Below, piece after piece: positions 1-64,000 of a DNA stretch of 64,000 nucleotides; within the stretch, counting starts at the first letter, position 1, and each line of letters opens with the position of its first letter. Below the pieces are notes generated by a model that did not search any database, had not been told where the DNA came from, and saw nothing but the letters and a program-made list of their open reading frames with translations. The stretch is from Thermodesulfobacterium sp. Its GTDB lineage: Bacteria; Desulfobacterota; Thermodesulfobacteria; Thermodesulfobacteriales; Thermodesulfobacteriaceae. The stretch spans positions 62,001-126,000 of the forward strand of contig JACDNX010000004.1 of assembly GCA_017656385.1 (NCBI GenBank), in the 5' to 3' direction. The position numbers and the translations under genes were made by a program.

Positions 1-1411
1 TAATACCTTTAGATACAAGTTCTTTTATTATAATACCTTTTCCTTCTACAATATCAAATTCTCTTATCTCCTTTGAGTGATTACTTCCTCTTATCTTTAT
101 TACAGATAAGGCCCTTTTTATATAAGGAGAATCTTCATAATATCTAAGCGTTATTATACTGTCTGAAAGCACGGAAATCTTCATCTCATGGGCAATAAGA
201 TTTACTCCAAAAGGATCCTCAACCTCATATGTTATAAATGCAGTATTGTTGCTATATTTGAAAAAATTCATAAGGCTCCATAGCATCTCCCTATACCTAA
301 TATCATCTCTTTGAGAGTATCTAAAAGAGGTGATGGAATCTATAGCAATACCTGTATCCTCTCCTGTATTCCTTATCTCATACATTATCCTGAAACAAAG
401 ATAATCCAGATCCAACTCCACAGGAGACAAAAATATGAACTTAAGTTTATTGTTTTTTATAAAGGGCTCCAGCTCGAAGTTTAGGGCTTGAGCGTATTTA
501 ATAAGCCAGTCTGGGGATTCCTCAAAAGAGAAAAAAAGAAATTTGTGATTCTTATCTGCCTTTAAATAACTCTCTGCAAACTTCAGTGTAAATATAGTCT
601 TTCCTATACCCGTAGGTCCAGATATCAAGGTTACAGATCCCTTTCTGATTCCTCCTCCAAACATTCTGTCTATTTCTGCTATACCTGTTTTTATCTCTTT
701 TTCTGAAAAACAATATCTGATCCTTTCAATATCTGGTCTCAGCCTGAGATATATCTTTATGCCATCACTTGTTATGTCAAAATACTGCTTTCCTTTTTCA
801 AAAGAAGAACCTCTTAATTTGAGGATCTGAATATATCTTTTTTGAAGTTCTGCTTCCTCTGTTCCGAACAGGTAGATTATACCGTCAGCAACTGAAAACT
901 CTATCTCTTTCTTTATGTCTGAAAGCAGATATTCTCCTACAAAAAAGCTGGTAACCTGCCAAATAGAAAGCCTGAGCGATAAAGTATATAAAAACTTTCT
1001 TTTTATCTTCTCACTGTCAAAAAGGTTCTCACAAAGGCTTTTAAAGGAATCAATTATCAAAAGTTCGGGCCTTATCTTCTTTATCAAAAAATCAATATGC
1101 TCTAAAATTACAGCAGGATCCTCTTTTTGAATAAACTCGCTTATATCCTCAAAAAAGATCTCTCTGCCTATGAATTTTTTGTCAAAGAAGGAAAAAGAGC
1201 TCATAAAACGAACCATCTTTGCAAGGGGTTCAGAAACGGTGCTTATAATAAGAGTTCTTTTCCCATCTCTTGCCAAATTAAAAGCTGTCTCAAATGCCAG
1301 TGTGGTCTTACCGGATCCAGGACTACCAGCAAGTATAATGGTTGAATACTTAGGAAGACCTCCATGTGTTAATTCATCAAACCCAAATATGCCTGTCCTT
1401 AGTTTTTCCAC
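1..1411 (-). CDS. KaiC-like two-domain ATPase (C-terminus beyond left edge)
   Basis: This RecA/KaiC-superfamily ATPase is open to the left edge, with about 470 residues visible. The first ATPase domain has Walker A GSPGSGKT at residues 29-36 and the motif VSEPL where KaiC proteins carry their catalytic acid region. The second has Walker A GPTGIGKT at about 265-272 and the classic SFEES motif. The start is a GTG at 1411, with AAGGAGGA about 8 nt upstream; the preceding gene stops 4 nt before it. The family couples ATP hydrolysis to timing or signalling, often beside sensory kinases. No KaiA or KaiB is seen, so a clock role is not supported. It lies downstream of a c-di-GMP-type protein in an apparent operon. 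Confidence 0.85.
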   Translation of the reverse strand, partial: MEKLRTGIFGFDELTHGGLPKYSTIILAGSPGSGKTTLAFETAFNLARDGKRTLIISTVSEPLAKMVRFMSSFSFFDKKFIGREIFFEDISEFIQKEDPAVILEHIDFLIKKIRPELLIIDSFKSLCENLFDSEKIKRKFLYTLSLRLSIWQVTSFFVGEYLLSDIKKEIEFSVADGIIYLFGTEEAELQKRYIQILKLRGSSFEKGKQYFDITSDGIKIYLRLRPDIERIRYCFSEKEIKTGIAEIDRMFGGGIRKGSVTLISGPTGIGKTIFTLKFAESYLKADKNHKFLFFSFEESPDWLIKYAQALNFELEPFIKNNKLKFIFLSPVELDLDYLCFRIMYEIRNTGEDTGIAIDSITSFRYSQRDDIRYREMLWSLMNFFKYSNNTAFITYEVEDPFGVNLIAHEMKISVLSDSIITLRYYEDSPYIKRALSVIKIRGSNHSKEIREFDIVEGKGIIIKELVSKGI

Positions 1412-1414
1412 CGA

Positions 1415-1711
1415 TTATTCCTCCTTTTTAGCCTTCCTTAATAGCTCCTTTTTAAACTCATCCCCCAGTATGTTTCCAACTATGTCTACAAGCATGTGAT
1501 AAAATTTTTTTAATTCCTCTATAGAAAACTTTGAAAAGTCAACTTCCTCTGGATCACTTATTTCAATGTGCTCCCACGCAGGATTATATACAGAAAGATC
1601 AAAAAATATCCTTTCCAACACAACCTTTAATGCGCTTGTGCCTATATACATAGAAATCTCGTTTAAGCTCTCTTTTATTAAGACAATAAGTCTGCTTTTT
1701 TCTTTATCCAT
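1415..1711 (-). CDS. small protein between c-di-GMP and KaiC-like genes, unknown function
   Basis: I do not recognise this 98-residue protein. It is acidic, predicted largely helical, and has no membrane segment, cysteine or signal peptide. Its ATG overlaps the end of the upstream PAS-GGDEF-EAL gene by 8 nt and its stop is 4 nt from the KaiC-like start, so translation of the three is probably coupled. The pattern of a conserved Gly-rich turn (IGTSA) followed by helices vaguely recalls small signalling output/input modules found beside KaiC-like genes, but that is only an impression. A role as partner of the KaiC-like ATPase is inferred from gene order alone. Confidence 0.7.
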   Translation of the reverse strand: MDKEKSRLIVLIKESLNEISMYIGTSALKVVLERIFFDLSVYNPAWEHIEISDPEEVDFSKFSIEELKKFYHMLVDIVGNILGDEFKKELLRKAKKEE

Positions 1712-3755
1712 TATTTTGGATTCTCTCCTTCATAAATTCTATCAATGAGTTTAGTTCCATAGGGGGACTAAAATAGTAACCTTGAGCTTCTCTACAACCA
1801 AGGTTTTTAAGCTTAATCAAGTGCTCCTGTGTTTCAACACCTTCTGCTACAGAAACAATATCCAAAGCCCTGCACAATCCTATTGTCATTTTTACTATGG
1901 TCATGGCCTTGCTGTTACTCAGCATAGGCAAAACAAACTTTTTGTCTATTTTAATCTTGTCAACTTCAAATTCTATTAAATATTCCAAAGAAGAATAGGC
2001 AGTTCCAAAATCATCTATAGCTATCCTGATGCCTTTCTCCCTTATTTTTCTCAAGATCTGCTTTGTCTTTTCTGGCTCTTGCATTGCTGTCCTTTCGGTT
2101 ATTTCTAAGATAAGGTCTGAAGAGTTAAAACTATGTATATGAAGATAATTGTTTATAACATCTAAAAGACTTTCATCCAGAAACTGTTTCAAAGAAAAAT
2201 TTATAGCAATATAAAACCTTCTTTGAAATTCCTTTTGAAGCCTCTTTACAGACGCAATGGCAGAGTCCAGAACAAACTCTCCAAGACTGAATATAAAACC
2301 AGAATTCTCTGCCACAGAGATAAATTTCTCAGGGCACAAGAGCCCAAAATCTGGATGCATCCATCTCAACAGTGCTTCAAATCCAACCACTTTTTCGGTT
2401 TCAATCTCTATTATTGGCTGATAATACACCTTAAACTGCTTTTTTTCAAATGCATTAAATAAAGAACTTTTTAGTATCTTCTTCTCCAAAACCTCTTTTT
2501 CCACTCTTGATGAATAAAAGAGGACACTACCTTCACCCAGCTCTTTTGCCTTAAATAAAGCAATATCAGCCTTTCTCAAAAGCTCTTCAGCGCTCTTTCC
2601 ATCAATAGGATAAATAGATGCTCCTGCATAAAAGCTCAGTTTAACCTCATCTCCTTTTAATCTGAATGGCTTTGAAAACAGCTTCCTCAGATGAAGGATT
2701 ATTTCATCTGCCTGACCTAAATCTTTGATTAACACAAGTAGAGCAAAATTATCTCCAAATAGCCTACTTATAGAAACATTTAATCTTTTTAACCTGTTTG
2801 CTATCTCCCTTAGCAAAGAATCTCCAGTTGAAATCCCGTATACAAAATTTATACGCTCAAAATCTGCTATATTTAGAACCAATACAAGTACATAACCCTG
2901 CTCTTTTGTCTGAAAAATATAATACTTCAACTGCTTCAAGAACCAGCTCTGCCTGGGAAGTCCTGTCAATTGATCATGATAAGTCAACTCCAGAATGGAT
3001 CTCTCTATCTGTTTCTTCTTAGTATTGTCTCTTTCATTAAAAATAGCTCCTTCTATTTCAAGCTCCTTCCAGCCGTCTGGCAAATATATGACAGTTTCCA
3101 TAAACCTCCATTTTCCAGTTTTATCCCTTTCTCTGTATTCCACAGTAAAGGTAGTACCAGGATTTTTAAATATTTTTTTAACCGCTTTTTTAACACGCTC
3201 GATATCATTTGGGTGAATATATCCAAATATACTTTTGCCAATCCGTTCTTTTTGTCTGTAACCGAGTACTCTCTCAACAGAAGGGCTTTCATATTTTATA
3301 AAACCATTTTCATCTATCACCATAATTACATCAGAACTATATTCCAAAAGTTTCTCTAATTTTTTGATAAAATTTCTTAGTCTTTTTTCTTGATTTACTT
3401 CCTTGCTTATGTCCACACCTAAGAGTAATCCAAAATATTCATCTTCAATCTTTATTCTTTTGGCAATATATTTAAGGTGGATATGCCTGCCTTCTTTTGT
3501 AATAAATTTAAGAACGCCTTCCACACGATCTAAAATTCCACTTTTTATTCTGTCCCATATCCTTTGTTTGATCTCCTCTCTCTTTTTCTGATTAACAAAT
3601 TCCCAAAGGTGCTTTTTTCTGAATTCTTTAAGCGAATACCCAGTAAGTTTACAGGCAAACAGATTTGCATAAATAATTTTGTCTCCATATAGAACTACTA
3701 CAGCTGGAATCTCTTCTAAGATTTGAAATATGGACTTTTTGGTAAGACTCTTCAT
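1704..3755 (-). CDS. PAS-PAS-GGDEF(degenerate)-EAL c-di-GMP phosphodiesterase
   Basis: 683 residues with two PAS domains (about 1-125 and 130-255), a GGDEF domain (about 265-425) and an EAL domain (about 430-680). The GGDEF signature reads FGDNF near residue 332, so the second glycine-binding position and the catalytic Glu are lost and cyclase activity is unlikely. The EAL domain keeps EALLR, the metal-binding Asn and Glu (ITERT), DDFGT, the Lys of KIDK, the Glu of AEGVE and QGYYF, so hydrolysis of c-di-GMP is plausible. No membrane segment is seen, so it is a cytosolic sensor-effector. First gene of the apparent operon with the KaiC-like ATPase. Confidence 0.9.
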   Translation of the reverse strand: MKSLTKKSIFQILEEIPAVVVLYGDKIIYANLFACKLTGYSLKEFRKKHLWEFVNQKKREEIKQRIWDRIKSGILDRVEGVLKFITKEGRHIHLKYIAKRIKIEDEYFGLLLGVDISKEVNQEKRLRNFIKKLEKLLEYSSDVIMVIDENGFIKYESPSVERVLGYRQKERIGKSIFGYIHPNDIERVKKAVKKIFKNPGTTFTVEYRERDKTGKWRFMETVIYLPDGWKELEIEGAIFNERDNTKKKQIERSILELTYHDQLTGLPRQSWFLKQLKYYIFQTKEQGYVLVLVLNIADFERINFVYGISTGDSLLREIANRLKRLNVSISRLFGDNFALLVLIKDLGQADEIILHLRKLFSKPFRLKGDEVKLSFYAGASIYPIDGKSAEELLRKADIALFKAKELGEGSVLFYSSRVEKEVLEKKILKSSLFNAFEKKQFKVYYQPIIEIETEKVVGFEALLRWMHPDFGLLCPEKFISVAENSGFIFSLGEFVLDSAIASVKRLQKEFQRRFYIAINFSLKQFLDESLLDVINNYLHIHSFNSSDLILEITERTAMQEPEKTKQILRKIREKGIRIAIDDFGTAYSSLEYLIEFEVDKIKIDKKFVLPMLSNSKAMTIVKMTIGLCRALDIVSVAEGVETQEHLIKLKNLGCREAQGYYFSPPMELNSLIEFMKERIQNNG

Positions 3756-3886
3756 AAAAGGTTCAAAGTCCTTAAAATTTTGGTTGAAGTTTTAAAAGAT
3801 TTTTTGTTAGTTATTTGAGTTTTTGTTAATTTTGATCTCGGTGCTTTTTTCATAAAAATTATTATTCCCCTACCCTTTAGTTGTCT

Positions 3887-4303
3887 CTACTCAAATATCA
3901 TTTCAAGACCTCGAATCATTTTTTGAATATCTGTTAAAGCCTTTTTATCTCCTCGTTTAGCTTTGATAAGTTTTAAAACAAATTCTTTTGTAATTGGTGC
4001 CCTTAAAAGCTCTTCTAAAATTAAGGAAGCCTCATCAAAATTTGAATTATCAATTATTTCAAAATGGTTATCTTCAATATCTTGTGTGTCTATAAACATT
4101 TTGCCTATCCCTAAGAGTAACCAATTTAAGTTAACTTTATATGTAATAGCAATTTTTGTAAGCATATCAGCACCGGGCTTTATTTTACCACATTCATATT
4201 TTGATATCATAGTAAATGGTACTCCTAATTCTTTTGCCATCTCTTTTTGAGATAATTTGAGCTTTTTCCGAAAAAGTTTAAATCTTATTTTAAAATCACT
4301 CAT
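3887..4303 (-). CDS. XRE/CI-type transcriptional regulator
   Basis: 138 residues. An N-terminal Cro/C1 helix-turn-helix occupies about residues 6-62 (LSQKEMAKELGVP, then the recognition helix and KYECGKIKP), followed by an acidic, helical C-terminal region of about 70 residues that may mediate dimerisation. There is no LexA-like autocleavage site (no Ala-Gly/Ser-Lys arrangement seen). It is transcribed away from the small HTH protein and partner-switch genes, with 131 bp of shared upstream DNA holding a perfect dyad, so it probably controls that divergent promoter region. Confidence 0.85.
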   Translation of the reverse strand: MSDFKIRFKLFRKKLKLSQKEMAKELGVPFTMISKYECGKIKPGADMLTKIAITYKVNLNWLLLGIGKMFIDTQDIEDNHFEIIDNSNFDEASLILEELLRAPITKEFVLKLIKAKRGDKKALTDIQKMIRGLEMIFE

Positions 4304-4391
4304 TTAATGGTTAACAATTTAATATATTTTAATTACCCCCTCTTGAAAAATAATTAAAATGTGTTATTCATTAAATGTGGTTTATTCAAGC

Positions 4392-4409
4392 AAGTTAACT
4401 AATTAACTT
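4392..4409. promoter_or_regulatory. dyad between divergent XRE genes, candidate operator
   Basis: Perfect inverted repeat AAGTTAA-4 nt-TTAACTT, placed 26 nt before the start of the small HTH gene and about 90 nt before the divergent XRE start. A further GGTTAAC lies at 4309-4315, next to the XRE start. Dyads of this size between divergent XRE genes are usual repressor sites; binding here is inferred. Confidence 0.5.
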
Positions 4410-4434
4410 ACTCACTTAAATAATACCAAATAAT

Positions 4435-4623
4435 ATGAAAATAGGCAATATAGAAAAAATAATAAAAATAAAAACTGCTTTGCTTTTAAAAGGCTTAAAG
4501 CAAAAAGATATTGCTAAAGAACTGGGTATTACTTCTGCTGCAGTAAGCATGTTAATTAATGGAAAACGAAAATCAAAACGTTTTGAAGAGTGGGTAAGAA
4601 AAAGGTTAGGAATAGAAATATAA
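4435..4623 (+). CDS. small helix-turn-helix (Cro-like) protein
   Basis: 62 residues, essentially a single XRE-type DNA-binding domain: LKQKDIAKELGITSAAVSML gives helices 2 and 3 of the fold, ending in a basic tail. It is too short for a sensory domain. It diverges from the larger XRE regulator and precedes the STAS gene by 32 nt in the same direction, so it may be the first gene of the partner-switch operon. The large/small divergent XRE pair resembles a CI/Cro switch in layout, but no phage genes are present nearby. Confidence 0.8.
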   Translation: MKIGNIEKIIKIKTALLLKGLKQKDIAKELGITSAAVSMLINGKRKSKRFEEWVRKRLGIEI

Positions 4624-4633
4624 AATTAAAATA

Positions 4634-4643
4634 GGGGGGGAGG
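4634..4643 (+). repeat. poly-G tract within the STAS ribosome-binding region
   Basis: Seven consecutive G followed by AGG form the only strong Shine-Dalgarno-like element before the STAS start at 4656. In a very AT-rich stretch this homopolymer stands out. Slippage in the run could change RBS strength or spacing; that consequence is inferred. Confidence 0.6.
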
Positions 4644-4655
4644 TAAAAAGCAGTT

Positions 4656-4739
4656 ATGAATGATTTAAAGAGGTCAACCCATTTAGAAAATGAAAAGATG
4701 AATGATTTAAAGGAGTTAATCCACTTAAGAGATGAAATT
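4656..4739 (+). repeat. 42-bp imperfect tandem duplication at the STAS start
   Basis: Two adjacent 42-bp units (4656-4697 and 4698-4739) begin with the same 15 bases, ATGAATGATTTAAAG, and continue in frame with clear similarity. Each unit begins with an ATG, giving the protein a repeated MNDLK N-terminus. This looks like a recent local duplication of the start region. Confidence 0.75.
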
Positions 4740-5042
4740 TTTGAAACTAATATCTCTTTAAATGTAAAAAATAATGAAGTTATTGTTTCTGGAGATGTAG
4801 TTAGTATAAGTGATTATTGGTTAATTAAAGAAAAGGTAATAAATTTAGTAGAAAAAGGAAATAAAGAAATAATTATAACTTTTAATGATGCTGAATTTCT
4901 TAGTTCTTCTATTATAGGATTTTTTCTAAAACTCACTTTAAAAGATAAAATTAATTTGAAAGTTAAAGTAAAAAATCCTCAACTCTATTCTTTTATGGAA
5001 ATTTTAGGACTTATAAAAACATTTCAAGTAGAAAAAATATAA
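4656..5042 (+). CDS. STAS-domain protein (anti-sigma-factor antagonist type)
   Basis: 128 residues. A STAS domain spans about residues 30-128, with the core strand EIIITFNDAEFL followed by SSSIIG, where SpoIIAA-type proteins have Asp-Ser-Ser-Gly and the phosphorylated Ser. Here the Asp is replaced by Ser but the two following serines remain. In partner switches such a protein is phosphorylated by an HPK-like kinase and dephosphorylated by a PP2C phosphatase, both of which are fused in the next gene 3 nt downstream. The first 28 residues are an imperfect tandem duplication, so translation could begin at 4656 or at the ATG at 4698. Confidence 0.85.
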   Translation: MNDLKRSTHLENEKMNDLKELIHLRDEIFETNISLNVKNNEVIVSGDVVSISDYWLIKEKVINLVEKGNKEIIITFNDAEFLSSSIIGFFLKLTLKDKINLKVKVKNPQLYSFMEILGLIKTFQVEKI

Positions 5043-5045
5043 ATT

Positions 5046-6755
5046 ATGTTTCCTTCTAAAAAAAAAGAAATTTTAGAAATATTTAAAAATTTAAAAGTTC
5101 TTATTATAGACGAAGATGGTCCTTTTTTAAAAAATTTATCAATATTCCTTAAAAAGTTTATTCCTGATCTTTTTATTTGCAATTCCTCTACTCAGGCTTT
5201 AGAACTAATCAAAAATGACAGTTTTGATCTTTTAGTTGTAAATTATTGGTCGTCTCATATTAATGGATTTGAGCTGGTGAATTTTTTCAAAAAATGTAAT
5301 CCTGATGCTGGAATTATTTTGTTAACTTCTGAAGATAAACCTTTAGATAGAGAAACAATCAATAATGGTATAGATAAATATATTTTAAAAACTGAGTATG
5401 AAGAAACCAACAAAAAACTGCTAAAAGCTATTGAAGAAATAATTCAGAGAAAATTTTTAAAGGCTTTTCTTTTAAAAAAAAGAGAAACAGAATTGAAATC
5501 TTTTCAAATATTTATGAAATATTTGAGATATCAACAAGAAAAAGCTTTAAAAAAACAAAAAAATATTATAAAAGATGACTTATTTTATTCCACTTATTTA
5601 AATAAGATTCCTTTTCGACAAAAATTTTTTTATTTTCAAACCTTTTATAAGCCCTCGGAAATCATTAGCGGAGACATTTATTCTTTAAGAATATTAAAAA
5701 ATAATAAAATTTTTTTATTTCTTATAGATGTAAAAGAAAAAGGCATCCCTGCCTCAATAACTGCTTCTTCTGTTGCAGCTTTTTTAAATCATTTAGTAAA
5801 TTTACCAAGAATAGAAATAAAAGAGAACCTTTGTACCTGTGAGGATTGGTTTAAGTTTTTAATAAAAGAGTTTTTAATACATATCAAAGCTTATTTATTA
5901 GAAGATGAAGCTCTATGTGCTTTATTCCTATTAATGGATTTGAAAAATAATAAAGTTTTAATAGCTAATTTTGGAATCCCCTCTATTTATATAATCAAAA
6001 ATTCAAATTTAAAAAAGATCTTGCCTCAAAATTTACCTATTCTTACTTCAACTAAAACTTTTAAAATTGATTCTTTAGAACTTTCAAATATAGATAAAAT
6101 TATTATAACCTCTGATGGAACTTTAAATTGCAAGACGAAAGACTCAAAACTTTATATAAAAGATCTTGAAAAAGATCTATTAAATTCTTCTTGTTTAAAT
6201 GAATGGCGAAATTTATTCGAAGAAAAAGTTAAGAAAATTTCAGATGACATAACTTTAATTTATATAAACTCTTGTAAAATAGACGGTTTTTTTAGAAAAG
6301 AATTCAGAATAAAATCTGATTTAGCTGAAATTGATAAATTTTTATCTCAAGTTTATAGAAGACTTAAAAAAAGTAAATATTTTAATTTTTTAGCACCAAA
6401 AATCACTACTATTTTAAATGAAATATTATTAAATGCTCATGAACATGGAACCTTGGGAGTATCTTCTTTGCAAAAAGAGAAAAAAATTATTAATGGAAGC
6501 TACGAAAATTTTCTCCAACAACAACAACAACAACAACAAATTATAATTAAATTCATCTTATCCCTTTCTAAGAAAGAATTATATATCATTGTAGAGGATA
6601 AAGGTAAGGGGTTTAAAAAATCTCTCATCGAAAATACTCTTGAAAGAACTTTTAGTGGATTTGGATTGAAGATAATTAAACATTTATGTAAAGATTTCTT
6701 TTTCAATAAAAAAGGAAACACAATTGTTGCTATAGTTGATATTAAAAGAAAGTAA
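5046..6755 (+). CDS. receiver(degenerate)-PP2C phosphatase-HATPase kinase, partner-switch regulator
   Basis: 569 residues. A receiver domain (about 15-135) keeps the acidic pocket (IIDED), the Thr of LLTSE and the Lys of ILKTE, but the phospho-acceptor Asp is Asn66 (VVNYW). A SpoIIE/RsbU PP2C domain (about 185-405) keeps [20 protein letters not shown] and SDDITL. A GHKL kinase domain (about 420-565) has [17 protein letters not shown] and GFGLKII. The order matches HsbR of Pseudomonas and CrsR of Shewanella, which both phosphorylate and dephosphorylate a STAS partner. The partner here is most likely the gene just upstream. The gene is extremely AT-rich. Its tail overlaps the convergent receptor-like gene by 14 bp. 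Confidence 0.88.
6516..6539 (+). repeat. (CAA)8 microsatellite encoding eight glutamines
   Basis: Eight perfect CAA codons in the HATPase domain of the partner-switch protein. They lie between the N-box helix and the next core strand, where the fold has a loop. Copy-number change by slippage would keep the reading frame and alter only loop length. Confidence 0.95.
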
Positions 6756-7974
6756 CATCTTCTGTGGTCTTTTTTTCTTTTTCTTTCTCAAATTCTAAAA
6801 GAGTTTTTCGAGCAATCTCTCTTTCTTTTTCCATAGTATAGTGATTTTCAAGTTCTTTTATAATTTCTTCTTTTACACCTATTTCTAAGAGTTCGTCTTT
6901 AAATTCTTCTATATGAATCTCTTCTATTTCTTGGTTCATTTTTTCAATAATATTTAAAATGTGTTGATTCATTTGTTTAGTAATATCTTCAAATTGTAGA
7001 TTAACAATTATTTGATTAATATTTTCGTATATATTGGTATGTTTTACCATAAAATCTTTTTGTTCATCTTTCATTACTATAATAGTGTTCATTAACTCAG
7101 TTGCCATATTTTGAATCAATCCTAATCTTTTTAAAGTTACAATTGTTTCTTTAGCAAATATATTATATAATTTTTCAAAATTTTTTATATTTTCTTGAAA
7201 TTCTAAAATTCGTTCTTTTATTTCTTTAACAAATTGATTAGTATAATCTGCTAATTTTCTAACTTCATCAGCTACTACTGCGAAACCTCTTCCGTGTTCT
7301 CCTGCACGAGCTGCTTCAATAGTTGCATTTAAAGCTAAAAGTTTGGTTTGTTCAGCAATTTGTGCAATACCTTCGGACATTTCATTAATGTTTTCTATAT
7401 TTTCTACCAATTTCTTAATCCTATATTTTCCAGTTATTTCTTTAGTAAACTCACTATCTTCTACCGAACTTGTGATTTTTTGCAAAAATTTTTTCAATTG
7501 AGCATGAATTTCTTCTGTTTTTTCGAGAGCCACACACATTTTATTTAAATTACATTCTTCTTTATGTTCACAGTCTTTTCCTTCAAATTTGAATTCTAAT
7601 ATCTGACATAAACTAAAATTAACTTTTTTTTGCAAATTATCTATTTTTTCAATATTTAAAGCTGTAGTTTTGTCTAATTCTTCCATAAGTTCCATAAATC
7701 TCTGGACGCTATCCTCTGTAGCAGATTGAATATCAAAAGTTGTGGTATTAATAGTTTCACCAATAACTTTTAGCATTTCTTTTTGTCTTATAAATAACTT
7801 TTTTATTGGAACTAAAACACTGGTAATTTTTTGAAGTTCTTCAAAAACTTTATTTTTAGTTTTTTCTAACTTTTTTATTTTGTTTTGATTTTTAAAGATT
7901 ACGAAAATTAAAATTCCTAACCATAAAACAGTATATCCTAAAAAACCTAACAGAATTATCCACCAATAACTCAC
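6742..7974 (-). CDS. membrane-anchored chemoreceptor-like signalling protein
   Basis: 410 residues. One N-terminal membrane segment (about residues 6-28) is followed by coiled coil and a methyl-accepting signalling hairpin with the tip around [20 protein letters not shown] and [15 protein letters not shown]. There is no periplasmic sensor or HAMP domain, so it probably senses or signals from the cytoplasmic face. A cysteine-rich stretch near residues 122-147 (Cys at [13 protein letters not shown]) could bind metal or respond to redox. Near the C-terminus is [10 protein letters not shown], a motif common in MCP-like proteins of this style. Last gene of the chemosensory operon, 30 nt after cheA. 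Confidence 0.85.
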
Positions 7975-8004
7975 TATTTCCTCCTAATAAATTATTATAA
8001 AGAC

Positions 8005-10914
8005 TTATACAAGCTTTTCGGGGTTTAAGACCAAAACTACTTTCCCATCTCCCATTATGCTTACACCTGATATAATTTCAATGTTTGAAAGTGTCTCTGG
8101 AACTGGCTTAATAGCTATTTCTGTTTTCTTATAAAGTTTATCAATCAAAACTCCAAAACTACCATTTCTAGTTTTTAATACAATAATGGGTAATTCTATA
8201 TTTTTATCATATTCCAATCTGAAAGTTCTCTCTTTTTGATAAAGTAAATTTGTTAATTTTTCACAAGGTAAAATTGAACCTCGATAATAAATACCTATTC
8301 TATCATGAATTCTTCTTATTTTAGAAGCAGGAATTTTTAAAGTTTCTAAAATATAATCAATAGGAATAGCAAAGATTTTATTATTTTCTTCTATTAGAAG
8401 GGCAGATGTTATACCAATGCTTGCAGGGATTACTAAAGTAACTTCTGTACCCCAATCTTTTTCTGAGCTAATATATACCTTTCCACCTAAGGATTCTACT
8501 GTAGTTTTAACTACATCCATCCCGACACCGCGTCCTGAAATATCTGTAACTTCTTCTTTAGTGCTAAATCCTGGCATAAAAATAACATTTAAAAGCTCTG
8601 GATCATCTGGTGATTGAAAAGTGAAGCCCTTTTCTTTAGCTTTTTCAAAAAGCTTTTCTCTGTCAATTCCTTTTCCATCGTCAATTATCTTAATAATAAG
8701 ATTACTTCCTTCTTGAAAAGCATTTAAAATAACTGTACCTTCTTCTGGTTTCCCTTTGGCTTTTCTTTCATCAGGAGGTTCAATTCCATGATCACATGCA
8801 TTTCTAACTAAATGAATTAAAGGATCAGAAAGCATATCTGCAACTTTTTTATCTATTTCTGTCTCCTCTCCCTCAGTAATAAATTTTATTAATTTGCCTT
8901 GTTTTCTTGCTATATCTCGAACTGCTCTATGGAATCTCTGAAATATATTCTTTATAGGGATCATTCTCAGAGACATTACACCCTCTTGGAGACTGTAAGA
9001 GAGTCTGGTAAGTTGATAAAGATTATCTTTAAATGCACGTAAAAATTGTCTATCAAGCTCAAAAAGATTAATTAAAGAATTTAATAAATATTCATAAGTA
9101 TTCCTTACTACCACTAATTCCCCTATAAGATTGGTTAAATTATCAATCTTTCTTTCATCAACTCTCATTGTTTTAATTTCTTCTTCTGCCTTAACAGTAA
9201 CCTTAGAACTAAGCTGAGCACCTGTTTCCATAAGTTTCTGCTTTTGGAGTGCTTCTTGCACATCTTCTTTTTTAATCTTTCCTTCTTCAATCAAAATTTC
9301 CCCTATCTTTTTCTGTTTAGATAAAGCTTCTTTTAAATCTTTTTCAGTAATTTTTCGATCTTCTAATAAAATTTCACCTAATTTTTTAACTCCTCCAGAT
9401 AAAAGACCTTCTAAAAAGGCTTCAATGCTTTTTAATTCTTTCTGAAAATCTTCAATCTTTTTCTCTTCATGAAGAGATAACGCTCTTTCTACCATTTGAG
9501 AAAGAGTATAAAGTCCAATATAAGAAGCTGAAGATTTTATACTTCTCAAAGCTCTTAAAATAATTTTTAAATTCTGCTCATCTAAACCCTTAGGAAGATA
9601 AATTTTTATGATATCTCTAAATTGAGAAGCCTGATCCAAAAAAATGTTAAGTGTGTCTTCCGGAGGCAAAGTTTCCTTAGATAAGATTGGTTCCTCCTTT
9701 AAAGGTTCTTTAGAAGATAAAATCTCTTTTAACTCACTTTCTACCTGATGAATAGTAGAAGGATACCCTTTATTAGTTTTTAAATTAACAATAGTAATTC
9801 TCAGAATATCTATAGCTTTCAACAAAGTATCTATAATTGTTGGAGTTCTTTTAACTTTTCCAGATCTTAATCTCTCAAGGAGTGTTTCCAAATTATGACA
9901 AAATTTAGCTAAAACATTTAGACCAATATAATCAGCATCTCCTTTTAAAGTATGCACAGCTCTAAAAATTGCATTTAACGCTTCTAAAGAATTATCCTTT
10001 TCATAAGCAAGGATATTTTTTTCTATAGTGTCTAAAGCTTCAAAAGCATCTATCATGAATTCATTAAAGACATCTTTATCTATAGCTTCAAAAGGAATAA
10101 ATTCTTCAGCTTCCTCAGGAACTTTAAACTGTAATGATAAGTCTATAATTTCAATTAAAGTTTCATCAAAAACTAAATCTTTTATCTCTTCTGTATTTAA
10201 ATCTGTTGCGATATAAATTACAGGTTGCAAATAAAGAGTTAAAGGATTAAAATCCTTTATAGGAGGAACGGTGGAAATATCTGTTATAGCTTGATAGTAA
10301 ACTGTATTGGATTTTAGATTTTTAAGAAAAATTAAAGGATCAAAACCATTTATGTATTCATCTGTAGTATATTTTACCAATATTTTATATACTTTATAAC
10401 CTCTTTCATAATAATCCTTTAAATTTTCAACTATATCTAAAGGTATTTCTTCTCTTTTAATAGAAATTGCTTCTTCTTTATGTATTTTTTCAGAAGTTTC
10501 GATGTCTCTAATATTTTCAGATTCTTTGCTTGGAATAGCAAAACTTTTAAATTTTTCTATTAATTCATAATTTATTTCTGGTTTAAGTCCTTTTTCACAA
10601 TCTTCAATCATTTTAGCTATATAATCAAGTCCATTTAAAATTATATCCACAATTTCAGAGGTAAGTTGTATTTCTCTATTTCTTAATTTATCAAGCAAAG
10701 TTTCTAAATGATGAGCAAATTCTGATATTTCTTCCAGTTCAAATCCACCTGCACTTCCTTTAATAGTATGAACCCCTCTAAAGATAGAATTAAGGAGTTC
10801 TATATTATCAGGTTCTGTTTCAGCTTTTAAAACATCTTCGGTTGCCTTTTCTATAATTTCTTTAGCTTCTACATAGAATTGTCTACGATAATATTCCATT
10901 TCATCCATCATCAT
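8005..10914 (-). CDS. cheA: CheA histidine kinase with three Hpt-like domains
   Basis: 969 residues from the ATG at 10914, preferred over the GTG at 10923 because AAGGGG lies about 8 nt upstream. Domains in order: Hpt 1 (phospho-His49 in HTIKGSAG); Hpt 2 (His321 in HTLKGDADYIG); a third Hpt-like bundle whose His is Arg457 (RSIKSSASYIG); two tandem repeats of the LGEIL/KITEKDLKEAL type at about 505-560; then dimerisation, HATPase (HLVRNACDHG, DDGKGID, GRGVGMDVV) and C-terminal CheW domains. It phosphorylates CheY and CheB partners encoded around it. Long multi-Hpt CheA proteins are typical of non-classical chemosensory systems. It is the only CheA in the window. Confidence 0.97.
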   Translation of the reverse strand: MMMDEMEYYRRQFYVEAKEIIEKATEDVLKAETEPDNIELLNSIFRGVHTIKGSAGGFELEEISEFAHHLETLLDKLRNREIQLTSEIVDIILNGLDYIAKMIEDCEKGLKPEINYELIEKFKSFAIPSKESENIRDIETSEKIHKEEAISIKREEIPLDIVENLKDYYERGYKVYKILVKYTTDEYINGFDPLIFLKNLKSNTVYYQAITDISTVPPIKDFNPLTLYLQPVIYIATDLNTEEIKDLVFDETLIEIIDLSLQFKVPEEAEEFIPFEAIDKDVFNEFMIDAFEALDTIEKNILAYEKDNSLEALNAIFRAVHTLKGDADYIGLNVLAKFCHNLETLLERLRSGKVKRTPTIIDTLLKAIDILRITIVNLKTNKGYPSTIHQVESELKEILSSKEPLKEEPILSKETLPPEDTLNIFLDQASQFRDIIKIYLPKGLDEQNLKIILRALRSIKSSASYIGLYTLSQMVERALSLHEEKKIEDFQKELKSIEAFLEGLLSGGVKKLGEILLEDRKITEKDLKEALSKQKKIGEILIEEGKIKKEDVQEALQKQKLMETGAQLSSKVTVKAEEEIKTMRVDERKIDNLTNLIGELVVVRNTYEYLLNSLINLFELDRQFLRAFKDNLYQLTRLSYSLQEGVMSLRMIPIKNIFQRFHRAVRDIARKQGKLIKFITEGEETEIDKKVADMLSDPLIHLVRNACDHGIEPPDERKAKGKPEEGTVILNAFQEGSNLIIKIIDDGKGIDREKLFEKAKEKGFTFQSPDDPELLNVIFMPGFSTKEEVTDISGRGVGMDVVKTTVESLGGKVYISSEKDWGTEVTLVIPASIGITSALLIEENNKIFAIPIDYILETLKIPASKIRRIHDRIGIYYRGSILPCEKLTNLLYQKERTFRLEYDKNIELPIIVLKTRNGSFGVLIDKLYKKTEIAIKPVPETLSNIEIISGVSIMGDGKVVLVLNPEKLV

Positions 10915-10926
10915 ATTTAACACCCC

Positions 10927-11295
10927 TTATCCTATAATTTTCTTTACTACACTTACGAGGACATCTGGTTTAAAAGGTTTTACAATCCAAGCTTTAGCTC
11001 CTGCTTTCCTTCCTTCTTCTTTTTTGGCTTCTTGACTTTCTGTAGTGAGCATTATTACTGGAATAAATCTATACTTCATATCTGCTTTTAAAGTTTTAAT
11101 TAGTTCTATTCCATCCATATTAGGCATATTTAAATCGGTAATTATTAAATCTACCTTACCTACCGAAGAAAGTTTGGTAAGAGCATCTTTTCCATCAGAA
11201 GCTTCTACAACCTCATATCCGCTTTTCTTCAAAGTCATAGCGACTAATCCTCTCATAGAAGCAGCATCATCTACAATAAGAATTTTTTTACCCAT
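10927..11295 (-). CDS. cheY: CheY-like response regulator
   Basis: 122 residues, a receiver domain alone. It shows the acidic pair (VDDA), phospho-acceptor Asp in IITDLNMPNMDG, Thr in MLTTES and Lys in VKPF. There is no output domain, so it acts by protein contact, for instance with the flagellar switch or other partners. It lies 4-12 nt from cheA and the STAS gene and is the likely phosphoryl acceptor of this CheA. Alternative: a sink for phosphate. Confidence 0.95.
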   Translation of the reverse strand: MGKKILIVDDAASMRGLVAMTLKKSGYEVVEASDGKDALTKLSSVGKVDLIITDLNMPNMDGIELIKTLKADMKYRFIPVIMLTTESQEAKKEEGRKAGAKAWIVKPFKPDVLVSVVKKIIG

Positions 11296-11305
11296 AAAAA
11301 CCCCC

Positions 11306-11581
11306 TTAAATTTTAATTCCGTAGAGAGTCTCTATTTCTTCTAAATTCTTCTTTCCTTTAGGAAATACTATATTGAATCCCGAGTTTTTTAAAGATATCA
11401 AGATTTGAAAATAAGAAGTATCTATATTACACTCCTTAGAAGGAATGATTTCAATTTTTTTTATTTTTTTATTTTTAGCAATTTTTGTGATTTCATTATA
11501 AAATTCCTCTATTTCCATAATAGAACAAGTTTCCTTTAAATAAATCTTCACAGTGCTGTTTTTCTTTTTTATTTCAAACAT
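11306..11581 (-). CDS. small STAS-like protein within the che operon
   Basis: 91 residues with the alternating strand-helix pattern of a STAS/MlaB-like domain; the segment IDTSYFQILISL matches the helix start after the conserved Asp-Ser/Thr-Ser region. Phosphorylatable Thr and Ser are present. STAS proteins of this size are recurrent in chemosensory operons, where their role is poorly defined. It sits between two cheY genes with short gaps, so it is co-transcribed. It might be another client of the partner-switch kinase/phosphatase encoded nearby; that is speculation. Confidence 0.75.
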   Translation of the reverse strand: MFEIKKKNSTVKIYLKETCSIMEIEEFYNEITKIAKNKKIKKIEIIPSKECNIDTSYFQILISLKNSGFNIVFPKGKKNLEEIETLYGIKI

Positions 11582-11584
11582 CGT

Positions 11585-11956
11585 TTATTCTCCTCCTAAA
11601 AGCATTTTAATATGTGTAATTAAAGCCTGAGGTTTAACAGGTTTTACTATATACAAATTAGCTCCCGCTTCGTATCCTTTTTGCCTATTAATAGCTTCTT
11701 CTTGAGTGGTAATAATAATTATGGGTGTTTCTTTATCTAATTCTCTATACTTCTTAATAAAAGTTAATCCATCCATTCTTGGCATATTTATATCACAAAG
11801 AATTAAATCATATTCATCTGTTAAAGCTTTTTCCAAAGCCTCCACTCCATCTGCAGCACCATCTACTTGAAAACCTGCTGATTTTAAAATATTTCCATGA
11901 AAACTTCTAACTACATGGGAATCATCTACTATTAAAACCTTTCTTATCTCCTTCAT
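11585..11956 (-). CDS. cheY: CheY-like response regulator
   Basis: 123 residues, single receiver domain with VDDSH, phospho-acceptor Asp in LILCDINMPRMDG, Thr in IITTQE and VKPVKP. The sequence differs clearly from the other CheY in the operon, for example in the HVVRSFHGNILKSAG first helix, so the two are not recent duplicates and may have different targets. It is followed by the STAS gene and preceded by cheR at 4 nt. Confidence 0.95.
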   Translation of the reverse strand: MKEIRKVLIVDDSHVVRSFHGNILKSAGFQVDGAADGVEALEKALTDEYDLILCDINMPRMDGLTFIKKYRELDKETPIIIITTQEEAINRQKGYEAGANLYIVKPVKPQALITHIKMLLGGE

Positions 11957-11960
11957 AACT

Positions 11961-12800
11961 TTACTCCTTAGTATAAACTATATGTCCTCCTAATTTTTTA
12001 ATTTTAAAGGCATTGGTAATACGAGCTAAAGATTCGGAACTTCCAAGAAAAATATATCCTCCTTTATTTAAGGCAATATAAAAATGGTCCACTACTTTTT
12101 TGCGGGAGATTTCATCAAAATAGATAAGAACATTTCTACAAAAAATGAAATCAAAACCCCGCTTTTTTCTTAAACTTAAAAAATCCATTAAATTTAAATG
12201 CTCAAATTTAACCAATTTTTTAACCTCATCTTTTATTTTGTATTTATCTTTTATTATTTTAAAATATTTCTTTATATATTCTGTAGGAACATGTTTTACA
12301 CTTCTCCATTCATAAATACCCTCTTGAGCTTTTCTCAAAGCTTCCTTATCAATATCAGTTGCTAAAATTTCAATACTCCAGCTATTAACATCTTCTAACA
12401 TTTCGTATAAAATAATCGAGATAGTATAAGGTTCTTCTCCTGTGGAACAACCTGCTGACCAAATCTTTAAATTATCATCCCCTATTTTTATCTTTTTTTT
12501 TAATAGTTCAGGCAAACAGTATTCTGCAAAGGCTTGAAGTTGAGGAAAATCTCTAAAAAAATAGGTCTCATTTATAGTAATAAGATCAACTAAATTTTGG
12601 AGTTCCTCACCGTTTTTATCCCCAAATTTAAGTCTCCTTAAATAAGCAATGGGATCTGTAATACCCAATTCCTGCATACGTTTTTCTATTCTCTTAGAAA
12701 GAAAATAGAATTTTTTTTGATCAAAACGGATACCAGTTTTTCTATAAATAAAATCTGCAAATTTTTCAAAATCTTCTAAAGTAAGATTAATTCCCTCCAT
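11961..12800 (-). CDS. cheR: CheR chemoreceptor methyltransferase
   Basis: 279 residues from the ATG at 12800, which has GAGGG about 8 nt upstream; a longer start at 12815 is less likely. An N-terminal helical CheR domain is followed by the SAM-binding domain with WSAGCSTGEEPYTISI, LATDIDKEAL, and FDFIFCRNVLIYFD. It methylates Glu residues of the receptors, opposing CheB. It overlaps the end of the HEAT-repeat gene by 14 nt. No TPR tail is attached. Confidence 0.96.
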   Translation of the reverse strand: MEGINLTLEDFEKFADFIYRKTGIRFDQKKFYFLSKRIEKRMQELGITDPIAYLRRLKFGDKNGEELQNLVDLITINETYFFRDFPQLQAFAEYCLPELLKKKIKIGDDNLKIWSAGCSTGEEPYTISIILYEMLEDVNSWSIEILATDIDKEALRKAQEGIYEWRSVKHVPTEYIKKYFKIIKDKYKIKDEVKKLVKFEHLNLMDFLSLRKKRGFDFIFCRNVLIYFDEISRKKVVDHFYIALNKGGYIFLGSSESLARITNAFKIKKLGGHIVYTKE

Positions 12801-13680
12801 TAAAACAACCCTCACTTAAATAGGTTTTTAGTCCTTCCTCTACAGTAGGGTCATCTTTAATGTATTGATAAATATTATGAATTTGCTCTAATTTTTTTAA
12901 TTCTGGAAATCTTTGACAGATTTTAATTAAAAAATCTATTAAATCGTAAGCATAAACTGGATCATATTTAACAATCTCTAATAAATACATAATATCATCT
13001 TTTTCTCCTAAATCTGCTACTAATTTCATAAGTTCTGGCAAGAAAATTATATTCTCCTCTGTAACCTTTTTTTCAGGTAACACCATTTCGATAATATCTT
13101 TTATTTTGAATCCTTCTTTTATTTCTCTTAAAGCATGTAAAATTGAAACCCTAAGCATGGGCTCAGGATCTTTTTTAAAAAGTTCTATTAATTCTGGCAA
13201 ACTTTCTTTATCTCTTAATTTTCCTAAGTATTCTACAGCTGTAATTTGAACATTTTTAGAAGAATCATAAAGAGAAGCTCTTATAGCCATAAGAGCTGAT
13301 GGTGTGCCAAGCCCAACTAAACTATCTAAAATAAGTTTTCGAACTTCTTTATTAGAGTGATCAAGTTTAGAAGCTAAAAAGGCTACAGCTCCTTCTTTAT
13401 CTGAACTTGAAGCAAAAATTTCTACAGCTGCATTTCTTAAATAGGCATCTGGAGAAGAAAATAGTTCAAAAAGTCTTTCATAAATAGAAGAAATATCCAT
13501 ATTTTTTAAAGCTTCTACTATAGCGTCTTTAACCGCTATGCTTTCGTCAGTGATTAATTTTTCGACTAAATCTGGAAGAAGTTCAGTAATATTATTGTCC
13601 ATAATATCATGCACTGTATAAATTCTTTCAGCTTCGTCTGGATGGTTTAATTTTTTTCTTAATTCTTCTACACTATCCAT
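12787..13680 (-). CDS. HEAT-repeat protein of the che operon
   Basis: 297 residues from the ATG at 13680, which has GGAGGG immediately upstream; the TTG at 13701 is a weaker choice. The protein is a run of roughly five to six HEAT/PBS-lyase-type helical repeats with recurring patterns such as DPEPMLRVSILHAL and SSDAYLRNAAVEIF-like units. Such repeats are protein-binding scaffolds. HEAT proteins occur in some chemosensory operons between cheB and cheR, as here; a role in organising adaptation enzymes is inferred from position. Confidence 0.85.
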   Translation of the reverse strand: MDSVEELRKKLNHPDEAERIYTVHDIMDNNITELLPDLVEKLITDESIAVKDAIVEALKNMDISSIYERLFELFSSPDAYLRNAAVEIFASSSDKEGAVAFLASKLDHSNKEVRKLILDSLVGLGTPSALMAIRASLYDSSKNVQITAVEYLGKLRDKESLPELIELFKKDPEPMLRVSILHALREIKEGFKIKDIIEMVLPEKKVTEENIIFLPELMKLVADLGEKDDIMYLLEIVKYDPVYAYDLIDFLIKICQRFPELKKLEQIHNIYQYIKDDPTVEEGLKTYLSEGCFNGGN

Positions 13681-13697
13681 AAGTCCCTCCAAAGCTA

Positions 13698-14786
13698 TCA
13701 ATTAGCTAAACGATTTACCGCTTTTATTATTTCTTCTGCTATTTGATAACTTGGAGCTATAATTTCAGCTCCTCCCCTTTCTATAGCTTCCTTAGGCATA
13801 CCGAACACTATAGCTGTTTCTTCAGATTCTGCGATAGTAACACCACCTGCTTTTCTTATTTTTACCATAGCATTAGCCCCATCATCTCCCATTCCTGTAA
13901 GAAGAACCCCTACAGTATTCCTTCCAAAAACATTTAAAACTGATTCCATCATTATATCTACAGAGGGTATGAAAAGATGAGGGGGGTTAGTAGAAAGTCT
14001 TATTCTAATAACCTCTGATGCTTTTTTCAGTAAAAGATGATATCCACCTTTTCCTAAATATCCACGAGATTTTTTAACAACATCTCCTGCTTCAGCTTCT
14101 TTAATAAAAATTTGAGAATAGGCATCTAATCTTTTAGCAAAAGAATTAGTAAAAGATGGAGGCATATGTTGAACAATAAATATTGCAGCAGGAAGATCTG
14201 CAGGTAATTCCGGAATAATATCCATTAAGGTTTTAGGACCTCCAGTAGAAGCTCCTATAGCTACTGCTACAGGAATTTCTTTGGCAATTTCTTTTATTTC
14301 TGGTATAGATGGTTTAACAACTTTTCTTCTGGGAGGAATTCTTTTTCTAACTTTTTTAAAAAGTTTATAAAAAATTAATTTCTTTTTAGCTGCTGCCTTT
14401 ACTTTTTCTATAATTTCATCAGCTACTTGTTTTAAATTTAGTGATATAGTCCCCCCTGGTTTAGCAACATAATCAAAAGCTCCTAATTCTAAAGCTTGAA
14501 AAGTAATTTCAGCTCCTTCTTGGGTCAATGAACTTACCATAACTACTGGACAAATTTCTTCTTCTACAATATACTTTAATACAGTTAATCCATCCATACC
14601 CGGCATATTTACATCTAATGTAATCACATCAGGTTCGAGTTTACGTGCCTTTTCTAAGGCATCTTCCCCATCTCGAGCTGTAGCTATTACTTCTATTTCA
14701 GGATCTGATTCCAAAATTTCTCTTAACATTTTTCGCATTAAAGCTGAATCATCAACTACCAGAACCCTAATCTTCTTTTTCATCAT
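13698..14786 (-). CDS. cheB: CheB chemoreceptor methylesterase
   Basis: 362 residues: receiver domain (VVDDSALMRK, phospho-Asp in ITLDVNMPGMDG) joined to a methylesterase domain from about residue 165. The catalytic triad is visible: Ser in GASTGGPKT, His in IVQHMPPSFT and Asp in LTGMGDDGANAM. It demethylates or deamidates receptors when phosphorylated by CheA. The start overlaps the CheW gene by 20 nt and AAGGATA precedes it. Confidence 0.97.
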   Translation of the reverse strand: MMKKKIRVLVVDDSALMRKMLREILESDPEIEVIATARDGEDALEKARKLEPDVITLDVNMPGMDGLTVLKYIVEEEICPVVMVSSLTQEGAEITFQALELGAFDYVAKPGGTISLNLKQVADEIIEKVKAAAKKKLIFYKLFKKVRKRIPPRRKVVKPSIPEIKEIAKEIPVAVAIGASTGGPKTLMDIIPELPADLPAAIFIVQHMPPSFTNSFAKRLDAYSQIFIKEAEAGDVVKKSRGYLGKGGYHLLLKKASEVIRIRLSTNPPHLFIPSVDIMMESVLNVFGRNTVGVLLTGMGDDGANAMVKIRKAGGVTIAESEETAIVFGMPKEAIERGGAEIIAPSYQIAEEIIKAVNRLAN

Positions 14787-16677
14787 CTTTTATCCTTTTA
14801 AGTGTTTTTTTCTTTCTTTTAGGTTTTTCAGAAGGTTTTTCAGAAGAAGGTTCTGGAACTGTAGTTTCTTCAGAAGACATTAAAGTTTCTAATTTTTCTT
14901 TTTCTTCATCACTTAAAACATTCAAAATATCTATTACTAAAATTATTTTATCTTTTTTTTCCAGTTTGCAAATTGCTTTAATGAAACGAGTATCTATATT
15001 TTCAGCAATAATTTCTGGTGGAGTCTCTAAACTATTCTTTGAAATTCTTAAAACCTCAGAAACTGAATCTACTACAAAACCAACTAATTTATCTTGCAAT
15101 TTTACTATAATTACTTTGGTCGTTTCATCATATGGGCGAAATTCCATTTCAAATCTTTTTCTTAAATCAATAACAGGGATTACATTTCCTCTAAGATTCA
15201 TAACACCTTCTACAAAATAAGGAGCTCTTGGAACAGAAGTTATACTTTCCACTCTGTTAATTTCCTGAACATCTTCTATAGGAATAGCAAAATCAACTTC
15301 AGCAAGTCTAAAGGTAACTAATTGAATTTCTTCTGTAACTGTAGTAACTTCTTTTTCTAATTTTTCTTCTTTTTTAACCATTTCCTTCAACTCCTCAATA
15401 GTTTTTTTATCAAATAAGCTTTCTTCAGAAATAAGCATAATAATTCTCTTTCCTTCTTCCAATTTTGCTATACCTTTTAAATTGTCACTTTTTTCAGTTT
15501 TTAAAATCTCAGGCGGTTTTTCTATAGAATCTTTAGCCACTCTGATTACCTGTTTTATTCTATCTACTAAAATACCTATAGGGGTATTAAAGATTTCCAG
15601 CACCAAAATTCTTTGATCTTCTTTAATGTCTTCAGAAATAGCTTCCTTTAAATTTTTAAAATGCCTTTTTAATTTTTCAAATACAGGTAACATGTCATTT
15701 TCAAAAAATTGCAGGGCTGATTCTTTACTATGTTCTTTAACTTTTTGTAAAGTTATTTTAGCCAGTTCATGAAAAAGTTGATGGTCTTTTTTCATAACCT
15801 CGATAGTTTGATTTATCTTTTCACTTGAAGTAATAAATCTTTTCATCCACAAACCAAAGCCACATTTATCAGGATCAAGTTCACCTCTAAAGGGACTTCC
15901 TGTTTCTATGGAATTTTTTAAATCTCTTACAAAATCTTCGTGTTCTTTCAAAATTTTATCTACTTCCTGATTTACATCTCTGGCTAAATCTGAAAAACCG
16001 AATAATTTTCTTAAATCTATTACAGGAAGTAAAGTATCTCTTACAGCCAAAATTCCAAGAATATATTCAGAAGTTTCTGGAACTTCAGTAATATTACCCA
16101 CTCTCAAAATTTCTTTTACTATTTCTATAGGAAAAGCATATTCTTCCCCAGCAATTGAAAAAGTAACTAATTGAACTTCCTCTATATGCTTTTTTTCTTC
16201 TTCCTTTTCCTCTTTGAATACTTGAGTACTTCTTTTAGTTTCTGAAGCGGTTATCTCAATCTTACATAAATTTTCTAAATTAAGTTTAAGAATAAGCTGA
16301 CCGTTTTTCCTTATAACTCCAGAAATATATTCCTTTTCTATTTCAGAAGATAAAACTTGAGGAGGTGGCTCAACTTCATTCTCTTCCACATCTATTACTC
16401 CCTTTACCTGATCTACTATTAATCCCAAAAAAGTTTTACCTATATCTAAGATTAATACCCTGGTATGAGGAGTAATTTCTATATTAGAAATATCCAACTT
16501 AATACGAGTATCAATAACTGGAATAATAATTCCTCTTAAATTAGCCAGACCTTTTAAATATTTAGGGGCTTTGGGAACCTCGGTAATTTCTGGATATCTT
16601 ATAATCTCTTTTATTAAATTAGTATCTATACCAAATATTTCTTTTCCTAATTGAAAAGTAACTATTTGGTTTCCCAT
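14767..16677 (-). CDS. triple-CheW coupling protein with nested zinc-binding CZB domain
   Basis: 636 residues with three CheW domains: about 1-140, 168-405 (interrupted) and 440-605, then a charged tail rich in Pro/Ser/Lys. Each CheW has the LRG/VRD turn and PVID strand. Between the two halves of the second CheW lies a CZB domain (about 243-345) with all four expected zinc ligands: His246 (HEDF), Cys272 (DPDKCGFGLW), His299 and His303 (DHQLFHEL). CZB domains bind zinc and respond to zinc or oxidants; CheW links receptors to CheA. This would place an input sensor in the coupling protein. RBS GGGGGGAA precedes the ATG. Confidence 0.93.
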   Translation of the reverse strand: MGNQIVTFQLGKEIFGIDTNLIKEIIRYPEITEVPKAPKYLKGLANLRGIIIPVIDTRIKLDISNIEITPHTRVLILDIGKTFLGLIVDQVKGVIDVEENEVEPPPQVLSSEIEKEYISGVIRKNGQLILKLNLENLCKIEITASETKRSTQVFKEEKEEEKKHIEEVQLVTFSIAGEEYAFPIEIVKEILRVGNITEVPETSEYILGILAVRDTLLPVIDLRKLFGFSDLARDVNQEVDKILKEHEDFVRDLKNSIETGSPFRGELDPDKCGFGLWMKRFITSSEKINQTIEVMKKDHQLFHELAKITLQKVKEHSKESALQFFENDMLPVFEKLKRHFKNLKEAISEDIKEDQRILVLEIFNTPIGILVDRIKQVIRVAKDSIEKPPEILKTEKSDNLKGIAKLEEGKRIIMLISEESLFDKKTIEELKEMVKKEEKLEKEVTTVTEEIQLVTFRLAEVDFAIPIEDVQEINRVESITSVPRAPYFVEGVMNLRGNVIPVIDLRKRFEMEFRPYDETTKVIIVKLQDKLVGFVVDSVSEVLRISKNSLETPPEIIAENIDTRFIKAICKLEKKDKIILVIDILNVLSDEEKEKLETLMSSEETTVPEPSSEKPSEKPKRKKKTLKRIKDDEKED

Positions 16678-16692
16678 TTTTATTCCCCCCTT

Positions 16693-18645
16693 TTACATAC
16701 TTTGCAATTCATCAGCAAGAGAAGCTATCTCTTCTATAGCTTGAGAAAGTTCTTGGACTCCTCTGGCTTGCTCTTCTGCGGCTGCAGCTGCTTCTGCAAC
16801 AGCTTTAGCAGCTTCTTCAGCTGCTGAGGCAATTTGATCTATAGCCTTTTTAGATTCTTCAATAGCTTTTAAGGATTCCTGAGAAAGATCTAAACTTTCT
16901 TTAAGTGCTTTAAGTATATCTTTCATATCTTCTTCTATTTTAATAAAAGATTGAGATGCCACTTTTGATTTTTCTGCTTCCCCTTTAGCAGTTTTAGCAG
17001 CAAGTTCTATTTCTTGCATACATACATTAATTAAATCTTGTAAATTTCTTACCAAATCTTTAATTTTGTCTGCATTTTCTGCTGATTCTGTAGCAAGATT
17101 TCTTATATCACTTGCTACTACAGAAAAACCTTTACCGTATTCTCCAGCTCGGGCTGCTTCAATAGAACCGCTTACAGCAAGCATATTAGTTAAAATTGTT
17201 ACATTCATAATAACCTCAACTATTTTTTCAATCTTTCTGGTGTGTTTTTCTAAAATTTTTATATTTTCCAAAGCTCTTAAATTATCTTCAGCAGATTGTT
17301 TAATATTTTCAATCATATTATCCACATTGATTTTATTCTCAGCTAACAATTTGCTGACCTCTTCACAATCTTTTACAAGTTGATTTGCTCTACCTTCTAT
17401 TTGTTTGGCAGAAGCTACAAGTCTTTCTGCTATCTCATCGGCATTTTGAGCTTCTTTGGCTTGAAGTTCTGAAGCGGTTTTTATTTGATCAATAGCTTGA
17501 GCAAGTTCTTGAGCAGCTGTACTGGTTTCTTCTATATTAGCAGAAAGCTCCTCTGCCATAGCAGCTACTTCTTCAGCAGATTTTTTAGTATCTGTAGAAG
17601 TTTTTAATTCTTCAGCTACTTGTGCTAATTCTTGAGAAGCTATAGACATCTCACTAAATGCTTTGGCTTGCATTTCCGTCCCTTTTCTTGCTTCTTCTGC
17701 TGAAGATGCAAGCTCTTCTGCTGCTGTAGCAATTTGTTCTGCACTTTTCAAAAAGTTTTTTGCTTCATCTGAAGACCTATTTGCTACATTTACTATTTCT
17801 TCAGTTGCTTTAAAAAACTCATCCATTTTTTGAACTATATTTCTTAATTCCTCTCTTATTGTTTTTCCTTTTTCAGCCTCATTTTTAGCATTATTACTTA
17901 TTTGATTAATTTCATCTACTACTGTTCTTACTGAATTTTGAATTTCTGCCACTAATTCTCTTATATCTCGAGCACTTTTCTCCGAAGTTTCAGCAAGATT
18001 TCTAACTTCATCAGCTACTACTGCAAAACCTCTTCCGTGTTCCCCTGCACGAGCTGCTTCAATAGCTGCATTTAAAGCTAATAAATTGGTTTGATCAGCA
18101 ATCCTTACTACTGCTTGAACAATATTTCCTATTTCCTCGGATTGTTTTTCAAGTTCTTCCATCAGTTTAGAAGTTTCAAGAGCGGCTTCAGAGGCATTAT
18201 GAACACCTTCAATTAAGAGTTCAATTTGAGAAGAAGTATCTTCGATTAAATTTTTAATACTTTTTACTTTTTCTAAATTCTGTTGAGCATTTTGAGCTAT
18301 TCTTGCAGAGCCCTTTTCTATTTGAACTACAGACGCACGAATTTGTTCAGAAGCACCACTTGCTTCTTCAGCACCAGCAGCAATCTGTTCCATAGAACGA
18401 TTAAGTTCTTCTGCAGCAGCACTTGATTCTTCAATAGCTGAAGCAAGCTCTTCTGACGCTGCAGCTATTCTTTCAGCTATTTGCTGCTGTTTAGCAAGAG
18501 TTCGAGCACGAGCTTTTTCCTGAGCAAGTTTTTTAGCTTTCTCTCTTTTAAGAGACAAACCTTCTTCTTCAGCTATCCCTTTAGGATGCTCTTCTGGTTT
18601 AGCTAAACCTTTAGATTTAATCCCTAATTTTTTTTCTTCAGCCAT
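16693..18645 (-). CDS. cytoplasmic chemoreceptor with two tandem signalling hairpins
   Basis: 650 residues, nearly all alpha-helical coiled coil. There is no membrane segment and no ligand-binding domain; the first 50 residues are a charged Lys/Glu/Ala-rich leader. Two receptor tips occur: a canonical one near residues 180-215 ([20 protein letters not shown]) and a diverged one near 480-515 ([20 protein letters not shown]). The helices are rich in Ala-Ala-Glu-Glu, typical of methylation helices. Preceded by AAGGAGGGGGG and by a FliA-type promoter. Probably the core receptor of a soluble array with the triple CheW. Confidence 0.92.
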
Positions 18646-18682
18646 TTCTACCCCCCTCCTTTTATTTTTGTTTTTTAAATAT

Positions 18683-18709
18683 TAATCGGCCTATCTTTTG
18701 GCTTGTTAA
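18683..18709 (-). promoter_or_regulatory. putative sigma-28 (FliA) promoter for the double-tip receptor
   Basis: On the minus strand: TTAACAAG, 11 nt, GCCGATTA, about 38 nt before the receptor ATG. The -10 octamer differs from GCCGATAA at one site; the -35 is a weaker match to TAAAGTTT. The same -10 core and the same 11-nt spacing occur at the flagellin promoter in this window. Confidence 0.6.
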
Positions 18710-18733
18710 AGAAGGATGGTATCCCCTTTTTTA

Positions 18734-19177
18734 TTATCTCTCAGACTGCAAAATTTGTAAATTTTCTTTAAGAATGGAATTCTCTGGAAAATTTTTTATT
18801 CCCTCTTTAAGAATTTTAATCGCCTCTTCCTCTCTCCCTACTTCAGCATATAATACTGCTAAATTATTTATTGCTTTTGCATTAGGTTTTAATAAATTAG
18901 AAAGACGATAATAAAATATAGCTTCTTCAATTAAACCTTCATCCTCACATCTTAAACCTATTCTAAAAAACAAACGGGAAAGCTCTGGAATATTTTTAAA
19001 AAATTGAACTATCAACTGATGAGTTTCCTGAAGCAGAAAATTGATATCTTTTTCTTTAAGTGCAACTTTAACATTTTTTATACTTTCTAAAATTTCAGGA
19101 ATTTCAGGATAAACTTCAGAAACTTGAAAAAGTATATTTTCTTTTATTAACTCTTTAAGTTTTACACCTTTTGCCAT
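18734..19177 (-). CDS. TPR protein linked to ParA and chemoreceptor
   Basis: 147 residues. The C-terminal half carries about two tetratricopeptide repeats (FYYRLSNLLKPNAKAINNLA and the following AVLYAEVGREEEAIKILKEG); the N-terminal half is helical and not recognised. Its ATG comes right after the parA stop, so the pair is translationally coupled. By analogy with adaptor proteins that connect ParA-like ATPases to cytoplasmic arrays it could be the array-ParA link; this is inferred. Confidence 0.75.
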   Translation of the reverse strand: MAKGVKLKELIKENILFQVSEVYPEIPEILESIKNVKVALKEKDINFLLQETHQLIVQFFKNIPELSRLFFRIGLRCEDEGLIEEAIFYYRLSNLLKPNAKAINNLAVLYAEVGREEEAIKILKEGIKNFPENSILKENLQILQSER

Positions 19178-19179
19178 CT

Positions 19180-19926
19180 TTAAACTCCTAAAAGAAGTTC
19201 TTCAGCAAGCATGTGAAAATCGTAGGCAGCTTTGGATCGAGGAGCATATAAAATAATTGGAAGTTGATGCCAAGCAGCTTCAGATATTTTTATATCTATC
19301 CTAATACCTCTTTTGATAACATCATTTCCAAATGTATCTTTTAACTCTTTTAAAATTGCATTAGCGTGTTTGGTTCTCATATCAACCATTACCGGGATAA
19401 TGCCAGATAAAATAATATTAGGATTATATTTTTCAGAGATAGTATATAAAAGCCCTAATAATTGAGCCAGACCTTCCATTGCAAGAAATTGAAGAGGCAT
19501 AGGAACCATAAGTTCGGTAGAAACCGAAAGACAAAAAGTTAAAATATCTTCTCTTCCTGGAGGAGTATCTATTAAAATAAAATCGTATTTTGAACTTATT
19601 TCAGAAAATATATCTTTATACTTCAACTCAGAACCATAAAGTATATAAGAATTGTCTTTATGAAACGAAGGAATTATATCAAAAAGTTTATGAGAGGGAG
19701 TTTTTATTAGATTTTCAATATGAAAATTATTAAAAAGTGAACCTGCTCCTTTTAAAGGAGAATAAGGATTAAGCCCTGAAATTAAAGTAGCATGACACTG
19801 AGGATCTAAATCAACCACTAAACATTTTTTACCTTTATTGCCAAGAGCAGCTGCTAAATTAACTACTGTAGTAGTTTTTCCACTACCTCCTTTTTTATTT
19901 GCAAATGTAATAATTCTTACACTCAT
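19180..19926 (-). CDS. ParA/MinD-family ATPase, probable chemosensory array positioner
   Basis: 248 residues with the deviant Walker A KKGGSGKTT, the DLDPQ motif and LIDTPPG (Walker B). No HTH or ParB is encoded nearby, arguing against plasmid partition. ParA-type proteins encoded in chemosensory operons (PpfA of Rhodobacter, ParC of Vibrio) segregate or polarly place arrays, and this gene leads straight into a cytoplasmic receptor gene. No Shine-Dalgarno is visible before the ATG; instead a large inverted repeat occupies the leader, suggesting control there. Confidence 0.88.
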   Translation of the reverse strand: MSVRIITFANKKGGSGKTTTVVNLAAALGNKGKKCLVVDLDPQCHATLISGLNPYSPLKGAGSLFNNFHIENLIKTPSHKLFDIIPSFHKDNSYILYGSELKYKDIFSEISSKYDFILIDTPPGREDILTFCLSVSTELMVPMPLQFLAMEGLAQLLGLLYTISEKYNPNIILSGIIPVMVDMRTKHANAILKELKDTFGNDVIKRGIRIDIKISEAAWHQLPIILYAPRSKAAYDFHMLAEELLLGV

Positions 19927-19942
19927 ATTACGTAAAAAATAT

Positions 19943-19981
19943 TTACTTAAAAATAATTTGTCCCCTACAATTTTTAAGTAA
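19943..19981 (-). promoter_or_regulatory. inverted repeat in the parA leader
   Basis: Perfect 12-bp arms (TTACTTAAAAAT at 19943-19954 and ATTTTTAAGTAA at 19970-19981) with a 15-nt spacer. Similarity continues outward for several bases with one indel. It lies between the predicted promoter and the parA ATG, so it could be an operator or a leader RNA hairpin. Confidence 0.55.
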
Positions 19982-19995
19982 TATTTTTCTAAAAA

Positions 19996-20024
19996 ATTTT
20001 AAATATTTCTTGTAAAATAGTCAA
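19996..20024 (-). promoter_or_regulatory. sigma-70-type promoter for parA-TPR
   Basis: Minus strand TTGACT (20024-20019), 17-nt spacer, TAAAAT (20001-19996). It is the best housekeeping promoter match in the 249-bp gap 19927-20175, about 70 nt upstream of the parA ATG. Confidence 0.65.
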
Positions 20025-20032
20025 GTATATTC

Positions 20033-20072
20033 ATAATACACTTCATTAGGTGAATACCTTACCATGTATTAT
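20033..20072. promoter_or_regulatory. nested inverted repeat upstream of the parA promoter
   Basis: Outer arms ATAATACA (20033-20040) and TGTATTAT (20065-20072) enclose a smaller AGGT/ACCT dyad. It begins 9 bp upstream of the -35 of the parA promoter. The rest of the gap up to 20175 shows no gene. It could be an activator or repressor site; no regulator is identified. Confidence 0.4.
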
Positions 20073-20175
20073 TCTTAAATCCTTCCTCCACAAAACTGCT
20101 CTTTATCTCCAATCCATACAAATGCACTAAGAATTTTCTTTTCAATTTTTTGCTTAAAGTAAAATTTGGAAAATT

Positions 20176-21864
20176 TTAACGGGGATTTGAGGATAAACTT
20201 TCAAATTCTTCTATGGGCATAGGTTTAGCTAAATAAAATCCCTGTAAATAATCTACTCCGAGAATATAAAGCAAATCTGAAAGTTTTTCCTCTTCTACAA
20301 ATTCAGCAATAGTTTTAATTCCCAGTTCTTTAGCCATCAAAACTATAGCTTTTATTATACTAAAGTATTTCCTTGATTTTAAAATCCCTTTAACGATGGA
20401 TCCGTCTATTTTTAAGAAATCAACTTCACTACTTAATAAATAAGAAAAAGAAGCATAACCTGCTCCAAAATCATCTATGGCAAGATAAATCTTTTCTTCT
20501 TTTATAGCTTTTGTCAGCATAGGTAATAATTTAATATTTTCTATAAAAGAATTTTCAGTAATTTCAAATACTGGATAAACCTCATATTTTTCAACTATTT
20601 CTTTTAAAAATTCTACCTGTTTTATAAGAGCATTTATCTTCTCTATTCCTTTCACAGTTTTATTAATGAATAAATACCTATTCTTAAATAGTTTTAAAAA
20701 TTTTTCTTTATTTATTTTTTCAAACAATATATTCTCAAGTTCATCAATATAACCTTTTTCATTAGCAATTTGTATAAACTTTTCCGGCTTAACTATTTCT
20801 CCTTTCCCATCAAAAATTCTAAGTAAAACTTCACCACCTATTATTTTTCTTTTTTCTGAATCAAAAATAGGTTGAATAAAAGGAATTACTTTTTTTTCAG
20901 AAATTGCTTTTTCCAATAATTTACTAATATGATTAATTTCTTTAATTTCTTCCAAAAATTTTTTATTAAACAGTTTCCAAGTATTTTTACCTTCAGACTT
21001 GGCTTTTTTTAATGCTATTTCACAAGCTCTAAGAAGTTCAGAAACAGTTTCACCATCCTTAGGATAAAAAGCAACTCCTAAGGAGGCTGTAATTTTTATA
21101 GATTCTCCTTTATATTTAAATTCATATTTTCTCACTAAATCCATTGTATTTTCTATTAATTCTAAGGATTCTGTGAATGTATAATCATAAAAAGCTATTA
21201 AAAACTGATCTCCTTCTGCCTTTCCTAAAAAACACTTAGGTATGATTAGTTCATTTATTAAATAATTAGTAAAATCGTTAAGTAAAACGTCCCCCAAATC
21301 AAAACCATATTCAAGATTTATTTCCAAAAAATTATCTATATCAAGTAAAATAACAATGATATTTTTATTTAATAGTGTGTATTTATTTAAAAGTGCTAAA
21401 AATTTATCTTTTGAAAGAATGCGCGTATCAATTTCTTCAAAGATATCCCTTTGAAAGGGTTGATATTCCTCTAACTTTTTTTTCAAAAAATCAACAAACT
21501 TTTTGTCAAATTCTTTTAAATGTGTGTGAGGAAACTTTTCAAAAAGTTCTAACACATCAATTAAATATTCTTTTCCTTTTTCTTTTTTTGTTAAAATTTC
21601 TCTTATTTTCCTTTTTTCAAATTCATGTTCCTTTTTGTGGTTTTCCAATTCGGGATAACCAACTTTTTCCATTAAGGTTTCTTCAGTAGCTATATGATTT
21701 ATAATCACCTTAAAAATTTCATCTAAAATTTTATCTATTTTTTCTTTTGGATATCCAGACCTATTTGCAAAGTAAAGGAAATTCATTAAATCTAATAGTT
21801 CTTTATGTTGCTCATCTATTTTTTTAATTTCTAAAACTAATTCTTTCCACTCTGCAATATTCAC
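20176..21864 (-). CDS. bacteriohemerythrin-GGDEF(degenerate)-EAL protein
   Basis: 562 residues from a GTG start with GGAGAG upstream. Residues 1-135 are a bacteriohemerythrin with the full di-iron ligand set: IDEQH, HIATE, HKKEH and HLKEFD. A GGDEF domain (about 150-300) reads EGDQF, losing the first Gly and the catalytic Glu. The EAL domain (about 310-560) has EVLLR for EALLR, then Asn, ITENS, DDFGAGY, KIDGS, AEFVE and QGF, so metal ligands are largely kept. Expected role: oxygen- or NO/redox-controlled breakdown or binding of c-di-GMP in the cytosol. It stands alone, 250 bp upstream of the chemosensory operon on the same strand. Confidence 0.9.
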   Translation of the reverse strand: MNIAEWKELVLEIKKIDEQHKELLDLMNFLYFANRSGYPKEKIDKILDEIFKVIINHIATEETLMEKVGYPELENHKKEHEFEKRKIREILTKKEKGKEYLIDVLELFEKFPHTHLKEFDKKFVDFLKKKLEEYQPFQRDIFEEIDTRILSKDKFLALLNKYTLLNKNIIVILLDIDNFLEINLEYGFDLGDVLLNDFTNYLINELIIPKCFLGKAEGDQFLIAFYDYTFTESLELIENTMDLVRKYEFKYKGESIKITASLGVAFYPKDGETVSELLRACEIALKKAKSEGKNTWKLFNKKFLEEIKEINHISKLLEKAISEKKVIPFIQPIFDSEKRKIIGGEVLLRIFDGKGEIVKPEKFIQIANEKGYIDELENILFEKINKEKFLKLFKNRYLFINKTVKGIEKINALIKQVEFLKEIVEKYEVYPVFEITENSFIENIKLLPMLTKAIKEEKIYLAIDDFGAGYASFSYLLSSEVDFLKIDGSIVKGILKSRKYFSIIKAIVLMAKELGIKTIAEFVEEEKLSDLLYILGVDYLQGFYLAKPMPIEEFESLSSNPR

Positions 21865-22058
21865 TATTCTCTCCTTCTTTTTATCTTAAATAAGTATTTA
21901 TGCAAAAAACTTTTGCTTTTAATTTTTTTCTATGAATTCTGATATCGACATTGAGATTAAATGCCTACATTTTTTCCAATCGTAATTCAAAAAAACAGAA
22001 TCTATCTCTTAATTTTTAATACCTTAGGATATTTTAATACATGTGAATTTATACAAAA

Positions 22059-22132
22059 CGCCCCTGGCAGGATTCGAACCTGCGACCTCGAGATTAGGAA
22101 TCTCGCGCTCTATCCTACTGAGCTACAGGGGC
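22059..22132 (-). tRNA. tRNA-Arg (CCT anticodon)
   Basis: Full cloverleaf on the minus strand: acceptor GCCCCTG/CAGGGGC, D-arm TAGCTCAGTAGGATAGAGC, anticodon stem CGAGA/TCTCG with loop TTCCTAA (CCT), and T-loop TTCGAAT-type arm. Discriminator base is G and CCA is not encoded. Confidence 0.97.
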
Positions 22133-22158
22133 TAATCACTATCTAACTTTTATAAGAA

Positions 22159-22187
22159 ATTTTAACTTATTTTTTTTGAATTGACAA
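22159..22187 (-). promoter_or_regulatory. promoter for tRNA-Arg
   Basis: Minus strand TTGTCA (22187-22182), 17-nt spacer, TAAAAT (22164-22159), ending 26 nt before the tRNA 5' end. Confidence 0.6.
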
Positions 22188-22209
22188 CCATCGTAAACTT
22201 TTTCCCTTG

Positions 22210-22286
22210 TCTATTAGGTATCTTTCTAATAGAATATTTTAAATAAATTAAAGGAAAAAAATAGAAATATTTTTCAAAATATTTCT
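22210..22286. repeat. two inverted repeats upstream of the MetE-like gene
   Basis: First repeat: TCTATTAG (22210-22217) and CTAATAGA (22226-22233). Second: a perfect 11-bp-arm dyad, AGAAATATTTT at 22263-22273 and its complement at 22276-22286 with a 2-nt centre. The second ends 47 nt before the MetE-like ATG. Either may be an operator or form a leader hairpin. Nothing else is seen in 22188-22333. Confidence 0.5.
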
Positions 22287-22333
22287 TGATTTTTTACATT
22301 TTCTAAGTAAAGTTTAATATTTAAAATTTAAAA

Positions 22334-23386
22334 ATGAAGAATATAAATTTATCACTTAAAACTACTCATATTGGAAGTTTGCCTTTTGAAGATCCTGAAG
22401 AAGCAATTGATCTTGTTTTAAATTTTGTTGATATTCCTGCTTGGCCTCAATTATCTAAACTAAAAAACGAAAGTATGATCATACAGTTTAATGAAGGACT
22501 TCCCGGTTTTGAAAGAGAAAAAGAAATAATTAATACTTCTTCTCCCACTTTTGAAGAGAAATTAATAAAATTTTATGAATTATATTTTAAAATAATAGAA
22601 GAAAAAAATCTGGATCTTCTTGAAAACTTTTCTCTTTCAGAAAATTATGCCAAAGGATTTAAAACCTTTTTATATAAAGTAAAAGACTTCAATCTTCCTG
22701 TAATAAAAGGACAAATTACAGGACCTTTTACTTTAGCAACTGCTTTAAAAACTGAAAACAAAGAAATTTTAATTTTCAGAGATGACCTGAGAGATTTAAT
22801 AATTAAGTTCTTGACTTTAAAAGCCCTTTACCAAGGCTTAGAACTAAAAAAGATTTCACCAATAGTTATTATTTTCTTTGATGAACCAGGTTTGTCAGGG
22901 TTCGGTTCTTCTTCTTTTATTACCATTTCTAAGGATACAGTTCTTTCTACTTTAAACGAAATAACAGAAATTTTGGGACAATTTGAGATAATTACTGGAA
23001 TTCATGTGTGTGCTAATACTTCCTGGGATATAGTTTTAGAATCAAAGATCAATATTTTAAGTTTTGACAGTTTTAATTTTTACGATAAACTGGTAATTTA
23101 TAAAGATTCTCTTAAAAATTTTTTGAATGAGGAAAATAAATATTTAGCATGGGGGGTGATTCCAACAAATAGTGAAATATTAGAAAATATTACTTCAGAA
23201 GAAATTATTAATAAATTTGAAAATCAGCTAAATGATTTTTGCTCCGTTTTAAACATTTCTAAAGAGCAAGTTCTCAAAAAAAGTCTCTTTACCCCTGCTT
23301 GTGGTCTTGGAAGTCTTTCTGAAGATTTATCTATTAAAGCTTTAAAGTTTTTAAAAGATTTCAAAAATTCTCTTATAACCAGGTAA
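22334..23386 (+). CDS. core-MetE-like (cobalamin-independent methionine synthase/UROD-fold) methyltransferase
   Basis: 350 residues, about the length of the catalytic half of MetE or archaeal core-MetE, without the N-terminal half. It opens with THIGSLPF, typical of the family, and carries zinc-ligand motifs HVC (HVCANTSWD, about residue 235) and Cys of PACGLGSL near the C-terminus, as expected for thiol activation. Substrate could be a methyl corrinoid or other methyl donor; methionine synthesis is plausible but unproven. It heads a three-gene group with a Lrp-like RAM protein and an HNH nuclease. Confidence 0.82.
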   Translation: MKNINLSLKTTHIGSLPFEDPEEAIDLVLNFVDIPAWPQLSKLKNESMIIQFNEGLPGFEREKEIINTSSPTFEEKLIKFYELYFKIIEEKNLDLLENFSLSENYAKGFKTFLYKVKDFNLPVIKGQITGPFTLATALKTENKEILIFRDDLRDLIIKFLTLKALYQGLELKKISPIVIIFFDEPGLSGFGSSSFITISKDTVLSTLNEITEILGQFEIITGIHVCANTSWDIVLESKINILSFDSFNFYDKLVIYKDSLKNFLNEENKYLAWGVIPTNSEILENITSEEIINKFENQLNDFCSVLNISKEQVLKKSLFTPACGLGSLSEDLSIKALKFLKDFKNSLITR

Positions 23387-23391
23387 CAAAT

Positions 23392-23625
23392 ATGGCTATT
23401 CGTGCTTATGTATTAATTAATACTCAAATTGGACAAACGCAGAGTGTAATTGAAAAATTAAAAAAGATACCTGAAGTTAAAAAAATTGATATTATTATGG
23501 GACCCTATGACATAATAGTTGAAATTGAAGTCCCTACTTATGAAGATATTTCAAACATTCTTCTTGAAAAAATACAGAACATTCCTGCTATTAATCATAC
23601 TATGACCTGTCCGGTGGTAGAATAA
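23392..23625 (+). CDS. stand-alone Lrp/AsnC ligand-binding (RAM) domain protein
   Basis: 77 residues that match only the effector-binding domain of Lrp/AsnC regulators (AYVLINTQIG at the start, GPYDIIVEIE in the middle, and a terminal TMTCPVV strand). There is no helix-turn-helix. Such stand-alone RAM proteins bind amino acids and may modulate enzymes or full-length Lrp. It starts 5 nt after the MetE-like gene, suggesting an amino-acid-linked role. Confidence 0.88.
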   Translation: MAIRAYVLINTQIGQTQSVIEKLKKIPEVKKIDIIMGPYDIIVEIEVPTYEDISNILLEKIQNIPAINHTMTCPVVE

Positions 23626-23626
23626 A

Positions 23627-24229
23627 ATGGGGAAAAAAAATATCTTACAGGAAAAAGTTCTGGTTTTGAATAAATACTATCAAGCTATTCAAATCACTAC
23701 AGTTCAAAAAGCTATCTGTCACTTGGTAAAAGGAACTGCTAAGGTAATAACTACTAACTGGACAACTCATACCTTAGATGAGTGGATAAAGATAACAAAG
23801 TTTTTTGAAAACGAAAACGGCAGAGTAATAAGAAGTCCATCTATTTCCATTTTAGTTCCTGATGCTATTTATCTGCCTTACTATGAAAGTCTTCCCAAAA
23901 TAGATGTAGTGTTCTCAAGACAAAATTTATTATTAAGAGATAAATACAGATGTCAGTATTGTGGGAAACATTTAAAAAATCCAAAGGATAGAACTATAGA
24001 CCATGTAATTCCTAAAAGTAGAGGTGGTAAGACAGTATGGACTAATGTGGTTCTCTGCTGTAAAAAATGCAACTTAAAAAAAGGAGACAGAACACCTGAA
24101 GAAGCAGGATTGAAACTCTTAAAAACACCTAAAGCTCCAAAATGGCAGGCTTTAATTTTGGAAGAATTTCCCAAACACAAAAAAGATATATGGAAAGTTT
24201 TCTTAGACTTTGCAGGTCTTTTTGAATAA
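23627..24229 (+). CDS. HNH endonuclease family protein
   Basis: 200 residues. The nuclease core lies near 105-170: CQYCG and CCKKC zinc pairs around DHVIPKSRGG and TNVVLCC, the HNH signature. The N-terminal half opens with VLNKYYQAIQI, the conserved start of a widespread chromosomal HNH family. The product may act in DNA processing; the exact target is unknown. Start 1 nt after the RAM gene, so co-translated. Confidence 0.88.
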   Translation: MGKKNILQEKVLVLNKYYQAIQITTVQKAICHLVKGTAKVITTNWTTHTLDEWIKITKFFENENGRVIRSPSISILVPDAIYLPYYESLPKIDVVFSRQNLLLRDKYRCQYCGKHLKNPKDRTIDHVIPKSRGGKTVWTNVVLCCKKCNLKKGDRTPEEAGLKLLKTPKAPKWQALILEEFPKHKKDIWKVFLDFAGLFE

Positions 24230-24237
24230 AAATTTCT

Positions 24238-25164
24238 TTATTCTTGTTCTTTTTGAAAATTCTTTTGAGATTCAATAATATTAACAGCCTGTAAAATTAA
24301 TTTTTTTGCTTTAGAAGGAATCCTTTCGGGAATGTAGATTTGAAAATCTATCAATAAATCACCTCTTTTCCCATTTTTTAAAAAGGGTCCCCTACCCTTT
24401 ATCACTATGGGTGGAGTTTTTGTAAAAAGTTTGGATGGAATTCTTTCTTTTCCCTCAAGGGTATGAATAGTAATTTCTTCTTTTAGTATTACCTCCCAGA
24501 AAGGAATTTTACATCTATATATCAAGTTGTTATCTTTTAGGGTGAAATAAGGGTGAGGAATAACAGAAACTTCCAAATATAAATCGCATTTTGAATCTAT
24601 TCTTTCTTTGGGAACAAATATTATATCTCCTTCTTTTAACCCCAAGGGAATGTCTATATACACTTCTCTCTGAACTCTTTTCTTTCCTTTTCCTTTACAC
24701 TCCTCACATTTTTCTATCAATACACTTCCAGAACCCTTACAATATGGGCAGGTAAGATAGGTAGTAATATTTTTTCTTTTATCTTTATATTCTATAGAAC
24801 CAGAACCTTTACAGAAACCACAATTTTTTGTTATACCATTTCTCTTTTTTCCAGTTCCGTTACAGGCAGGACAAATTACTTCTTCTCCCATAATCTGAAT
24901 CTTCTTTTTACCTCCTAAGGCAATTTCTTCTACTTTCAATTCCAATACAGAAAATAAATAATTTCCTATTAACGGACAGTTATTAACTACCTCTATTTCG
25001 TATTTTTTTTCAAATCTTTCTAAAACCTTTTGATACCAGTCTAATAAACTTAAAAACTCCTCTCTATCTCCTCCTTTATCAGGGTGTAATTTTTTAGCCT
25101 GTTCTCTAAAATATTGTTTAATTTCTTCAAAAGAGGAAAAATTTTTTAAATTAATTTCACTCAT
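24238..25164 (-). CDS. DnaJ-like co-chaperone lacking the G/F region
   Basis: 308 residues. A shortened J domain has HPDKGG (HPD near residue 28) but a weak helix I. There is no Gly/Phe linker. The zinc region near 90-170 has four motifs (CPACNGTG, CGFCKGSG, CPYCKGSG, CEECKGKG), followed by the two beta-rich substrate-binding domains of type-A DnaJ. It should stimulate a DnaK and bind clients. It is the last gene of the flagellar/chemotaxis run, 5 nt after cheR, and is unlikely to be the housekeeping dnaJ. Confidence 0.85.
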   Translation of the reverse strand: MSEINLKNFSSFEEIKQYFREQAKKLHPDKGGDREEFLSLLDWYQKVLERFEKKYEIEVVNNCPLIGNYLFSVLELKVEEIALGGKKKIQIMGEEVICPACNGTGKKRNGITKNCGFCKGSGSIEYKDKRKNITTYLTCPYCKGSGSVLIEKCEECKGKGKKRVQREVYIDIPLGLKEGDIIFVPKERIDSKCDLYLEVSVIPHPYFTLKDNNLIYRCKIPFWEVILKEEITIHTLEGKERIPSKLFTKTPPIVIKGRGPFLKNGKRGDLLIDFQIYIPERIPSKAKKLILQAVNIIESQKNFQKEQE

Positions 25165-25169
25165 ACTTT

Positions 25170-25994
25170 TTAATCCTTTTTACGATAACAAACTGTTTTC
25201 CCGATAATCTTTTTTTCCATGTCAGAAAAGCTTAAAGCTGGTATTTCAGTTGCTCCCAAAAGCAAATATCCTCCAGGATTCAGCATCTTCCAGAGCTCCG
25301 TTAAAACCTTTTTTTTAACTTCATCAGAAAAATAAATTAAAACATAACGACAAAGGATAAGATCAAATTTTTCAAAAATCTTTTTAGAAGCTTCTAACAG
25401 ATTAACTCTTTCAAATTTTACTAATTTTTTTACATTATCATTTATACACCAGTGAGCTCCGTCCTGTTTAAAATATCTTACTAAAAAGTTAATAGGAAGA
25501 CCTCTGTTAATTTCAATCTGATTATAAATTCCTTTTTTAGCTTTTTCTAAACACTTTGCAGAAATATCAGTACCTAATATGTAAACCCTGTATTTTTGTA
25601 AATAAAGTGAAAAGTGTTCTAATAAAAGCATTGCTATACTGTAAGGCTCCTGTCCTGTGGAACAACCTGCTGACCATATGGTAATTTTTCTTTCTCTTTC
25701 TCTTTTTTTAAATAACTCTGGTAAAATGTGTGTTTTAAGTGTTTCAAATGGATGATAATCCCTAAAAAAATAAGTTTCATTTGTTGTTAAGGCATCTATA
25801 ATTTCATTTAATAGCTTTAAATCTGCTCCTTTTTTTGTTATAGCCTGATAAAGATCGCTTAAATCTTTGTATCCTAAGGTAAGAGCCAGTTCGTTTAATC
25901 TGCTTTCAATTAAATACTCTTTTCCTGTAGTATAGGATATTCCTGATACTCTTTCTAAAAGGGCTGTAAAAAATTCAAAAACCTTTGCATCCAT
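25170..25994 (-). CDS. cheR: CheR chemoreceptor methyltransferase, second copy
   Basis: 274 residues from the ATG at 25994, one nt after the cheB stop; a TTG start at 26009 is possible. It shows NETYFFRDYHPF, WSAGCSTGQEPYSIAM, LGTDISAKCL and FDLILCRYVLIYF. The sequence is clearly distinct from the other CheR in this window, so it belongs to a second adaptation set. No kinase or receptor is encoded next to it; it may serve receptors elsewhere in the genome. Confidence 0.95.
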   Translation of the reverse strand: MDAKVFEFFTALLERVSGISYTTGKEYLIESRLNELALTLGYKDLSDLYQAITKKGADLKLLNEIIDALTTNETYFFRDYHPFETLKTHILPELFKKRERERKITIWSAGCSTGQEPYSIAMLLLEHFSLYLQKYRVYILGTDISAKCLEKAKKGIYNQIEINRGLPINFLVRYFKQDGAHWCINDNVKKLVKFERVNLLEASKKIFEKFDLILCRYVLIYFSDEVKKKVLTELWKMLNPGGYLLLGATEIPALSFSDMEKKIIGKTVCYRKKD

Positions 25995-25995
25995 T

Positions 25996-27036
25996 TTAGT
26001 TATACCCAAAAAGCTCTTTTAATCTTTCAGGAATTTTAGAAAGATTAACAACTTCATCTGCTAAACCAGCTTCTATTACTGCTCTGGGCATACCAAATAC
26101 AATAGAACTTTCTGCATCTTGAGCCAAAACCACACCTCCTTTTTCTTTTATCTTCTTTGCTCCTTCCTTTCCATCACTTCCCATACCAGTTAAAATTAAA
26201 GCCAATGTATTTCCATTATAATTTTCTGCTAAGGACTCAAAAAGTTCATCAACTGAAGGTCTACAAAAATTGCGAGGAGGCCCTTTATGTAATTTTATTC
26301 TAACTAATGCATTTTCTCTTTTTACTTCCATGTGGTAATCTCCTGGAGCAATATAAACTACTCCGTTTTTAACTGGTTCTCCTTCTTCTGCTTCTTTTAC
26401 TATAAGTCTGGAGAGAGAATTAAGTCTATCTGCTAACTGTGCAGTAAAAAATGGAGGCATGTGTTGAACGATAAGTATTGGTGCAGGAAAAGTAGGAGGT
26501 AGTTCTGGAATTATTTTTAACAAAGTCTGAGGACCTCCTGTTGAAACTCCTATTCCACATACTTTATAAATACCTTTTTTTATCTTTGGGGTAATGTATG
26601 TTGGTCTGTATATCGGCTTAAATTCTTTTAAAGGTTGAATACTCTTTATTTTTGGAATAAGATCTTGCTCTATTTTTTTTATACTCTCCGAAAAAGACTT
26701 GCTTGAAGGTTTAGGAACAAAATCATAGGCTCCAATTGTTAAACACTCTATAGTTGCTTTAGCACCTTCCTGAGTAAGTGAAGAAAACATAATAACCTTT
26801 GTTTGAGGAACTTCTTTTCTTAATACCCTTAAAGCAGTTATTCCATCCATTTCTGGCATCTCTATATCAAGAGTAATAACATCAGGTTTTAAATTTTTAG
26901 CCTTTTCTATAGCTTCTTTTCCTGTCTTTGCAGTATCAACCACCTCTATCTCTGGGTCATTTTTTAAAATATCTACAATTAATTTCCTCATTATAGGTGA
27001 ATCATCTACTACCAATACTTTTATTTTCTTACTCAT
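25996..27036 (-). CDS. cheB: CheB chemoreceptor methylesterase, second copy
   Basis: 346 residues: receiver with VVDDSPIMRK and ITLDIEMPEMDG, then esterase with Ser of GVSTGGPQT, His of IVQHMPPFFT and Asp of LTGMGSDGKEG. It is shorter in the linker than the other CheB here. It is coupled to cheR downstream and cheY upstream, at the end of the flagellar operon. Confidence 0.96.
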   Translation of the reverse strand: MSKKIKVLVVDDSPIMRKLIVDILKNDPEIEVVDTAKTGKEAIEKAKNLKPDVITLDIEMPEMDGITALRVLRKEVPQTKVIMFSSLTQEGAKATIECLTIGAYDFVPKPSSKSFSESIKKIEQDLIPKIKSIQPLKEFKPIYRPTYITPKIKKGIYKVCGIGVSTGGPQTLLKIIPELPPTFPAPILIVQHMPPFFTAQLADRLNSLSRLIVKEAEEGEPVKNGVVYIAPGDYHMEVKRENALVRIKLHKGPPRNFCRPSVDELFESLAENYNGNTLALILTGMGSDGKEGAKKIKEKGGVVLAQDAESSIVFGMPRAVIEAGLADEVVNLSKIPERLKELFGYN

Positions 27037-27038
27037 AG

Positions 27039-27410
27039 CTAAGAAAGCTCCATAAGATATTTTATTTTTACTTCCAACATCTCTTTATCAAAAGGTTTCA
27101 TAAGATATTCATTTGCCCCAGCCATAATGGCATCAATTATACTTTTTTGCTGATTCTCTGTGGTTACCATCATAACCTTAACATCTGACCATTTTGGATT
27201 AGCACGCAGTTTTAATAAAAATTCGTATCCGTTCATAACAGGCATGTGCCAATCAAGCAATATCAACTTTATATCTGAGTTATCCTCCAAAATCTTTAAA
27301 GCCTCTTCTCCATTTGATGCCTCTAAAACCTCAAATCCCATTTCCTCCAAATATTTTTTTTCTATCTCCCTTATTGCCTTGGAATCATCTACTACCAATA
27401 CTTTATACAT
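27039..27410 (-). CDS. cheY: CheY-like response regulator
   Basis: 123 residues, receiver only: VVDDSKAIRE, phospho-Asp in LILLDWHMPVMNGYEFL, Thr in MVTTEN, LMKPF. The Trp-His after the Asp and MNGYE are typical of CheY forms paired with CheB/CheR in delta-like bacteria. Probably the receiver that serves the second adaptation set. Confidence 0.95.
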   Translation of the reverse strand: MYKVLVVDDSKAIREIEKKYLEEMGFEVLEASNGEEALKILEDNSDIKLILLDWHMPVMNGYEFLLKLRANPKWSDVKVMMVTTENQQKSIIDAIMAGANEYLMKPFDKEMLEVKIKYLMELS

Positions 27411-27419
27411 TCTTTACCT

Positions 27420-28223
27420 CTAACCTTCTTTTTCTAAAATTTGTCCTGGTAAAATTTCTTGCATATTTAAATTAATTTTTGCTGGTATTTTATAAGAATA
27501 AAAAATTTTTTCTAAATTTCTAAATTCTTCTTTAGCCAAGTTAAAAGATTCTCTATTAGCAAAATAAATATCTACATAGACTTTATTTCCCAAATAACTC
27601 AAAAAGCATTCCATTAATCCTAAATACTCAAAAAACATTTTAAAATAAAAAAGCTTAATCTTATCCTGTTCTTCTTTAGGTTCTCCCAATTCTAAAAAAC
27701 CCCATGATCTTTCATCATTGAAAACAAAAGGAATTATTATTTTTTCATCCCTAAATAAAAATCTGAAAGTTTTTATTTTATCTCCAAATAATTCTTTTAA
27801 TTCCTTATCAATGGTCTCTTTCTTTTCCTTTTTTGTTACTCCTATTAAATCTTTAATAAATGTAGTCAAAAGATTTACATCCTTTTGAAAAACTTCTTTA
27901 TTTAAAGGTTTTTCAGCAAGTTTTGTGCTTACTAAATATAAGAACTGAACTTCTCCCTTTTCTTTTTCTGGAGTGATTACCTGAAGCACAATAGGATTTC
28001 CTGTCTTTGTTACTTTTACTTTTAACACTTCTCCCACAGTAAAACTCTCTGGAGTTAAAGTTCCTCCAATTCTTGCCTGAAATTTTTCCCCTCCAAGTTC
28101 TAAATAAAGAGTTTTTCCTTCAATATTAAGCACCCTTATCAATAATTCTCTACCAGGTCGTGTAAAAAATGACCACAGGTTCTCAGGAAGATAAATAATA
28201 GGTGCCGGTGCAGTTATCTGCAC
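27420..28223 (-). CDS. unknown protein in flagellar operon, FliK-C-like tail
   Basis: 267 residues with a GTG start. No signal peptide or membrane segment. The N-terminal 80 residues look like a small beta-barrel; the C-terminal region (about 175-260) contains a pattern like the hook-length-control C-domain (LGLMECFLSYLGNKVYVDIYF, then helices ending in a strand). Hook-length proteins diverge strongly and usually have a disordered Thr/Ser/Gln-rich N-terminus, which is not seen here. The assignment is tentative; position in the flagellar/chemotaxis run supports a related role. Confidence 0.6.
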   Translation of the reverse strand: MQITAPAPIIYLPENLWSFFTRPGRELLIRVLNIEGKTLYLELGGEKFQARIGGTLTPESFTVGEVLKVKVTKTGNPIVLQVITPEKEKGEVQFLYLVSTKLAEKPLNKEVFQKDVNLLTTFIKDLIGVTKKEKKETIDKELKELFGDKIKTFRFLFRDEKIIIPFVFNDERSWGFLELGEPKEEQDKIKLFYFKMFFEYLGLMECFLSYLGNKVYVDIYFANRESFNLAKEEFRNLEKIFYSYKIPAKINLNMQEILPGQILEKEG

Positions 28224-28238
28224 AAATTTTTACCCTTT

Positions 28239-28547
28239 TTAAAATTTTTTCTTAGAAGCTAAAACCAGTTCTACCTCTGCTTCAGAAAGCTCCAGTTTTT
28301 TAGCAATTTCCTTAGGAGTTAACCCCTTTTTTGCCAGCAACCTGATTTCTCTTTTTAAATCCATTTTGGTTTCTGAAGCTGGTTTTAATTTTTCAAGCCT
28401 TTCAACCAATTCTTTAGCTCTTTCAATACTTTCTCTTACCTCTTCCCACGGCAATTCTAAAAATCTTTTTAATCTTACATAAAAAAAGAAAAAAATACCT
28501 ATCATTATAATATCTATTATTAACAAAAGAATTAAAAAAAATTCCAT
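28239..28547 (-). CDS. small membrane protein with DUF2802/DUF6115-like tail
   Basis: 102 residues. One N-terminal transmembrane helix (about 3-24) and a cytosolic helical tail ending in KKGLTPKEIAKKLELSEAEVELVL, which resembles the winged helix-like end of DUF2802-type proteins often encoded next to flagellar and chemotaxis genes. It could be a membrane-bound DNA- or protein-binding factor. Function is unknown. Confidence 0.75.
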   Translation of the reverse strand: MEFFLILLLIIDIIMIGIFFFFYVRLKRFLELPWEEVRESIERAKELVERLEKLKPASETKMDLKREIRLLAKKGLTPKEIAKKLELSEAEVELVLASKKKF

Positions 28548-28557
28548 ACTCCACTTC

Positions 28558-29343
28558 TTATCCTTTTAATATCACTCCTTCTAATCTTATCTTTTGAGGC
28601 AGAGGTTTTATCTTTTCTTTCTCCAGCTTTTCTTTAATCTTTTCTTCCAAAACCTGAATATCCTTTGGATTCTTCCAAGTATCTGCTGATATAGTTTTCA
28701 AATAGCTATAAAGTATTTCTCTGAAATCTAACTCCTTTTCCGTTATTTCTTTAAAAGAAGTATTATTGCCAAAATACAGAAACACATCTAAACTTAGAAA
28801 CTCTTTTAAGCCCAGAGGAATTAAAAAATCTTTAAGTTCTAATTTATAAGGATATTCCTCTTTCTTTTTATTTGTTGTAATTACCAGCTTGGTAAATTTC
28901 TTAAAAACTGCACTCTCTGGGATCACCACCTCGGACTCTGAAAGCTTTTTTATATTTTCTTCTTTTTCTTTATTAAACTCTCCCTTTATTAACTTTAAAC
29001 CTATCCATATTCCCAAAATAATAAATATTAAAATTAAAATACTTCCAGATATAAAAAAAATTTCTTTTAATTTTGGTTTTGTAAACTTTTTCTCAGGTGC
29101 TTCTTCCTCTTTTTTTTTCTCTTCAGATTCTATTAGTTTTTCTACTAATCCCTCAGCTTTTTCAGGTGTTATGTCTGACTTTTCTTCTTTAACTTTATCT
29201 TCTTCAAGTTTTTCTCCTTTTTTACTTTCCTCAGAAACTTCTTTTGTTTCAGACTTTTCCCCCTTAACTTCTTCAGTAGAAATTTTCTGTTCTTCTACTT
29301 CTTCTTTAATCTCTTTTAGGTCTTTTTTGATATCTTCTTCCAA
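28558..29343 (-). CDS. FliL-like membrane protein with long acidic cytosolic N-terminus
   Basis: About 261 residues from the TTG at 29343, which has GGAG at a good distance; a TTG at 29355 is the longer choice. The first 95 residues are Glu/Lys-rich and probably disordered, followed by one membrane helix (about 100-122) and an extracytoplasmic domain. Its end (REILYSYLKTISADTW, then EKIKEKLEKE) resembles the C-terminal helix of FliL, which binds the stator. A true fliL is encoded at 39036-39524, so this would be a second, diverged member. Tentative. Confidence 0.6.
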   Translation of the reverse strand: MEEDIKKDLKEIKEEVEEQKISTEEVKGEKSETKEVSEESKKGEKLEEDKVKEEKSDITPEKAEGLVEKLIESEEKKKEEEAPEKKFTKPKLKEIFFISGSILILIFIILGIWIGLKLIKGEFNKEKEENIKKLSESEVVIPESAVFKKFTKLVITTNKKKEEYPYKLELKDFLIPLGLKEFLSLDVFLYFGNNTSFKEITEKELDFREILYSYLKTISADTWKNPKDIQVLEEKIKEKLEKEKIKPLPQKIRLEGVILKG

Positions 29344-29344
29344 C

Positions 29345-29728
29345 TTAGTCTCCAAATACTTTTTCCAATTTTTCTTTTAAAGTTTCAGGTGTAAAAGGTT
29401 TTACTACATATTGATTAACTCCGTGTTTTATAGCTTCTACCACATTTTCTTTTTGAGCTTCAGCAGTCACCATAATAAATTTTATATCTTTCAAATTTTC
29501 GTCAGCTCGAACAGCCTTGAGAAGGTCAATTCCTGACATTTTAGGCATATTCCAATCAGAAATTATCAAATCTACTTTTTGCTTTTTTAGAAGTTCTAAA
29601 GCTGTTGTGCCATCATCAGCCTCTATAATATCTTTAAAACCAAGTTGAGTAAGAATGTTTTTAATAATTTTTCTCATGGTTGCAAAATCGTCTACAACTA
29701 AAATTTTAATGTTTGTATCCAGTGCCAT
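29345..29728 (-). CDS. cheY: CheY-like response regulator beside fliA
   Basis: 127 residues, receiver only: VVDDFATMRKIIKN, phospho-Asp in LIISDWNMPKMSGIDLL, Thr of MVTAEA and VKPFTP. The DWNMPKMSG pattern and its place beside flhF-flhG-fliA match the CheY that binds FliM in many polarly flagellated bacteria, so it is the best candidate for the motor-binding CheY in this window. Confidence 0.95.
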   Translation of the reverse strand: MALDTNIKILVVDDFATMRKIIKNILTQLGFKDIIEADDGTTALELLKKQKVDLIISDWNMPKMSGIDLLKAVRADENLKDIKFIMVTAEAQKENVVEAIKHGVNQYVVKPFTPETLKEKLEKVFGD

Positions 29729-29749
29729 ATTCCCACACCTCTTTTTAAT

Positions 29750-30484
29750 TTATTTATTCAAAATACTTCTAAGTTTTAAAATTGCTTTATTATGTATCTG
29801 CGAAATTCTGCTTTCTGTATAATTCAATATTTTAGCAATTTCCTTCATTGTCAAACCCTCATAATAATATAAAGCTAATACCAATCTTTCTTTCTCTGAG
29901 AGATATTCCAAAGCTTTTTCTAATTTTTCTTGCAACTCCTTTAAAGCATACTTTTCAAAAGGATCTTCTTTTGTATCACCTGCTATAAGCTCAAGCACAT
30001 TTTCTTCTTCCAAATCTGGCATCCTTTGTTTAAAATTTTTTATATCAATAAATGTGACGCCTTTTATACTTTCTAAAAATTTGTAATATTCTTCCAAACT
30101 CAAATTCATAGATTTTGCAATTTCTTCATCTTTGGGCATTCGTCCCAACTCTTGATGAAGTTTCCTTATTTTTTCTTCAAATTCGCTTATTTTGTTTTTA
30201 ACACTTCTTGGTATTATATCTAATTTTCTTATTTCATCAAGCATAGCTCCTTTAATTCTGAATTCAGCAAAAGTCCTAAATTTGACTTTTTTAGAGGGAT
30301 CATATCTATGATAAGCCTCTATAAGACCTATTACTCCGACAGAAACGAGATCTTCTTTACTAATTACTGGATTGCCATAATACGCATATTTGTTTGCCCA
30401 ATAATTAATCAAGGGCAAAAATTCTTCTATTACCTTTTCTAATGATGGTTTTTCCAAAAAAAATTTATTTATAAGTTTTTTCAT
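29750..30484 (-). CDS. fliA: RNA polymerase sigma-28 factor
   Basis: 244 residues with sigma regions 2 (YGNPVISKEDLVSVGVIGLIEA and TFAEFRIKGAMLDEIR), 3 and 4 (YYEGLTMKEIAKILNYTESRISQIH). It directs late flagellar genes such as flagellin. Its likely recognition sequence, TAAAG(TTT)-N11-GCCGAT, is seen upstream of flagellin and the double-tip receptor in this window. No anti-sigma FlgM is encoded here. Confidence 0.96.
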   Translation of the reverse strand: MKKLINKFFLEKPSLEKVIEEFLPLINYWANKYAYYGNPVISKEDLVSVGVIGLIEAYHRYDPSKKVKFRTFAEFRIKGAMLDEIRKLDIIPRSVKNKISEFEEKIRKLHQELGRMPKDEEIAKSMNLSLEEYYKFLESIKGVTFIDIKNFKQRMPDLEEENVLELIAGDTKEDPFEKYALKELQEKLEKALEYLSEKERLVLALYYYEGLTMKEIAKILNYTESRISQIHNKAILKLRSILNK

Positions 30485-30485
30485 C

Positions 30486-31277
30486 TTAAACCGTTGTTAA
30501 TCTTTCCAAAAAATTTTCTAAACTCTTCGTCTTTTGATAATTAAACTTTTGTAACTTTAAAGCTATCTGGTTTATCTTTTGGCTAATATCCTTTTCAGGA
30601 CAAAGTTTTAAATAGGGAATTTGTGATTTTATAGCAATTTTAACACACTCATCAAAAGGAATTCCACCTAAGTAAGAAAGTTTAATTTCAGGTAAAAATC
30701 TCTCAATTACATACAAAAGTTGTTGATAAATTCTTTTACCTTCTATTTCATCTTTAATCATATTTACTATCAGATAAAAATCCTTTATTTTGTGATTTTT
30801 ATAAGCTACTTTTATAAGTGCATAAGCATCTGCTATAGAGGTTGGTTCAGGAGTGCATATTATAATTCTTTCTTCAGCCAGATATAAAAAAAATAATACA
30901 TTCTCTGAAATACCGGCTGAGCTATCAAAAAGTAAATAATCATACTTTTTAAATACCTCTTCCATCTGATCTTTTAAAAGAAGTTTTTGATTGGTATTTA
31001 AATTTGTCAGTTCTACTACTCCTGAACTTGCAGGAATAAAATCAAAATCGTAGTCTGTAGAATAAATAATATCTTTTAAACTTAACTCTCCATTGATTAC
31101 ATATCTAATATCAAATTTAGGAGATATTCCCAGCATTACATCTATGTTAGCAAGACCAAGATCAGCATCAAAAATAATAACTTTTTGATGATATTGAGTA
31201 AGAGCCAGAGCCAAGTTTATCACAAAGCTTGTTTTACCTACCCCACCCTTTCCACTTGCTATTGCTATGCTTCTCAT
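30486..31277 (-). CDS. flhG: FlhG/FleN, flagellar number regulator ATPase
   Basis: 263 residues from the ATG at 31277, preceded by GGGAGG; the ATG at 31289 would itself contain that RBS. MinD-type deviant Walker A SGKGGVGKTS, FDADLGLANID and LLFDSSAGI. FlhG limits flagellar number by antagonising FlhF and is the usual partner of FlhF, encoded just upstream. It predicts polar or number-controlled flagella. Confidence 0.95.
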   Translation of the reverse strand: MRSIAIASGKGGVGKTSFVINLALALTQYHQKVIIFDADLGLANIDVMLGISPKFDIRYVINGELSLKDIIYSTDYDFDFIPASSGVVELTNLNTNQKLLLKDQMEEVFKKYDYLLFDSSAGISENVLFFLYLAEERIIICTPEPTSIADAYALIKVAYKNHKIKDFYLIVNMIKDEIEGKRIYQQLLYVIERFLPEIKLSYLGGIPFDECVKIAIKSQIPYLKLCPEKDISQKINQIALKLQKFNYQKTKSLENFLERLTTV

Positions 31278-31292
31278 AAAGCCTCCCATATT

Positions 31293-32303
31293 TTAAATAT
31301 TTACAATATCCTTTAAAATCAATTTTTTAATAATATCTTCCTCTGCTTTTAAAATATCTTCTGGTAATCTCTCTCCATTAGAAATAAAAGTAATTGGTGG
31401 TATTCTCTCGTCCAGTATCCAAAAAAGAGGCAAACTGTTATATACTCTATCCACAAAAGTAAGAAGTATACCTTCTACAGGTAATTTTTCAATCTTTTCC
31501 CACTGCTTCAAAATGTATTCATAATGCTCCGTTGCCCTCACAACCCACTGAAATCTCAAAAAGGGCATCCCCAAGATTAGATCCTCCAGATCATTTATCA
31601 AAAGTCTTTTTTCTAAACTTGGAGTATCTATCAATACATAATTATACTTATCTAAAATAGGCTCTACCTCTTTAAGTTCTTCAAGGTCTAAGATTTCAAA
31701 ATCAACCTCTAAAAGCTCTGCTAATCTCTTTGTCTGATAATTGTTCCCTACTTTGTAATTATCCAGACTTACAACTAAAACCTTGGCATCGTGCTTGTAT
31801 TTGTACCATGTTGCTAATTTAAAAATATTAGTAGTTTTACCTGATCCTGAATCTCCTATGAATACCTGATACTTAGAGTTAGGAACACTTCCTTTTTGTT
31901 TTAATGCTTTAGAAATAAACTCTGTCAGATTTGGATTTGCCGTGCTTAATTTTTGAGCTATAAAAGGTGGAATTCCTTTTTCAACTAAGTTTAAATAACT
32001 TATATCTTTAAACTGGGAATTTAAAATCTGCTTGAGCATTTTTTTTATTTCCAAGATTTCCTCTTTAATACTGTGATAGTCCTCAAATTTATACTCGCTT
32101 TTTTCTGCTTTTGTATTGAAATTTTGAAAATTGTCCTTTATTTTGATTTCCTCTTCTTCAATAGCTGCAGTTATTTCACAAATTGTTCCTTCTTCAGTTT
32201 TTATTTGTTCTGAAGAAAGAATAACTGCTTCTTCTCCGAATTCTTTTTTTACCTTTTTTAAAGCTTCTAAAATGGTTTTTCCTCTAAACTTTTTTATTTT
32301 CAT
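31293..32303 (-). CDS. flhF: FlhF, SRP-like GTPase for flagellar placement
   Basis: 336 residues. N-terminal basic region followed by the NG GTPase: P-loop GDSGSGKTTN near residue 150, then LVVSLDNYKVG and YVLIDTPS. The GTPase appears somewhat diverged near the end (the usual TKLD guanine motif reads LTFVDR). It sets the site of flagellar assembly together with FlhG. Overlap-free, 4 nt after flhA. Confidence 0.93.
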   Translation of the reverse strand: MKIKKFRGKTILEALKKVKKEFGEEAVILSSEQIKTEEGTICEITAAIEEEEIKIKDNFQNFNTKAEKSEYKFEDYHSIKEEILEIKKMLKQILNSQFKDISYLNLVEKGIPPFIAQKLSTANPNLTEFISKALKQKGSVPNSKYQVFIGDSGSGKTTNIFKLATWYKYKHDAKVLVVSLDNYKVGNNYQTKRLAELLEVDFEILDLEELKEVEPILDKYNYVLIDTPSLEKRLLINDLEDLILGMPFLRFQWVVRATEHYEYILKQWEKIEKLPVEGILLTFVDRVYNSLPLFWILDERIPPITFISNGERLPEDILKAEEDIIKKLILKDIVNI

Positions 32304-32306
32304 TTT

Positions 32307-34376
32307 TTATTCCCTCACCAGTCTCACAACTTCTAAAATTTCTATCTGTATATCCATAGGAATTTCTGCCTGCGAAATTACAGGTATGTGAGCCAAACTT
32401 CTTTCTACAAGTTTTCTCAAGTGTCTTCTTATTGCTGGACTGCATAAAACTGCAGGCATAATATTTTTCTGACTTGCTCTTTCTACAGCCTGGGTAAGTG
32501 CTGTCACTATTTTACTTCCTATTTTAGGATCAATCATAAGAAATGTTCCCTGTTCAGTTCTCTGAAGATTTTTCTTTATCATTTCCTCTATATCATCTCC
32601 TATTAAAATTACAGGTAAGGTATGATCTTTAAGCACAGATTTTACTATAAATCTGGATAGTTTTTGTCTCACATATTCTGTCAAAACCTCTGGATCCTTA
32701 ATAGATGCTCCGTAATCACTAATGGTTTCAAAAATTGTTATTAAATCTCTTAAAGGAACCCCCTCTCTTATTAAATTTTGTAAAACTTTTTGAATAACTG
32801 TAAGATTAACATTGTTAAGGCATTCTTCTACTATCTTAGGATAATACTTGCTAAGTGTATCTATAATTCTTTGAACTTCCTGTTTTGTTAAGAGTTCATC
32901 CGCATACTTCTTTATTATCTCAGCAAGGTGAGTAGTAATTACAGTAGATAAAGTCACCACAGTAAATCCTGACATTTCTGCTTCCTCTTTAAGTTCTTCA
33001 GGTATAAAATAGGCCTCCATTCCAAAAGTGGGTTCCTTAGTTGGAATAGCACCTTCTGGAGGAGTTAAATCAGGAGTTGAAGGCAAAGCCATTAAATAAT
33101 TAGGCATAAGTTCTCCTTTAGCAACTTCTACTCCTTTTATCAAAATGGAATATTCCCCTGGTTTTAAGGTTAAATTGTCTCTTACATGAACAGGTGGAAC
33201 CATTATACCAAGCTCTTGTGCTAAATGCTGTCTTAAATTCTTAATTCGTGCAAGTAAATCTCCTCCTTTGGCCTCATCTGCCAAATATATCAATCCATAC
33301 CCCAGTTCAATAGCAAGGAGTTCAACAGGTTTTATTTCTTCAATCTCAGGTGGTGGAGGAGGAGCCTTTTCTTCTTGAACTACAGCCTTTTCTTTAGACT
33401 TTTGAGCTGAATAAGAAAGATATCCCAAGGTTAAAAGAAAAAGACTAAGCAAAAAGAAAGGCAAAAAGGGTAAACCAGGAATAAGGGAAATAACAAATAC
33501 AACTCCTCCTGCCAGCATAATAACTTCTGGATGTGTAGAAAATTGAGTAGCTATGTCTCTTCCCATTCCTGCTTCTGCTGCAGCTCTACTTACTAAAATT
33601 CCAGCTGAGGTAGAAACAATAAGAGCTGGAATTTGGGAGACTAAACCATCACCGATAGTAAGAATGGTATAAGTCTGTGCTGAAGTAGCTAAGTCTAAAC
33701 CCCTCTGCAAAGTCCCTATTAAAATCCCTCCAATGATGTTAATGCAAGTAATAATAAGACCTGCAATAGCTTCTCCTCTGATAAATTTAGAGGCTCCATC
33801 CATAGCTCCATAAAAATCTGCTTCCTTAGCAATTTCTTCTCTTCTTCTTTTAGCTTCGCTCTCATCAATCAGACCTGCATTTAAATCTGCATCTATAGCC
33901 ATTTGTTTACCTGGCATAGCATCCAAGGTAAATCTTGCTGCTACCTCTGCAATTCTTTGAGCTCCTCTTGTAATAACTATAAAATTAATTAAAACAAGAA
34001 TAAGAAACACCACAAATCCCACTACATAGTTTCCACCTACCACAAATTCACCAAAACTCTTTATTATATGACCAGCTGCCTGTGTTCCCTCATGTCCTTT
34101 TAAAAGGATTACTCTTGTAGTGGCTATATTCATTGAAAGTCTATACAGTGTAGTTATAAGAAGCAGAGCTGGAAAACCTGTAAAATCAAGTGGTTTGTTA
34201 ACCTGCATAGTCATAATAAGAACAAGCACAGATAACGAAAAGTTTAAAGCTAAAGCCAAATCTATAAGATAAGGAGGTAGAGGAAAGAGAATAAGAGAAA
34301 GTAAAATAACAATACCTATTATGGCGGCAATGTTATAAAAATCAAAAAAATTTTTTAATGTCAAATCTCTTTCCAT
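32307..34376 (-). CDS. flhA: FlhA, flagellar export gate protein
   Basis: 689 residues: about eight N-terminal transmembrane helices (to about residue 315) with the FHIPEP-like conserved loop (LDAMPGKQMAIDADLNAG), then a large cytosolic domain that docks export chaperones. Full length for the family. Together with flhB and fliPQR it forms the type-III export gate. Confidence 0.97.
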   Translation of the reverse strand: MERDLTLKNFFDFYNIAAIIGIVILLSLILFPLPPYLIDLALALNFSLSVLVLIMTMQVNKPLDFTGFPALLLITTLYRLSMNIATTRVILLKGHEGTQAAGHIIKSFGEFVVGGNYVVGFVVFLILVLINFIVITRGAQRIAEVAARFTLDAMPGKQMAIDADLNAGLIDESEAKRRREEIAKEADFYGAMDGASKFIRGEAIAGLIITCINIIGGILIGTLQRGLDLATSAQTYTILTIGDGLVSQIPALIVSTSAGILVSRAAAEAGMGRDIATQFSTHPEVIMLAGGVVFVISLIPGLPFLPFFLLSLFLLTLGYLSYSAQKSKEKAVVQEEKAPPPPPEIEEIKPVELLAIELGYGLIYLADEAKGGDLLARIKNLRQHLAQELGIMVPPVHVRDNLTLKPGEYSILIKGVEVAKGELMPNYLMALPSTPDLTPPEGAIPTKEPTFGMEAYFIPEELKEEAEMSGFTVVTLSTVITTHLAEIIKKYADELLTKQEVQRIIDTLSKYYPKIVEECLNNVNLTVIQKVLQNLIREGVPLRDLITIFETISDYGASIKDPEVLTEYVRQKLSRFIVKSVLKDHTLPVILIGDDIEEMIKKNLQRTEQGTFLMIDPKIGSKIVTALTQAVERASQKNIMPAVLCSPAIRRHLRKLVERSLAHIPVISQAEIPMDIQIEILEVVRLVRE

Positions 34377-34389
34377 AAAAGGTCACCTA

Positions 34390-35496
34390 CTAAAATGTGC
34401 TCTCTTTAAAAGTTGTTTCTCTGATTTTATCCATTCTCATTTTTCTTAATTTATAAACATAAGCAAGAATTTTAGCTACCGCCTGATACAATTCTTCAGG
34501 TATGTATTCTCCCACCTCAACTTTCTCATAAAGAACCCGGGCTAATGGAGGATCCTGATAAATAGGTATTTTATGTTCTTCTGCAATTTCTCTTATTTTC
34601 TGAGCCAGATAGTTCTTACCCTTAGCTATCACTTGTGGAGCAGGCATATTACCCAGCTCGTACTTCAAAGCTACAGCATAATGAGTGGGATTTGTAATTA
34701 CTACATCTGCCTTTGGAACCTCTGCAAGCATTCTCTGACGGGCAATTTCTCTCTGTTTTTGCCTTATCCTTGCTCTCACCCAAGGATCTCCCTCTGTTTG
34801 TTTTAATTCTTCTTTTAATTCGTGACGGGTAAGTTTTATTTTTCTTTCTACATCCCATCTGTTATAAAGCCAATCAAGAACTCCAAGAATAACCAGAATA
34901 ACCAGAAGTTTGGAAAAAAAGGCCTTTAATAAAACCTTAAAGTTGTATGCTAAATAATAAATATCTGCCCCAAAAAGTTTTAAAATGTATGGCAAATACT
35001 TACTTATAATCCAATAAGTTACACCTGTGATAATAGCAAGCTTTAATAAAGCTTTTAACAATTCAAAAAGTGCAGTGAATGAAAACATTCTTTTAAAGCC
35101 CTCTACAGGGTTAAGCCTTTCAACTTTAAACTTGATAACCTCTTCAGCCCAAACACCTCCTCCGGTTTGAACAAGATAAACTATAATAGCAGCTAAAGAA
35201 ATAATAGCAAAATAGGGTAGAAGAATTTTGAGAACAAAGGAAATGATTGTCTGATTTAAACTTAAAAAGGTATTTATATTTAAATCAAAATAATAACTAT
35301 TCAGGAATTTATAAAAAATGAAATAAAATTGTTGAAAAAATACATAGCTAAGAAGCATAAAGGAAAAAAATCCTGTGCTTAAAATAGCTACTGAGGACAG
35401 TTCTCTGCTTTTAACAACTTGTCCTCTTTTTCTTGCTTCCTCTCGCCTTCGCGGCGTAGGTTCTTCCGTTCTTTCCTCAAGGGGTTCCTCAGGCAT
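34390..35496 (-). CDS. flhB: FlhB, export substrate-specificity switch protein
   Basis: 368 residues: basic N-terminus, four transmembrane helices (about 30-215) and a cytosolic domain with the autocleavage site NPTH in VVITNPTHYAVALKY near residue 275. Cleavage there switches export from hook to filament. It has the usual Arg-rich start (EEPTPRRREEARKRGQV). Confidence 0.97.
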   Translation of the reverse strand: MPEEPLEERTEEPTPRRREEARKRGQVVKSRELSSVAILSTGFFSFMLLSYVFFQQFYFIFYKFLNSYYFDLNINTFLSLNQTIISFVLKILLPYFAIISLAAIIVYLVQTGGGVWAEEVIKFKVERLNPVEGFKRMFSFTALFELLKALLKLAIITGVTYWIISKYLPYILKLFGADIYYLAYNFKVLLKAFFSKLLVILVILGVLDWLYNRWDVERKIKLTRHELKEELKQTEGDPWVRARIRQKQREIARQRMLAEVPKADVVITNPTHYAVALKYELGNMPAPQVIAKGKNYLAQKIREIAEEHKIPIYQDPPLARVLYEKVEVGEYIPEELYQAVAKILAYVYKLRKMRMDKIRETTFKESTF

Positions 35497-35500
35497 TTTT

Positions 35501-36259
35501 CTACCTCAAAAAAATAAATATAGATTTAAAATAATCGGAAAAACAAGAATTTATCATTCTGGGCAAAAGAACTAACATAAAACCAAAAAACATAATCCCC
35601 AGTCCGGTTATTAAGGGAAAGGCTACAAAAATAACATTCATTTGAGGTATAAGTCTTCCGATAACCCCTAAGCTTACATAAATAAGCATCATAAAAACTA
35701 AAAGAGGAGCTAAAAATTTAATGCTGAGCTCAAATATGAGTTTACTCTTTTTTATAATAAAAACTGCCAGATCCTCTTTTAAAAGAAAACTACCAGGAGG
35801 AATTTGCTTAAAACTTTCATAGAGAAAATAGATCAAATAATGATGAAAATTAAAACTAAAAAATAACAGTAATAACATTATATACACAAATTGAGAAATA
35901 ACAGGCATACTGAATCCAGATAAAGGATCTATTGTTTGAGATATTCCAAATCCCATTTGTATACCTACAAGTTCCCCTCCTAATTGAATCCCTGCCAGAA
36001 AAATTCTAAAAACAAGAGAAATGAGAAAAATAAAAATAAAATCAGAAAGTAAAACTTTTATTATATCGATAAAACCTGGTAATTTAAAAGATAAAACTGG
36101 AGTTAAAACAATTGCCAAAACCAAAGAAATAAGAATTTTTAATCTGATAGGCAAAAAAACTGCTCCAAAAACAGGAAAAAGAAAAAACAATAAAAAAGTT
36201 CTATAAAACACAAAAAAGAAAATATAGATATTTTTCTCTAAAATCTGTGTTATTTCCAT
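35501..36259 (-). CDS. fliR: FliR, flagellar export component
   Basis: 252 residues, six or more membrane helices, with the conserved GELVGIQMGFGISQTIDP region (about 95-113). Integral part of the export gate with FliP and FliQ. Stop is 4 nt before flhB. Confidence 0.95.
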   Translation of the reverse strand: MEITQILEKNIYIFFFVFYRTFLLFFLFPVFGAVFLPIRLKILISLVLAIVLTPVLSFKLPGFIDIIKVLLSDFIFIFLISLVFRIFLAGIQLGGELVGIQMGFGISQTIDPLSGFSMPVISQFVYIMLLLLFFSFNFHHYLIYFLYESFKQIPPGSFLLKEDLAVFIIKKSKLIFELSIKFLAPLLVFMMLIYVSLGVIGRLIPQMNVIFVAFPLITGLGIMFFGFMLVLLPRMINSCFSDYFKSIFIFLR

Positions 36260-36264
36260 AGTTG

Positions 36265-36534
36265 TTACTTAATAAAATTGGGTATGTTTAAAATAAGATT
36301 TTCAGTAAAGTCAACAAGTTTTTTCAATGCCCATGGTAGAGTCAAAATAAAAACCAGCAACATAGCCAATATTTTGGGAATAAAGGTAAGCGTCATTTCC
36401 TGAATTTGTGTAACTGCTTGAAATATACTTATAATTAATCCCACTACCAAGGCTGTAAGAAGAATGGGGCCTGAAAGGATTAAGCATAACTTAACTGCCT
36501 CTTTTGCCAAGGTTAAAACTGTAGTATCAGTCAT
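36265..36534 (-). CDS. fliQ: FliQ, flagellar export component
   Basis: 89 residues, two transmembrane helices, with VVGLIISIFQAVTQIQEMTL typical of FliQ and LPW after the second helix. Standard length. Placed between fliP and fliR. Confidence 0.95.
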   Translation of the reverse strand: MTDTTVLTLAKEAVKLCLILSGPILLTALVVGLIISIFQAVTQIQEMTLTFIPKILAMLLVFILTLPWALKKLVDFTENLILNIPNFIK

Positions 36535-36552
36535 ATTTAACCTCCTCCTCTT

Positions 36553-37251
36553 TTAATAAAAACTTTTTACCAGAGAAACAACCAGCAAATTCCATCCATC
36601 AACAAGAACAAAAAGAAGTAACTTTATAGGGAGTGATATCATCATAGGTGGAAGCATTAAAATTCCCATAGAAATAAGAACACTTGAAACAATCACATCT
36701 ATAACCAAAAAAGGTATGTAAAGCAAAAAACCTATTTGAAAGGCTGTTTTAAGCTCACTTATCATAAATGCCGGAATAAGTGTAAAAAGAGAAACATCCT
36801 CAGGAGTTCTGGGACGTTTTTCCTTTCTTAGTTTTATAAATAAAGCAAGGTCTTTCTCTCTTGTATTTTTAAACATAAATTCTTTAAACGGTTTTACAGC
36901 TCTTTCAAACATTTCTTTCTCATCTATCTGTTTATTAAAATAAGGCACCAAAGCTTCTTCATATACTGCTTGAAATGTTGGTGCCATAATAAACATAGTC
37001 AAAAATAGTGCCAAAGAAATTAAAACCTGATTAGGAGGTGTTTGCTGAGTTCCTATAGCATGTCTAAGAATAGAAAAAACTACAACAAGTCTGGTAAAAG
37101 AAGTGAGCATTAACAATAAAGCTGGAGCTACAGAAAGAACTGTAAGAAGAATTAAAACCTGCAAAATAGTAGAAAATTGTTCTGGAGATTGAGTATTTTC
37201 TAAACCTATTTTTATCACAGGAAAGGTTACTGCATATACACTAAGCATCAT
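36553..37251 (-). CDS. fliP: FliP, flagellar export component
   Basis: 232 residues with LTSFTRLVVVFSILRHAIGTQQ, the FliP signature, and further helices at the C-terminus. The first 20 residues form a weak signal-like segment, fitting the cleavable signal known for FliP. The ATG overlaps the fliO end by 11 nt. Confidence 0.96.
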   Translation of the reverse strand: MMLSVYAVTFPVIKIGLENTQSPEQFSTILQVLILLTVLSVAPALLLMLTSFTRLVVVFSILRHAIGTQQTPPNQVLISLALFLTMFIMAPTFQAVYEEALVPYFNKQIDEKEMFERAVKPFKEFMFKNTREKDLALFIKLRKEKRPRTPEDVSLFTLIPAFMISELKTAFQIGFLLYIPFLVIDVIVSSVLISMGILMLPPMMISLPIKLLLFVLVDGWNLLVVSLVKSFY

Positions 37252-37492
37252 CTCTAATTTCCCCTAAATAGGTAAAACCTTTTTCAGAATAGCCTAACAA
37301 TATCTTTTTATTTTTTACTTCAATTAATAAAATTTGAGCTTTATAATTGATAGGCTTTATTTCAAGAACTTTTATATATTCAGATGTAAATTTTTTGACA
37401 TTTAATTTTTTATACAGGTGAGCTCCCAAAGGTAGTGTACTTAATATTAGTAGAAATATTCCAAGACTTTGCAAATAATTAATCCACTCCAT
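37241..37492 (-). CDS. fliO: FliO-like flagellar assembly protein
   Basis: 83 residues: one N-terminal transmembrane helix and a short cytosolic domain (KILLGYSEKGFTYLGEI). Small size and position between fliN and fliP identify it as FliO, which helps assemble FliP rings; sequence similarity in this family is low, so identity rests partly on position. Confidence 0.8.
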   Translation of the reverse strand: MEWINYLQSLGIFLLILSTLPLGAHLYKKLNVKKFTSEYIKVLEIKPINYKAQILLIEVKNKKILLGYSEKGFTYLGEIRDDA

Positions 37493-37496
37493 ACCC

Positions 37497-38027
37497 TTAA
37501 GACCCCAATTTTTTAACTCTTTCCTGAGTACTGATAATTTCTGTAATTCTTACTCCAAACTTATCATTAACTACTACCACTTCTCCTTTTGCCATAAGCC
37601 TTCCATTTACATAAATTTCTACTGGCTCTCCAGCAAATTTTTCAAGCTCAATTATAGAACCCTGATTAAGCTTTAAAAGATCTCTAATAAGCATTTTTGT
37701 CCTTCCAATTTCTGCAGAAATTTCAAGAGGGATGTCAAGAATAAATTCCAGTTCTGGATATATCTTAGATTTTTGATCTGGAGAAAGCTCATCTAACTTC
37801 GCTGGCTGAGAAGAAGGAGTTTCTTTTTTAGGTTCATCCGGGACCTCTTTTGCTTTACTTTCTTCTTTAGCTTCCTTAAGTGCCTCTTCCCACATATTCA
37901 TTAAATCATCAGGGCTCATTTCTTCAGCAGATTCTGAAGTCTCCGCCTCTTTAGAGCTCTCAACTTTTTCTTCGTCTTTTTTTTCTTCTTCTATTCCTTC
38001 CAAATTTTCTTTTGTTTCTTCTGGCAT
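37497..38027 (-). CDS. fliN: FliN, motor switch protein
   Basis: 176 residues from an ATG sharing its first A with the fliM TGA stop (TGATG), preceded by AAGGAGGG. The first 85 residues are acidic and low-complexity; the SpoA domain follows (LDIPLEISAEIGRT, LNQGSIIELEKFAGEPVEIYV-type). It forms the C-ring with FliM and receives the CheY signal. The acidic extension is longer than in enteric FliN. Confidence 0.95.
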   Translation of the reverse strand: MPEETKENLEGIEEEKKDEEKVESSKEAETSESAEEMSPDDLMNMWEEALKEAKEESKAKEVPDEPKKETPSSQPAKLDELSPDQKSKIYPELEFILDIPLEISAEIGRTKMLIRDLLKLNQGSIIELEKFAGEPVEIYVNGRLMAKGEVVVVNDKFGVRITEIISTQERVKKLGS

Positions 38028-39031
38028 CAACTACCCTCCTTTTCAATATTTTCTTCCTCTTCAAGAGTTATAAATTTCTGTATCTGAACAGCTATACGAT
38101 TTTTAAACACCCCCAGTTTGCCAAGTATCTTGAGAACACCTTCTATATAAACCTCTACAGGCTCTTCCACTTTCTTGTCTAACACAATTACATCTCCCTT
38201 TTCAAGATTTAATAAATCTTCCAAAGTTATAACTGTTTTTCCCAAAACAGCAGAAAGAGCAACTTTACTTCCGAGAACATACTTTTCTAAAGATTTCCTC
38301 CAGGTTAAATCTACATATTCCTCAAATTGATAGGGAGAATAAAGCTTTTCTTTTACGGGTTGAAGAGTATTTAAAGAATAACAGAATAAAATTTTTCCGC
38401 TGAGAGATTCAAGTTCTATGTTATAACCAGTAACAATTACTGTTTCTTCTGGCATCAAAACCCTTGCAAATTGAGGATTAACCTCACCTCTTATATATTT
38501 TGCCTTAACAGGAACTATATTTCTCCAGGATTTCTCAAGCTCATTAAAAATAACATTAACCACTTTTTTTATAAGCTTCTGTTCAATGGTGGTAAATTCT
38601 CTCCCCTCAACCTTTATGTGTTTTCTTTCTCCTCCTAAAAATCTTTCTATAAAAAGAAAAGCCAAAGTAGCATCTATAACAAGTAAACTTTGTCCCTTTA
38701 GAGGTTCTAATTTAAAAATATGAATGGAGGTGGGAACTGGTATTCTGTTTAAAAAATCTTTAAATCTTTCCATTTGAAGAGGAAGACTGTGGATATCAAC
38801 CGCTTCTCTTAAAATGGTTGAAAGATGCATTCTCAAACTTCTAATCAACTGTTCACTTATAACTTCCAGGCCAGGAATTCTTAAACGAGCTGAAATAGTG
38901 TAATTTCTAAAATCAAAAGGCTTGACCTCTCCTATGTCACCCTTTTTTTCGGGTTCAGTTTCTATCTTACCATCAGCCAATCCCGCAAGTAAAGCATCTA
39001 TTTCATCCTGACTTAAAATTTTTTCTTCCAT
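38027..39031 (-). CDS. fliM: FliM, motor switch protein
   Basis: 334 residues: the N-terminal CheY-binding peptide ILSQDEIDALLAG, a CheC-like middle domain and a C-terminal SpoA domain (NLEKGDVIVLDK). The conserved CheY-binding motif is intact, so phospho-CheY control of rotation is expected. Confidence 0.96.
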   Translation of the reverse strand: MEEKILSQDEIDALLAGLADGKIETEPEKKGDIGEVKPFDFRNYTISARLRIPGLEVISEQLIRSLRMHLSTILREAVDIHSLPLQMERFKDFLNRIPVPTSIHIFKLEPLKGQSLLVIDATLAFLFIERFLGGERKHIKVEGREFTTIEQKLIKKVVNVIFNELEKSWRNIVPVKAKYIRGEVNPQFARVLMPEETVIVTGYNIELESLSGKILFCYSLNTLQPVKEKLYSPYQFEEYVDLTWRKSLEKYVLGSKVALSAVLGKTVITLEDLLNLEKGDVIVLDKKVEEPVEVYIEGVLKILGKLGVFKNRIAVQIQKFITLEEEENIEKEGS

Positions 39032-39035
39032 TTTT

Positions 39036-39524
39036 TTACTCCACGATATACTGGGTTATATAAATATTTAAAATCACCTCTTCTCCTAAGGCAGAGTTTA
39101 TTTTGTGTAAAAGCTCATTTTTTATTAGTTCTTTGGCTTCAGGCTGTAAAACCTCTTCAGGAGTTTTTGAGCTCAAAACACTAATAACTACATCTTTAAT
39201 TTTAGGCTCATTGTTTTTAACTTCCTCTTCCAACTTTTTATCCCCCAACTCAAAAGCAAGGCCAATCTGTAGATATCTTTTCCCAGTGGGATCAAAAAGA
39301 TTAACCACAACAGGCTCCATTGCATAAATAAAAGTTTCCTTATGATGCTCTTTTTTTACCTCTTTCTCTTCTTCACCTTTTGGAGAAGTAAGAAAAAGAA
39401 CCATAACACCTGCCAGAATCATTATTAACAAACCAGAAATTAAAAAAAGCAAAAGTTTCTTTTTACTACCCTTTTTAGGCTTCTGATTTCCTTCCTGGAC
39501 TTCTACTTGTGTTTCTTCAGCCAT
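39036..39524 (-). CDS. fliL: FliL, stator-associated flagellar protein
   Basis: 162 residues from the ATG at 39524 with AGGAGG 5 nt upstream. A Lys-rich cytosolic start, one transmembrane helix (about 25-48) and a periplasmic domain with YAMEPVVVNLFDP and the terminal NIYITQYIVE strand. It supports stator function. First flagellar gene of the block; the repair gene ogt lies just upstream on the same strand. Confidence 0.93.
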   Translation of the reverse strand: MAEETQVEVQEGNQKPKKGSKKKLLLFLISGLLIMILAGVMVLFLTSPKGEEEKEVKKEHHKETFIYAMEPVVVNLFDPTGKRYLQIGLAFELGDKKLEEEVKNNEPKIKDVVISVLSSKTPEEVLQPEAKELIKNELLHKINSALGEEVILNIYITQYIVE

Positions 39525-39549
39525 AAGCACCTCCTGTTTTATGTTTTTT

Positions 39550-40119
39550 TCAAAATATATGCCTAATCACTAACTGCTTAAAATCAAGTCCCATTTGTAA
39601 ACTTTTTGTCATATTTTTGACATTATTTGTCAAAAATTTATAACCCAGCTCTCTATAAAGTAAAAATTGTTTTATAAGCAATCCCTGAGAATATCCCCCA
39701 AGACCTTTGCTACCGATTACCCTGTGACAAGGATAAACCAGAGGTAGAGGGTTCTTGGAAAGAGCTTTCCCTACAGCTCTAAAAGCCTTTTTATATCCTA
39801 TTCTTTCAGTAAGCTCCCTATAAGGTAAAACTTCTCCTATCTTTAATTTCTTAAGTTCTTTTAAAACAACTATCTGAAAGTCTGTTGCTAAAATTTTATG
39901 AGGAACTTCAACAGAACTCTTTTTAAAATTCCAGTAATCAAGAAAGGCTTGATAGAAAGCTTTTATCCAATCTAAAAGCTTAGGTGAAGTTAGGTTAAGG
40001 ATTTTCGCCTCTGTATCAAAACTAAATTCAAATTTTAGTCTTATCAATTCTCCTGAATTATTCCAGAGCAAATGAAACTTAAAAGGAAAAACACTAAAAA
40101 TAGCCTCTTGAACTTTCAT
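39550..40119 (-). CDS. ogt: O6-methylguanine-DNA methyltransferase
   Basis: 189 residues. The C-terminal domain has the active-site Cys in LVYPCHRVIGSKG, and LPYRELTERIGYKKAFRAVG, the DNA-binding helix. The N-terminal domain is present but divergent. It repairs alkylated guanine by suicide transfer. It is 26 nt upstream of fliL in the same direction, and 22 nt from the divergent macrodomain gene. Confidence 0.92.
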   Translation of the reverse strand: MKVQEAIFSVFPFKFHLLWNNSGELIRLKFEFSFDTEAKILNLTSPKLLDWIKAFYQAFLDYWNFKKSSVEVPHKILATDFQIVVLKELKKLKIGEVLPYRELTERIGYKKAFRAVGKALSKNPLPLVYPCHRVIGSKGLGGYSQGLLIKQFLLYRELGYKFLTNNVKNMTKSLQMGLDFKQLVIRHIF

Positions 40120-40155
40120 ATAAATAATTATAATAATTAGTATGAAAAGAGTTAA
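40108..40155. promoter_or_regulatory. compact symmetrical divergent promoter, ogt / macrodomain gene
   Basis: The 22 bp between the two ATGs contain the self-complementary ATTATAAT, giving TATAAT on both strands (40129-40134 plus, 40132-40127 minus). Plus-strand TTGAAC lies at 40108-40113 inside ogt; minus-strand TTAACT at 40155-40150 inside the macrodomain gene. Spacing puts both start sites at or within 1-2 nt of the start codons, so both mRNAs may be leaderless. Confidence 0.55.
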
Positions 40156-40678
40156 GATAGAAGATTGTGTTATTGAGCTTATTCAAGGAGATATAACTGA
40201 GCAAGATACAGAAGCTATAGTAAATGCAGCTAATGAAAGACTCATCCCTGGAGGAGGGGTTGATGGAGCTATACATAGAAAGGGAGGACCATCTATTTTA
40301 GAAGAATTAAAAAGTAAATATACTTATTGTCCTACAGGACAGGCTGTCATAACAGGTGCAGGAAATCTCAAAGCCAAATATGTAATTCATGCAGTTGGTC
40401 CTATCTATAAAGATGGAAAAAGTGGAGAATTAGAATTACTGGAAAGCGCTTATAAAAATTCACTTTTAAAAGCTTTAGAGTTCAACATAAATTCTATATC
40501 CTTTCCGGCTTTAAGCACAGGAGCGTATGGATATCCACTGGAAGATGCTGCTAAAGTGGCTCTAAAAACTGTTATAGAATTCTTAAAAAGTTATCAAAAA
40601 CCAAAACTTGTCCGTTTTGTTCTCTGGGGAGAACAAAGTTACAAAATTTTTGAAAAAGTTTTAAATACTCTTGTTTAA
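40142..40678 (+). CDS. macrodomain protein (ADP-ribose/O-acetyl-ADP-ribose hydrolase type)
   Basis: 178 residues, a single macrodomain of the YmdB/MacroD type with NAANERLIPGGGVDGAIH (catalytic-site and ADP-ribose loop), ITGAGNLKAKYVIHAVGP and ALSTGAYGYPLEDAA. These remove ADP-ribose marks or hydrolyse O-acetyl-ADP-ribose. Faces away from ogt and ends with a 4-bp overlap with the convergent protease-like gene. Confidence 0.93.
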   Translation: MKRVKIEDCVIELIQGDITEQDTEAIVNAANERLIPGGGVDGAIHRKGGPSILEELKSKYTYCPTGQAVITGAGNLKAKYVIHAVGPIYKDGKSGELELLESAYKNSLLKALEFNINSISFPALSTGAYGYPLEDAAKVALKTVIEFLKSYQKPKLVRFVLWGEQSYKIFEKVLNTLV

Positions 40679-41502
40679 TCTAAGCTCTTTGTACCCTTCC
40701 TTGGCAGAGGAATATATTCTACTGATGGAGTACTTCTTACAGGTTGGGGGAAAAGTTTCATAAGCTGATATATTTCTACTGGCATATCTTTGCTTACAGG
40801 CAACCCAAGTCTTTTTGCCTCTTCATAGGTAATGGGATAATCGTGAGTAAAATAGCCCTGAGATAAAACTTCGGCAAGTTTTTCTATTTTTTCTTGTGGA
40901 TACCTATCATTTAAAATTAATTTTAAATTTTCTTTCATTTGTTTTAAAGCCATCTCAGCAACATCTGCAAGAATTAAAGTTTTATCTTCTACATTTTCTA
41001 TAGGTTTTTTCTTCACTGCCCTCAAGATAGAGGCAGCCGGGTATTCTCTTATTTGTGGATCAACTGGTCCAAGAACCGCATGTTCATCCATAACAATCTC
41101 ATCACAGGCAAGAGCAATTAAAGTTCCCCCACTCATGGCATAGTGAGGAATAAAAGCAGTAACCTTAGCTGGATGCTTCTTAATTGCAAGAGCTATTTGA
41201 AGAGATGCAAGAACAAGTCCTCCTGGTGTATGAAGAATTATATCTATGGGAACATCTTTATCTGTAAGACGGATTGCCCTTATCACTTCCTCTGAATCAT
41301 TAATATCAATATATCTCATAATGGGAAATCCTAATAAACTCATGGTTTCCTGACGATGAACAAGCAGTATAACTCTTGAGCCTCTTTTTTTCTCAATAGC
41401 TTCTATAGCCTTCTGACGAGCAATTTCCAAAAATTTCTGTCTTAGAAAAGGTTGCATTGCTATGGCAATAAATATAAGCCAAAAAAGATCACCAAATCCC
41501 AT
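40675..41502 (-). CDS. SDH/ClpP-fold serine protease-like membrane protein
   Basis: 275 residues. One N-terminal membrane helix and a ClpP/SppA-fold domain with HTPGGLVLASLQIA and the candidate nucleophile Ser in YAMSGGTLIALACD, plus the helix DEHAVLGPVDPQI. This is the family annotated as serine dehydrogenase proteinase. A quality-control role at the membrane is plausible. Confidence 0.85.
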   Translation of the reverse strand: MGFGDLFWLIFIAIAMQPFLRQKFLEIARQKAIEAIEKKRGSRVILLVHRQETMSLLGFPIMRYIDINDSEEVIRAIRLTDKDVPIDIILHTPGGLVLASLQIALAIKKHPAKVTAFIPHYAMSGGTLIALACDEIVMDEHAVLGPVDPQIREYPAASILRAVKKKPIENVEDKTLILADVAEMALKQMKENLKLILNDRYPQEKIEKLAEVLSQGYFTHDYPITYEEAKRLGLPVSKDMPVEIYQLMKLFPQPVRSTPSVEYIPLPRKGTKSLD

Positions 41503-41534
41503 AATTTTTACCCCTTTATAGTTTATTTTTTATT

Positions 41535-41553
41535 TACCACTTCCGAAGTGGTA
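41535..41553. repeat. perfect 9-bp hairpin between rhomboid and protease-like genes
   Basis: TACCACTTC, one base, GAAGTGGTA. On the transcribed minus strand it is followed by an A-rich rather than a T-rich run, so it is not a standard terminator. Possibly an operator or an mRNA hairpin in the 5' leader of the protease-like gene. Confidence 0.5.
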
Positions 41554-41573
41554 GATTAGCAAATTGGTAAATA

Positions 41574-42311
41574 TTATTTTTTATCTATATCAAACAAAGA
41601 ACCAAATATGCAGTATTCATCTAAATAAATTCTTCTTTTTTTACAGAAAATTCTATAAATTAATGCACCTGCCACAAATCCTCCTATATGAGCAAACCAA
41701 GCAACTCCACCAAAAGAAGTAGGTATTGCTAAAGAGAAAAGCCCGCTATAAAACTGAATTAAAAACCAGTATCCCAAATATAAAAAAGCAGGAATTTCAA
41801 AAAAAAGAGGAAAGAAAAATACAGGGAATATAACCAGAATTCTTGCTAAGGGATACATCATGAAATAAGCACCCATAACTGCAGATATAGCACCTGATGC
41901 TCCTACTACAGGAACAACTGAATTTTGGTAAATTATGGCATGTGTGAGACTTGCAAAAATTCCACAGAGCAAATAAAACGTAAGGAATCTGAAAGGACCC
42001 AATCTGTCTTCTACATTATCTCCAAAAATCCATAAAGTCCACATGTTTCCTATTATATGGAGCCAACCTCCGTGAATAAATAAGTGAGTAATTAAAGAAA
42101 AATATTTACGATAACCTGGTTCTCCTGTTAATACTGTAAAATAATCATCAAAAAATCTTGCGGGAACAAATCCCCAGTTTCTAAAAAAAATTTCCCTTTC
42201 TAAAGGGGATAAAGAGATCTCATAAAAAAACACTATTACATTTACCAAAATTAAAAGCCATGTCATTACAGGAGGGTTTTTTCTTGGAAGAATGTCCTGG
42301 AGAGGTATCAT
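41574..42311 (-). CDS. rhomboid-family intramembrane serine protease
   Basis: 245 residues with six to seven transmembrane helices. Rhomboid motifs: GNMWTLWIFGDNVED, catalytic Ser in VVGASGAISAVMG and His in AHIGGFVAGAL. Expected to cut membrane substrates. Its ATG overlaps the HAD-like stop by 4 nt, so the pair is coupled; together with the ClpP-fold protease downstream it may form a membrane proteolysis group. Confidence 0.92.
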   Translation of the reverse strand: MIPLQDILPRKNPPVMTWLLILVNVIVFFYEISLSPLEREIFFRNWGFVPARFFDDYFTVLTGEPGYRKYFSLITHLFIHGGWLHIIGNMWTLWIFGDNVEDRLGPFRFLTFYLLCGIFASLTHAIIYQNSVVPVVGASGAISAVMGAYFMMYPLARILVIFPVFFFPLFFEIPAFLYLGYWFLIQFYSGLFSLAIPTSFGGVAWFAHIGGFVAGALIYRIFCKKRRIYLDEYCIFGSLFDIDKK

Positions 42312-43318
42312 CCAAGAGCTCCTATAATTTCTCCTCTTACTCTTTTCCTGAAAGCCTCGCTTCTCTCAACAAGTCTTTCAAATTCGTCCTTTTGTTCGGG
42401 AATTTTGCCAAATTCATAAGGCTCAATTTTTGTAAAGTTTTCAAAACCCTCTTTTCCTTTTTCTAAAAAAAGTTTAGAAAGCTCCAGAAATGTGCTCCCT
42501 TTTTTGGAAAAGGCATAAAATTCTGCACTTCTTAAGGCGTATCTGTTTCCATTAAAACTGAGAGAAATTCCATTATTTTCTTTAATTAAAGATAATGCCT
42601 GAGTATCAGTTATGCTGTCTCCTGCATAAAATCCCTCTGAAAGAGAAATAGCTAACTCCTTTGAAATCTTCTCACAGGCATTTGCTTTTTCAAATCCTCC
42701 AATGGGATTTACTTCTCTCAAAAAAACACCTATATCCATATTCCAAATTATATCAAAAAATATTTCTTCCAAGCGATTTAATATCTTTAAAAGTTCTGAA
42801 GATAAATCCTCTGTTTTTTTTGCATCTTTAGGTAATTCTATAAGAGGCATATTAATTATTTCTTCATAAAGCTTTTCTAAAACTTTAGCTTCTGAAGATG
42901 AAAGTTTTACTTTATCAAAGTCAACCTCTGTGCAAAAAACATTTTCCATAGGAAATTCAGTAACTTCACAAAGTGCTTCTAAATAAGGCTTGTAACTCGT
43001 GCTTATTATAAAAGTGGGGAAAACTTTATTCAATTTAGACAAAGTTTCAGGGACTTCGGGTAAAAATGTAAGAGTTTTTCTTGAAAATTCTCTTAAACTT
43101 TTATTATTAGCACCAAAAAGTTTTAAAAAAGGGAGAATAAGCTTTAAAGTATCTCCGGCTTTGTAGCCTTTTTTCTTTTTTATATCTGCCAAATAATCGT
43201 CAAATCTTGAAATTTGTGTAAAAAATTTGTCACCCTTTGGAATAATAGCCTGGGAGTACTCAAAAGCATTGTCATTGAGGGTTAAAGGGCCTTCGCAATC
43301 AAGTGCTAAAAATGGCAT
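42308..43318 (-). CDS. HAD-like protein of the COG4030/EhaR type
   Basis: 336 residues. Motif I is DCEGPLT at residues 7-13, with Gly after the second acidic residue, and motif IV is GFYAGDSITDTQAL near 240. Between lies a large cap region (about 80-235). This resembles the archaeal HAD family that includes EhaR proteins annotated with hydrogenases. The substrate is unknown. It heads the rhomboid pair. Confidence 0.75.
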   Translation of the reverse strand: MPFLALDCEGPLTLNDNAFEYSQAIIPKGDKFFTQISRFDDYLADIKKKKGYKAGDTLKLILPFLKLFGANNKSLREFSRKTLTFLPEVPETLSKLNKVFPTFIISTSYKPYLEALCEVTEFPMENVFCTEVDFDKVKLSSSEAKVLEKLYEEIINMPLIELPKDAKKTEDLSSELLKILNRLEEIFFDIIWNMDIGVFLREVNPIGGFEKANACEKISKELAISLSEGFYAGDSITDTQALSLIKENNGISLSFNGNRYALRSAEFYAFSKKGSTFLELSKLFLEKGKEGFENFTKIEPYEFGKIPEQKDEFERLVERSEAFRKRVRGEIIGALG

Positions 43319-43427
43319 AAATTTTGTTAAATACCTTAAAAAACCTTTGATTTTTAAAATTATAATTTTAAACTAAAAAGAAGTCAAGAAAAGTATTTAT
43401 TAAGGAGGAGAAAATCAAATAATAACG

Positions 43428-43646
43428 GTGCAGGCAAAAGAGAAACTAAAATTTTCCTTCAACGGGTATAATTTTAATTTAAAACCAAAAGAAAAACTTC
43501 TTTTTGCCAACGATGTTTTTGTTCTTCTTCCCAAAGAAATTCAGGCTAAATTTGAAAAAACAAACACGGTACTTCCTCTTTTTTTAAATTTGTTTGATTT
43601 TTACAGAGCTTTTAATAAAATTAAATTTAGATTATATCAAAAATAA
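43428..43646 (+). CDS. small hypothetical protein upstream of MNT/HEPN pair
   Basis: 72 residues from a GTG start; AAGGAGGAG lies 18 nt upstream, unusually far. Basic, with a hydrophobic middle (VFVLLPKEIQ) and an aromatic end. No recognised domain. It is 6 nt before the MNT gene, so it may be co-transcribed with the toxin-antitoxin pair. It could be a real gene or a chance ORF. Confidence 0.45.
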   Translation: MQAKEKLKFSFNGYNFNLKPKEKLLFANDVFVLLPKEIQAKFEKTNTVLPLFLNLFDFYRAFNKIKFRLYQK

Positions 43647-43652
43647 GATAAA

Positions 43653-44003
43653 ATGGCAACTGAAAAAGAAAAAGCGGAAAAAGTTTTAGAAAAAGTTGTT
43701 GAACTTTTGAAAGAAGAGGTTGATCCAGAAAAGATAATCCTTTTTGGATCAAGAGCAAAAGGAAAGTCAGCTCCATATTCAGATATAGATTTGGCTATTG
43801 AAGGTTCTACAAAACCACCGTTGAGAAACCTCAGAAAACTTAAAGAGAAAATTGAAGCTATGAGCTGGCCTTTTTTTATAGACTTGATTTTTCTTGAAGA
43901 AGTAGATAAGGAGTTTAAAGAATTGGTAACAAAAACAGGGAGGATAGTGTATGAAAAAAACAGAAGTGCTTCTGAGTATAAACAAACTGAAAAAAGCATT
44001 TGA
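43653..44003 (+). CDS. MNT-type minimal nucleotidyltransferase
   Basis: 116 residues with the nucleotidyltransferase motif GSRAKGKSAPYSDIDLAI and the third acidic residue in FIDLIFLEE. In MNT/HEPN modules this enzyme acts as the antitoxin, AMPylating the HEPN toxin. It overlaps the next gene by 53 nt, a tight coupling typical of such pairs. Confidence 0.9.
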   Translation: MATEKEKAEKVLEKVVELLKEEVDPEKIILFGSRAKGKSAPYSDIDLAIEGSTKPPLRNLRKLKEKIEAMSWPFFIDLIFLEEVDKEFKELVTKTGRIVYEKNRSASEYKQTEKSI

Positions 44004-44343
44004 AACCCTAAAAGAGGGAGCTTTTAAAGCTAATTCACAGCTTGAAAAAGATGGAGTTATTCAAAGATTTGAATATACCTTTGAAATTTTCTGGAAAACT
44101 TTAAAAATTCTACTTTCTTATCTGGGAATTGAATGTTACAGTCCAAGAAGCTGTATAAAAGAAGCGTTTAGACAGGGTTTTATAGAAGATGATGAGATAT
44201 TCTTAGATATGCTTGAAGACAGAAACAGAAGCTCTCACATTTACGAAGAAAAAACAGCAGAAGAAATTTTTGAAAGGATAAAGGAGATTTATACTGAAGC
44301 TTTTGAAAAGGTAATTAAAAATCTGGAAGAAAGGTTAAAATAA
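43951..44343 (+). CDS. HEPN protein (HI0074-type partner of MNT)
   Basis: 130 residues, helical, with RFEYTFEIFWKTLK and the conserved RNRSSH (R-x4-H) near residue 87, the HEPN RNase or substrate motif. Family usually annotated as nucleotidyltransferase substrate-binding protein of HI0074 type. Likely toxin of the pair; followed by a strong terminator. Confidence 0.9.
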   Translation: MKKTEVLLSINKLKKAFETLKEGAFKANSQLEKDGVIQRFEYTFEIFWKTLKILLSYLGIECYSPRSCIKEAFRQGFIEDDEIFLDMLEDRNRSSHIYEEKTAEEIFERIKEIYTEAFEKVIKNLEERLK

Positions 44344-44356
44344 AAAAATATAAAAA

Positions 44357-44386
44357 GGGGGCAGGGATTTCCCTGCCCCCTTTTTT
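44357..44386. terminator. bidirectional intrinsic terminator between HEPN and flagellin genes
   Basis: Perfect 10-bp GC-rich stem GGGGGCAGGG / CCCTGCCCCC (44357-44366 and 44371-44380) with a 4-nt loop, preceded by an A-run and followed by TTTTTT, so it can end transcripts from both convergent genes. Confidence 0.95.
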
Positions 44387-44405
44387 ATAAGCTATTTCTT
44401 AAAAA

Positions 44406-45977
44406 TTACCTCATGAGCTGAAGGACAAGTTGAGGCAGAGTATTTGCCTGAGCAAGCATTGCAATGGTTGACTGCATACGGATCTGGTAAGAAGTAAATT
44501 CTGCCATTTCTTTAGCATAGTCGGTATTACGAATGACTGATTCAGCTTCTTTGGTGTTGTCGTAAGCGGTCTTTTGATAATCATAAATGGACTGGAGGTT
44601 ATTCATAATAGCTCCAATCTGTGCCCTTGTCTTGTCAACCTTTTTTAAGGCAATGTCTACTATCATCAGAGCCTCTTCAGCATCTTCTTTGGTGGTCACA
44701 TCAATCTGATAAAGGTTTTTGACGGCTGCATCTCCCAAAGCCTGATAACCCTTCTCACCTCTCAATGCCAAACCACGCGGAGCAGTATCAGCGCTAACCG
44801 CTCTGAAGTCGTAGGAAAAGCTTTCTAGACCGACAATGGTCAACTTTCCCACCAGAATAGCAGAAGCAGTTGTATTGGTATCATTAGCGGTGATACTCGC
44901 GCCCTCAAGAAACTGTCCGAGATCAACGCTTGTGTTACCACTATTAGCACCGGCGGTTACCGTCACCTCTACCCCAATGGTCTCTCCATTGGTCTGGAGA
45001 ACAAGTCTTCCGTTTTCGGCAGTAGCGGTAAGATTTACACCTTTAGCCTGAGCCTGTGCATTTATGGCTGAAACCAGCTCATCAAGAGTAATTGTTTCTC
45101 CACTATTGTAGTTAATACTAATAACTGGGGCAGTAGAAGTTCCCACGTAGAATTTTATATCCACACTGTCATCGTCCCCAACCGTTATGTCAGACCACGG
45201 ATTTGCTACGCTTTTATTAGAAGCCTGAGCCGAGATCCCTGCTTTCTGCAACGTAGCATTATTGTTAATCCAGTCTGCAAAGTACTTCGCATCGGTCACC
45301 ATATCAGAGTCTGCAGCGAGTGTTTCTGTTCCAATCTTCACGGATTCACTATTGGTATTAGAAAACATCAGAGCGTCATTGGTACTATCGTCTACAAGGG
45401 ACGAATAGGAGACGAGAGCAGAATGTGCCCTTTCACTGGTCGTATCTGCGCCAGAAACGATGTAAGCTCCCAAACTCTGAGCCCTGAGATCACCCACGCT
45501 TATATTAACTACTTGGTTCATACGAGGTCCATAGTGGATGTACTTGCCCTCAAAGGTTCCGTCAAGAAGCTTGATTCCGTTGTACTCCGTATCCGTTCCT
45601 ATCTTCTGGATGGCATCAATAAAATTATCAATTTCAGCCTGCAGGGCCTGACGGGCATTTGGGTCGTTGATGTCGTTTGCAGCGTTCTGAGCTCTTACAT
45701 AGATCTCCTGAAGCTTTGTATAAATCTGACCAGCAGCAGATTCAGCAATCTGTAAAGCAGAGATACCGGTCTGGATATTTCTATTACCCTGATCCAATGC
45801 TTTAGCTACAGTTCCAAGCATGTCAGCAATGAAAAGACCTGCTGAGTCATCAGCAGCACTTAAGATTCTGTAACCTGTTGAAAGTCTCAAAAGGCTTTTG
45901 TTCATCAAGCGCTCATTCTGAATGAGCGCTGTGTGTGTTTTTGCAGATGCTTCGTTAAAATTAATTCTAACAGCCAT
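44406..45977 (-). CDS. fliC: flagellin
   Basis: 523 residues. Conserved D0/D1 ends: N-terminal RLSTGYRILSAADDSAGLFIAD and IQTGISALQIAESA, and C-terminal AQIGAIMNNLQSIYDYQ and TIAMLAQANTLPQLVLQLMR. The variable centre (about 170-410) includes Flagellin_IN-like repeats. The codons are notably more GC-rich than in neighbouring genes, perhaps from selection for expression or exchange. It is transcribed from a sigma-28 promoter and ends at the strong terminator. The only flagellin in the window. Confidence 0.97.
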   Translation of the reverse strand: MAVRINFNEASAKTHTALIQNERLMNKSLLRLSTGYRILSAADDSAGLFIADMLGTVAKALDQGNRNIQTGISALQIAESAAGQIYTKLQEIYVRAQNAANDINDPNARQALQAEIDNFIDAIQKIGTDTEYNGIKLLDGTFEGKYIHYGPRMNQVVNISVGDLRAQSLGAYIVSGADTTSERAHSALVSYSSLVDDSTNDALMFSNTNSESVKIGTETLAADSDMVTDAKYFADWINNNATLQKAGISAQASNKSVANPWSDITVGDDDSVDIKFYVGTSTAPVISINYNSGETITLDELVSAINAQAQAKGVNLTATAENGRLVLQTNGETIGVEVTVTAGANSGNTSVDLGQFLEGASITANDTNTTASAILVGKLTIVGLESFSYDFRAVSADTAPRGLALRGEKGYQALGDAAVKNLYQIDVTTKEDAEEALMIVDIALKKVDKTRAQIGAIMNNLQSIYDYQKTAYDNTKEAESVIRNTDYAKEMAEFTSYQIRMQSTIAMLAQANTLPQLVLQLMR

Positions 45978-46026
45978 ACTCCCCCACCTCCTTTGTTTTT
46001 TGTTTTCTTTCTTTGTTTGTTTATAT

Positions 46027-46053
46027 ATATCGGCTGGTTTTAAAAAAACTTTA
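46027..46053 (-). promoter_or_regulatory. sigma-28 (FliA) promoter of flagellin
   Basis: Minus strand TAAAGTTT (46053-46046), 11-nt spacer, GCCGATAT (46034-46027), about 50 nt upstream of the flagellin ATG. Near-perfect match to the FliA consensus. Confidence 0.92.
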
Positions 46054-46089
46054 ACATTTTATAGGTTAAGAAAGTATAAAAATTGGCTC

Positions 46090-46117
46090 TTGACAACACC
46101 AAATTAGTTTTTATACT
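46090..46117 (+). promoter_or_regulatory. promoter for tRNA-Met and tRNA-Cys
   Basis: TTGACA (46090-46095), 16-nt spacer, TATACT (46112-46117), 14 nt before the tRNA-Met 5' end. It lies back-to-back with the flagellin sigma-28 promoter. Confidence 0.8.
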
Positions 46118-46131
46118 TAAGTTATAAAAGT

Positions 46132-46205
46132 GGCGGCGTAGCTCAACTGGTTAGAGCATGTGGCTCATATCCACAGGGTTGGGGGTTCAAGTCCCTCCGC
46201 CGCCA
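46132..46205 (+). tRNA. tRNA-Met (CAT anticodon), elongator type
   Basis: Acceptor GGCGGCG/CGCCGCC, D-arm with TGGTTAGAGC, anticodon stem TGTGG/CCACA with loop CTCATAT, T-loop TTCAAGT, discriminator A, no encoded CCA. The paired first base argues against initiator tRNA; a lysidine-type tRNA-Ile2 is less likely from the stem sequence. Confidence 0.93.
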
Positions 46206-46220
46206 CAAAGTAGAAAATTT

Positions 46221-46292
46221 GGCGGCGTAGCCAAGCGGTAAGGCGACGGCCTGCAAAGCCGTGAATCCGGGGTTCGAATCCCCGCGCCGCCT
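46221..46292 (+). tRNA. tRNA-Cys (GCA anticodon)
   Basis: Acceptor GGCGGCG/CGCCGCC, loop CTGCAAA with anticodon GCA, T-stem CGGGG/CCCCG, discriminator T as expected for Cys, no encoded CCA. Its acceptor arm is identical to that of the tRNA-Met 15 nt upstream. Confidence 0.97.
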
Positions 46293-46300
46293 TTCTCTCT

Positions 46301-46672
46301 ATGTTTAAACTAAAAGTTCAAGACTACTTTTCTGCTGCCCATTACCTCAAAAACTACGAAGGACCCTGTGAAAATCTTCATGGGCACAACTGGAAGGTTG
46401 AACTCGTGGTCGAAGGGTCTCAATTGAATAGCTCTGACATTCTTATAGATTTTAAAACACTTAAAAAAATACTAAAAGAAGTTCTTACAGAACTTGATCA
46501 CAAACTGCTAAATGAAATCTCTCACTTTAAAAACATCAATCCCTCCTCTGAACGACTTGCAGAATACATTTTTAAAAAAGTTAAAAATAAGCTCTCTTCA
46601 TACCCTAATGTAAAAGTAAAAGAAGTCACTGTTTTTGAGACTGAAAAATCCGGAGCAACTTACTACGAATAA
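46301..46672 (+). CDS. queD: QueD, 6-carboxytetrahydropterin synthase
   Basis: 123 residues with the zinc His of SAAHYL and HGHNW, and catalytic Cys in GPCENLHGH. First enzyme after GTP cyclohydrolase in 7-deazaguanine (queuosine) synthesis. Paired with queE 6 nt downstream; 8 nt after tRNA-Cys. Confidence 0.95.
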   Translation: MFKLKVQDYFSAAHYLKNYEGPCENLHGHNWKVELVVEGSQLNSSDILIDFKTLKKILKEVLTELDHKLLNEISHFKNINPSSERLAEYIFKKVKNKLSSYPNVKVKEVTVFETEKSGATYYE

Positions 46673-46678
46673 AATAAA

Positions 46679-47320
46679 GTGTCTAAATTAAAAATTTCTG
46701 AAATTTTCTTCAGCATACAGGGTGAAGGCCCTTTAGTAGGGTATCCCTCTTTTTTTGTAAGGCTCTTTGGATGCAACTTAAACTGTTCCTGGTGTGACAC
46801 CCCCTATGGAAAAGGTAAAAATCTTTACAAAGAGTTAGAAATCTCTGAAGTCATTTCTTTATGGAAAAAAAATTTTAAATCAATTCCTTTTATCACCATT
46901 ACAGGAGGAGAACCACTGCTTCAAAGCTCTGTTTATAGTCTTATTGACGAATTTTTAAAACTAAATTGCACTGTAATCTTAGAAACAAACGGAAGCATTA
47001 GTCTTAAAAGAGTTCCAGAGGAAGTAATAAAGGTTATGGATATAAAAACACCTTCTTCCAGAATGGAAAAATACAATCTTTATGAAAATCTAAAGTTTCT
47101 TGCCTCAAAAGATGCTGTAAAGTTTGTAATAAAAGATAAAAAGGACTTCGAGTTCGCACTCAATATAACAGAAAAGTTTCAAATCTTCTATTATACTCAG
47201 GTCTTTCTCTCCCCTGCCCTTCCCTTTTTAGAGGCTAAAACTTTGGCAAACTGGGTTCTTGAAACCAGAAAACCTTTGAGGTTTCAGATCCAGCTTCATA
47301 AAGTAGTAGGAATAAAGTAA
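46679..47320 (+). CDS. queE: QueE, 7-carboxy-7-deazaguanine synthase
   Basis: 213 residues from a GTG start. Radical-SAM enzyme with the cluster motif CNLNCSWCDT (Cys-x3-Cys-x2-Cys) and ITGGEPLL. Converts the QueD product to 7-carboxy-7-deazaguanine. The start is set by the family opening IFFSIQGEGPLVG. Confidence 0.95.
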   Translation: MSKLKISEIFFSIQGEGPLVGYPSFFVRLFGCNLNCSWCDTPYGKGKNLYKELEISEVISLWKKNFKSIPFITITGGEPLLQSSVYSLIDEFLKLNCTVILETNGSISLKRVPEEVIKVMDIKTPSSRMEKYNLYENLKFLASKDAVKFVIKDKKDFEFALNITEKFQIFYYTQVFLSPALPFLEAKTLANWVLETRKPLRFQIQLHKVVGIK

Positions 47321-47324
47321 TTAT

Positions 47325-48317
47325 GTGATAAAATATTTTATTATGAAAAACTCCAATAACAGTAAAAACTCTGCGCTTGCAAATCTTTCTGAAGTGGAAG
47401 AACTTTCTTATCTCCCTGTAATCACAGAAAATTTTGAGGAAAAAGTTCCTGTTAAGTTCGATCCGCTTCAAATGTATTTACAGGAGATAAGTAAGTATCC
47501 TGTTCTTTCAAGGGAAGAGGAGGAGGCTATTGCAAAGGCTTACTATGAGACAAAAGATCCAAGGCTTGCTTACAAGCTTGTGGTTTCAAATTTAAGACTG
47601 GTTGTTAAAATAGCTCTTGAATTTCAAAAATTCTGGGCTCACAATTTTCTTGACCTCATTCAAGAAGGAAATCTTGGGCTTTTACAGGCTGTTAAAAAAT
47701 TTGATCCATACAAGGGAGTTAAGTTTTCTTACTATGCCTCTTTCTGGATAAAAGCTTACATTCTTAAATACATTATGGACAACTGGAAACTCGTAAAAAT
47801 GGGAACCACACAGGCACAGAGAAAGCTCTTTTATAGATTGAGAAAAGAAAAAGAAAAGCTTTCTGCTCTCGGATTTGAACCCACTCCTGCTGAAATAGCA
47901 AAAAGGCTCGGAGTTAAGGAAAAAGAAGTAGAGGAAATGGAACAGAGAATGTTCACTCAGGATCTGAGTCTGGAAGCCCCTGTTTCTTATGATTCAGAGG
48001 ATACCTTGGCAAGCTTTCTGAAAGATAAAAGACCTACTCCTGAAGATTCTTATGCCAGAGAAGAAATTTTAAACAATTTTAAACGATTACTTAAGGAATT
48101 TGCTCAGACACTAACAGGTAAAGACTATGTGATTTTTCATGAAAGACTCATTGCAGAGAATCCCAAAACACTGCATGAGCTTTCTCAGAAGTTAGGAATT
48201 TCAAAAGAACGAGTAAGACAGATAGAGGAAAAAATTATAAAAAAGCTCAAAAAATTCCTTGAGGAGAAACTGCCAGATGCATACTACTATCCCCTTGCCC
48301 TACCTTACAAGGATTAG
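47325..48317 (+). CDS. rpoH: sigma-32-type RNA polymerase sigma factor
   Basis: 330 residues from a GTG; an ATG at 47343 is equally possible, and neither has a clear RBS. Region 1.2 (DPLQMYLQEISKYPVLSREEE), region 2 (NLRLVVKIALEF, FLDLIQEGNLGLLQAVKKFDP, FSYYASFWIKAYI) and region 4 (LHELSQKLGISKERVRQIEEK). The pattern fits RpoH-like heat-shock sigma factors rather than RpoD (no long region 1.1). Confidence 0.85.
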   Translation: MIKYFIMKNSNNSKNSALANLSEVEELSYLPVITENFEEKVPVKFDPLQMYLQEISKYPVLSREEEEAIAKAYYETKDPRLAYKLVVSNLRLVVKIALEFQKFWAHNFLDLIQEGNLGLLQAVKKFDPYKGVKFSYYASFWIKAYILKYIMDNWKLVKMGTTQAQRKLFYRLRKEKEKLSALGFEPTPAEIAKRLGVKEKEVEEMEQRMFTQDLSLEAPVSYDSEDTLASFLKDKRPTPEDSYAREEILNNFKRLLKEFAQTLTGKDYVIFHERLIAENPKTLHELSQKLGISKERVRQIEEKIIKKLKKFLEEKLPDAYYYPLALPYKD

Positions 48318-49857
48318 TCTTTTTGTCCTGTTTTTTCTACTTATAGGGTATCTTAATTCTTTTGCCGAAGACAAAACACAGGCTTATTACTACTACTTGC
48401 TTGCTATGAATGAAAAAAATCCTTCCCTTGCAGAAAAATTCCTTAAAAAAGCAATAGAAAACGATAAAAAAAACTTATATCTCAAAAAAACTTTAATCTC
48501 TTTTTATCTGGAAAATGGAGAGTTAAAAAAAGCTGAAGCTATTTCAAAAGGACTTCTTAGAAAGTATCCAAATGACAGAGAAATCAATCTATTTTTAGCA
48601 AAGGTATATCTTTTAGAAAATAGACCTCTTCGTGCTGCCTCGGTTCTGGAAAAGTATATAAAACTTTTTCCTGAAGATGAAGCTGTTCTAACTCTTCTTG
48701 TAAACATTTATCTTGACCAAAAAGATTGGAATTCGGCCCTTACTAACTTAGATAAACTTATAAAAATTAATGAAAACAACTACGTAGCATGGGTGTTTAA
48801 GGCAAGAATTTTAAAAGAACAGAAGAAAATAGAGGAAGCAAAAGAAGCCTATTTGAAAGCATTAAGTCTTTCTCCAGAAAATAAAACCCTCTTGATAGAG
48901 GTTCTCAAATTCTTAGATAAAATTTCAGATGTTAAAGAGATTGAAAATTTATTAAAATCCTATGTAGCCAAATATCCTGAAGATAAAGATTTTATCAAAC
49001 TTCTGCTGAGTTTCTATATTGAAAAAGCTAACTGGGAAAAATCTGAAAAATTTTTAAAAGAGTATTTGGAAAAAAATAAACATACTCCGGAGCTTATCTT
49101 TTTCCTCGGATACTCCTTAGAGAAGCAAAATAAGTTTAGCGAAGCTTTAAAGATTTATGAAAAACTTTTATCTGAAAATGAATGGGGATATGAAGCTTCA
49201 GCAAGAATAGCAGATATATTAAGAAAATTGGAAAAAGAAGACGCCATTAAATATCTGGAAAACTTTTCTAAAAGATATCCCCTCACCAAAAATCACTACA
49301 TTTTTTTGTCTAACTGGGCTGAAATCCTTGATTTATGCGAAAAAGGGATTGAGTATGCAGAAAAGGGAGTTAAAGCTTTTCCTGAAGATCTTGATATGAT
49401 TTTAACCCTTGCTTCAAATTATGCTTGTTTAAATAACTACGAAAAAGTTTTGTCCCTTGTGAGACCTCTTTTAAGTAAGTATCCAAAAGATCCTTATGTA
49501 TTAAATTTTGTGGGATACAGCTATGTTGAGCTTGGAAAAAATCTTGAAGAAGCAGAAAAATTGCTTCTCAAAGCCTTGCAAATTCGTCCACTTGATCCTT
49601 ACATACTTGACAGTGTAGGTTGGTTGTATTACAAAAAAGGAAACTTAAAGCTGGCTATACAATACTTAGAAAAAGCTGTAAACAGACTCTCTGAAGATGA
49701 ATCAGTGATAATTGAACACCTTGCAGATGCATACTACAAAAAAGGAGATAAGAAAAAAGCCTGTGAATTATATCAAAGAGCTTTAAAAGCAGTTATTCAT
49801 AAAAAGGATAAAGAAAGAATTGAAAGAAAGGTTAAAAACTGCCAGAATCTTAAGTAA
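48277..49857 (+). CDS. exported TPR-repeat protein
   Basis: 526 residues from the ATG at 48277, with GAGGAG about 10 nt upstream; the start lies 41 nt inside rpoH. A signal peptide (LFVLFFLLIGYLNSFA) precedes roughly eleven tetratricopeptide repeats with recurrent PEDKD/FIKLLLS-type units. Similar periplasmic or inner-membrane TPR proteins act in envelope assembly. Overlaps the LolB-like gene by 38 nt, which suggests a joint role. Confidence 0.85.
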   Translation: MHTTIPLPYLTRISLFVLFFLLIGYLNSFAEDKTQAYYYYLLAMNEKNPSLAEKFLKKAIENDKKNLYLKKTLISFYLENGELKKAEAISKGLLRKYPNDREINLFLAKVYLLENRPLRAASVLEKYIKLFPEDEAVLTLLVNIYLDQKDWNSALTNLDKLIKINENNYVAWVFKARILKEQKKIEEAKEAYLKALSLSPENKTLLIEVLKFLDKISDVKEIENLLKSYVAKYPEDKDFIKLLLSFYIEKANWEKSEKFLKEYLEKNKHTPELIFFLGYSLEKQNKFSEALKIYEKLLSENEWGYEASARIADILRKLEKEDAIKYLENFSKRYPLTKNHYIFLSNWAEILDLCEKGIEYAEKGVKAFPEDLDMILTLASNYACLNNYEKVLSLVRPLLSKYPKDPYVLNFVGYSYVELGKNLEEAEKLLLKALQIRPLDPYILDSVGWLYYKKGNLKLAIQYLEKAVNRLSEDESVIIEHLADAYYKKGDKKKACELYQRALKAVIHKKDKERIERKVKNCQNLK

Positions 49858-50413
49858 GCTTTTCTTTTTATTTGTTCTGTGTTTTTTCTTTGGATGCTGT
49901 TATAGAGCATCTCCTCTCAGCAAAATACCCTCTGAAAAAATCTATCAGGGAACTATGTGGTGGGAAATTTATATTTTTGACAATAACCAGACAAAAACTC
50001 TCAGCGGATATGCCGATTTTCAGGCAGGAAAAAATTTTCTTTACCTAAAATTCAAATTCCCTTTCCATACTACACTGGGATACGGAAAATGGGAAGTCTC
50101 TTCTTTTAATCTCGTAGAAATTTTTGATCTCTACCATAGAAAGCATTATTTGATAAAATTTATAAATCATCCAGAGCTTAAAAATCTACCCTTCTACTTT
50201 TTGGGTTTAAAAGAAAAAAACTTGAGCTGGAAATTCATTAAGACCTCTTTTTATTATTCTTTTGCAGAAGATAAAAAAGAAGGGCTTATAACCTCAGATT
50301 TCTTAAAACTGAAATGGAAAATAAAAAAGTTTTCAGTAGCTGAAAGTTTCAAACCACTATTAGAAAACACCTCTATTTTCAAAGAGTTTCAGGAAGTAAA
50401 AATTACTTTTTGA
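49820..50413 (+). CDS. LolB-like lipoprotein
   Basis: 197 residues from a TTG start. Lipoprotein signal with the lipobox LCFFFGC near residues 20-26, then a beta-rich domain (WEIYIFDNNQTKTLSGYADFQ, KFPFHTTLGYGKWE). It resembles LolB/DUF4292 outer-membrane lipoproteins. Likely anchored in the outer membrane. The start is uncertain because no strong RBS is visible. Its end overlaps the convergent CNNM gene by 11 bp. Confidence 0.75.
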   Translation: MKERLKTARILSKLFFLFVLCFFFGCCYRASPLSKIPSEKIYQGTMWWEIYIFDNNQTKTLSGYADFQAGKNFLYLKFKFPFHTTLGYGKWEVSSFNLVEIFDLYHRKHYLIKFINHPELKNLPFYFLGLKEKNLSWKFIKTSFYYSFAEDKKEGLITSDFLKLKWKIKKFSVAESFKPLLENTSIFKEFQEVKITF

Positions 50414-51623
50414 TTCTTATTATTACCTCTTCTATTTTTTGGGGAGTTGCTTTTACAATTTCTATTTCTAAATTCTTATAATAAATTCTTTCTCCCTCCT
50501 TAGGAATTCTTCCTGTTATAAAATAAATAAATCCGTTTAAGGTTTCGTATTCTCCTGAAGGAATAGGTATCCCAAGTGTTTGAAGTTTTTCTATTTCTAT
50601 ATATCCTTTAAATCTGTATAAATTTTCGCTAATCTTTTTGTATTCAGGAACATAATAATCAAGAGCATCTCTGAATTCTCCAAGAACCTCCTCCACCAGA
50701 TCTTCTATAGTTATAATTCCAGTAGTAAAACCATATTCATCAACCACTACAGCCAGTTCTATCCCACTTTTTTGAAGCTGAGAAAGAATTTCATGAGCCA
50801 GAGCAACTTCAGGCACAAAAAGAGGTTTTGAACTGAAATCTTTAAGTGGCTTGTCAGGCTTAAGAAGGATCTTACCAACAAGATGCTGAACCTTAACTAC
50901 TGCCTTTATATTGTTAACAGTCTCTTCATAAAGAGGAATATAAGAAAAATTATATTTTTTGCTAAATTCTATAGCATCTTTTACTGTAGCCGTTATAGGC
51001 AAAGCTTTTACCTGAGTTAAAGGTATCATCACTTGGGAAACCCTTTTCTTAGAAAACTCAACAATTTTATGCATTAGCTCTTTTTCTTTTAAATCTATCT
51101 CCTCTTCATAACGAATAAAAGTTAACAAAATCTCTCTAAATTTAGTTAAAAAAAGTGGACTTTCTGCCTCTCTTGATTTGAGAATTTTATTAGCCAGTTT
51201 GGTATTAAGAAAAATTACAGGAAAGAAAAGAAAGGATATTAAATAAAGAAAAGGCATCAAATAAAGAACCAGCGGATAAGAAAACCTTCTTCCTACGGTT
51301 TTGGGAATTATTTGGCCAAAGATAATCATGGAAAGTGGTAAAAATGTAGAAGAAATAAGAATACCTGCTCCACCCAGACTTTTTATTAAAAAATAAGAAG
51401 TAAATATACCATTTCCTCCTACACAAAGAGTAATTCCCATAAGAGTTGTGGTGAAAAGACGTTCAGGATTGTGCCAGAACTTAAGATAAACTCTGGCACC
51501 TATATTTTTTTTGGAAAGTCCCTCTATAAGTACCCTTTCTGCAGAGATAAAAGCAATCTCACTACAGGCAAAAAAGGCTTCTCCAGAAAGAAAAAATAAA
51601 AATGAGATTAAAGCTTCAATCAT
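50403..51623 (-). CDS. CNNM/CorC-family transporter-like protein (DUF21-CBS-CorC_HlyC)
   Basis: 406 residues: a DUF21 membrane domain of three to four helices (1-165), a CBS pair (about 190-310) with VSQVMIPLTQV and VVDEYGFTTGIITIEDLVEE, and a C-terminal CorC_HlyC domain. The family is linked to Mg2+ or Na+/Co2+ handling. Second of a tandem pair; the 51616 gene overlaps its start by 8 nt. Confidence 0.88.
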   Translation of the reverse strand: MIEALISFLFFLSGEAFFACSEIAFISAERVLIEGLSKKNIGARVYLKFWHNPERLFTTTLMGITLCVGGNGIFTSYFLIKSLGGAGILISSTFLPLSMIIFGQIIPKTVGRRFSYPLVLYLMPFLYLISFLFFPVIFLNTKLANKILKSREAESPLFLTKFREILLTFIRYEEEIDLKEKELMHKIVEFSKKRVSQVMIPLTQVKALPITATVKDAIEFSKKYNFSYIPLYEETVNNIKAVVKVQHLVGKILLKPDKPLKDFSSKPLFVPEVALAHEILSQLQKSGIELAVVVDEYGFTTGIITIEDLVEEVLGEFRDALDYYVPEYKKISENLYRFKGYIEIEKLQTLGIPIPSGEYETLNGFIYFITGRIPKEGERIYYKNLEIEIVKATPQKIEEVIIRIKK

Positions 51624-52872
51624 TTATTTTTTCTATCTCTACCCAAAAAATTTTTCTTCCTTTTATTCTTTTCACGGTAAATTTAAAGCCTTCGTATTCT
51701 ACACTGTCTCCTTCCTTAGGTATTTCTTTAAAAAGAGCCAAAAGAAATCCACTAAGTGTTTTTATATCCTGAAATTCTTCTTCTAATATCTCTATCCCAA
51801 GTAAAACTTTAAGTTCCTCTAAAAGAACCTTTCCATTTACCAACCATTTACGGTCTTCTATTTTCTGAATAGGTTCAAGCTTTGTCTCTTTTTCTTCATA
51901 AATTTCTCCAAAAAGTTCTTCAAGCACATCTTCAAGAGTGACAAGACCTTTTAAAATGCCGTATTCATCTATCACCAGAGCTATTTTTATTTGGGCTTTC
52001 TGAAATTCAAAAAGCAAATCCCTAACCCTAAAGGTCTCAGGAATGAAATAGGGAGGTCTTACATAATCAGAAAGCCTTTTTTTGTTTAAAATCTCCGGAG
52101 AAAAATTCTTAATAAGGTCTTTGGCATATAAAATTCCTATAATGTCATCAAGCGTATCTTTGTAAACAGGAAACTTGTTGTAAGGGAGATGTTTTAATTT
52201 TTCAAGAAATTCTACAGTTATTACCTGATCCTTAAACGCCACAATTTCTGAACGAGGAGTAAGAATAGCTGAGACAGGGGTTTTTTCTGAAAGGAATAAA
52301 CCCTGAATAAATTCTTTCTCCTTTTCTGTAATCTTTTTCTGTTTATACGCCTCATCAAGCATATAAAGAATTATTTGTTCAGCCGGAGAAAAAGTGTGAG
52401 GATAAACAGGAGTATAAGGAAATCTCTTTTCCAGAGCAAAATAAATAAGAGTATAAATTTTTCTTATAGGATAAAAAAGCTTGTAAAATAAGTAATTTAA
52501 ATAAAGAAGTTTAGAAATTAGCAAACTTTTTAACTTAAATCCCGCAACTTTTGGAAAAAAATCACCCAACCAGAATCCAATTATTGCAAAAACTACAAAA
52601 GCAATGGTTTTTCCTTCCTGTGAGAACAAGCTGGTAAAACCCTTTGAAATGCAAAAGCTAGCAAAATAATCTGCAATCTCATTACCTGCTATGAGAACAA
52701 TCAAAAGTTCTTCAGGGTTCTTCAGCATCTGGAGATACTTTTCTGAAATACCAGAGCTTCTTAAAGAAACAATTTCTATTCGAGAAAGAGAAAATATCCC
52801 TGCTTCACTTGCAGTAAATATCATAGAAAGAAAAACCAGAAAAGCTGTAATAATAAAATAGGTTTCAATCAT
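51616..52872 (-). CDS. CNNM/CorC-family transporter-like protein, tandem copy
   Basis: 418 residues with DUF21 (1-165), CBS pair (VSAILTPRSEI, VIDEYGILKGLVTLEDVLEELFGE) and CorC_HlyC domain (about 335-415). Only moderately similar to its neighbour, so an old duplication, perhaps forming a heterodimer. Co-transcribed with the two upstream unknown genes. Confidence 0.88.
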   Translation of the reverse strand: MIETYFIITAFLVFLSMIFTASEAGIFSLSRIEIVSLRSSGISEKYLQMLKNPEELLIVLIAGNEIADYFASFCISKGFTSLFSQEGKTIAFVVFAIIGFWLGDFFPKVAGFKLKSLLISKLLYLNYLFYKLFYPIRKIYTLIYFALEKRFPYTPVYPHTFSPAEQIILYMLDEAYKQKKITEKEKEFIQGLFLSEKTPVSAILTPRSEIVAFKDQVITVEFLEKLKHLPYNKFPVYKDTLDDIIGILYAKDLIKNFSPEILNKKRLSDYVRPPYFIPETFRVRDLLFEFQKAQIKIALVIDEYGILKGLVTLEDVLEELFGEIYEEKETKLEPIQKIEDRKWLVNGKVLLEELKVLLGIEILEEEFQDIKTLSGFLLALFKEIPKEGDSVEYEGFKFTVKRIKGRKIFWVEIEKIND

Positions 52873-53727
52873 TTAAAGATTTAGAAAAACTACCCCTGTT
52901 TCTGAAGAAGATTTTGAAAAATTAACCTCAGATATTTCTAACATTTCAAAAATAGAAGTTTTAAATCTGTAAAACTTTATTTCTTCATTAAAAGACTTTT
53001 CCTCTTCAAAAGAAAACTTTTCTTTCCACTCTTCAAGTAAATTTTTATCAGTAATTAAAACATCGCTTAAAGGTAAAACAGAATCCCAATCCAGATATTT
53101 ACCGATTAATTTCCAAGCAAAAATCCTTAAATTAAGATTAGGTAACTCCCTGTTATAAAAAGACATTTGTAATGGTTCTTTAATATTTGCAATTTTTTCA
53201 AAGGTTTCGTCTTCTCCTATTATTTTTTCTTCAAAAATCTGATTATACTTTTTCTCTATTTCTCTAAGTGATTTTTCAACTTCAGAGAGCTTAAAATCAA
53301 GATTTTCAGCCAGACAAAGAAGAATTAGTGCCCTTTTTATTTTAAATGCTTCCTCACTCTTTTCCTTTGCCTTTTTTCTACTAAAAGAGGGGAACATCTC
53401 TTCCAGAGATTCTTCAAGAGTTTCTTTAAACTGACTAAAATATTTAAGATTTTCAGGAGTTCTAAAATTTAAACCCCATTCCTCTATAGCTCTAACTTCC
53501 TTCTCAATCTCTTCCCAGTTTACTTTTATTTCTTTTTTAAGCTCAAGAAAGGTTACAATTTCTTTCCAAGAAAAAGAAAAGTCTTTATAGATAGCTTCCA
53601 TAATTTCTAAAGTTCGAGGAAGTTTTATCACAACAATTTTTGAGACTAAAGGAAAAATTTTAGTAGCCATTTCAGAAGGAATAAAGGTTTGAGGATAAAG
53701 TAACAATTTTGAGGGAAGATTTAACAT
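52873..53727 (-). CDS. unknown cytosolic protein upstream of CNNM pair
   Basis: 284 residues, acidic and mainly helical, with a coiled-coil stretch (about 100-185) and no signal or membrane segment. The start MLNLPSKLLLYPQTFIPS is unusual but fits the frame. I do not recognise the family. It ends 1 nt before the CNNM ATG and starts 2 nt after the next gene, so all four are one operon. Confidence 0.7.
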   Translation of the reverse strand: MLNLPSKLLLYPQTFIPSEMATKIFPLVSKIVVIKLPRTLEIMEAIYKDFSFSWKEIVTFLELKKEIKVNWEEIEKEVRAIEEWGLNFRTPENLKYFSQFKETLEESLEEMFPSFSRKKAKEKSEEAFKIKRALILLCLAENLDFKLSEVEKSLREIEKKYNQIFEEKIIGEDETFEKIANIKEPLQMSFYNRELPNLNLRIFAWKLIGKYLDWDSVLPLSDVLITDKNLLEEWKEKFSFEEEKSFNEEIKFYRFKTSIFEMLEISEVNFSKSSSETGVVFLNL

Positions 53728-53728
53728 T

Positions 53729-54331
53729 TTAGGAGACTATTTTTTTAAAGATATTTTTAAAATACTCCAGCTGTTTCCCGTATTCTTCGTCAAGTTTGCT
53801 TTTTATTTTATTCCATTCTTCTTTAAATTGAGGATGTTCTTCTACAGAAACCTTAACTTCAGTTCCTAACTGGTCAGAAAGAGCTTTCTCTAAAGCCTCA
53901 ACTCCTGTATTAAATCTTTTTACAAGTTCATTATAAATGGCTTCTTTATGAGTATAGTATTCTTTAAGAAGTTTTTCCAGCTGCTGACAAATTTTTGATA
54001 TTTCTGGAATATTTTTAAAAAGGTTTCTCAATCCCTCAAGGGTCTTTTTAATATCCTCCAGCTGATATTCATAACTTGGGAGAACCACATTTCTTAAAAA
54101 TACATCTACCATACCCTGATAAATGATTTTTTTCTGCTGAGGATTTTTGTCTTTCAAAAACTCTTTAACTCTTTCTTCAAAATCAGAAATTTCATTTCTT
54201 AAAAATTTGGCTACAAGCCTTTGAGCTTCTTCTTTTAGTTTAAAAGCCTCCAGTTCTTCCTTAGAAGCTTTACCAATTTTTTCTGCCTTCTCAAGAGCTA
54301 TTTCCAAGGCACTTTTTATTTCATCAGGCAT
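53729..54331 (-). CDS. conserved coiled-coil protein, unknown function
   Basis: 200 residues, almost wholly helical and charged. The opening EIKSALEIALEKAEKI resembles a family found widely in delta-like bacteria (DUF6657-like), whose function is unknown. No membrane segment. First gene of the operon with the unknown 284-residue protein and the two CNNM genes. Confidence 0.75.
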   Translation of the reverse strand: MPDEIKSALEIALEKAEKIGKASKEELEAFKLKEEAQRLVAKFLRNEISDFEERVKEFLKDKNPQQKKIIYQGMVDVFLRNVVLPSYEYQLEDIKKTLEGLRNLFKNIPEISKICQQLEKLLKEYYTHKEAIYNELVKRFNTGVEALEKALSDQLGTEVKVSVEEHPQFKEEWNKIKSKLDEEYGKQLEYFKNIFKKIVS

Positions 54332-54423
54332 TAATTTTTACCTCCCGATATTTATTTTTAAAAATTAACATCTTTCTTTGTTTTCTTCAAGGGGGATTGA
54401 GAAATCAAAGTTTATAAGCATAC

Positions 54424-54452
54424 TTGTGAATTTGGATTATGAAGTTTATAAT
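54424..54452 (+). promoter_or_regulatory. promoter for the UvrD-type helicase
   Basis: TTGTGA (54424-54429), 17-nt spacer, TATAAT (54447-54452). Predicted start lies within 1-3 nt of the ATG at 54461, so the mRNA would be almost leaderless. Confidence 0.75.
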
Positions 54453-54460
54453 TTAATAAT

Positions 54461-56563
54461 ATGAAAAATTTGGAATTTCTGAAGGAACTAAATTCAGCCC
54501 AAGCTGAAGCTGTAAAAACCGTATTCGGATCTCTTCTGGTAATAGCAGGAGCAGGTTCTGGAAAAACAAGAACCATTACCTGCAGAATGGCTTATCTTGT
54601 AGCTCAGGGAGTTCCACCTGAGAAGATACTCCTTCTTACCTTTACTCGTAAAGCTTCAAAAGAAATGATTGAAAGAGCAGGAAGTCTTTTAAAAATGGAC
54701 TGTGACAGAATTATGGGGGGGACTTTTCACTCACTATGTCAATATATGCTAAGATTTTATGGATATCTACTTGGATACAAACCCAATTTTACTATTCTTG
54801 ATAGAGGCGATACTGAAGACTTAATAAACTTACTCAGGAACAGCCTGGGACTGGCTGAAAGAAAAAGAAGATTCCCCAGGAAAGATACCTTAGCCAATAT
54901 TTACAGTAAAATGATAAATCAGCAAAAAGGGCTTGAAGAAATTCTTACTTCTGAGTATCCACAATTTCTTGATCACTATCACGAAATAGAAAACCTTTTT
55001 GTAGAGTATGTTAATTACAAAAGAGAACATCAGTTAATGGATTATGATGATCTTTTACTAAACTGGCTTGAAATTTTAAAAAATTTTCCACAGGTAAGAA
55101 AAGAAGTGGGAGAAAGATTTGAATTTATTATGGTTGATGAGTATCAGGATACCAATATTCTTCAGGGAGAAATTATAAAATACATGGGTGAGATACATAA
55201 AAATGTTATGGTAGTAGGAGACGATTCTCAAAGTATATACGGTTTCAGAGGGGCTAACTACAAAAATATTTTTGAATTTCCCAAACTTTTTCCTGATACA
55301 AAAATTATCAAACTGGAACAAAATTATAGAAGCACCCAGCAGATTCTTGATCTTGCCAATGCAATTATTTCAAACTCAAAAATAAAATACACTAAAAATC
55401 TTTTCACCCTCAAAAAAGAGGGCAAAAAACCTGTGTTGTTTAAGGCTAAGGACGAAACAGAATCCAGCAAGTTTGTGGCAGACAGAATATTAGAATTGAG
55501 AGAAAAAGGGATAAAACTTTCTCAAATAGCTGTGCTTTTTAGATCTGCTTATCATTCCTTTGACCTTGAAGTTGAATTAACCAAAAGAGGCATACCCTTT
55601 GTAAAATACGGTGGATTAAAACTCTTAGAATCTGCTCACATGAAGGATTTTGTATCTTTTTTAAAAGTCATAAGTAATCCCGAAGATTTTCTTTCTTGGC
55701 ACAGGGTTTTGTTGTTATTAGAAGGTATAGGGCCAAAAAGCACCGAAAAAATTATCAATCATTTAAAACAAAACTCTTCAAATATACCTCATACACTTGA
55801 AAAGCTGACCTTTCAGTTTCCTTTAAAAGAATTTAAAGAATTGGTAGTTTTTTTAAATGAAATGTGGAAAAATAAAATTTCACCTTCAGAAACTCTTCTA
55901 AATGTGTGGAATTTTTATAAACCTGTATTTGAAAGGGTTTACTATGAAGATTATTTTAAACGAGAAAAAGATATAGAAGGTCTTATAGCTCTTTCAGAAA
56001 AATATAAAACTTTGGAAGAATTTTTAACTGATTTGGTATTGGAGCCTCTGGAAATTTCGGATGTAGAAAAGCCTGTTAAGGATGAGGATTTTCTCGTTCT
56101 TTCAACTGTGCATTCTGCTAAAGGGTTAGAATGGCATACTGTATTTATTATTTCCCTTATAGAAGGTAGATTCCCTTCTATTTACAGCATGAATAATGAA
56201 GAAGAACTTGAAGAGGAAAGAAGACTTTTTTATGTAGCAGTTACCAGAGCAAGGGAAAACCTTTTTCTTATTGCTCCTATGACAGTTTATATACCTGGTG
56301 AAGGAAAAACTCTGGCTAAACTGTCCCGTTTTGTAAAAGAAGTTCCTCCATCTCTACTGGACTATTATAAAGAAAAAATTGAAAATATACCGTCAGATAA
56401 CGGTAAAAAGTTTAAGGTAGGAGATATGGTAAAGCATCCCCATTTTGGGGTAGGAGAAGTTGTAGAAATATTAAGCTCAGAAAAAATTAAAGTCTTTTTT
56501 GAGGAAAAAGGATCCACCCTTCTACACCTTAAATATACAAATCTGGAAAAACTTATAACCTAA
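54461..56563 (+). CDS. UvrD/PcrA-type superfamily 1 DNA helicase
   Basis: 700 residues. Motif I AGAGSGKTRT, motif II VDEYQDTN, motif III VGDDSQSIYGFRGA, motif IV QNYRSTQ, motif V VHSAKGLEW and motif VI FYVAVTRAREN. A C-terminal Tudor-like domain (DMVKHPHFGVGEVVEI) matches PcrA/UvrD proteins that bind RNA polymerase. 3'-5' unwinding in repair and replication restart. Its neighbour mfd points to transcription-linked repair. Confidence 0.95.
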   Translation: MKNLEFLKELNSAQAEAVKTVFGSLLVIAGAGSGKTRTITCRMAYLVAQGVPPEKILLLTFTRKASKEMIERAGSLLKMDCDRIMGGTFHSLCQYMLRFYGYLLGYKPNFTILDRGDTEDLINLLRNSLGLAERKRRFPRKDTLANIYSKMINQQKGLEEILTSEYPQFLDHYHEIENLFVEYVNYKREHQLMDYDDLLLNWLEILKNFPQVRKEVGERFEFIMVDEYQDTNILQGEIIKYMGEIHKNVMVVGDDSQSIYGFRGANYKNIFEFPKLFPDTKIIKLEQNYRSTQQILDLANAIISNSKIKYTKNLFTLKKEGKKPVLFKAKDETESSKFVADRILELREKGIKLSQIAVLFRSAYHSFDLEVELTKRGIPFVKYGGLKLLESAHMKDFVSFLKVISNPEDFLSWHRVLLLLEGIGPKSTEKIINHLKQNSSNIPHTLEKLTFQFPLKEFKELVVFLNEMWKNKISPSETLLNVWNFYKPVFERVYYEDYFKREKDIEGLIALSEKYKTLEEFLTDLVLEPLEISDVEKPVKDEDFLVLSTVHSAKGLEWHTVFIISLIEGRFPSIYSMNNEEELEEERRLFYVAVTRARENLFLIAPMTVYIPGEGKTLAKLSRFVKEVPPSLLDYYKEKIENIPSDNGKKFKVGDMVKHPHFGVGEVVEILSSEKIKVFFEEKGSTLLHLKYTNLEKLIT

Positions 56564-56573
56564 GGGAAATGTT

Positions 56574-57404
56574 ATGGATAAAATAAATCTTTCAAATAAA
56601 CTAAAAATTTCTGTTTTGACCAGAAATGTTCAATTAAGCTCTCTCAAGTATCTCCCTCAGCCTTTAAAAATTGACTTAAATAAAACCTTGGAAAAGGCAT
56701 TAATTTTTTATCGACAAAACTTTTTAAAAGGCACATTAAAAATTTTAAATGACCAAGAAATCTTGCTTTTAAAATCTTCAAAAGACCCAAATTTTTCAGA
56801 AGGAGAGTTGCTTATTATCATTATTCCTCAAAATGAAATAAGATATGTTTTTCAAACATTAGTAAAAGAAGTTACACAGGAAGGATATATACTGAAAATT
56901 TTGAATCCAAGATATGATAAAAGGTTAATTTTAAAAAATCCTATTCCTGTATTTGCTTCTTATATTTCCCACAATTTATTTCTGAATTTTTTACAGAAAA
57001 ATTATTTTTTAATAAGAAATTCCAACTTTTCTTTAGAAAATGCCTCTGAATTAAAAGATCTGCAATTTTATGATCTTATTTTTAATGAAAACAATCACAT
57101 CGATGATGAATTTAAAAAAGCTATAAATACTTCTCAAATTCAAGGCAAAATTGTAGATATAAGCAGTGGCGGATTATGTATAAAAATATCCACTGCTCTA
57201 AATATTCCAGAAAATACCCATTTGATATACACAAAATTTGAGATATCCACTAAAAATAAAAGCATTAAATTCGGTCTTCTTTGCCATCTAAAAAATCATC
57301 GTTTAGAAGGACAAAACACATTTATGCATCTTGCTTTTTTAATACCTTTTAAACCTGAAGTGTGGCATAAAATAGAGGAAATACTGAAACCCTTAGTGAA
57401 GTAA
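56574..57404 (+). CDS. PilZ-domain c-di-GMP receptor with YcgR-like N-terminus
   Basis: 276 residues. N-terminal beta domain (about 25-115) like YcgR/flagellar brake proteins. PilZ signature RxxxR is present as RYDKR (residues 118-122) and DxSxxG as DISSGG near 200. About 75 residues separate the two, more than usual, so a loop has been inserted. It would bind c-di-GMP and could slow the flagellar motor. It follows uvrD by 10 nt and overlaps mfd by 12 bp at its end. Confidence 0.8.
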   Translation: MDKINLSNKLKISVLTRNVQLSSLKYLPQPLKIDLNKTLEKALIFYRQNFLKGTLKILNDQEILLLKSSKDPNFSEGELLIIIIPQNEIRYVFQTLVKEVTQEGYILKILNPRYDKRLILKNPIPVFASYISHNLFLNFLQKNYFLIRNSNFSLENASELKDLQFYDLIFNENNHIDDEFKKAINTSQIQGKIVDISSGGLCIKISTALNIPENTHLIYTKFEISTKNKSIKFGLLCHLKNHRLEGQNTFMHLAFLIPFKPEVWHKIEEILKPLVK

Positions 57405-60400
57405 TGCTTTGCACAACTCTAAAGCGAAATTCAAGGAATTCTCTTTACTTTTAACAATAATTTTTGTTAAGTTTTTGTCTCTTTTAAAATTGTAAATACT
57501 TTTTAGACTTCTCAACACTTTTTTAAACCGAGAAAGATCTTCCTGGTTTTTTGTAAGGATAATAAGACTACTGCCTTTTTCCTCAATCAAAGGAATTTTG
57601 AGTCTTCTCATATAAAGTTTTAAAAGAAAAATCTTAATCAAATTTTCAAAGGGATCGGGAAGTTTTCCGTATTTGTCATTTACTAACTCGTAGAATTCTT
57701 TAAGCTCTTCTTCGGTTTTAATAAGAACAAGTTCTCTGTAAAGGCTCAATCTTTCTTCTGGTTGAGGAATATAGCTTGTGGGAATGTAAGCTGAAACTTT
57801 TATATTAACCTCTGGCTCCCAATCCTCAATTTCTTCGCCTTTAAGAGCTTTAATTGTATTCTCAAGAAGTTCCAGATAAAGTTCATATCCTACAGTATTA
57901 ATATGACCTGACTGACGAACTCCGAGCAATTCCCCGGCTCCACGAATTTTTAAATCACTCAAAGCCAATCTAAATCCTGAACCAAGTTCTGTAAACTGAA
58001 GCAATGCTTTTAGTCTTTTTTGAGCTTCCTCTGTTAACCCCTTTAATGTGGGAACTAAAAGGTAGGCATAAGCAAGTTCTTCTGATCTTCCCACCCTTCC
58101 TCTTAATTGATAAATATCTGCAAGACCAAACATATCAGCTCTATTTATTATTATGGTATTAGCAGAAGGGATATCTATCCCGCTTCCTATTATGGGTGTG
58201 CAAACAAGCACATCCACATCTTTATTTAAAAACTTATACAAGTTTCTTTCTATAAGTTCAGCTGGCATCTGCCCGTGAATAATTTCTATTTTTGCCTGTG
58301 GAACAAGTTTGTTTAAATACCTTGCTAAAGAGCTTAAACCTTGAATTCTCGGATTAACAAAAAATACCTGCCCTCCCCTTTCCAATTCTTTTTCTATAGC
58401 ACTTTTAATAATTTGAGGCTCAAATTTAGCTAAAACCGTTTTTATAGGCTTTCTTCCAGGGGGTGGAGTCTCAATCACAGAAAGGTCAAATATATTGAGT
58501 AAACTCAACTGAAGACTTCTTGGAATTGGGGTAGCAGAGAGAGAAAGAACCTTTACGCTTTTTTTTAGCTGTTTAATTTTTTCCTTCTGCTTAACACCAA
58601 ATTTGTGCTCCTCATCTATAACAAGCAGCCCCAAATCTTTAAAAACAACATCTGAAGAAAGCAATCTATGGGTTCCCACAACTACTTTTATATCTCCTTC
58701 TGCAAGTTTCTCCAAAGTTTCTCTTTGTTCTTTTTTAGACCTTAACCTTGAAAGAACCCCTACTTTTATATTAAAAGGCTCTAAACGAGCTTTAAAGTTT
58801 CTATAATGTTGTTCTGCTAAAATAGTTGTAGGAACTAAAAAAGCCACCTGTTTCCCTGAATATGCTACGAGAAATATAGCTCTCAAAGCTACTTCTGTTT
58901 TTCCAAAACCAACATCACCTACTAAAAGCCTTTCCATAGGTTTTTCATCGCAAAGATCTTTTATTATTTCTTCTATAGCTATCTGCTGATCAGGAGTTTC
59001 TTCATAAGGGAAAGTGGAAGAAAACTCTTCATAGGCAAGTACAGGAAATTTTAAAGCATAACTTTTTAATGTTTTTCTCTCAGCATAAAGAGCAAGCAAC
59101 TCCTGAACAACTTCTTTCAATTCCTGCTCTATCTTTTTCTTGCGATTAATAAAGGATTTCTTGCCAAGTTTGTCAAGTTTGGGCTCTTTTTCACTAACTC
59201 CTACATAAGGATAAAGTTCATTTAAACGACTAACAGGTAAATAAAGCTTATCATTCCCTTCATATTCAATCTGTAAAAATTCCCCTTCTACTCCATTAAC
59301 TTTTAAAAAAGTCAATCCTAAATATTTTCCTATTCCATGATATTTATGAACAACAAAATCTCCTGGTTTTAAATCTTCAAATTTTCTAAAATGGCTTTTT
59401 ACTCTCTTAAGAGCTGTTTGAGCAATTTCCTTTTTTAAGGAAACCTTTCCAAAAAGCTCATATTCTGAAGTAATCCACAGAGACCATTGGGGTAAATAAA
59501 ATCCTTCTTTTAATGTTCCTTCTTTAATCTCCAGATTTTTAAAATCATTCACTCCTCTGAATTTAAGTCCTTCCTGAACTGTTTTTCTGGTTTTTTCATC
59601 AAAAACTACAAAAATAACTTTTTCTCCATCTTCCAGAGATTTTTTAAGAAGTTTAAAAGCCTGATCTATTTTATTGATCCCCTGAATATCTCCTACATTT
59701 TTTTTAGAAAGAAAAAATTTAAGTCCTTCCTCTCCACTTTCAAAGGGTATTTCCCTTGCTATTATTTTTCTCCAATTTTTTACAAAATCATAAAATCCCT
59801 CTACAGGAAGGTATAAAAATGACTCATCAAAAAAAAGTCTTTTCTTTTCTCTTTCTTTTAAAGCATTTAAGTAGATTTTATCCCAGAATTTTTCTGCATT
59901 CTTTTTTATCAAATCGGGCTCGTAGAGAATTATCAAGATTTCCTTATTCTTTACATTTTCCCATATCGGATTTAACCTTTCATAAAAGATGGGAAACAGA
60001 AATTCTTTTTTTTCAAAAACATATCTATTTTCTATTTGATTAAGAATTTCAGTAAAAAGAGTATCTGGAATTTTGCCTTTGAATTTAAAAAGATTTTTGT
60101 AAATAGCTTCCATATTTTCATGGAAAAATATTTCTCTGCTGGGTAATACTGCAAGCTCTTCAAGATAAGAAAAACTTTTTTGAGTTGTTGGGTCAAACAA
60201 TTTCAACCTTGTTATTTCATTTCCGAAAAATTCAATTCTTACAGGAAAATCATAATTAGGAGACCAGAGATCTATAACTCCTCCCTTTACACTAAAAGAT
60301 CCTTTTTCTCTTACCGTTCCTACTCTCTCATATCCCAGATCCAAAAGTTTTTTTAAGAAGTTTTCTCTATTGATTTTTTCTCCAGGAATTACATAGTAAT

Positions 60401-60791
60401 AAGCTTTTTTTATATCTTCTCTTGATATAGTTTTTCTTAAAAAAGCTTCTATTCCCCCAGCTAAAATCTTAATCTGAGGAAGTTCCCAGAGAATTTTTAT
60501 TCTTCTCAATTCTTCCTCAGGGATAGTATAGACTTCTGAAAAAGGTGGAACATCTGATGCTGGATAAAGTTCTGCTTTTTCTGAAGCGAAAATATTCAAG
60601 GCTGAAACAAATTCAACAGCCTGCTTTTCTTCAGGAAAAACAGCTAAAATGAACACATCCTTAAAAAACTTTAGCTGAAAAGATAAAAAGTAAGCAAGAA
60701 AAGAAGAATTTATCCCTGAAATAAAAAATTGTTTTTTATAATCTTTATTTTTTAAAAAGTTTTCAAAATTATGAAATTTAAACATTATCAC
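57393..60791 (-). CDS. mfd: Mfd transcription-repair coupling factor
   Basis: 1132 residues, full length: UvrB-like N-terminal domain (about 1-330), RNA polymerase-interacting domain (about 470-560, GDFVVHKYHGIGKY), helicase lobes (GDVGFGKTEVALRA, VVGTHRLLSSDV, DEEHKFGVKQKE, GRVGRSEE) and a TRCF C-terminal domain. It removes stalled RNA polymerase and recruits excision repair. Confidence 0.97.
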   Translation of the reverse strand: MIMFKFHNFENFLKNKDYKKQFFISGINSSFLAYFLSFQLKFFKDVFILAVFPEEKQAVEFVSALNIFASEKAELYPASDVPPFSEVYTIPEEELRRIKILWELPQIKILAGGIEAFLRKTISREDIKKAYYYVIPGEKINRENFLKKLLDLGYERVGTVREKGSFSVKGGVIDLWSPNYDFPVRIEFFGNEITRLKLFDPTTQKSFSYLEELAVLPSREIFFHENMEAIYKNLFKFKGKIPDTLFTEILNQIENRYVFEKKEFLFPIFYERLNPIWENVKNKEILIILYEPDLIKKNAEKFWDKIYLNALKEREKKRLFFDESFLYLPVEGFYDFVKNWRKIIAREIPFESGEEGLKFFLSKKNVGDIQGINKIDQAFKLLKKSLEDGEKVIFVVFDEKTRKTVQEGLKFRGVNDFKNLEIKEGTLKEGFYLPQWSLWITSEYELFGKVSLKKEIAQTALKRVKSHFRKFEDLKPGDFVVHKYHGIGKYLGLTFLKVNGVEGEFLQIEYEGNDKLYLPVSRLNELYPYVGVSEKEPKLDKLGKKSFINRKKKIEQELKEVVQELLALYAERKTLKSYALKFPVLAYEEFSSTFPYEETPDQQIAIEEIIKDLCDEKPMERLLVGDVGFGKTEVALRAIFLVAYSGKQVAFLVPTTILAEQHYRNFKARLEPFNIKVGVLSRLRSKKEQRETLEKLAEGDIKVVVGTHRLLSSDVVFKDLGLLVIDEEHKFGVKQKEKIKQLKKSVKVLSLSATPIPRSLQLSLLNIFDLSVIETPPPGRKPIKTVLAKFEPQIIKSAIEKELERGGQVFFVNPRIQGLSSLARYLNKLVPQAKIEIIHGQMPAELIERNLYKFLNKDVDVLVCTPIIGSGIDIPSANTIIINRADMFGLADIYQLRGRVGRSEELAYAYLLVPTLKGLTEEAQKRLKALLQFTELGSGFRLALSDLKIRGAGELLGVRQSGHINTVGYELYLELLENTIKALKGEEIEDWEPEVNIKVSAYIPTSYIPQPEERLSLYRELVLIKTEEELKEFYELVNDKYGKLPDPFENLIKIFLLKLYMRRLKIPLIEEKGSSLIILTKNQEDLSRFKKVLRSLKSIYNFKRDKNLTKIIVKSKENSLNFALELCKALLH

Positions 60792-60843
60792 TTCTTATTC
60801 TTTTTAAAGTATGAATTTTCAACTTTTCAATTTTATATATTAA

Positions 60844-60871
60844 ATTTTAGGTTATTCTCTAACTTTTTCAA
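60844..60871 (-). promoter_or_regulatory. promoter for mfd
   Basis: Minus strand TTGAAA (60871-60866), 16-nt spacer, TAAAAT (60849-60844), about 53 nt before the mfd ATG. Confidence 0.6.
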
Positions 60872-60899
60872 TAATTCACTTAAAGAAGCAATAATCATC

Positions 60900-60927
60900 T
60901 TGACAAAATCTAAATATAAGCTATTTT
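60900..60927 (+). promoter_or_regulatory. promoter for rplU-rpmA
   Basis: TTGACA (60900-60905), 16-nt spacer, TATTTT (60922-60927), 33 nt before the rplU start. Back-to-back with the mfd promoter. Confidence 0.7.
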
Positions 60928-60959
60928 AAGGATTGAAATTTTTTAGAGGAGGTTTCTTG

Positions 60960-61271
60960 GTGCTTGCTGTAATAAAAACAGGAGGAAAGCAATATATTAT
61001 AAAACCTGGTGATCGTTTAAAGGTAGAGAAGATTGAGGGAGAAGTAGGAGATGTTATTGAAATTAATGAGGTCTTATTAGTAAAAAAAGACGAAGATATT
61101 AAAATTGGCAAGCCTTTGGTTGAAGGTGCCAAAGTTAAAGCTTCCATTGTTGAACAGGGAAAAGGTCCCAAGATTATTGTTTTCAAGAAAAAGGCTAAAA
61201 AAGGATATAAAAGAAAAAAAGGACATAGACAGCTTTATACTACTATAGAAATTAAAGAAATCCTTATATAG
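60960..61271 (+). CDS. rplU: 50S ribosomal protein L21
   Basis: 103 residues starting at the GTG at 60960, with GAGGAGG 8 nt upstream; this gives the family N-terminus LAVIKTGGKQY, and a longer frame start at 60933 would add residues unlike any L21. Contains the KAKKGYKRKKGHRQ rRNA-binding tail. Operon with L27. Confidence 0.97.
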   Translation: MLAVIKTGGKQYIIKPGDRLKVEKIEGEVGDVIEINEVLLVKKDEDIKIGKPLVEGAKVKASIVEQGKGPKIIVFKKKAKKGYKRKKGHRQLYTTIEIKEILI

Positions 61272-61290
61272 GATAAGGAGGGAAAAGTAA

Positions 61291-61542
61291 ATGGCTCATA
61301 AAAAATCAGGTGGTGCCTCAAGAAATGGAAGGGATTCTCATTCCAAGCGTTTGGGTGTAAAAAGATTTGGTGGACAGTATGTTAAACCTGGAGAGATTAT
61401 CGTTAGACAAAGAGGTACTAAAATTCGTCCTGGTTTTAATGTGGGATTAGCAAAAGACTATACTATCTTTTCAAAAATTGAAGGTATAGTAAAGTTTGAA
61501 ACAAAAAAAGGAAAAAAAGTAGTAAGTGTCTATCCAGTTTAA
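61291..61542 (+). CDS. rpmA: 50S ribosomal protein L27
   Basis: 83 residues, start [16 protein letters not shown]. There is no N-terminal extension to be processed. Standard partner of L21, 19 nt downstream. Confidence 0.98.
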
Positions 61543-61603
61543 TTGTGTATAAATAGCTCAAATTTTTCTTGTCTTTTCTTTAATTTTTGTTAAAATAATT
61601 TAT

Positions 61604-62212
61604 GTGCTTAAATTAATTTTTTTGTTTTTTTTCAGCTATATTTTAGGTTCTATTCCTTTTGCCCTTCTTGTTGCCTTACCTCAGGGTATAGATCCCAGAA
61701 AAGAAGGTAGCAGAAATCCAGGTGCTACAAATGTAGCAAGACTGCTGGGGAAAAAATGGGGCATTGTTACTTTCTTAGGTGATTCTCTAAAAGGTGTTTT
61801 AGCTCTTTTTATTGCTTTTTTGCTCTTAGATAAAATTTCTTATTCTGAAGAATTCATCCTGGCAGGAACAGCTTTTTTTGCAGTTTTAGGACATCTTTTT
61901 TCTGTGTTCCTTAAATTTAGAGGTGGAAAAGGTGTAGCTACAACAATTGGAGTTTTTTTAATTCTTACCCCCAAAGCAATGTTTATTTGCTTAGGAATTT
62001 TCTTCATAGCTGTTTTTTTATCAAATTATGTATCAGTGGGATCTCTTTTAGCAACTGCCCTGCTCCCTTTAACCATTTTTCTTACAGGTTATTCTTCCGA
62101 ATATATATTATGTAGTTTCCTTTTAGCTATACTAATATGGATAAAACACAAAGATAACATTAAAAGACTTCTAAGAGGTGAAGAAAAAACCTGGAAAAAG
62201 GTTAAAAGATGA
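61604..62212 (+). CDS. plsY: glycerol-3-phosphate acyltransferase PlsY
   Basis: 202 residues from a GTG start, with about five membrane helices. PlsY motifs: GSIPFALLVAL, RNPGATNVAR and KFRGGKGVATTIG. Transfers acyl groups from acyl-phosphate to glycerol-3-phosphate in phospholipid synthesis. Overlaps the next gene by 4 nt (ATGA). Confidence 0.96.
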   Translation: MLKLIFLFFFSYILGSIPFALLVALPQGIDPRKEGSRNPGATNVARLLGKKWGIVTFLGDSLKGVLALFIAFLLLDKISYSEEFILAGTAFFAVLGHLFSVFLKFRGGKGVATTIGVFLILTPKAMFICLGIFFIAVFLSNYVSVGSLLATALLPLTIFLTGYSSEYILCSFLLAILIWIKHKDNIKRLLRGEEKTWKKVKR

Positions 62213-63642
62213 TAGATAGAATTAAGGCTAAACAAGAAGGTATAGTTATTGATGAGTTGATAATAAAAGTTTCTCCTGATGACATGTATCTATATCTGGA
62301 AATGGATCCTAACGATCCTGTATTAATAAGTATTCTACAAGAAAAGTGGGAAAAAGTAAAAACTGTACTAAAAGAAAACAAAATTAAAGGAGTATTAGAA
62401 GAACCGAAATTTGTTAATAACATGCTGATTGTTGCTAAAGGTATACCTCCCAAAGATCCCATTCCAGAAAAAATAGAATTTTTTGATAAGTTTTTACCTG
62501 TCTTACAAAGAGATAAAAATTTAGAACAAAAATGTAAAGAGGCTTCTGAAAAGGAAGCAGAAGATTTAAGGGATCTCTGTCAAAGTATAATTTGTGCTAA
62601 AAAAGAAGAAGCAATAGGAAGATGGTATCCTTCAATACCAGGAACTCCTGGAGTAAATATATGGGGAGACCCTATTGAACCTCCTCCTCTTCCCGAAAGG
62701 CCTCCCTTCACACTTGGAAGCAATCTATATATTGATGAAAAAGACAACTTAATCAAAGCCAAAGAAAGCGGAGTTTTAATAATTGAAAAAGACACAATCG
62801 AAATATATCCGGAATATACCCTTAAGAGCGATGTAGATTTTTCAACTGGAAATGTATATTTTATAGGTAAAAAGCTTACTATAGAAGGAGATATTAAATT
62901 TGGATTTAAAGTAATATGTGAGGGAGAACTTGAACTGCATGGTGCAACAGAAAACAAGGTGTATATAGAAGTTAAAGGCCCTTTTATTTGTCAAGGAATT
63001 GTAAGAGGTGAGGAAACAAAATTAAAAGTAAAAGGAGATGCTGAAATTAAAACTGTGGAATATGGTATACTTGAGATAGAGGGTGATCTTAATGTTACAA
63101 ATTATCTAATATTCTCAAATTGTACTGTCTATGGAAATCTTATTGCTACTTCAGGAAAAGGGATTATCTATGGAGGAGAGGTTAAGTGTGGAGGGAATGT
63201 TTCCGCAAAAATTTTGGGTAACGAAAATCACATACCTACAAAAGTTTTTGCAGGATATAATCCTTCACTTATGAAACCTTATAAAAAAGCTTTGGAAGAT
63301 GAGATAAAGATAAAAAAAGTCTTAGAAAGACTTGAACAGGGTATAAAGTTGGGTAAAAAACTCAAAAAATATGGAAAATTAAGTGAACAGAAAGAAAAAA
63401 TTTTATTGAAACTGGAAGAAGAAGCTGAAAAATGTTATAAAAGCTTAGAAAAAATAAAAGAAACATTAAATAATTTGAAAAAATTAATCGCTGAATACAA
63501 ATCAAAAACTATTAAAATTCTGGATAAAGTTTATGCAGGTGTTACTCTTGGTATTACAGATATTACCTATACTCTAAGTGAGGATAAAATGGGTACAGTC
63601 ACCTTTTACCTGGAAGCCGATAAACCCATGTTTAAAGATTAA
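62209..63642 (+). CDS. FapA/DUF342-family protein
   Basis: 477 residues. The Pro-rich linker (GRWYPSIPGTPGVN, then IEPPPLP) and the following beta-helix of repeated VYFIGKKLTIEG/VICEGELELHG strands are typical of DUF342/FapA proteins, followed by a coiled coil (about 355-430). Members are often polymerising cytosolic proteins encoded near flagellar or chemotaxis genes; the role here is unknown. Confidence 0.8.
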   Translation: MIDRIKAKQEGIVIDELIIKVSPDDMYLYLEMDPNDPVLISILQEKWEKVKTVLKENKIKGVLEEPKFVNNMLIVAKGIPPKDPIPEKIEFFDKFLPVLQRDKNLEQKCKEASEKEAEDLRDLCQSIICAKKEEAIGRWYPSIPGTPGVNIWGDPIEPPPLPERPPFTLGSNLYIDEKDNLIKAKESGVLIIEKDTIEIYPEYTLKSDVDFSTGNVYFIGKKLTIEGDIKFGFKVICEGELELHGATENKVYIEVKGPFICQGIVRGEETKLKVKGDAEIKTVEYGILEIEGDLNVTNYLIFSNCTVYGNLIATSGKGIIYGGEVKCGGNVSAKILGNENHIPTKVFAGYNPSLMKPYKKALEDEIKIKKVLERLEQGIKLGKKLKKYGKLSEQKEKILLKLEEEAEKCYKSLEKIKETLNNLKKLIAEYKSKTIKILDKVYAGVTLGITDITYTLSEDKMGTVTFYLEADKPMFKD

Positions 63643-63647
63643 GTTTT

Positions 63648-64000
63648 ATGGAAAAAAATTGGGAAGAATTTTTAGAAAATTTAGCTTTAGAGATAAAAAA
63701 AGAGATCATAGAAAACTATCTTTCAGAAAAACTGTTTTTAGAGGAGGAGTGGGAAAACTATCAGAACTTCTTAGAAAATCTAAAAAAATTTCAAAAAAAG
63801 GTCTTTAACAATTCCTGGAGAATATATTTTTTACTTAATAAAGATACTAACTTAATTGAAGAGTTTGAGGAAATCACCTCTTTCCCCCTTAAAGATACAT
63901 GTAAAAAAAGCATAGAAATATATAAAAATACTTACGGAATTTCTGAAAAAGAATTAAAAAAGAGGCTTTTTAGTAATATATTTTCTCCCTTTGGATTCAC
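63648..64000 (+). CDS. unknown protein, truncated by the right edge
   Basis: An ATG at 63648, 5 nt after the FapA-like stop, opens a frame with no stop to 64000 (about 117 residues). Acidic, helical, rich in Glu, Phe and Leu; no recognised domain. A real continuation of the plsY-FapA operon is likely from the spacing. Confidence 0.65.
   Translation, partial: MEKNWEEFLENLALEIKKEIIENYLSEKLFLEEEWENYQNFLENLKKFQKKVFNNSWRIYFLLNKDTNLIEEFEEITSFPLKDTCKKSIEIYKNTYGISEKELKKRLFSNIFSPFGF

Follow-up and report, generated by a model that had tools for sequence, protein, structure and literature searches.

A nested CZB domain in the triple-CheW coupling protein of an F9-class Thermodesulfobacterium gene cluster, a candidate sensor in the array baseplate

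F9 arrays, known sensors and the Thermodesulfobacterium cluster

F9 chemosensory systems bear the combination of a DosM receptor and a triple CheW as their signature (PMC9321776, PMC7534058). In Vibrio cholerae the F9 system (cluster I) forms structurally striking, double-layer and purely cytoplasmic arrays which are observed when oxygen is low or cells are starved, and neither a function nor a sensed input has been assigned to them in the literature (PMC7534058). The CZB domains characterised to date are sensors, which in TlpD and DgcZ work through a cysteine-zinc site (PMC12871147, PMC8262984); in these two, oxidation of the zinc-bound cysteine releases the zinc and changes the bundle, and zinc-bound TlpD is the kinase-on form (PMC12871147). 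Joins of CheW and CZB, which the first-pass annotation of the present DNA had given as known, are indeed on record and make up 1.4% of CZB proteins (PMC8262984). In addition, CheWS of Treponema denticola, a CheW fused to a CheR-like SAM sensor, is a precedent for a coupling protein that carries a sensor (PMC10653840).

The window analysed here is a stretch of 64,000 nucleotides from Thermodesulfobacterium sp. (contig JACDNX010000004.1, positions 62,001 to 126,000). Its minus strand carries, in this order, the genes of a ParA-type ATPase (19180-19926), a TPR protein (18734-19177), a DosM-like soluble receptor of 650 aa with two signalling tips and neither a transmembrane (TM) segment nor a sensor domain (16693-18645), the triple-CheW coupling protein with CZB, hereafter CheW3-CZB, of 636 aa (14767-16677), CheB, with a 20-nt overlap at the stop of CheW3 (13698-14786), a HEAT-repeat protein (12787-13701), CheR (11961-12815), two CheY-like response regulators (11585-11956 and 10927-11295), CheA of 972 aa with three Hpt stretches (8005-10923) and a second receptor, or MCP, with one N-terminal TM segment (6742-7974). 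The core of receptor, CheW3, CheB, CheR and CheA recurs with accessory genes in G290, G222, G030, G215, G018, G116 and G375, the clusters varying in that some genes are missing, added or lost at contig ends.

Because a tandem-tip DosM-like receptor and a triple CheW are the hallmarks of F9, the host cluster is, as far as its genes alone tell, an F9-class chemosensory system: three concatenated CheW domains, a DosM-type receptor with two signalling domains and the lack of a TM segment in that receptor (the highest 19-residue hydropathy is 1.6, at the second tip) were all found. As with VC1402 of V. cholerae cluster I, the three concatenated CheW domains are encoded next to the receptor gene. 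A triple CheW beside a sensorless tandem receptor is normal for F9, a context that the first-pass annotation missed; its remark that the neighbouring receptor has no sensor is right for the adjacent gene and does not extend to the vicinity, where the second receptor lies downstream of cheA. The tips of the DosM-like receptor are exactly 300 residues apart in the window and in G030, G290, G215 and G116 (L062, L059, L061 and L064), counted only in species where the pattern found both tips, and this constancy suggests that the two baseplates keep a set spacing.

The present protein is a new variant of two known types, F9 CheW3 and CheW-CZB, the ingredients of which are each known. VC1402 is described as a plain triple CheW, whereas the window protein has a CZB in its middle CheW. 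The CheW-CZB proteins on record (PMC8262984) likewise unite both domains in one chain, but the single forms have one CheW only, were orphan genes at the inspected loci and make up a clade of their own in the CheW and CZB trees. The window CZB shares with those of TlpD and DgcZ the His-Cys-His-His ligands, the motif C-x-F-G-x-W and the four-helix bundle, although these are terminal domains on a receptor or a cyclase and do not lie inside a coupling domain. CheWS differs in its C-terminal CheR-like domain, its single CheW and its different array type.

The CZB domain within the second CheW domain

The first-pass annotation had placed a triple CheW with a CZB in its second domain at 14767-16677. 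The gene is there, supported by the ORF and by Pfam, and only its strand had to be corrected to minus, the plus strand showing stops throughout. The Pfam search returned four CheW stretches (343.5 bits), which the scan of the organism's own genome resolves into two complete domains and two half domains that flank the CZB (profile positions 1-65 and 55-136). The protein consists of CheW domain 1 (aa 3-145, 16243-16671), the N-terminal half of CheW domain 2 (aa 168-228, 15994-16176), the CZB domain within the inter-subdomain loop of CheW2 (aa 229-352, 15622-15993), the C-terminal half of CheW2 (aa 353-425, 15403-15621) and CheW domain 3 (aa 450-592, 14902-15330).

CZB (PF13682) was matched by Pfam at residues 246-307 with an E-value of 4e-6 and 27.5 bits, slightly below the cut-off of 29.4, and in the own-genome scan it reached 31.9 bits, above the cut-off. 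The score in the former search is the one point in favour of taking the CZB for a domain attached by a plain linker or for an error of annotation, a reading that is scarcely credible in view of the following. In CheW2, profile positions 5-65 correspond to residues 13-73 of the solved CheW structure 2QDL and positions 189-250 to residues 79-139, and because the halves thus map on both sides of the insert, about 120 residues replace the 5-residue loop of 2QDL between 73 and 79. The homolog that takes the corresponding place in the operon of G018, a member of the same family, is a triple CheW of 504 aa in which the halves of CheW2 are joined without an insert. Furthermore, in the 12 of 395 phylum genomes that have a CheW3 without CZB, the match is interrupted precisely over the CZB columns, its pieces lying within a single ORF, and the proteins of this kind taken for the tree have 7-29 residues at that position. 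Modelled alone, the CZB segment of 132 residues gave a mean pLDDT of 87 and a four-helix bundle (helices 4-35, 49-56, 62-91 and 94-131) spanning from just past one CheW half to just before the other; its first match in the PDB is 3T9O, the CZB of DgcZ, with a probability of 1.00, a TM-score of 0.64-0.76 and an E-value of only 0.02. A full-length AlphaFold2 model with four orthologs had a pLDDT of 36, unusable for the CheW parts, so that the good fold of the CZB refers to the segment alone. Unbroken homologs, flanking half domains, this independent structural match and the nesting found in 9 homologs of the triple and 12 of the single type contradict a linker-joined CZB, and a chance Pfam match was likewise rejected. 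The insertion into CheW2 is far beyond chance, and the nesting first noticed in the sequence is borne out.

The four predicted zinc ligands lie at precisely the residues first proposed, namely His246 (15940-15942), Cys272, which would also be the redox-active thiol (15862-15864), His299 (15781-15783) and His303 (15769-15771), all on the minus strand. They are unchanged in four sequences of the Thermodesulfobacterium group (the window protein and three orthologs, one of T. hydrogeniphilum and the others of two more Thermodesulfobacteriota MAGs) and are all present in G290 and G222 too. The complete site is not always retained, because in the lineage of G030, G215 and G425 the first His is a Phe, the Cys and the other two His being kept. 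In these three genomes (L062, L061, L147) a CRSETE motif supplies a new Cys near the Phe-variant CZB, which is possibly a rebuilt metal site; the CZB of G215 was missed by Pfam. The dN/dS ratio is 0.23-0.61 in the CZB against 0.05-0.23 in the CheW parts with the ligands retained, values that mark the CZB as being under purifying selection with invariant ligands; its faster evolution counts against a sensor.

Distribution and history

A triple CheW with CZB, matched end to end, occurs in 6 of 395 phylum genomes, and in 1 of 22 and 2 of 46 genomes of two orders searched, which gives 9 genomes overall of about 450 related ones; within the genus Thermodesulfobacterium it was found in 4 of the 14 genomes searched. 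Among these related genomes the architecture CheW-CheW(CZB)-CheW, for which a search had been proposed, is thus sparse, as foreseen. Nesting as such is not unusual: 12 of the 395 phylum genomes have a single CheW with CZB, and since all 12 of these proteins carry it in the same loop, nesting is the usual way in which CheW and CZB are combined in the phylum. Of the initial impression that the nested triple form is uncommon, the part concerning the triple protein thus stands and that concerning the nesting does not. No nested CheW-CZB was found in viral contigs or in the plasmid collection. A triple CheW homolog without CZB is encoded on plasmid pMO1 of Marinitoga okinawensis (L027, 7995-9302), beside two MCPs and c-di-GMP enzymes.

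In the tree of CheW domains, the CZB-bearing CheW2s cluster with CZB-less CheW2s, apart from the clade of single CheW-CZB proteins (100/99), in a tree that left out ordinary single CheWs and calls for caution over long branches. The CZB tree likewise sets triple forms apart from single ones, each as a supported group. Because the two forms separate in both trees, the capture of CZB at least twice at the same CheW loop is suggested, with the qualification that a joint clade of triple and single CZBs is not rejected (p-AU 0.305). Inheritance of the CheW3 CZB together with its CheW from single CheW-CZB proteins was discarded, as the trees put this CheW2 among CZB-less CheW3 homologs. Within CheW3, a single gain of CZB is not rejected either (p-AU 0.115), and a single gain with losses is not separable from several gains. 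The CheW3 of G018 (L063), of the same family, falls in a different, supported clade, which suggests horizontal exchange of F9 clusters.

Possible roles of the nested domain and other candidate inputs

On balance it is probable that the CheW3 of this F9-class cluster, with its nested CZB and predicted His-Cys-His-His zinc site, is itself a sensory input; most likely the array baseplate would itself take in a zinc or thiol-redox signal. CheW3-CZB would be part of the CheA/CheW baseplate in a cytoplasmic array for which the sensorless DosM-like receptor would provide the scaffold. The CZB bundle would change shape with the occupancy of its zinc site, or when the zinc-bound Cys272 is oxidised or modified; since each end of the bundle leads directly into a subdomain of CheW2, this would alter the CheW2 geometry and shift the kinase activity of CheA. 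Connecting the CheW subdomains directly, the bundle could change the way in which CheW2 links CheA to the receptor tips. In this anaerobe, zinc, thiol or oxygen stress is a more plausible signal than HOCl. To our knowledge, the known CZB domains act in homodimers, and this counts against a CheW3-CZB sensor. A wider and more tentative idea is that the inter-subdomain loop of CheW may be a plug-in port for sensors, where CZB would have been captured independently at least twice, and that the F9 baseplate rather than the receptors may sense zinc or redox state, bypassing the sensorless DosM-like scaffold.

The CZB could instead be a structural or dimerisation module which spaces or stiffens the CheW3 baseplate, the zinc being an ion that stabilises the fold and not a signal. 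This is rather unlikely. The insert is kept in G030, G215 and G425 in spite of the lost first ligand, it evolves faster than CheW, CheW3 does without it in 12 genomes, and in a thermophile zinc might have a stabilising function; however, the four ligands do not vary within the Thermodesulfobacterium group, G290 and G222 have them too, and sensing is the role of the CZB domains investigated to date (PMC8262984, PMC12871147). Less probable still, the input may come through a receptor, for instance the membrane MCP downstream of cheA or another one, with the CZB only tuning the gain. The MCP gene follows cheA and its product could be the sensor, with cysteines kept in G002, and the V. cholerae F9 system implies another cytoplasmic receptor besides DosM (PMC7534058). 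Against this, the MCP carries a TM segment, could be part of a different array and has no recognised sensor domain. A structural role keeps its share of probability, given that cheA is followed by this MCP, which has a TM segment and four conserved cysteines, and that one triple lineage lacks the first His.

If CheW3-CZB is indeed a sensor, a subset of F9 arrays would have a concrete input, and the baseplate side of a chemosensory array could serve as an entry point for signals. The CheW3 homologs without CZB are ready natural controls.

Some further features of the locus deserve mention. The motif of the MCP (6742-7974) is C-x11-C-x5-C-x5-C, is kept in the diverged ortholog of G002 (L144) and is possibly a metal or redox site. 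Within CheA, at 9238-9384 of the minus strand, lies a pair of MshEN-type c-di-GMP-binding motifs (NCBIfam NF053729, 50.6 bits against a cut-off of 38), in both of which the key Arg is a Lys; a CheA-like ORF of G290 (L145) has a stretch similar to this region, and the pair is possibly a second baseplate-side input. Elsewhere in the same genome, two proteins (L001, 1366-3138, and L002, 1369-3039) combine a CxxCH motif in their N-terminal part with a CZB at the C-terminus; that of L002 has lost the CZB Cys and showed no match to MCP signalling domains when the organism's own genome was scanned. A hemerythrin-GGDEF-EAL gene (20176-21864) lies upstream of parA in the window, and in G290, too, parA has a hemerythrin gene beside it (L059, 13692-14183), possibly a link to oxygen. 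Moreover, the cluster is adjoined by a SpoIIE-phosphatase/receiver/ATPase protein on the plus strand (4656-6755) with a small upstream ORF, which together look like a partner-switching module.

What the first reader, a model, noticed from the sequence alone, without database searches (positions are those of the whole stretch)
16693..18645. Chemoreceptor with two signalling tips and no sensor or membrane part
Two separate hairpin tips occur about 300 residues apart in one chain: a canonical one and a diverged one in which SGS replaces NAA and Tyr replaces His. One chain could present two CheA/CheW contact points or build a layered cytoplasmic array.
Basis: partly seen in the sequence, partly recalled or inferred. 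Interest (0 to 1): 0.7.

Follow-up and report, generated by a model that had tools for sequence, protein, structure and literature searches.

The report
Two-ended chemoreceptor (DosM type)
This is a floating chemoreceptor with a signalling tip at each end, a kind already known from the cholera bacterium where it props two sensor sheets apart; here it is an ordinary member, with a possible zinc-sensing part moved into a partner protein.

Summary
The gene at 16693-18645 (-) encodes 650 aa with two MCP signalling hairpins whose tips lie exactly 300 residues apart, no sensor domain and no membrane segment. Tip 1 is canonical (NAA, His); tip 2 is diverged (SGS, Tyr). It is not new: it belongs to the DosM family, the double-signalling-domain receptor of the F9 chemosensory class, shown in Vibrio cholerae by cryotomography to bridge the two baseplates of a cytoplasmic double-layer array. 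The next gene is the other F9 signature, a triple CheW (CheW3), and the operon order matches other F9 operons. Sequencing error is excluded by orthologues. The odd second tip (LAV-x-G) is a family hallmark, in 18 of 18 homologues found without using the motif. CheW3 here carries a CZB-like (zinc) insert in its middle CheW domain, and this genome shows no other cytoplasmic receptor, so sensing may sit in the baseplate. That part is inference.

The parts
16693..18645 (-). DosM-type double-signalling-domain chemoreceptor, 650 aa
17971..18111 (-). tip 1 hairpin (residues 179-225), canonical LALNAA, His203
17071..17211 (-). tip 2 hairpin (residues 479-525), diverged LAVSGS, Tyr503
17587..17598 (-). 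midpoint joint (residues 350-353): predicted helix break and the only site of small length change between the tips
14767..16677 (-). CheW3: three CheW domains in one 636-aa chain
15616..15987 (-). CZB-like helical insert (residues 231-354) inside CheW domain 2, ligand-like H246 C272 H299 H303
13698..14786 (-). CheB
12787..13701 (-). HEAT-repeat protein of the operon
11961..12815 (-). CheR
11585..11956 (-). CheY-like receiver
10927..11295 (-). CheY-like receiver
8005..10923 (-). CheA with three Hpt stretches; MshEN-like c-di-GMP motif pair at residues 514-562 (9238-9384)
6742..7974 (-). MCP of 410 aa with one N-terminal membrane segment and one canonical tip, at the end of the operon
18734..19177 (-). 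TPR protein upstream of DosM
19180..19926 (-). ParA-family ATPase upstream of DosM, possible array-positioning factor

Best explanation
The protein is a DosM-family receptor of an F9 chemosensory system. Each half is a complete MCP cytoplasmic hairpin. By homology with V. cholerae DosM, the chain forms a long dimeric rod with tip 1 docked in one CheA/CheW3 baseplate and tip 2 in the opposite one, holding a membrane-free double-layer array at fixed height. Shown here: two tips, no sensor, no membrane part, fixed 300-residue spacing with a joint at the exact midpoint, F9 operon with CheW3. Inferred: rod shape, two-baseplate docking, adaptation by the operon's CheR and CheB. Speculative: since DosM has no sensor and the genome shows no other cytoplasmic receptor, the input may come from the CZB-like insert in CheW3 and the MshEN-like motifs in CheA.
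For: Both F9 signature proteins named in PMC9321776 (DosM and CheW3; passages) are adjacent here. The order DosM-CheW3-CheB-HEAT-CheR-CheY-CheA holds in 14 of 14 fetched regions long enough to show it (the other 5 of 19 regions are cut by contig ends). CheW3 homologue beside DosM in 80 of 88 complete loci. Tip spacing 300 in 91 of 97 distinct proteins; in the five small exceptions every indel falls at residues 352-353; AlphaFold2 (pLDDT 89.6) breaks the helix at 350-352 and, apart from that, only at one residue, 560. Residues 348-650 align one-to-one over 303 residues with the Thermotoga maritima receptor hairpin 2ch7 at 2.8 A and with the B. subtilis McpB model 9a65 at 2.0 A. V. cholerae DosM is described as an extended rod spanning two baseplates 35 nm apart (PMC7534058, passages).
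Against: No V. cholerae DosM sequence was compared directly (none held). The AlphaFold2 monomer seems folded back, both hairpins side by side: structural matches span residues 125-580, symmetric about the midpoint (coordinates not seen). Baseplate distance does not discriminate a rod from two stacked folded-back layers. In V. cholerae a second cytoplasmic receptor is thought necessary; none was found in this genome.
Confidence: 0.85

Rival explanations
1. Natural single-chain receptor: the chain folds back at residues 350-353, the two hairpins pack side by side as a pseudo-dimer and both tips point to one baseplate.
For: [quoted passage not shown] The AlphaFold2 monomer appears to adopt this arrangement (symmetric 125-580 matches), and the helix breaks at 350-352. 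The small indels at the joint suit a turn.
Against: Cryotomography of V. cholerae DosM was interpreted as an extended rod with a signalling domain at each end (PMC7534058, passages). AlphaFold2 run on one chain may satisfy homodimer contacts inside the chain, so its arrangement is weak evidence. The joint keeps its length in 91 of 97 proteins, which a free loop would not need.
Confidence: 0.12
2. Tip 2 is a degenerate remnant: only tip 1 binds CheA/CheW3, and half 2 is a spacer or a contact to the opposite layer.
For: Tip 2 differs at several positions (L188 to M488, L191 to V491, A193 to G493, E213 to D513) and its half is farther from single-tip receptors (29% mean identity against 36% for half 1).
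Against: Half 2 is nearly as conserved as half 1 within the family (53.5% against 56.7% mean identity); the glutamate and arginine that match trimer contacts E385 and R388 of Tsr (numbering recalled) are kept; decay would not keep one signature across phyla.
Confidence: 0.08
3. Artefact of gene fusion or sequencing error.
For: None found for this gene.
Against: Same architecture in 97 distinct proteins, including 93-96% orthologues in three other genomes.
Confidence: 0.005

Closest known systems
DosM (VC1403) of the F9 system of Vibrio cholerae
   Same: Two MCP signalling domains in tandem, beside a triple CheW, in a full che cluster with its own CheA; a membrane-anchored MCP in the same cluster (VC1394 there, the 410-aa MCP here). 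Literature.
   Different: ParA and TPR genes upstream here; CZB-like insert in CheW3; MshEN-like motifs in CheA; no further cytoplasmic receptor in this genome, whereas V. cholerae has several candidates. Whether V. cholerae has the first three was not checked. Direct sequence comparison not done.
Rhodobacter sphaeroides cytoplasmic cluster (TlpT, PpfA)
   Same: Cytoplasmic double-baseplate array with a ParA homologue encoded next to the receptor (PMC3964821, passages).
   Different: TlpT has 567 aa and is described as a classical MCP coiled coil; its ParA partner role is shown, here only inferred from gene order.
Single-chain Tsr tandems (engineered)
   Same: Two signalling domains in one chain (PMC4692393, passages).
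   Different: Engineered and membrane-bound; meant as covalent dimers with both tips in one baseplate.

Membership tests
DosM / F9 chemosensory class | Two MCP signalling domains in tandem in one chain | tested here: met
DosM / F9 chemosensory class | Encoded with a concatenated triple CheW (CheW3) | tested here: met
   three CheW domains, four Pfam stretches because domain 2 is split by an insert
DosM / F9 chemosensory class | No sensory domain (98% of DosM homologues lack one per PMC9321776) and no membrane segment | tested here: met
DosM / F9 chemosensory class | Full F9 gene set with own CheA and CheY | tested here: met
DosM / F9 chemosensory class | CheA falls in the F9 clade of the Wuichet-Zhulin classification | not tested
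   reference CheA set not at hand
DosM / F9 chemosensory class | Double-layer cytoplasmic array spanned by the receptor | not testable with these tools
   needs cryotomography
CZB domain (insert in CheW3) | Pfam CZB match over the curated cut-off | tested here: not met
   27.5 bits against 29.4
CZB domain (insert in CheW3) | CZB fold and His/Cys/His/His ligands (ligand set recalled) | tested here: inconclusive
   3t9o, CZB of DgcZ, is the best Foldseek match outside CheW and CheA chains (E 0.0093, TM 0.74 on target); by VIA-align Z 13.7 at 2.3 A over 116 residues, but tied with other four-helix bundles; H246 C272 H299 H303 present

The most novel reading that the evidence does not exclude
In this organism the double-layer array is built from the sensorless DosM alone and the sensors have moved into the baseplate: a zinc or redox sensor (CZB) inserted in the middle CheW domain of CheW3, and a c-di-GMP-binding motif pair in CheA. 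The two baseplates may be chemically different because tip 1 and tip 2 are different surfaces, so the array would have a polarity.
Probability: 0.15. Interest if true: 0.65.

Novelty: new member of a known kind. Interest (0 to 1): 0.35.

Why it matters
What F9 arrays do is described as still poorly understood. A small genome (1.67 Mb) with one DosM, one CheW3 and no rival cytoplasmic receptor would be a simple system in which to ask what the array senses, and whether the two different tips serve two different baseplates. The fixed 300-residue spacing with a single midpoint joint gives a concrete structural prediction.

Tried and rejected
Sequencing-error fusion: rejected. Sensor hidden in the N-terminal 30-50 residues: no family hit and low confidence in the model; the tail is rich in Lys and Arg and could bind ParA or DNA, not tested. 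The first tree of the halves was set aside because its 'other' group held half-1 pieces of cut or split DosM frames (L050, L063, L073, L091, L098, L152); the repeat with clean controls is. CZB in CheW3 as a general F9 trait: rejected, Pfam sees it in 2 of 55 CheW3 proteins at E <= 0.01 and a motif scan found the C..G.W...H...H pattern only in the window's genus group and L036, and in changed form in L040 and L170. MshEN-like motif as a general F9 CheA trait: my regular expression found it in 1 of 16 other CheA frames of the phylum regions, that of the close relative L161. A membrane segment in other DosMs: 5 of 97 have a 19-residue stretch over 1.7 in the rod part (L056, L061, L106, L137, L146), not pursued. 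Paper searches for a prior description of the tip-2 signature or the fixed spacing gave none in the listings; the primary DosM paper (PNAS 2016) is not held, so it may be described there.

L152 was missed by the regular expression and added by eye. L158 is cut and has tip 2 only. Six of 36 control sources gave no usable distinct row. The alignment given to AlphaFold2 for DosM held 48 of the complete proteins.

Full report
Observation. The frame 16693-18645 (-) encodes 650 aa. Pfam gives MCPsignal over its cut-off and nothing else over a cut-off. The two tips are at residues 185-225 and 485-525. Hydropathy shows no membrane segment.

Family. V. cholerae DosM (VC1403) has two signalling domains, is numbered next to a triple CheW (VC1402), and spans the two baseplates of the F9 cytoplasmic array as an extended rod (PMC7534058, passages). 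PMC9321776 (passages) names DosM and CheW3 as the signature components of class F9, found full in 64 and partial in 8 of 2781 species, with 98% of DosM homologues lacking sensors and with many horizontal transfers. The window has both: the next gene is a CheW3. So the finding is a known kind.

Distribution. Full-length matches were found in 8 of 60 genomes searched, the window's own included. In the window's phylum 16 of 395 genomes sampled, own included, have a match at E <= 1e-60 (one of the 16, G222, is a cut gene with tip 2 only). A motif scan of named genomes hit its limit at 120 stretches, 112 of them MCP frames, from organisms whose record titles name alpha-, beta- and gammaproteobacteria, acidobacteria, Desulfobacterales, clostridia, Paenibacillus and others. 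Inside the genus the gene is patchy, in 4 of 13 other genomes; one of these, G007, is 51% identical to the window but 77% to G018 of another genus, which fits horizontal transfer.

Operon. In 14 of 14 phylum regions that reach far enough the order is DosM, CheW3, CheB, HEAT, CheR, CheY, CheA. A ParA homologue lies just upstream of DosM, with or without the TPR gene, in 6 of 19 fetched regions, several of which are cut by contig ends. R. sphaeroides positions its cytoplasmic cluster with a ParA homologue encoded beside the receptor (PMC3964821, passages), so a like role is plausible, not shown.

Length rule. Among 97 distinct complete proteins (80 from the motif scan, 17 from homology searches) the tips are 300 residues apart in 91; L152, added later, is also 300. 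The exceptions are 298 (two), 299 (two), 305 and 403. The five small ones all differ at window residues 352-353. The 403 case, L036, has an insert in half 2 that looks like a CZB domain by its C-x-Y-G-x-W...H-x-x-x-H motif. The midpoint between the turns (203 and 503) is 353, and AlphaFold2 breaks the helix at 350-352. The rule therefore reads: two half-rods of 150 residues, locked in length, meeting at a joint. Half 2 superposes residue by residue on the T. maritima hairpin 2ch7 (303 residues, 2.8 A, Z 13.0) and on a B. subtilis McpB model (303 residues, 2.0 A, Z 12.1). These Z values lie within the range that unrelated long-helix proteins reach here; the ungapped register and 23-25% identity are what make them convincing.

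Rod or fold-back. The predicted monomer seems folded back (matches spanning 125-580), against the rod. I do not weigh it heavily, since a single chain of a homodimeric coiled coil may satisfy its contacts internally (inference). The cryotomography of the homologue favours the rod. Neither the 300-residue rule nor baseplate spacing decides, since two stacked folded-back layers would be equally thick.

Second tip. In the 18 homology-found proteins (17, plus L152), where the motif was not used to find them, tip 1 is LNAA in 18 and tip 2 is V-x-G in 18. Position 503 is Phe or Tyr in 70 of 88 where tip 1 mostly has His (71 of 88) (in that set V491, G493 and the EAARAG letters of tip 2 were imposed by the scan for 80 of the 88). 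A tree of 18 DosM proteins cut in halves plus 30 single-tip receptors from the same phylum puts all halves on one side (support 100/97) and half 2 as one group (100/100) (only 120 columns; whether half 1 is one clade is not settled, p-AU 0.07). This fits one old internal duplication followed by divergence of the second tip. That the two tips serve different partners is inference.

Sensing. The genome's other MCPs are L001, L002, L003 (two predicted membrane segments each) and the 410-aa MCP (one segment), so no other cytoplasmic receptor was seen, though the assembly has 44 contigs. CheW3 here has a helical insert (residues 231-354) in its second CheW domain that resembles the CZB domain 3t9o and scores just under the Pfam cut-off (27.5 against 29.4 bits), with four ligand-like residues. 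CheW-CZB proteins are known, 1.4% of CZB sequences (PMC8262984, passages). Its CheA has an MshEN-like motif pair over the NCBIfam cut-off (50.6 against 38 bits). A second che system lies on contig C5, in line with the report that F9 is rarely alone.

Verdict. Known kind, correctly spotted; moderate interest for the length rule, the fixed tip-2 signature and the possible baseplate sensor.

Noticed in passing
window 9238-9384 (CheA residues 514-562): Two MshEN-like c-di-GMP motifs inside CheA, between the Hpt and dimerisation parts, over the NCBIfam cut-off; one residue between the motifs. Found by regular expression in only one other CheA, that of the near relative L161.
   Followed up: partly
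L036:5770-7998 (-): A Desulfobacterales DosM with a CZB-like insert of about 100 residues in its second half, next to a CheW3 that also has a CZB-like insert.
   Followed up: partly
window 20176-21864 and 1704-3755: Two GGDEF-EAL proteins flank the che operon, one with a hemerythrin domain, one with PAS domains.
   Followed up: no
window 25170-36259: A second CheR, CheB and CheY next to flagellar genes (FlhA, FlhB, FliR-like, FlhF- and FlhG-like, sigma factor).
   Followed up: no
window 5046-6755: Receiver plus SpoIIE phosphatase plus HATPase protein on the opposite strand, just beyond the end of the che operon.
   Followed up: no
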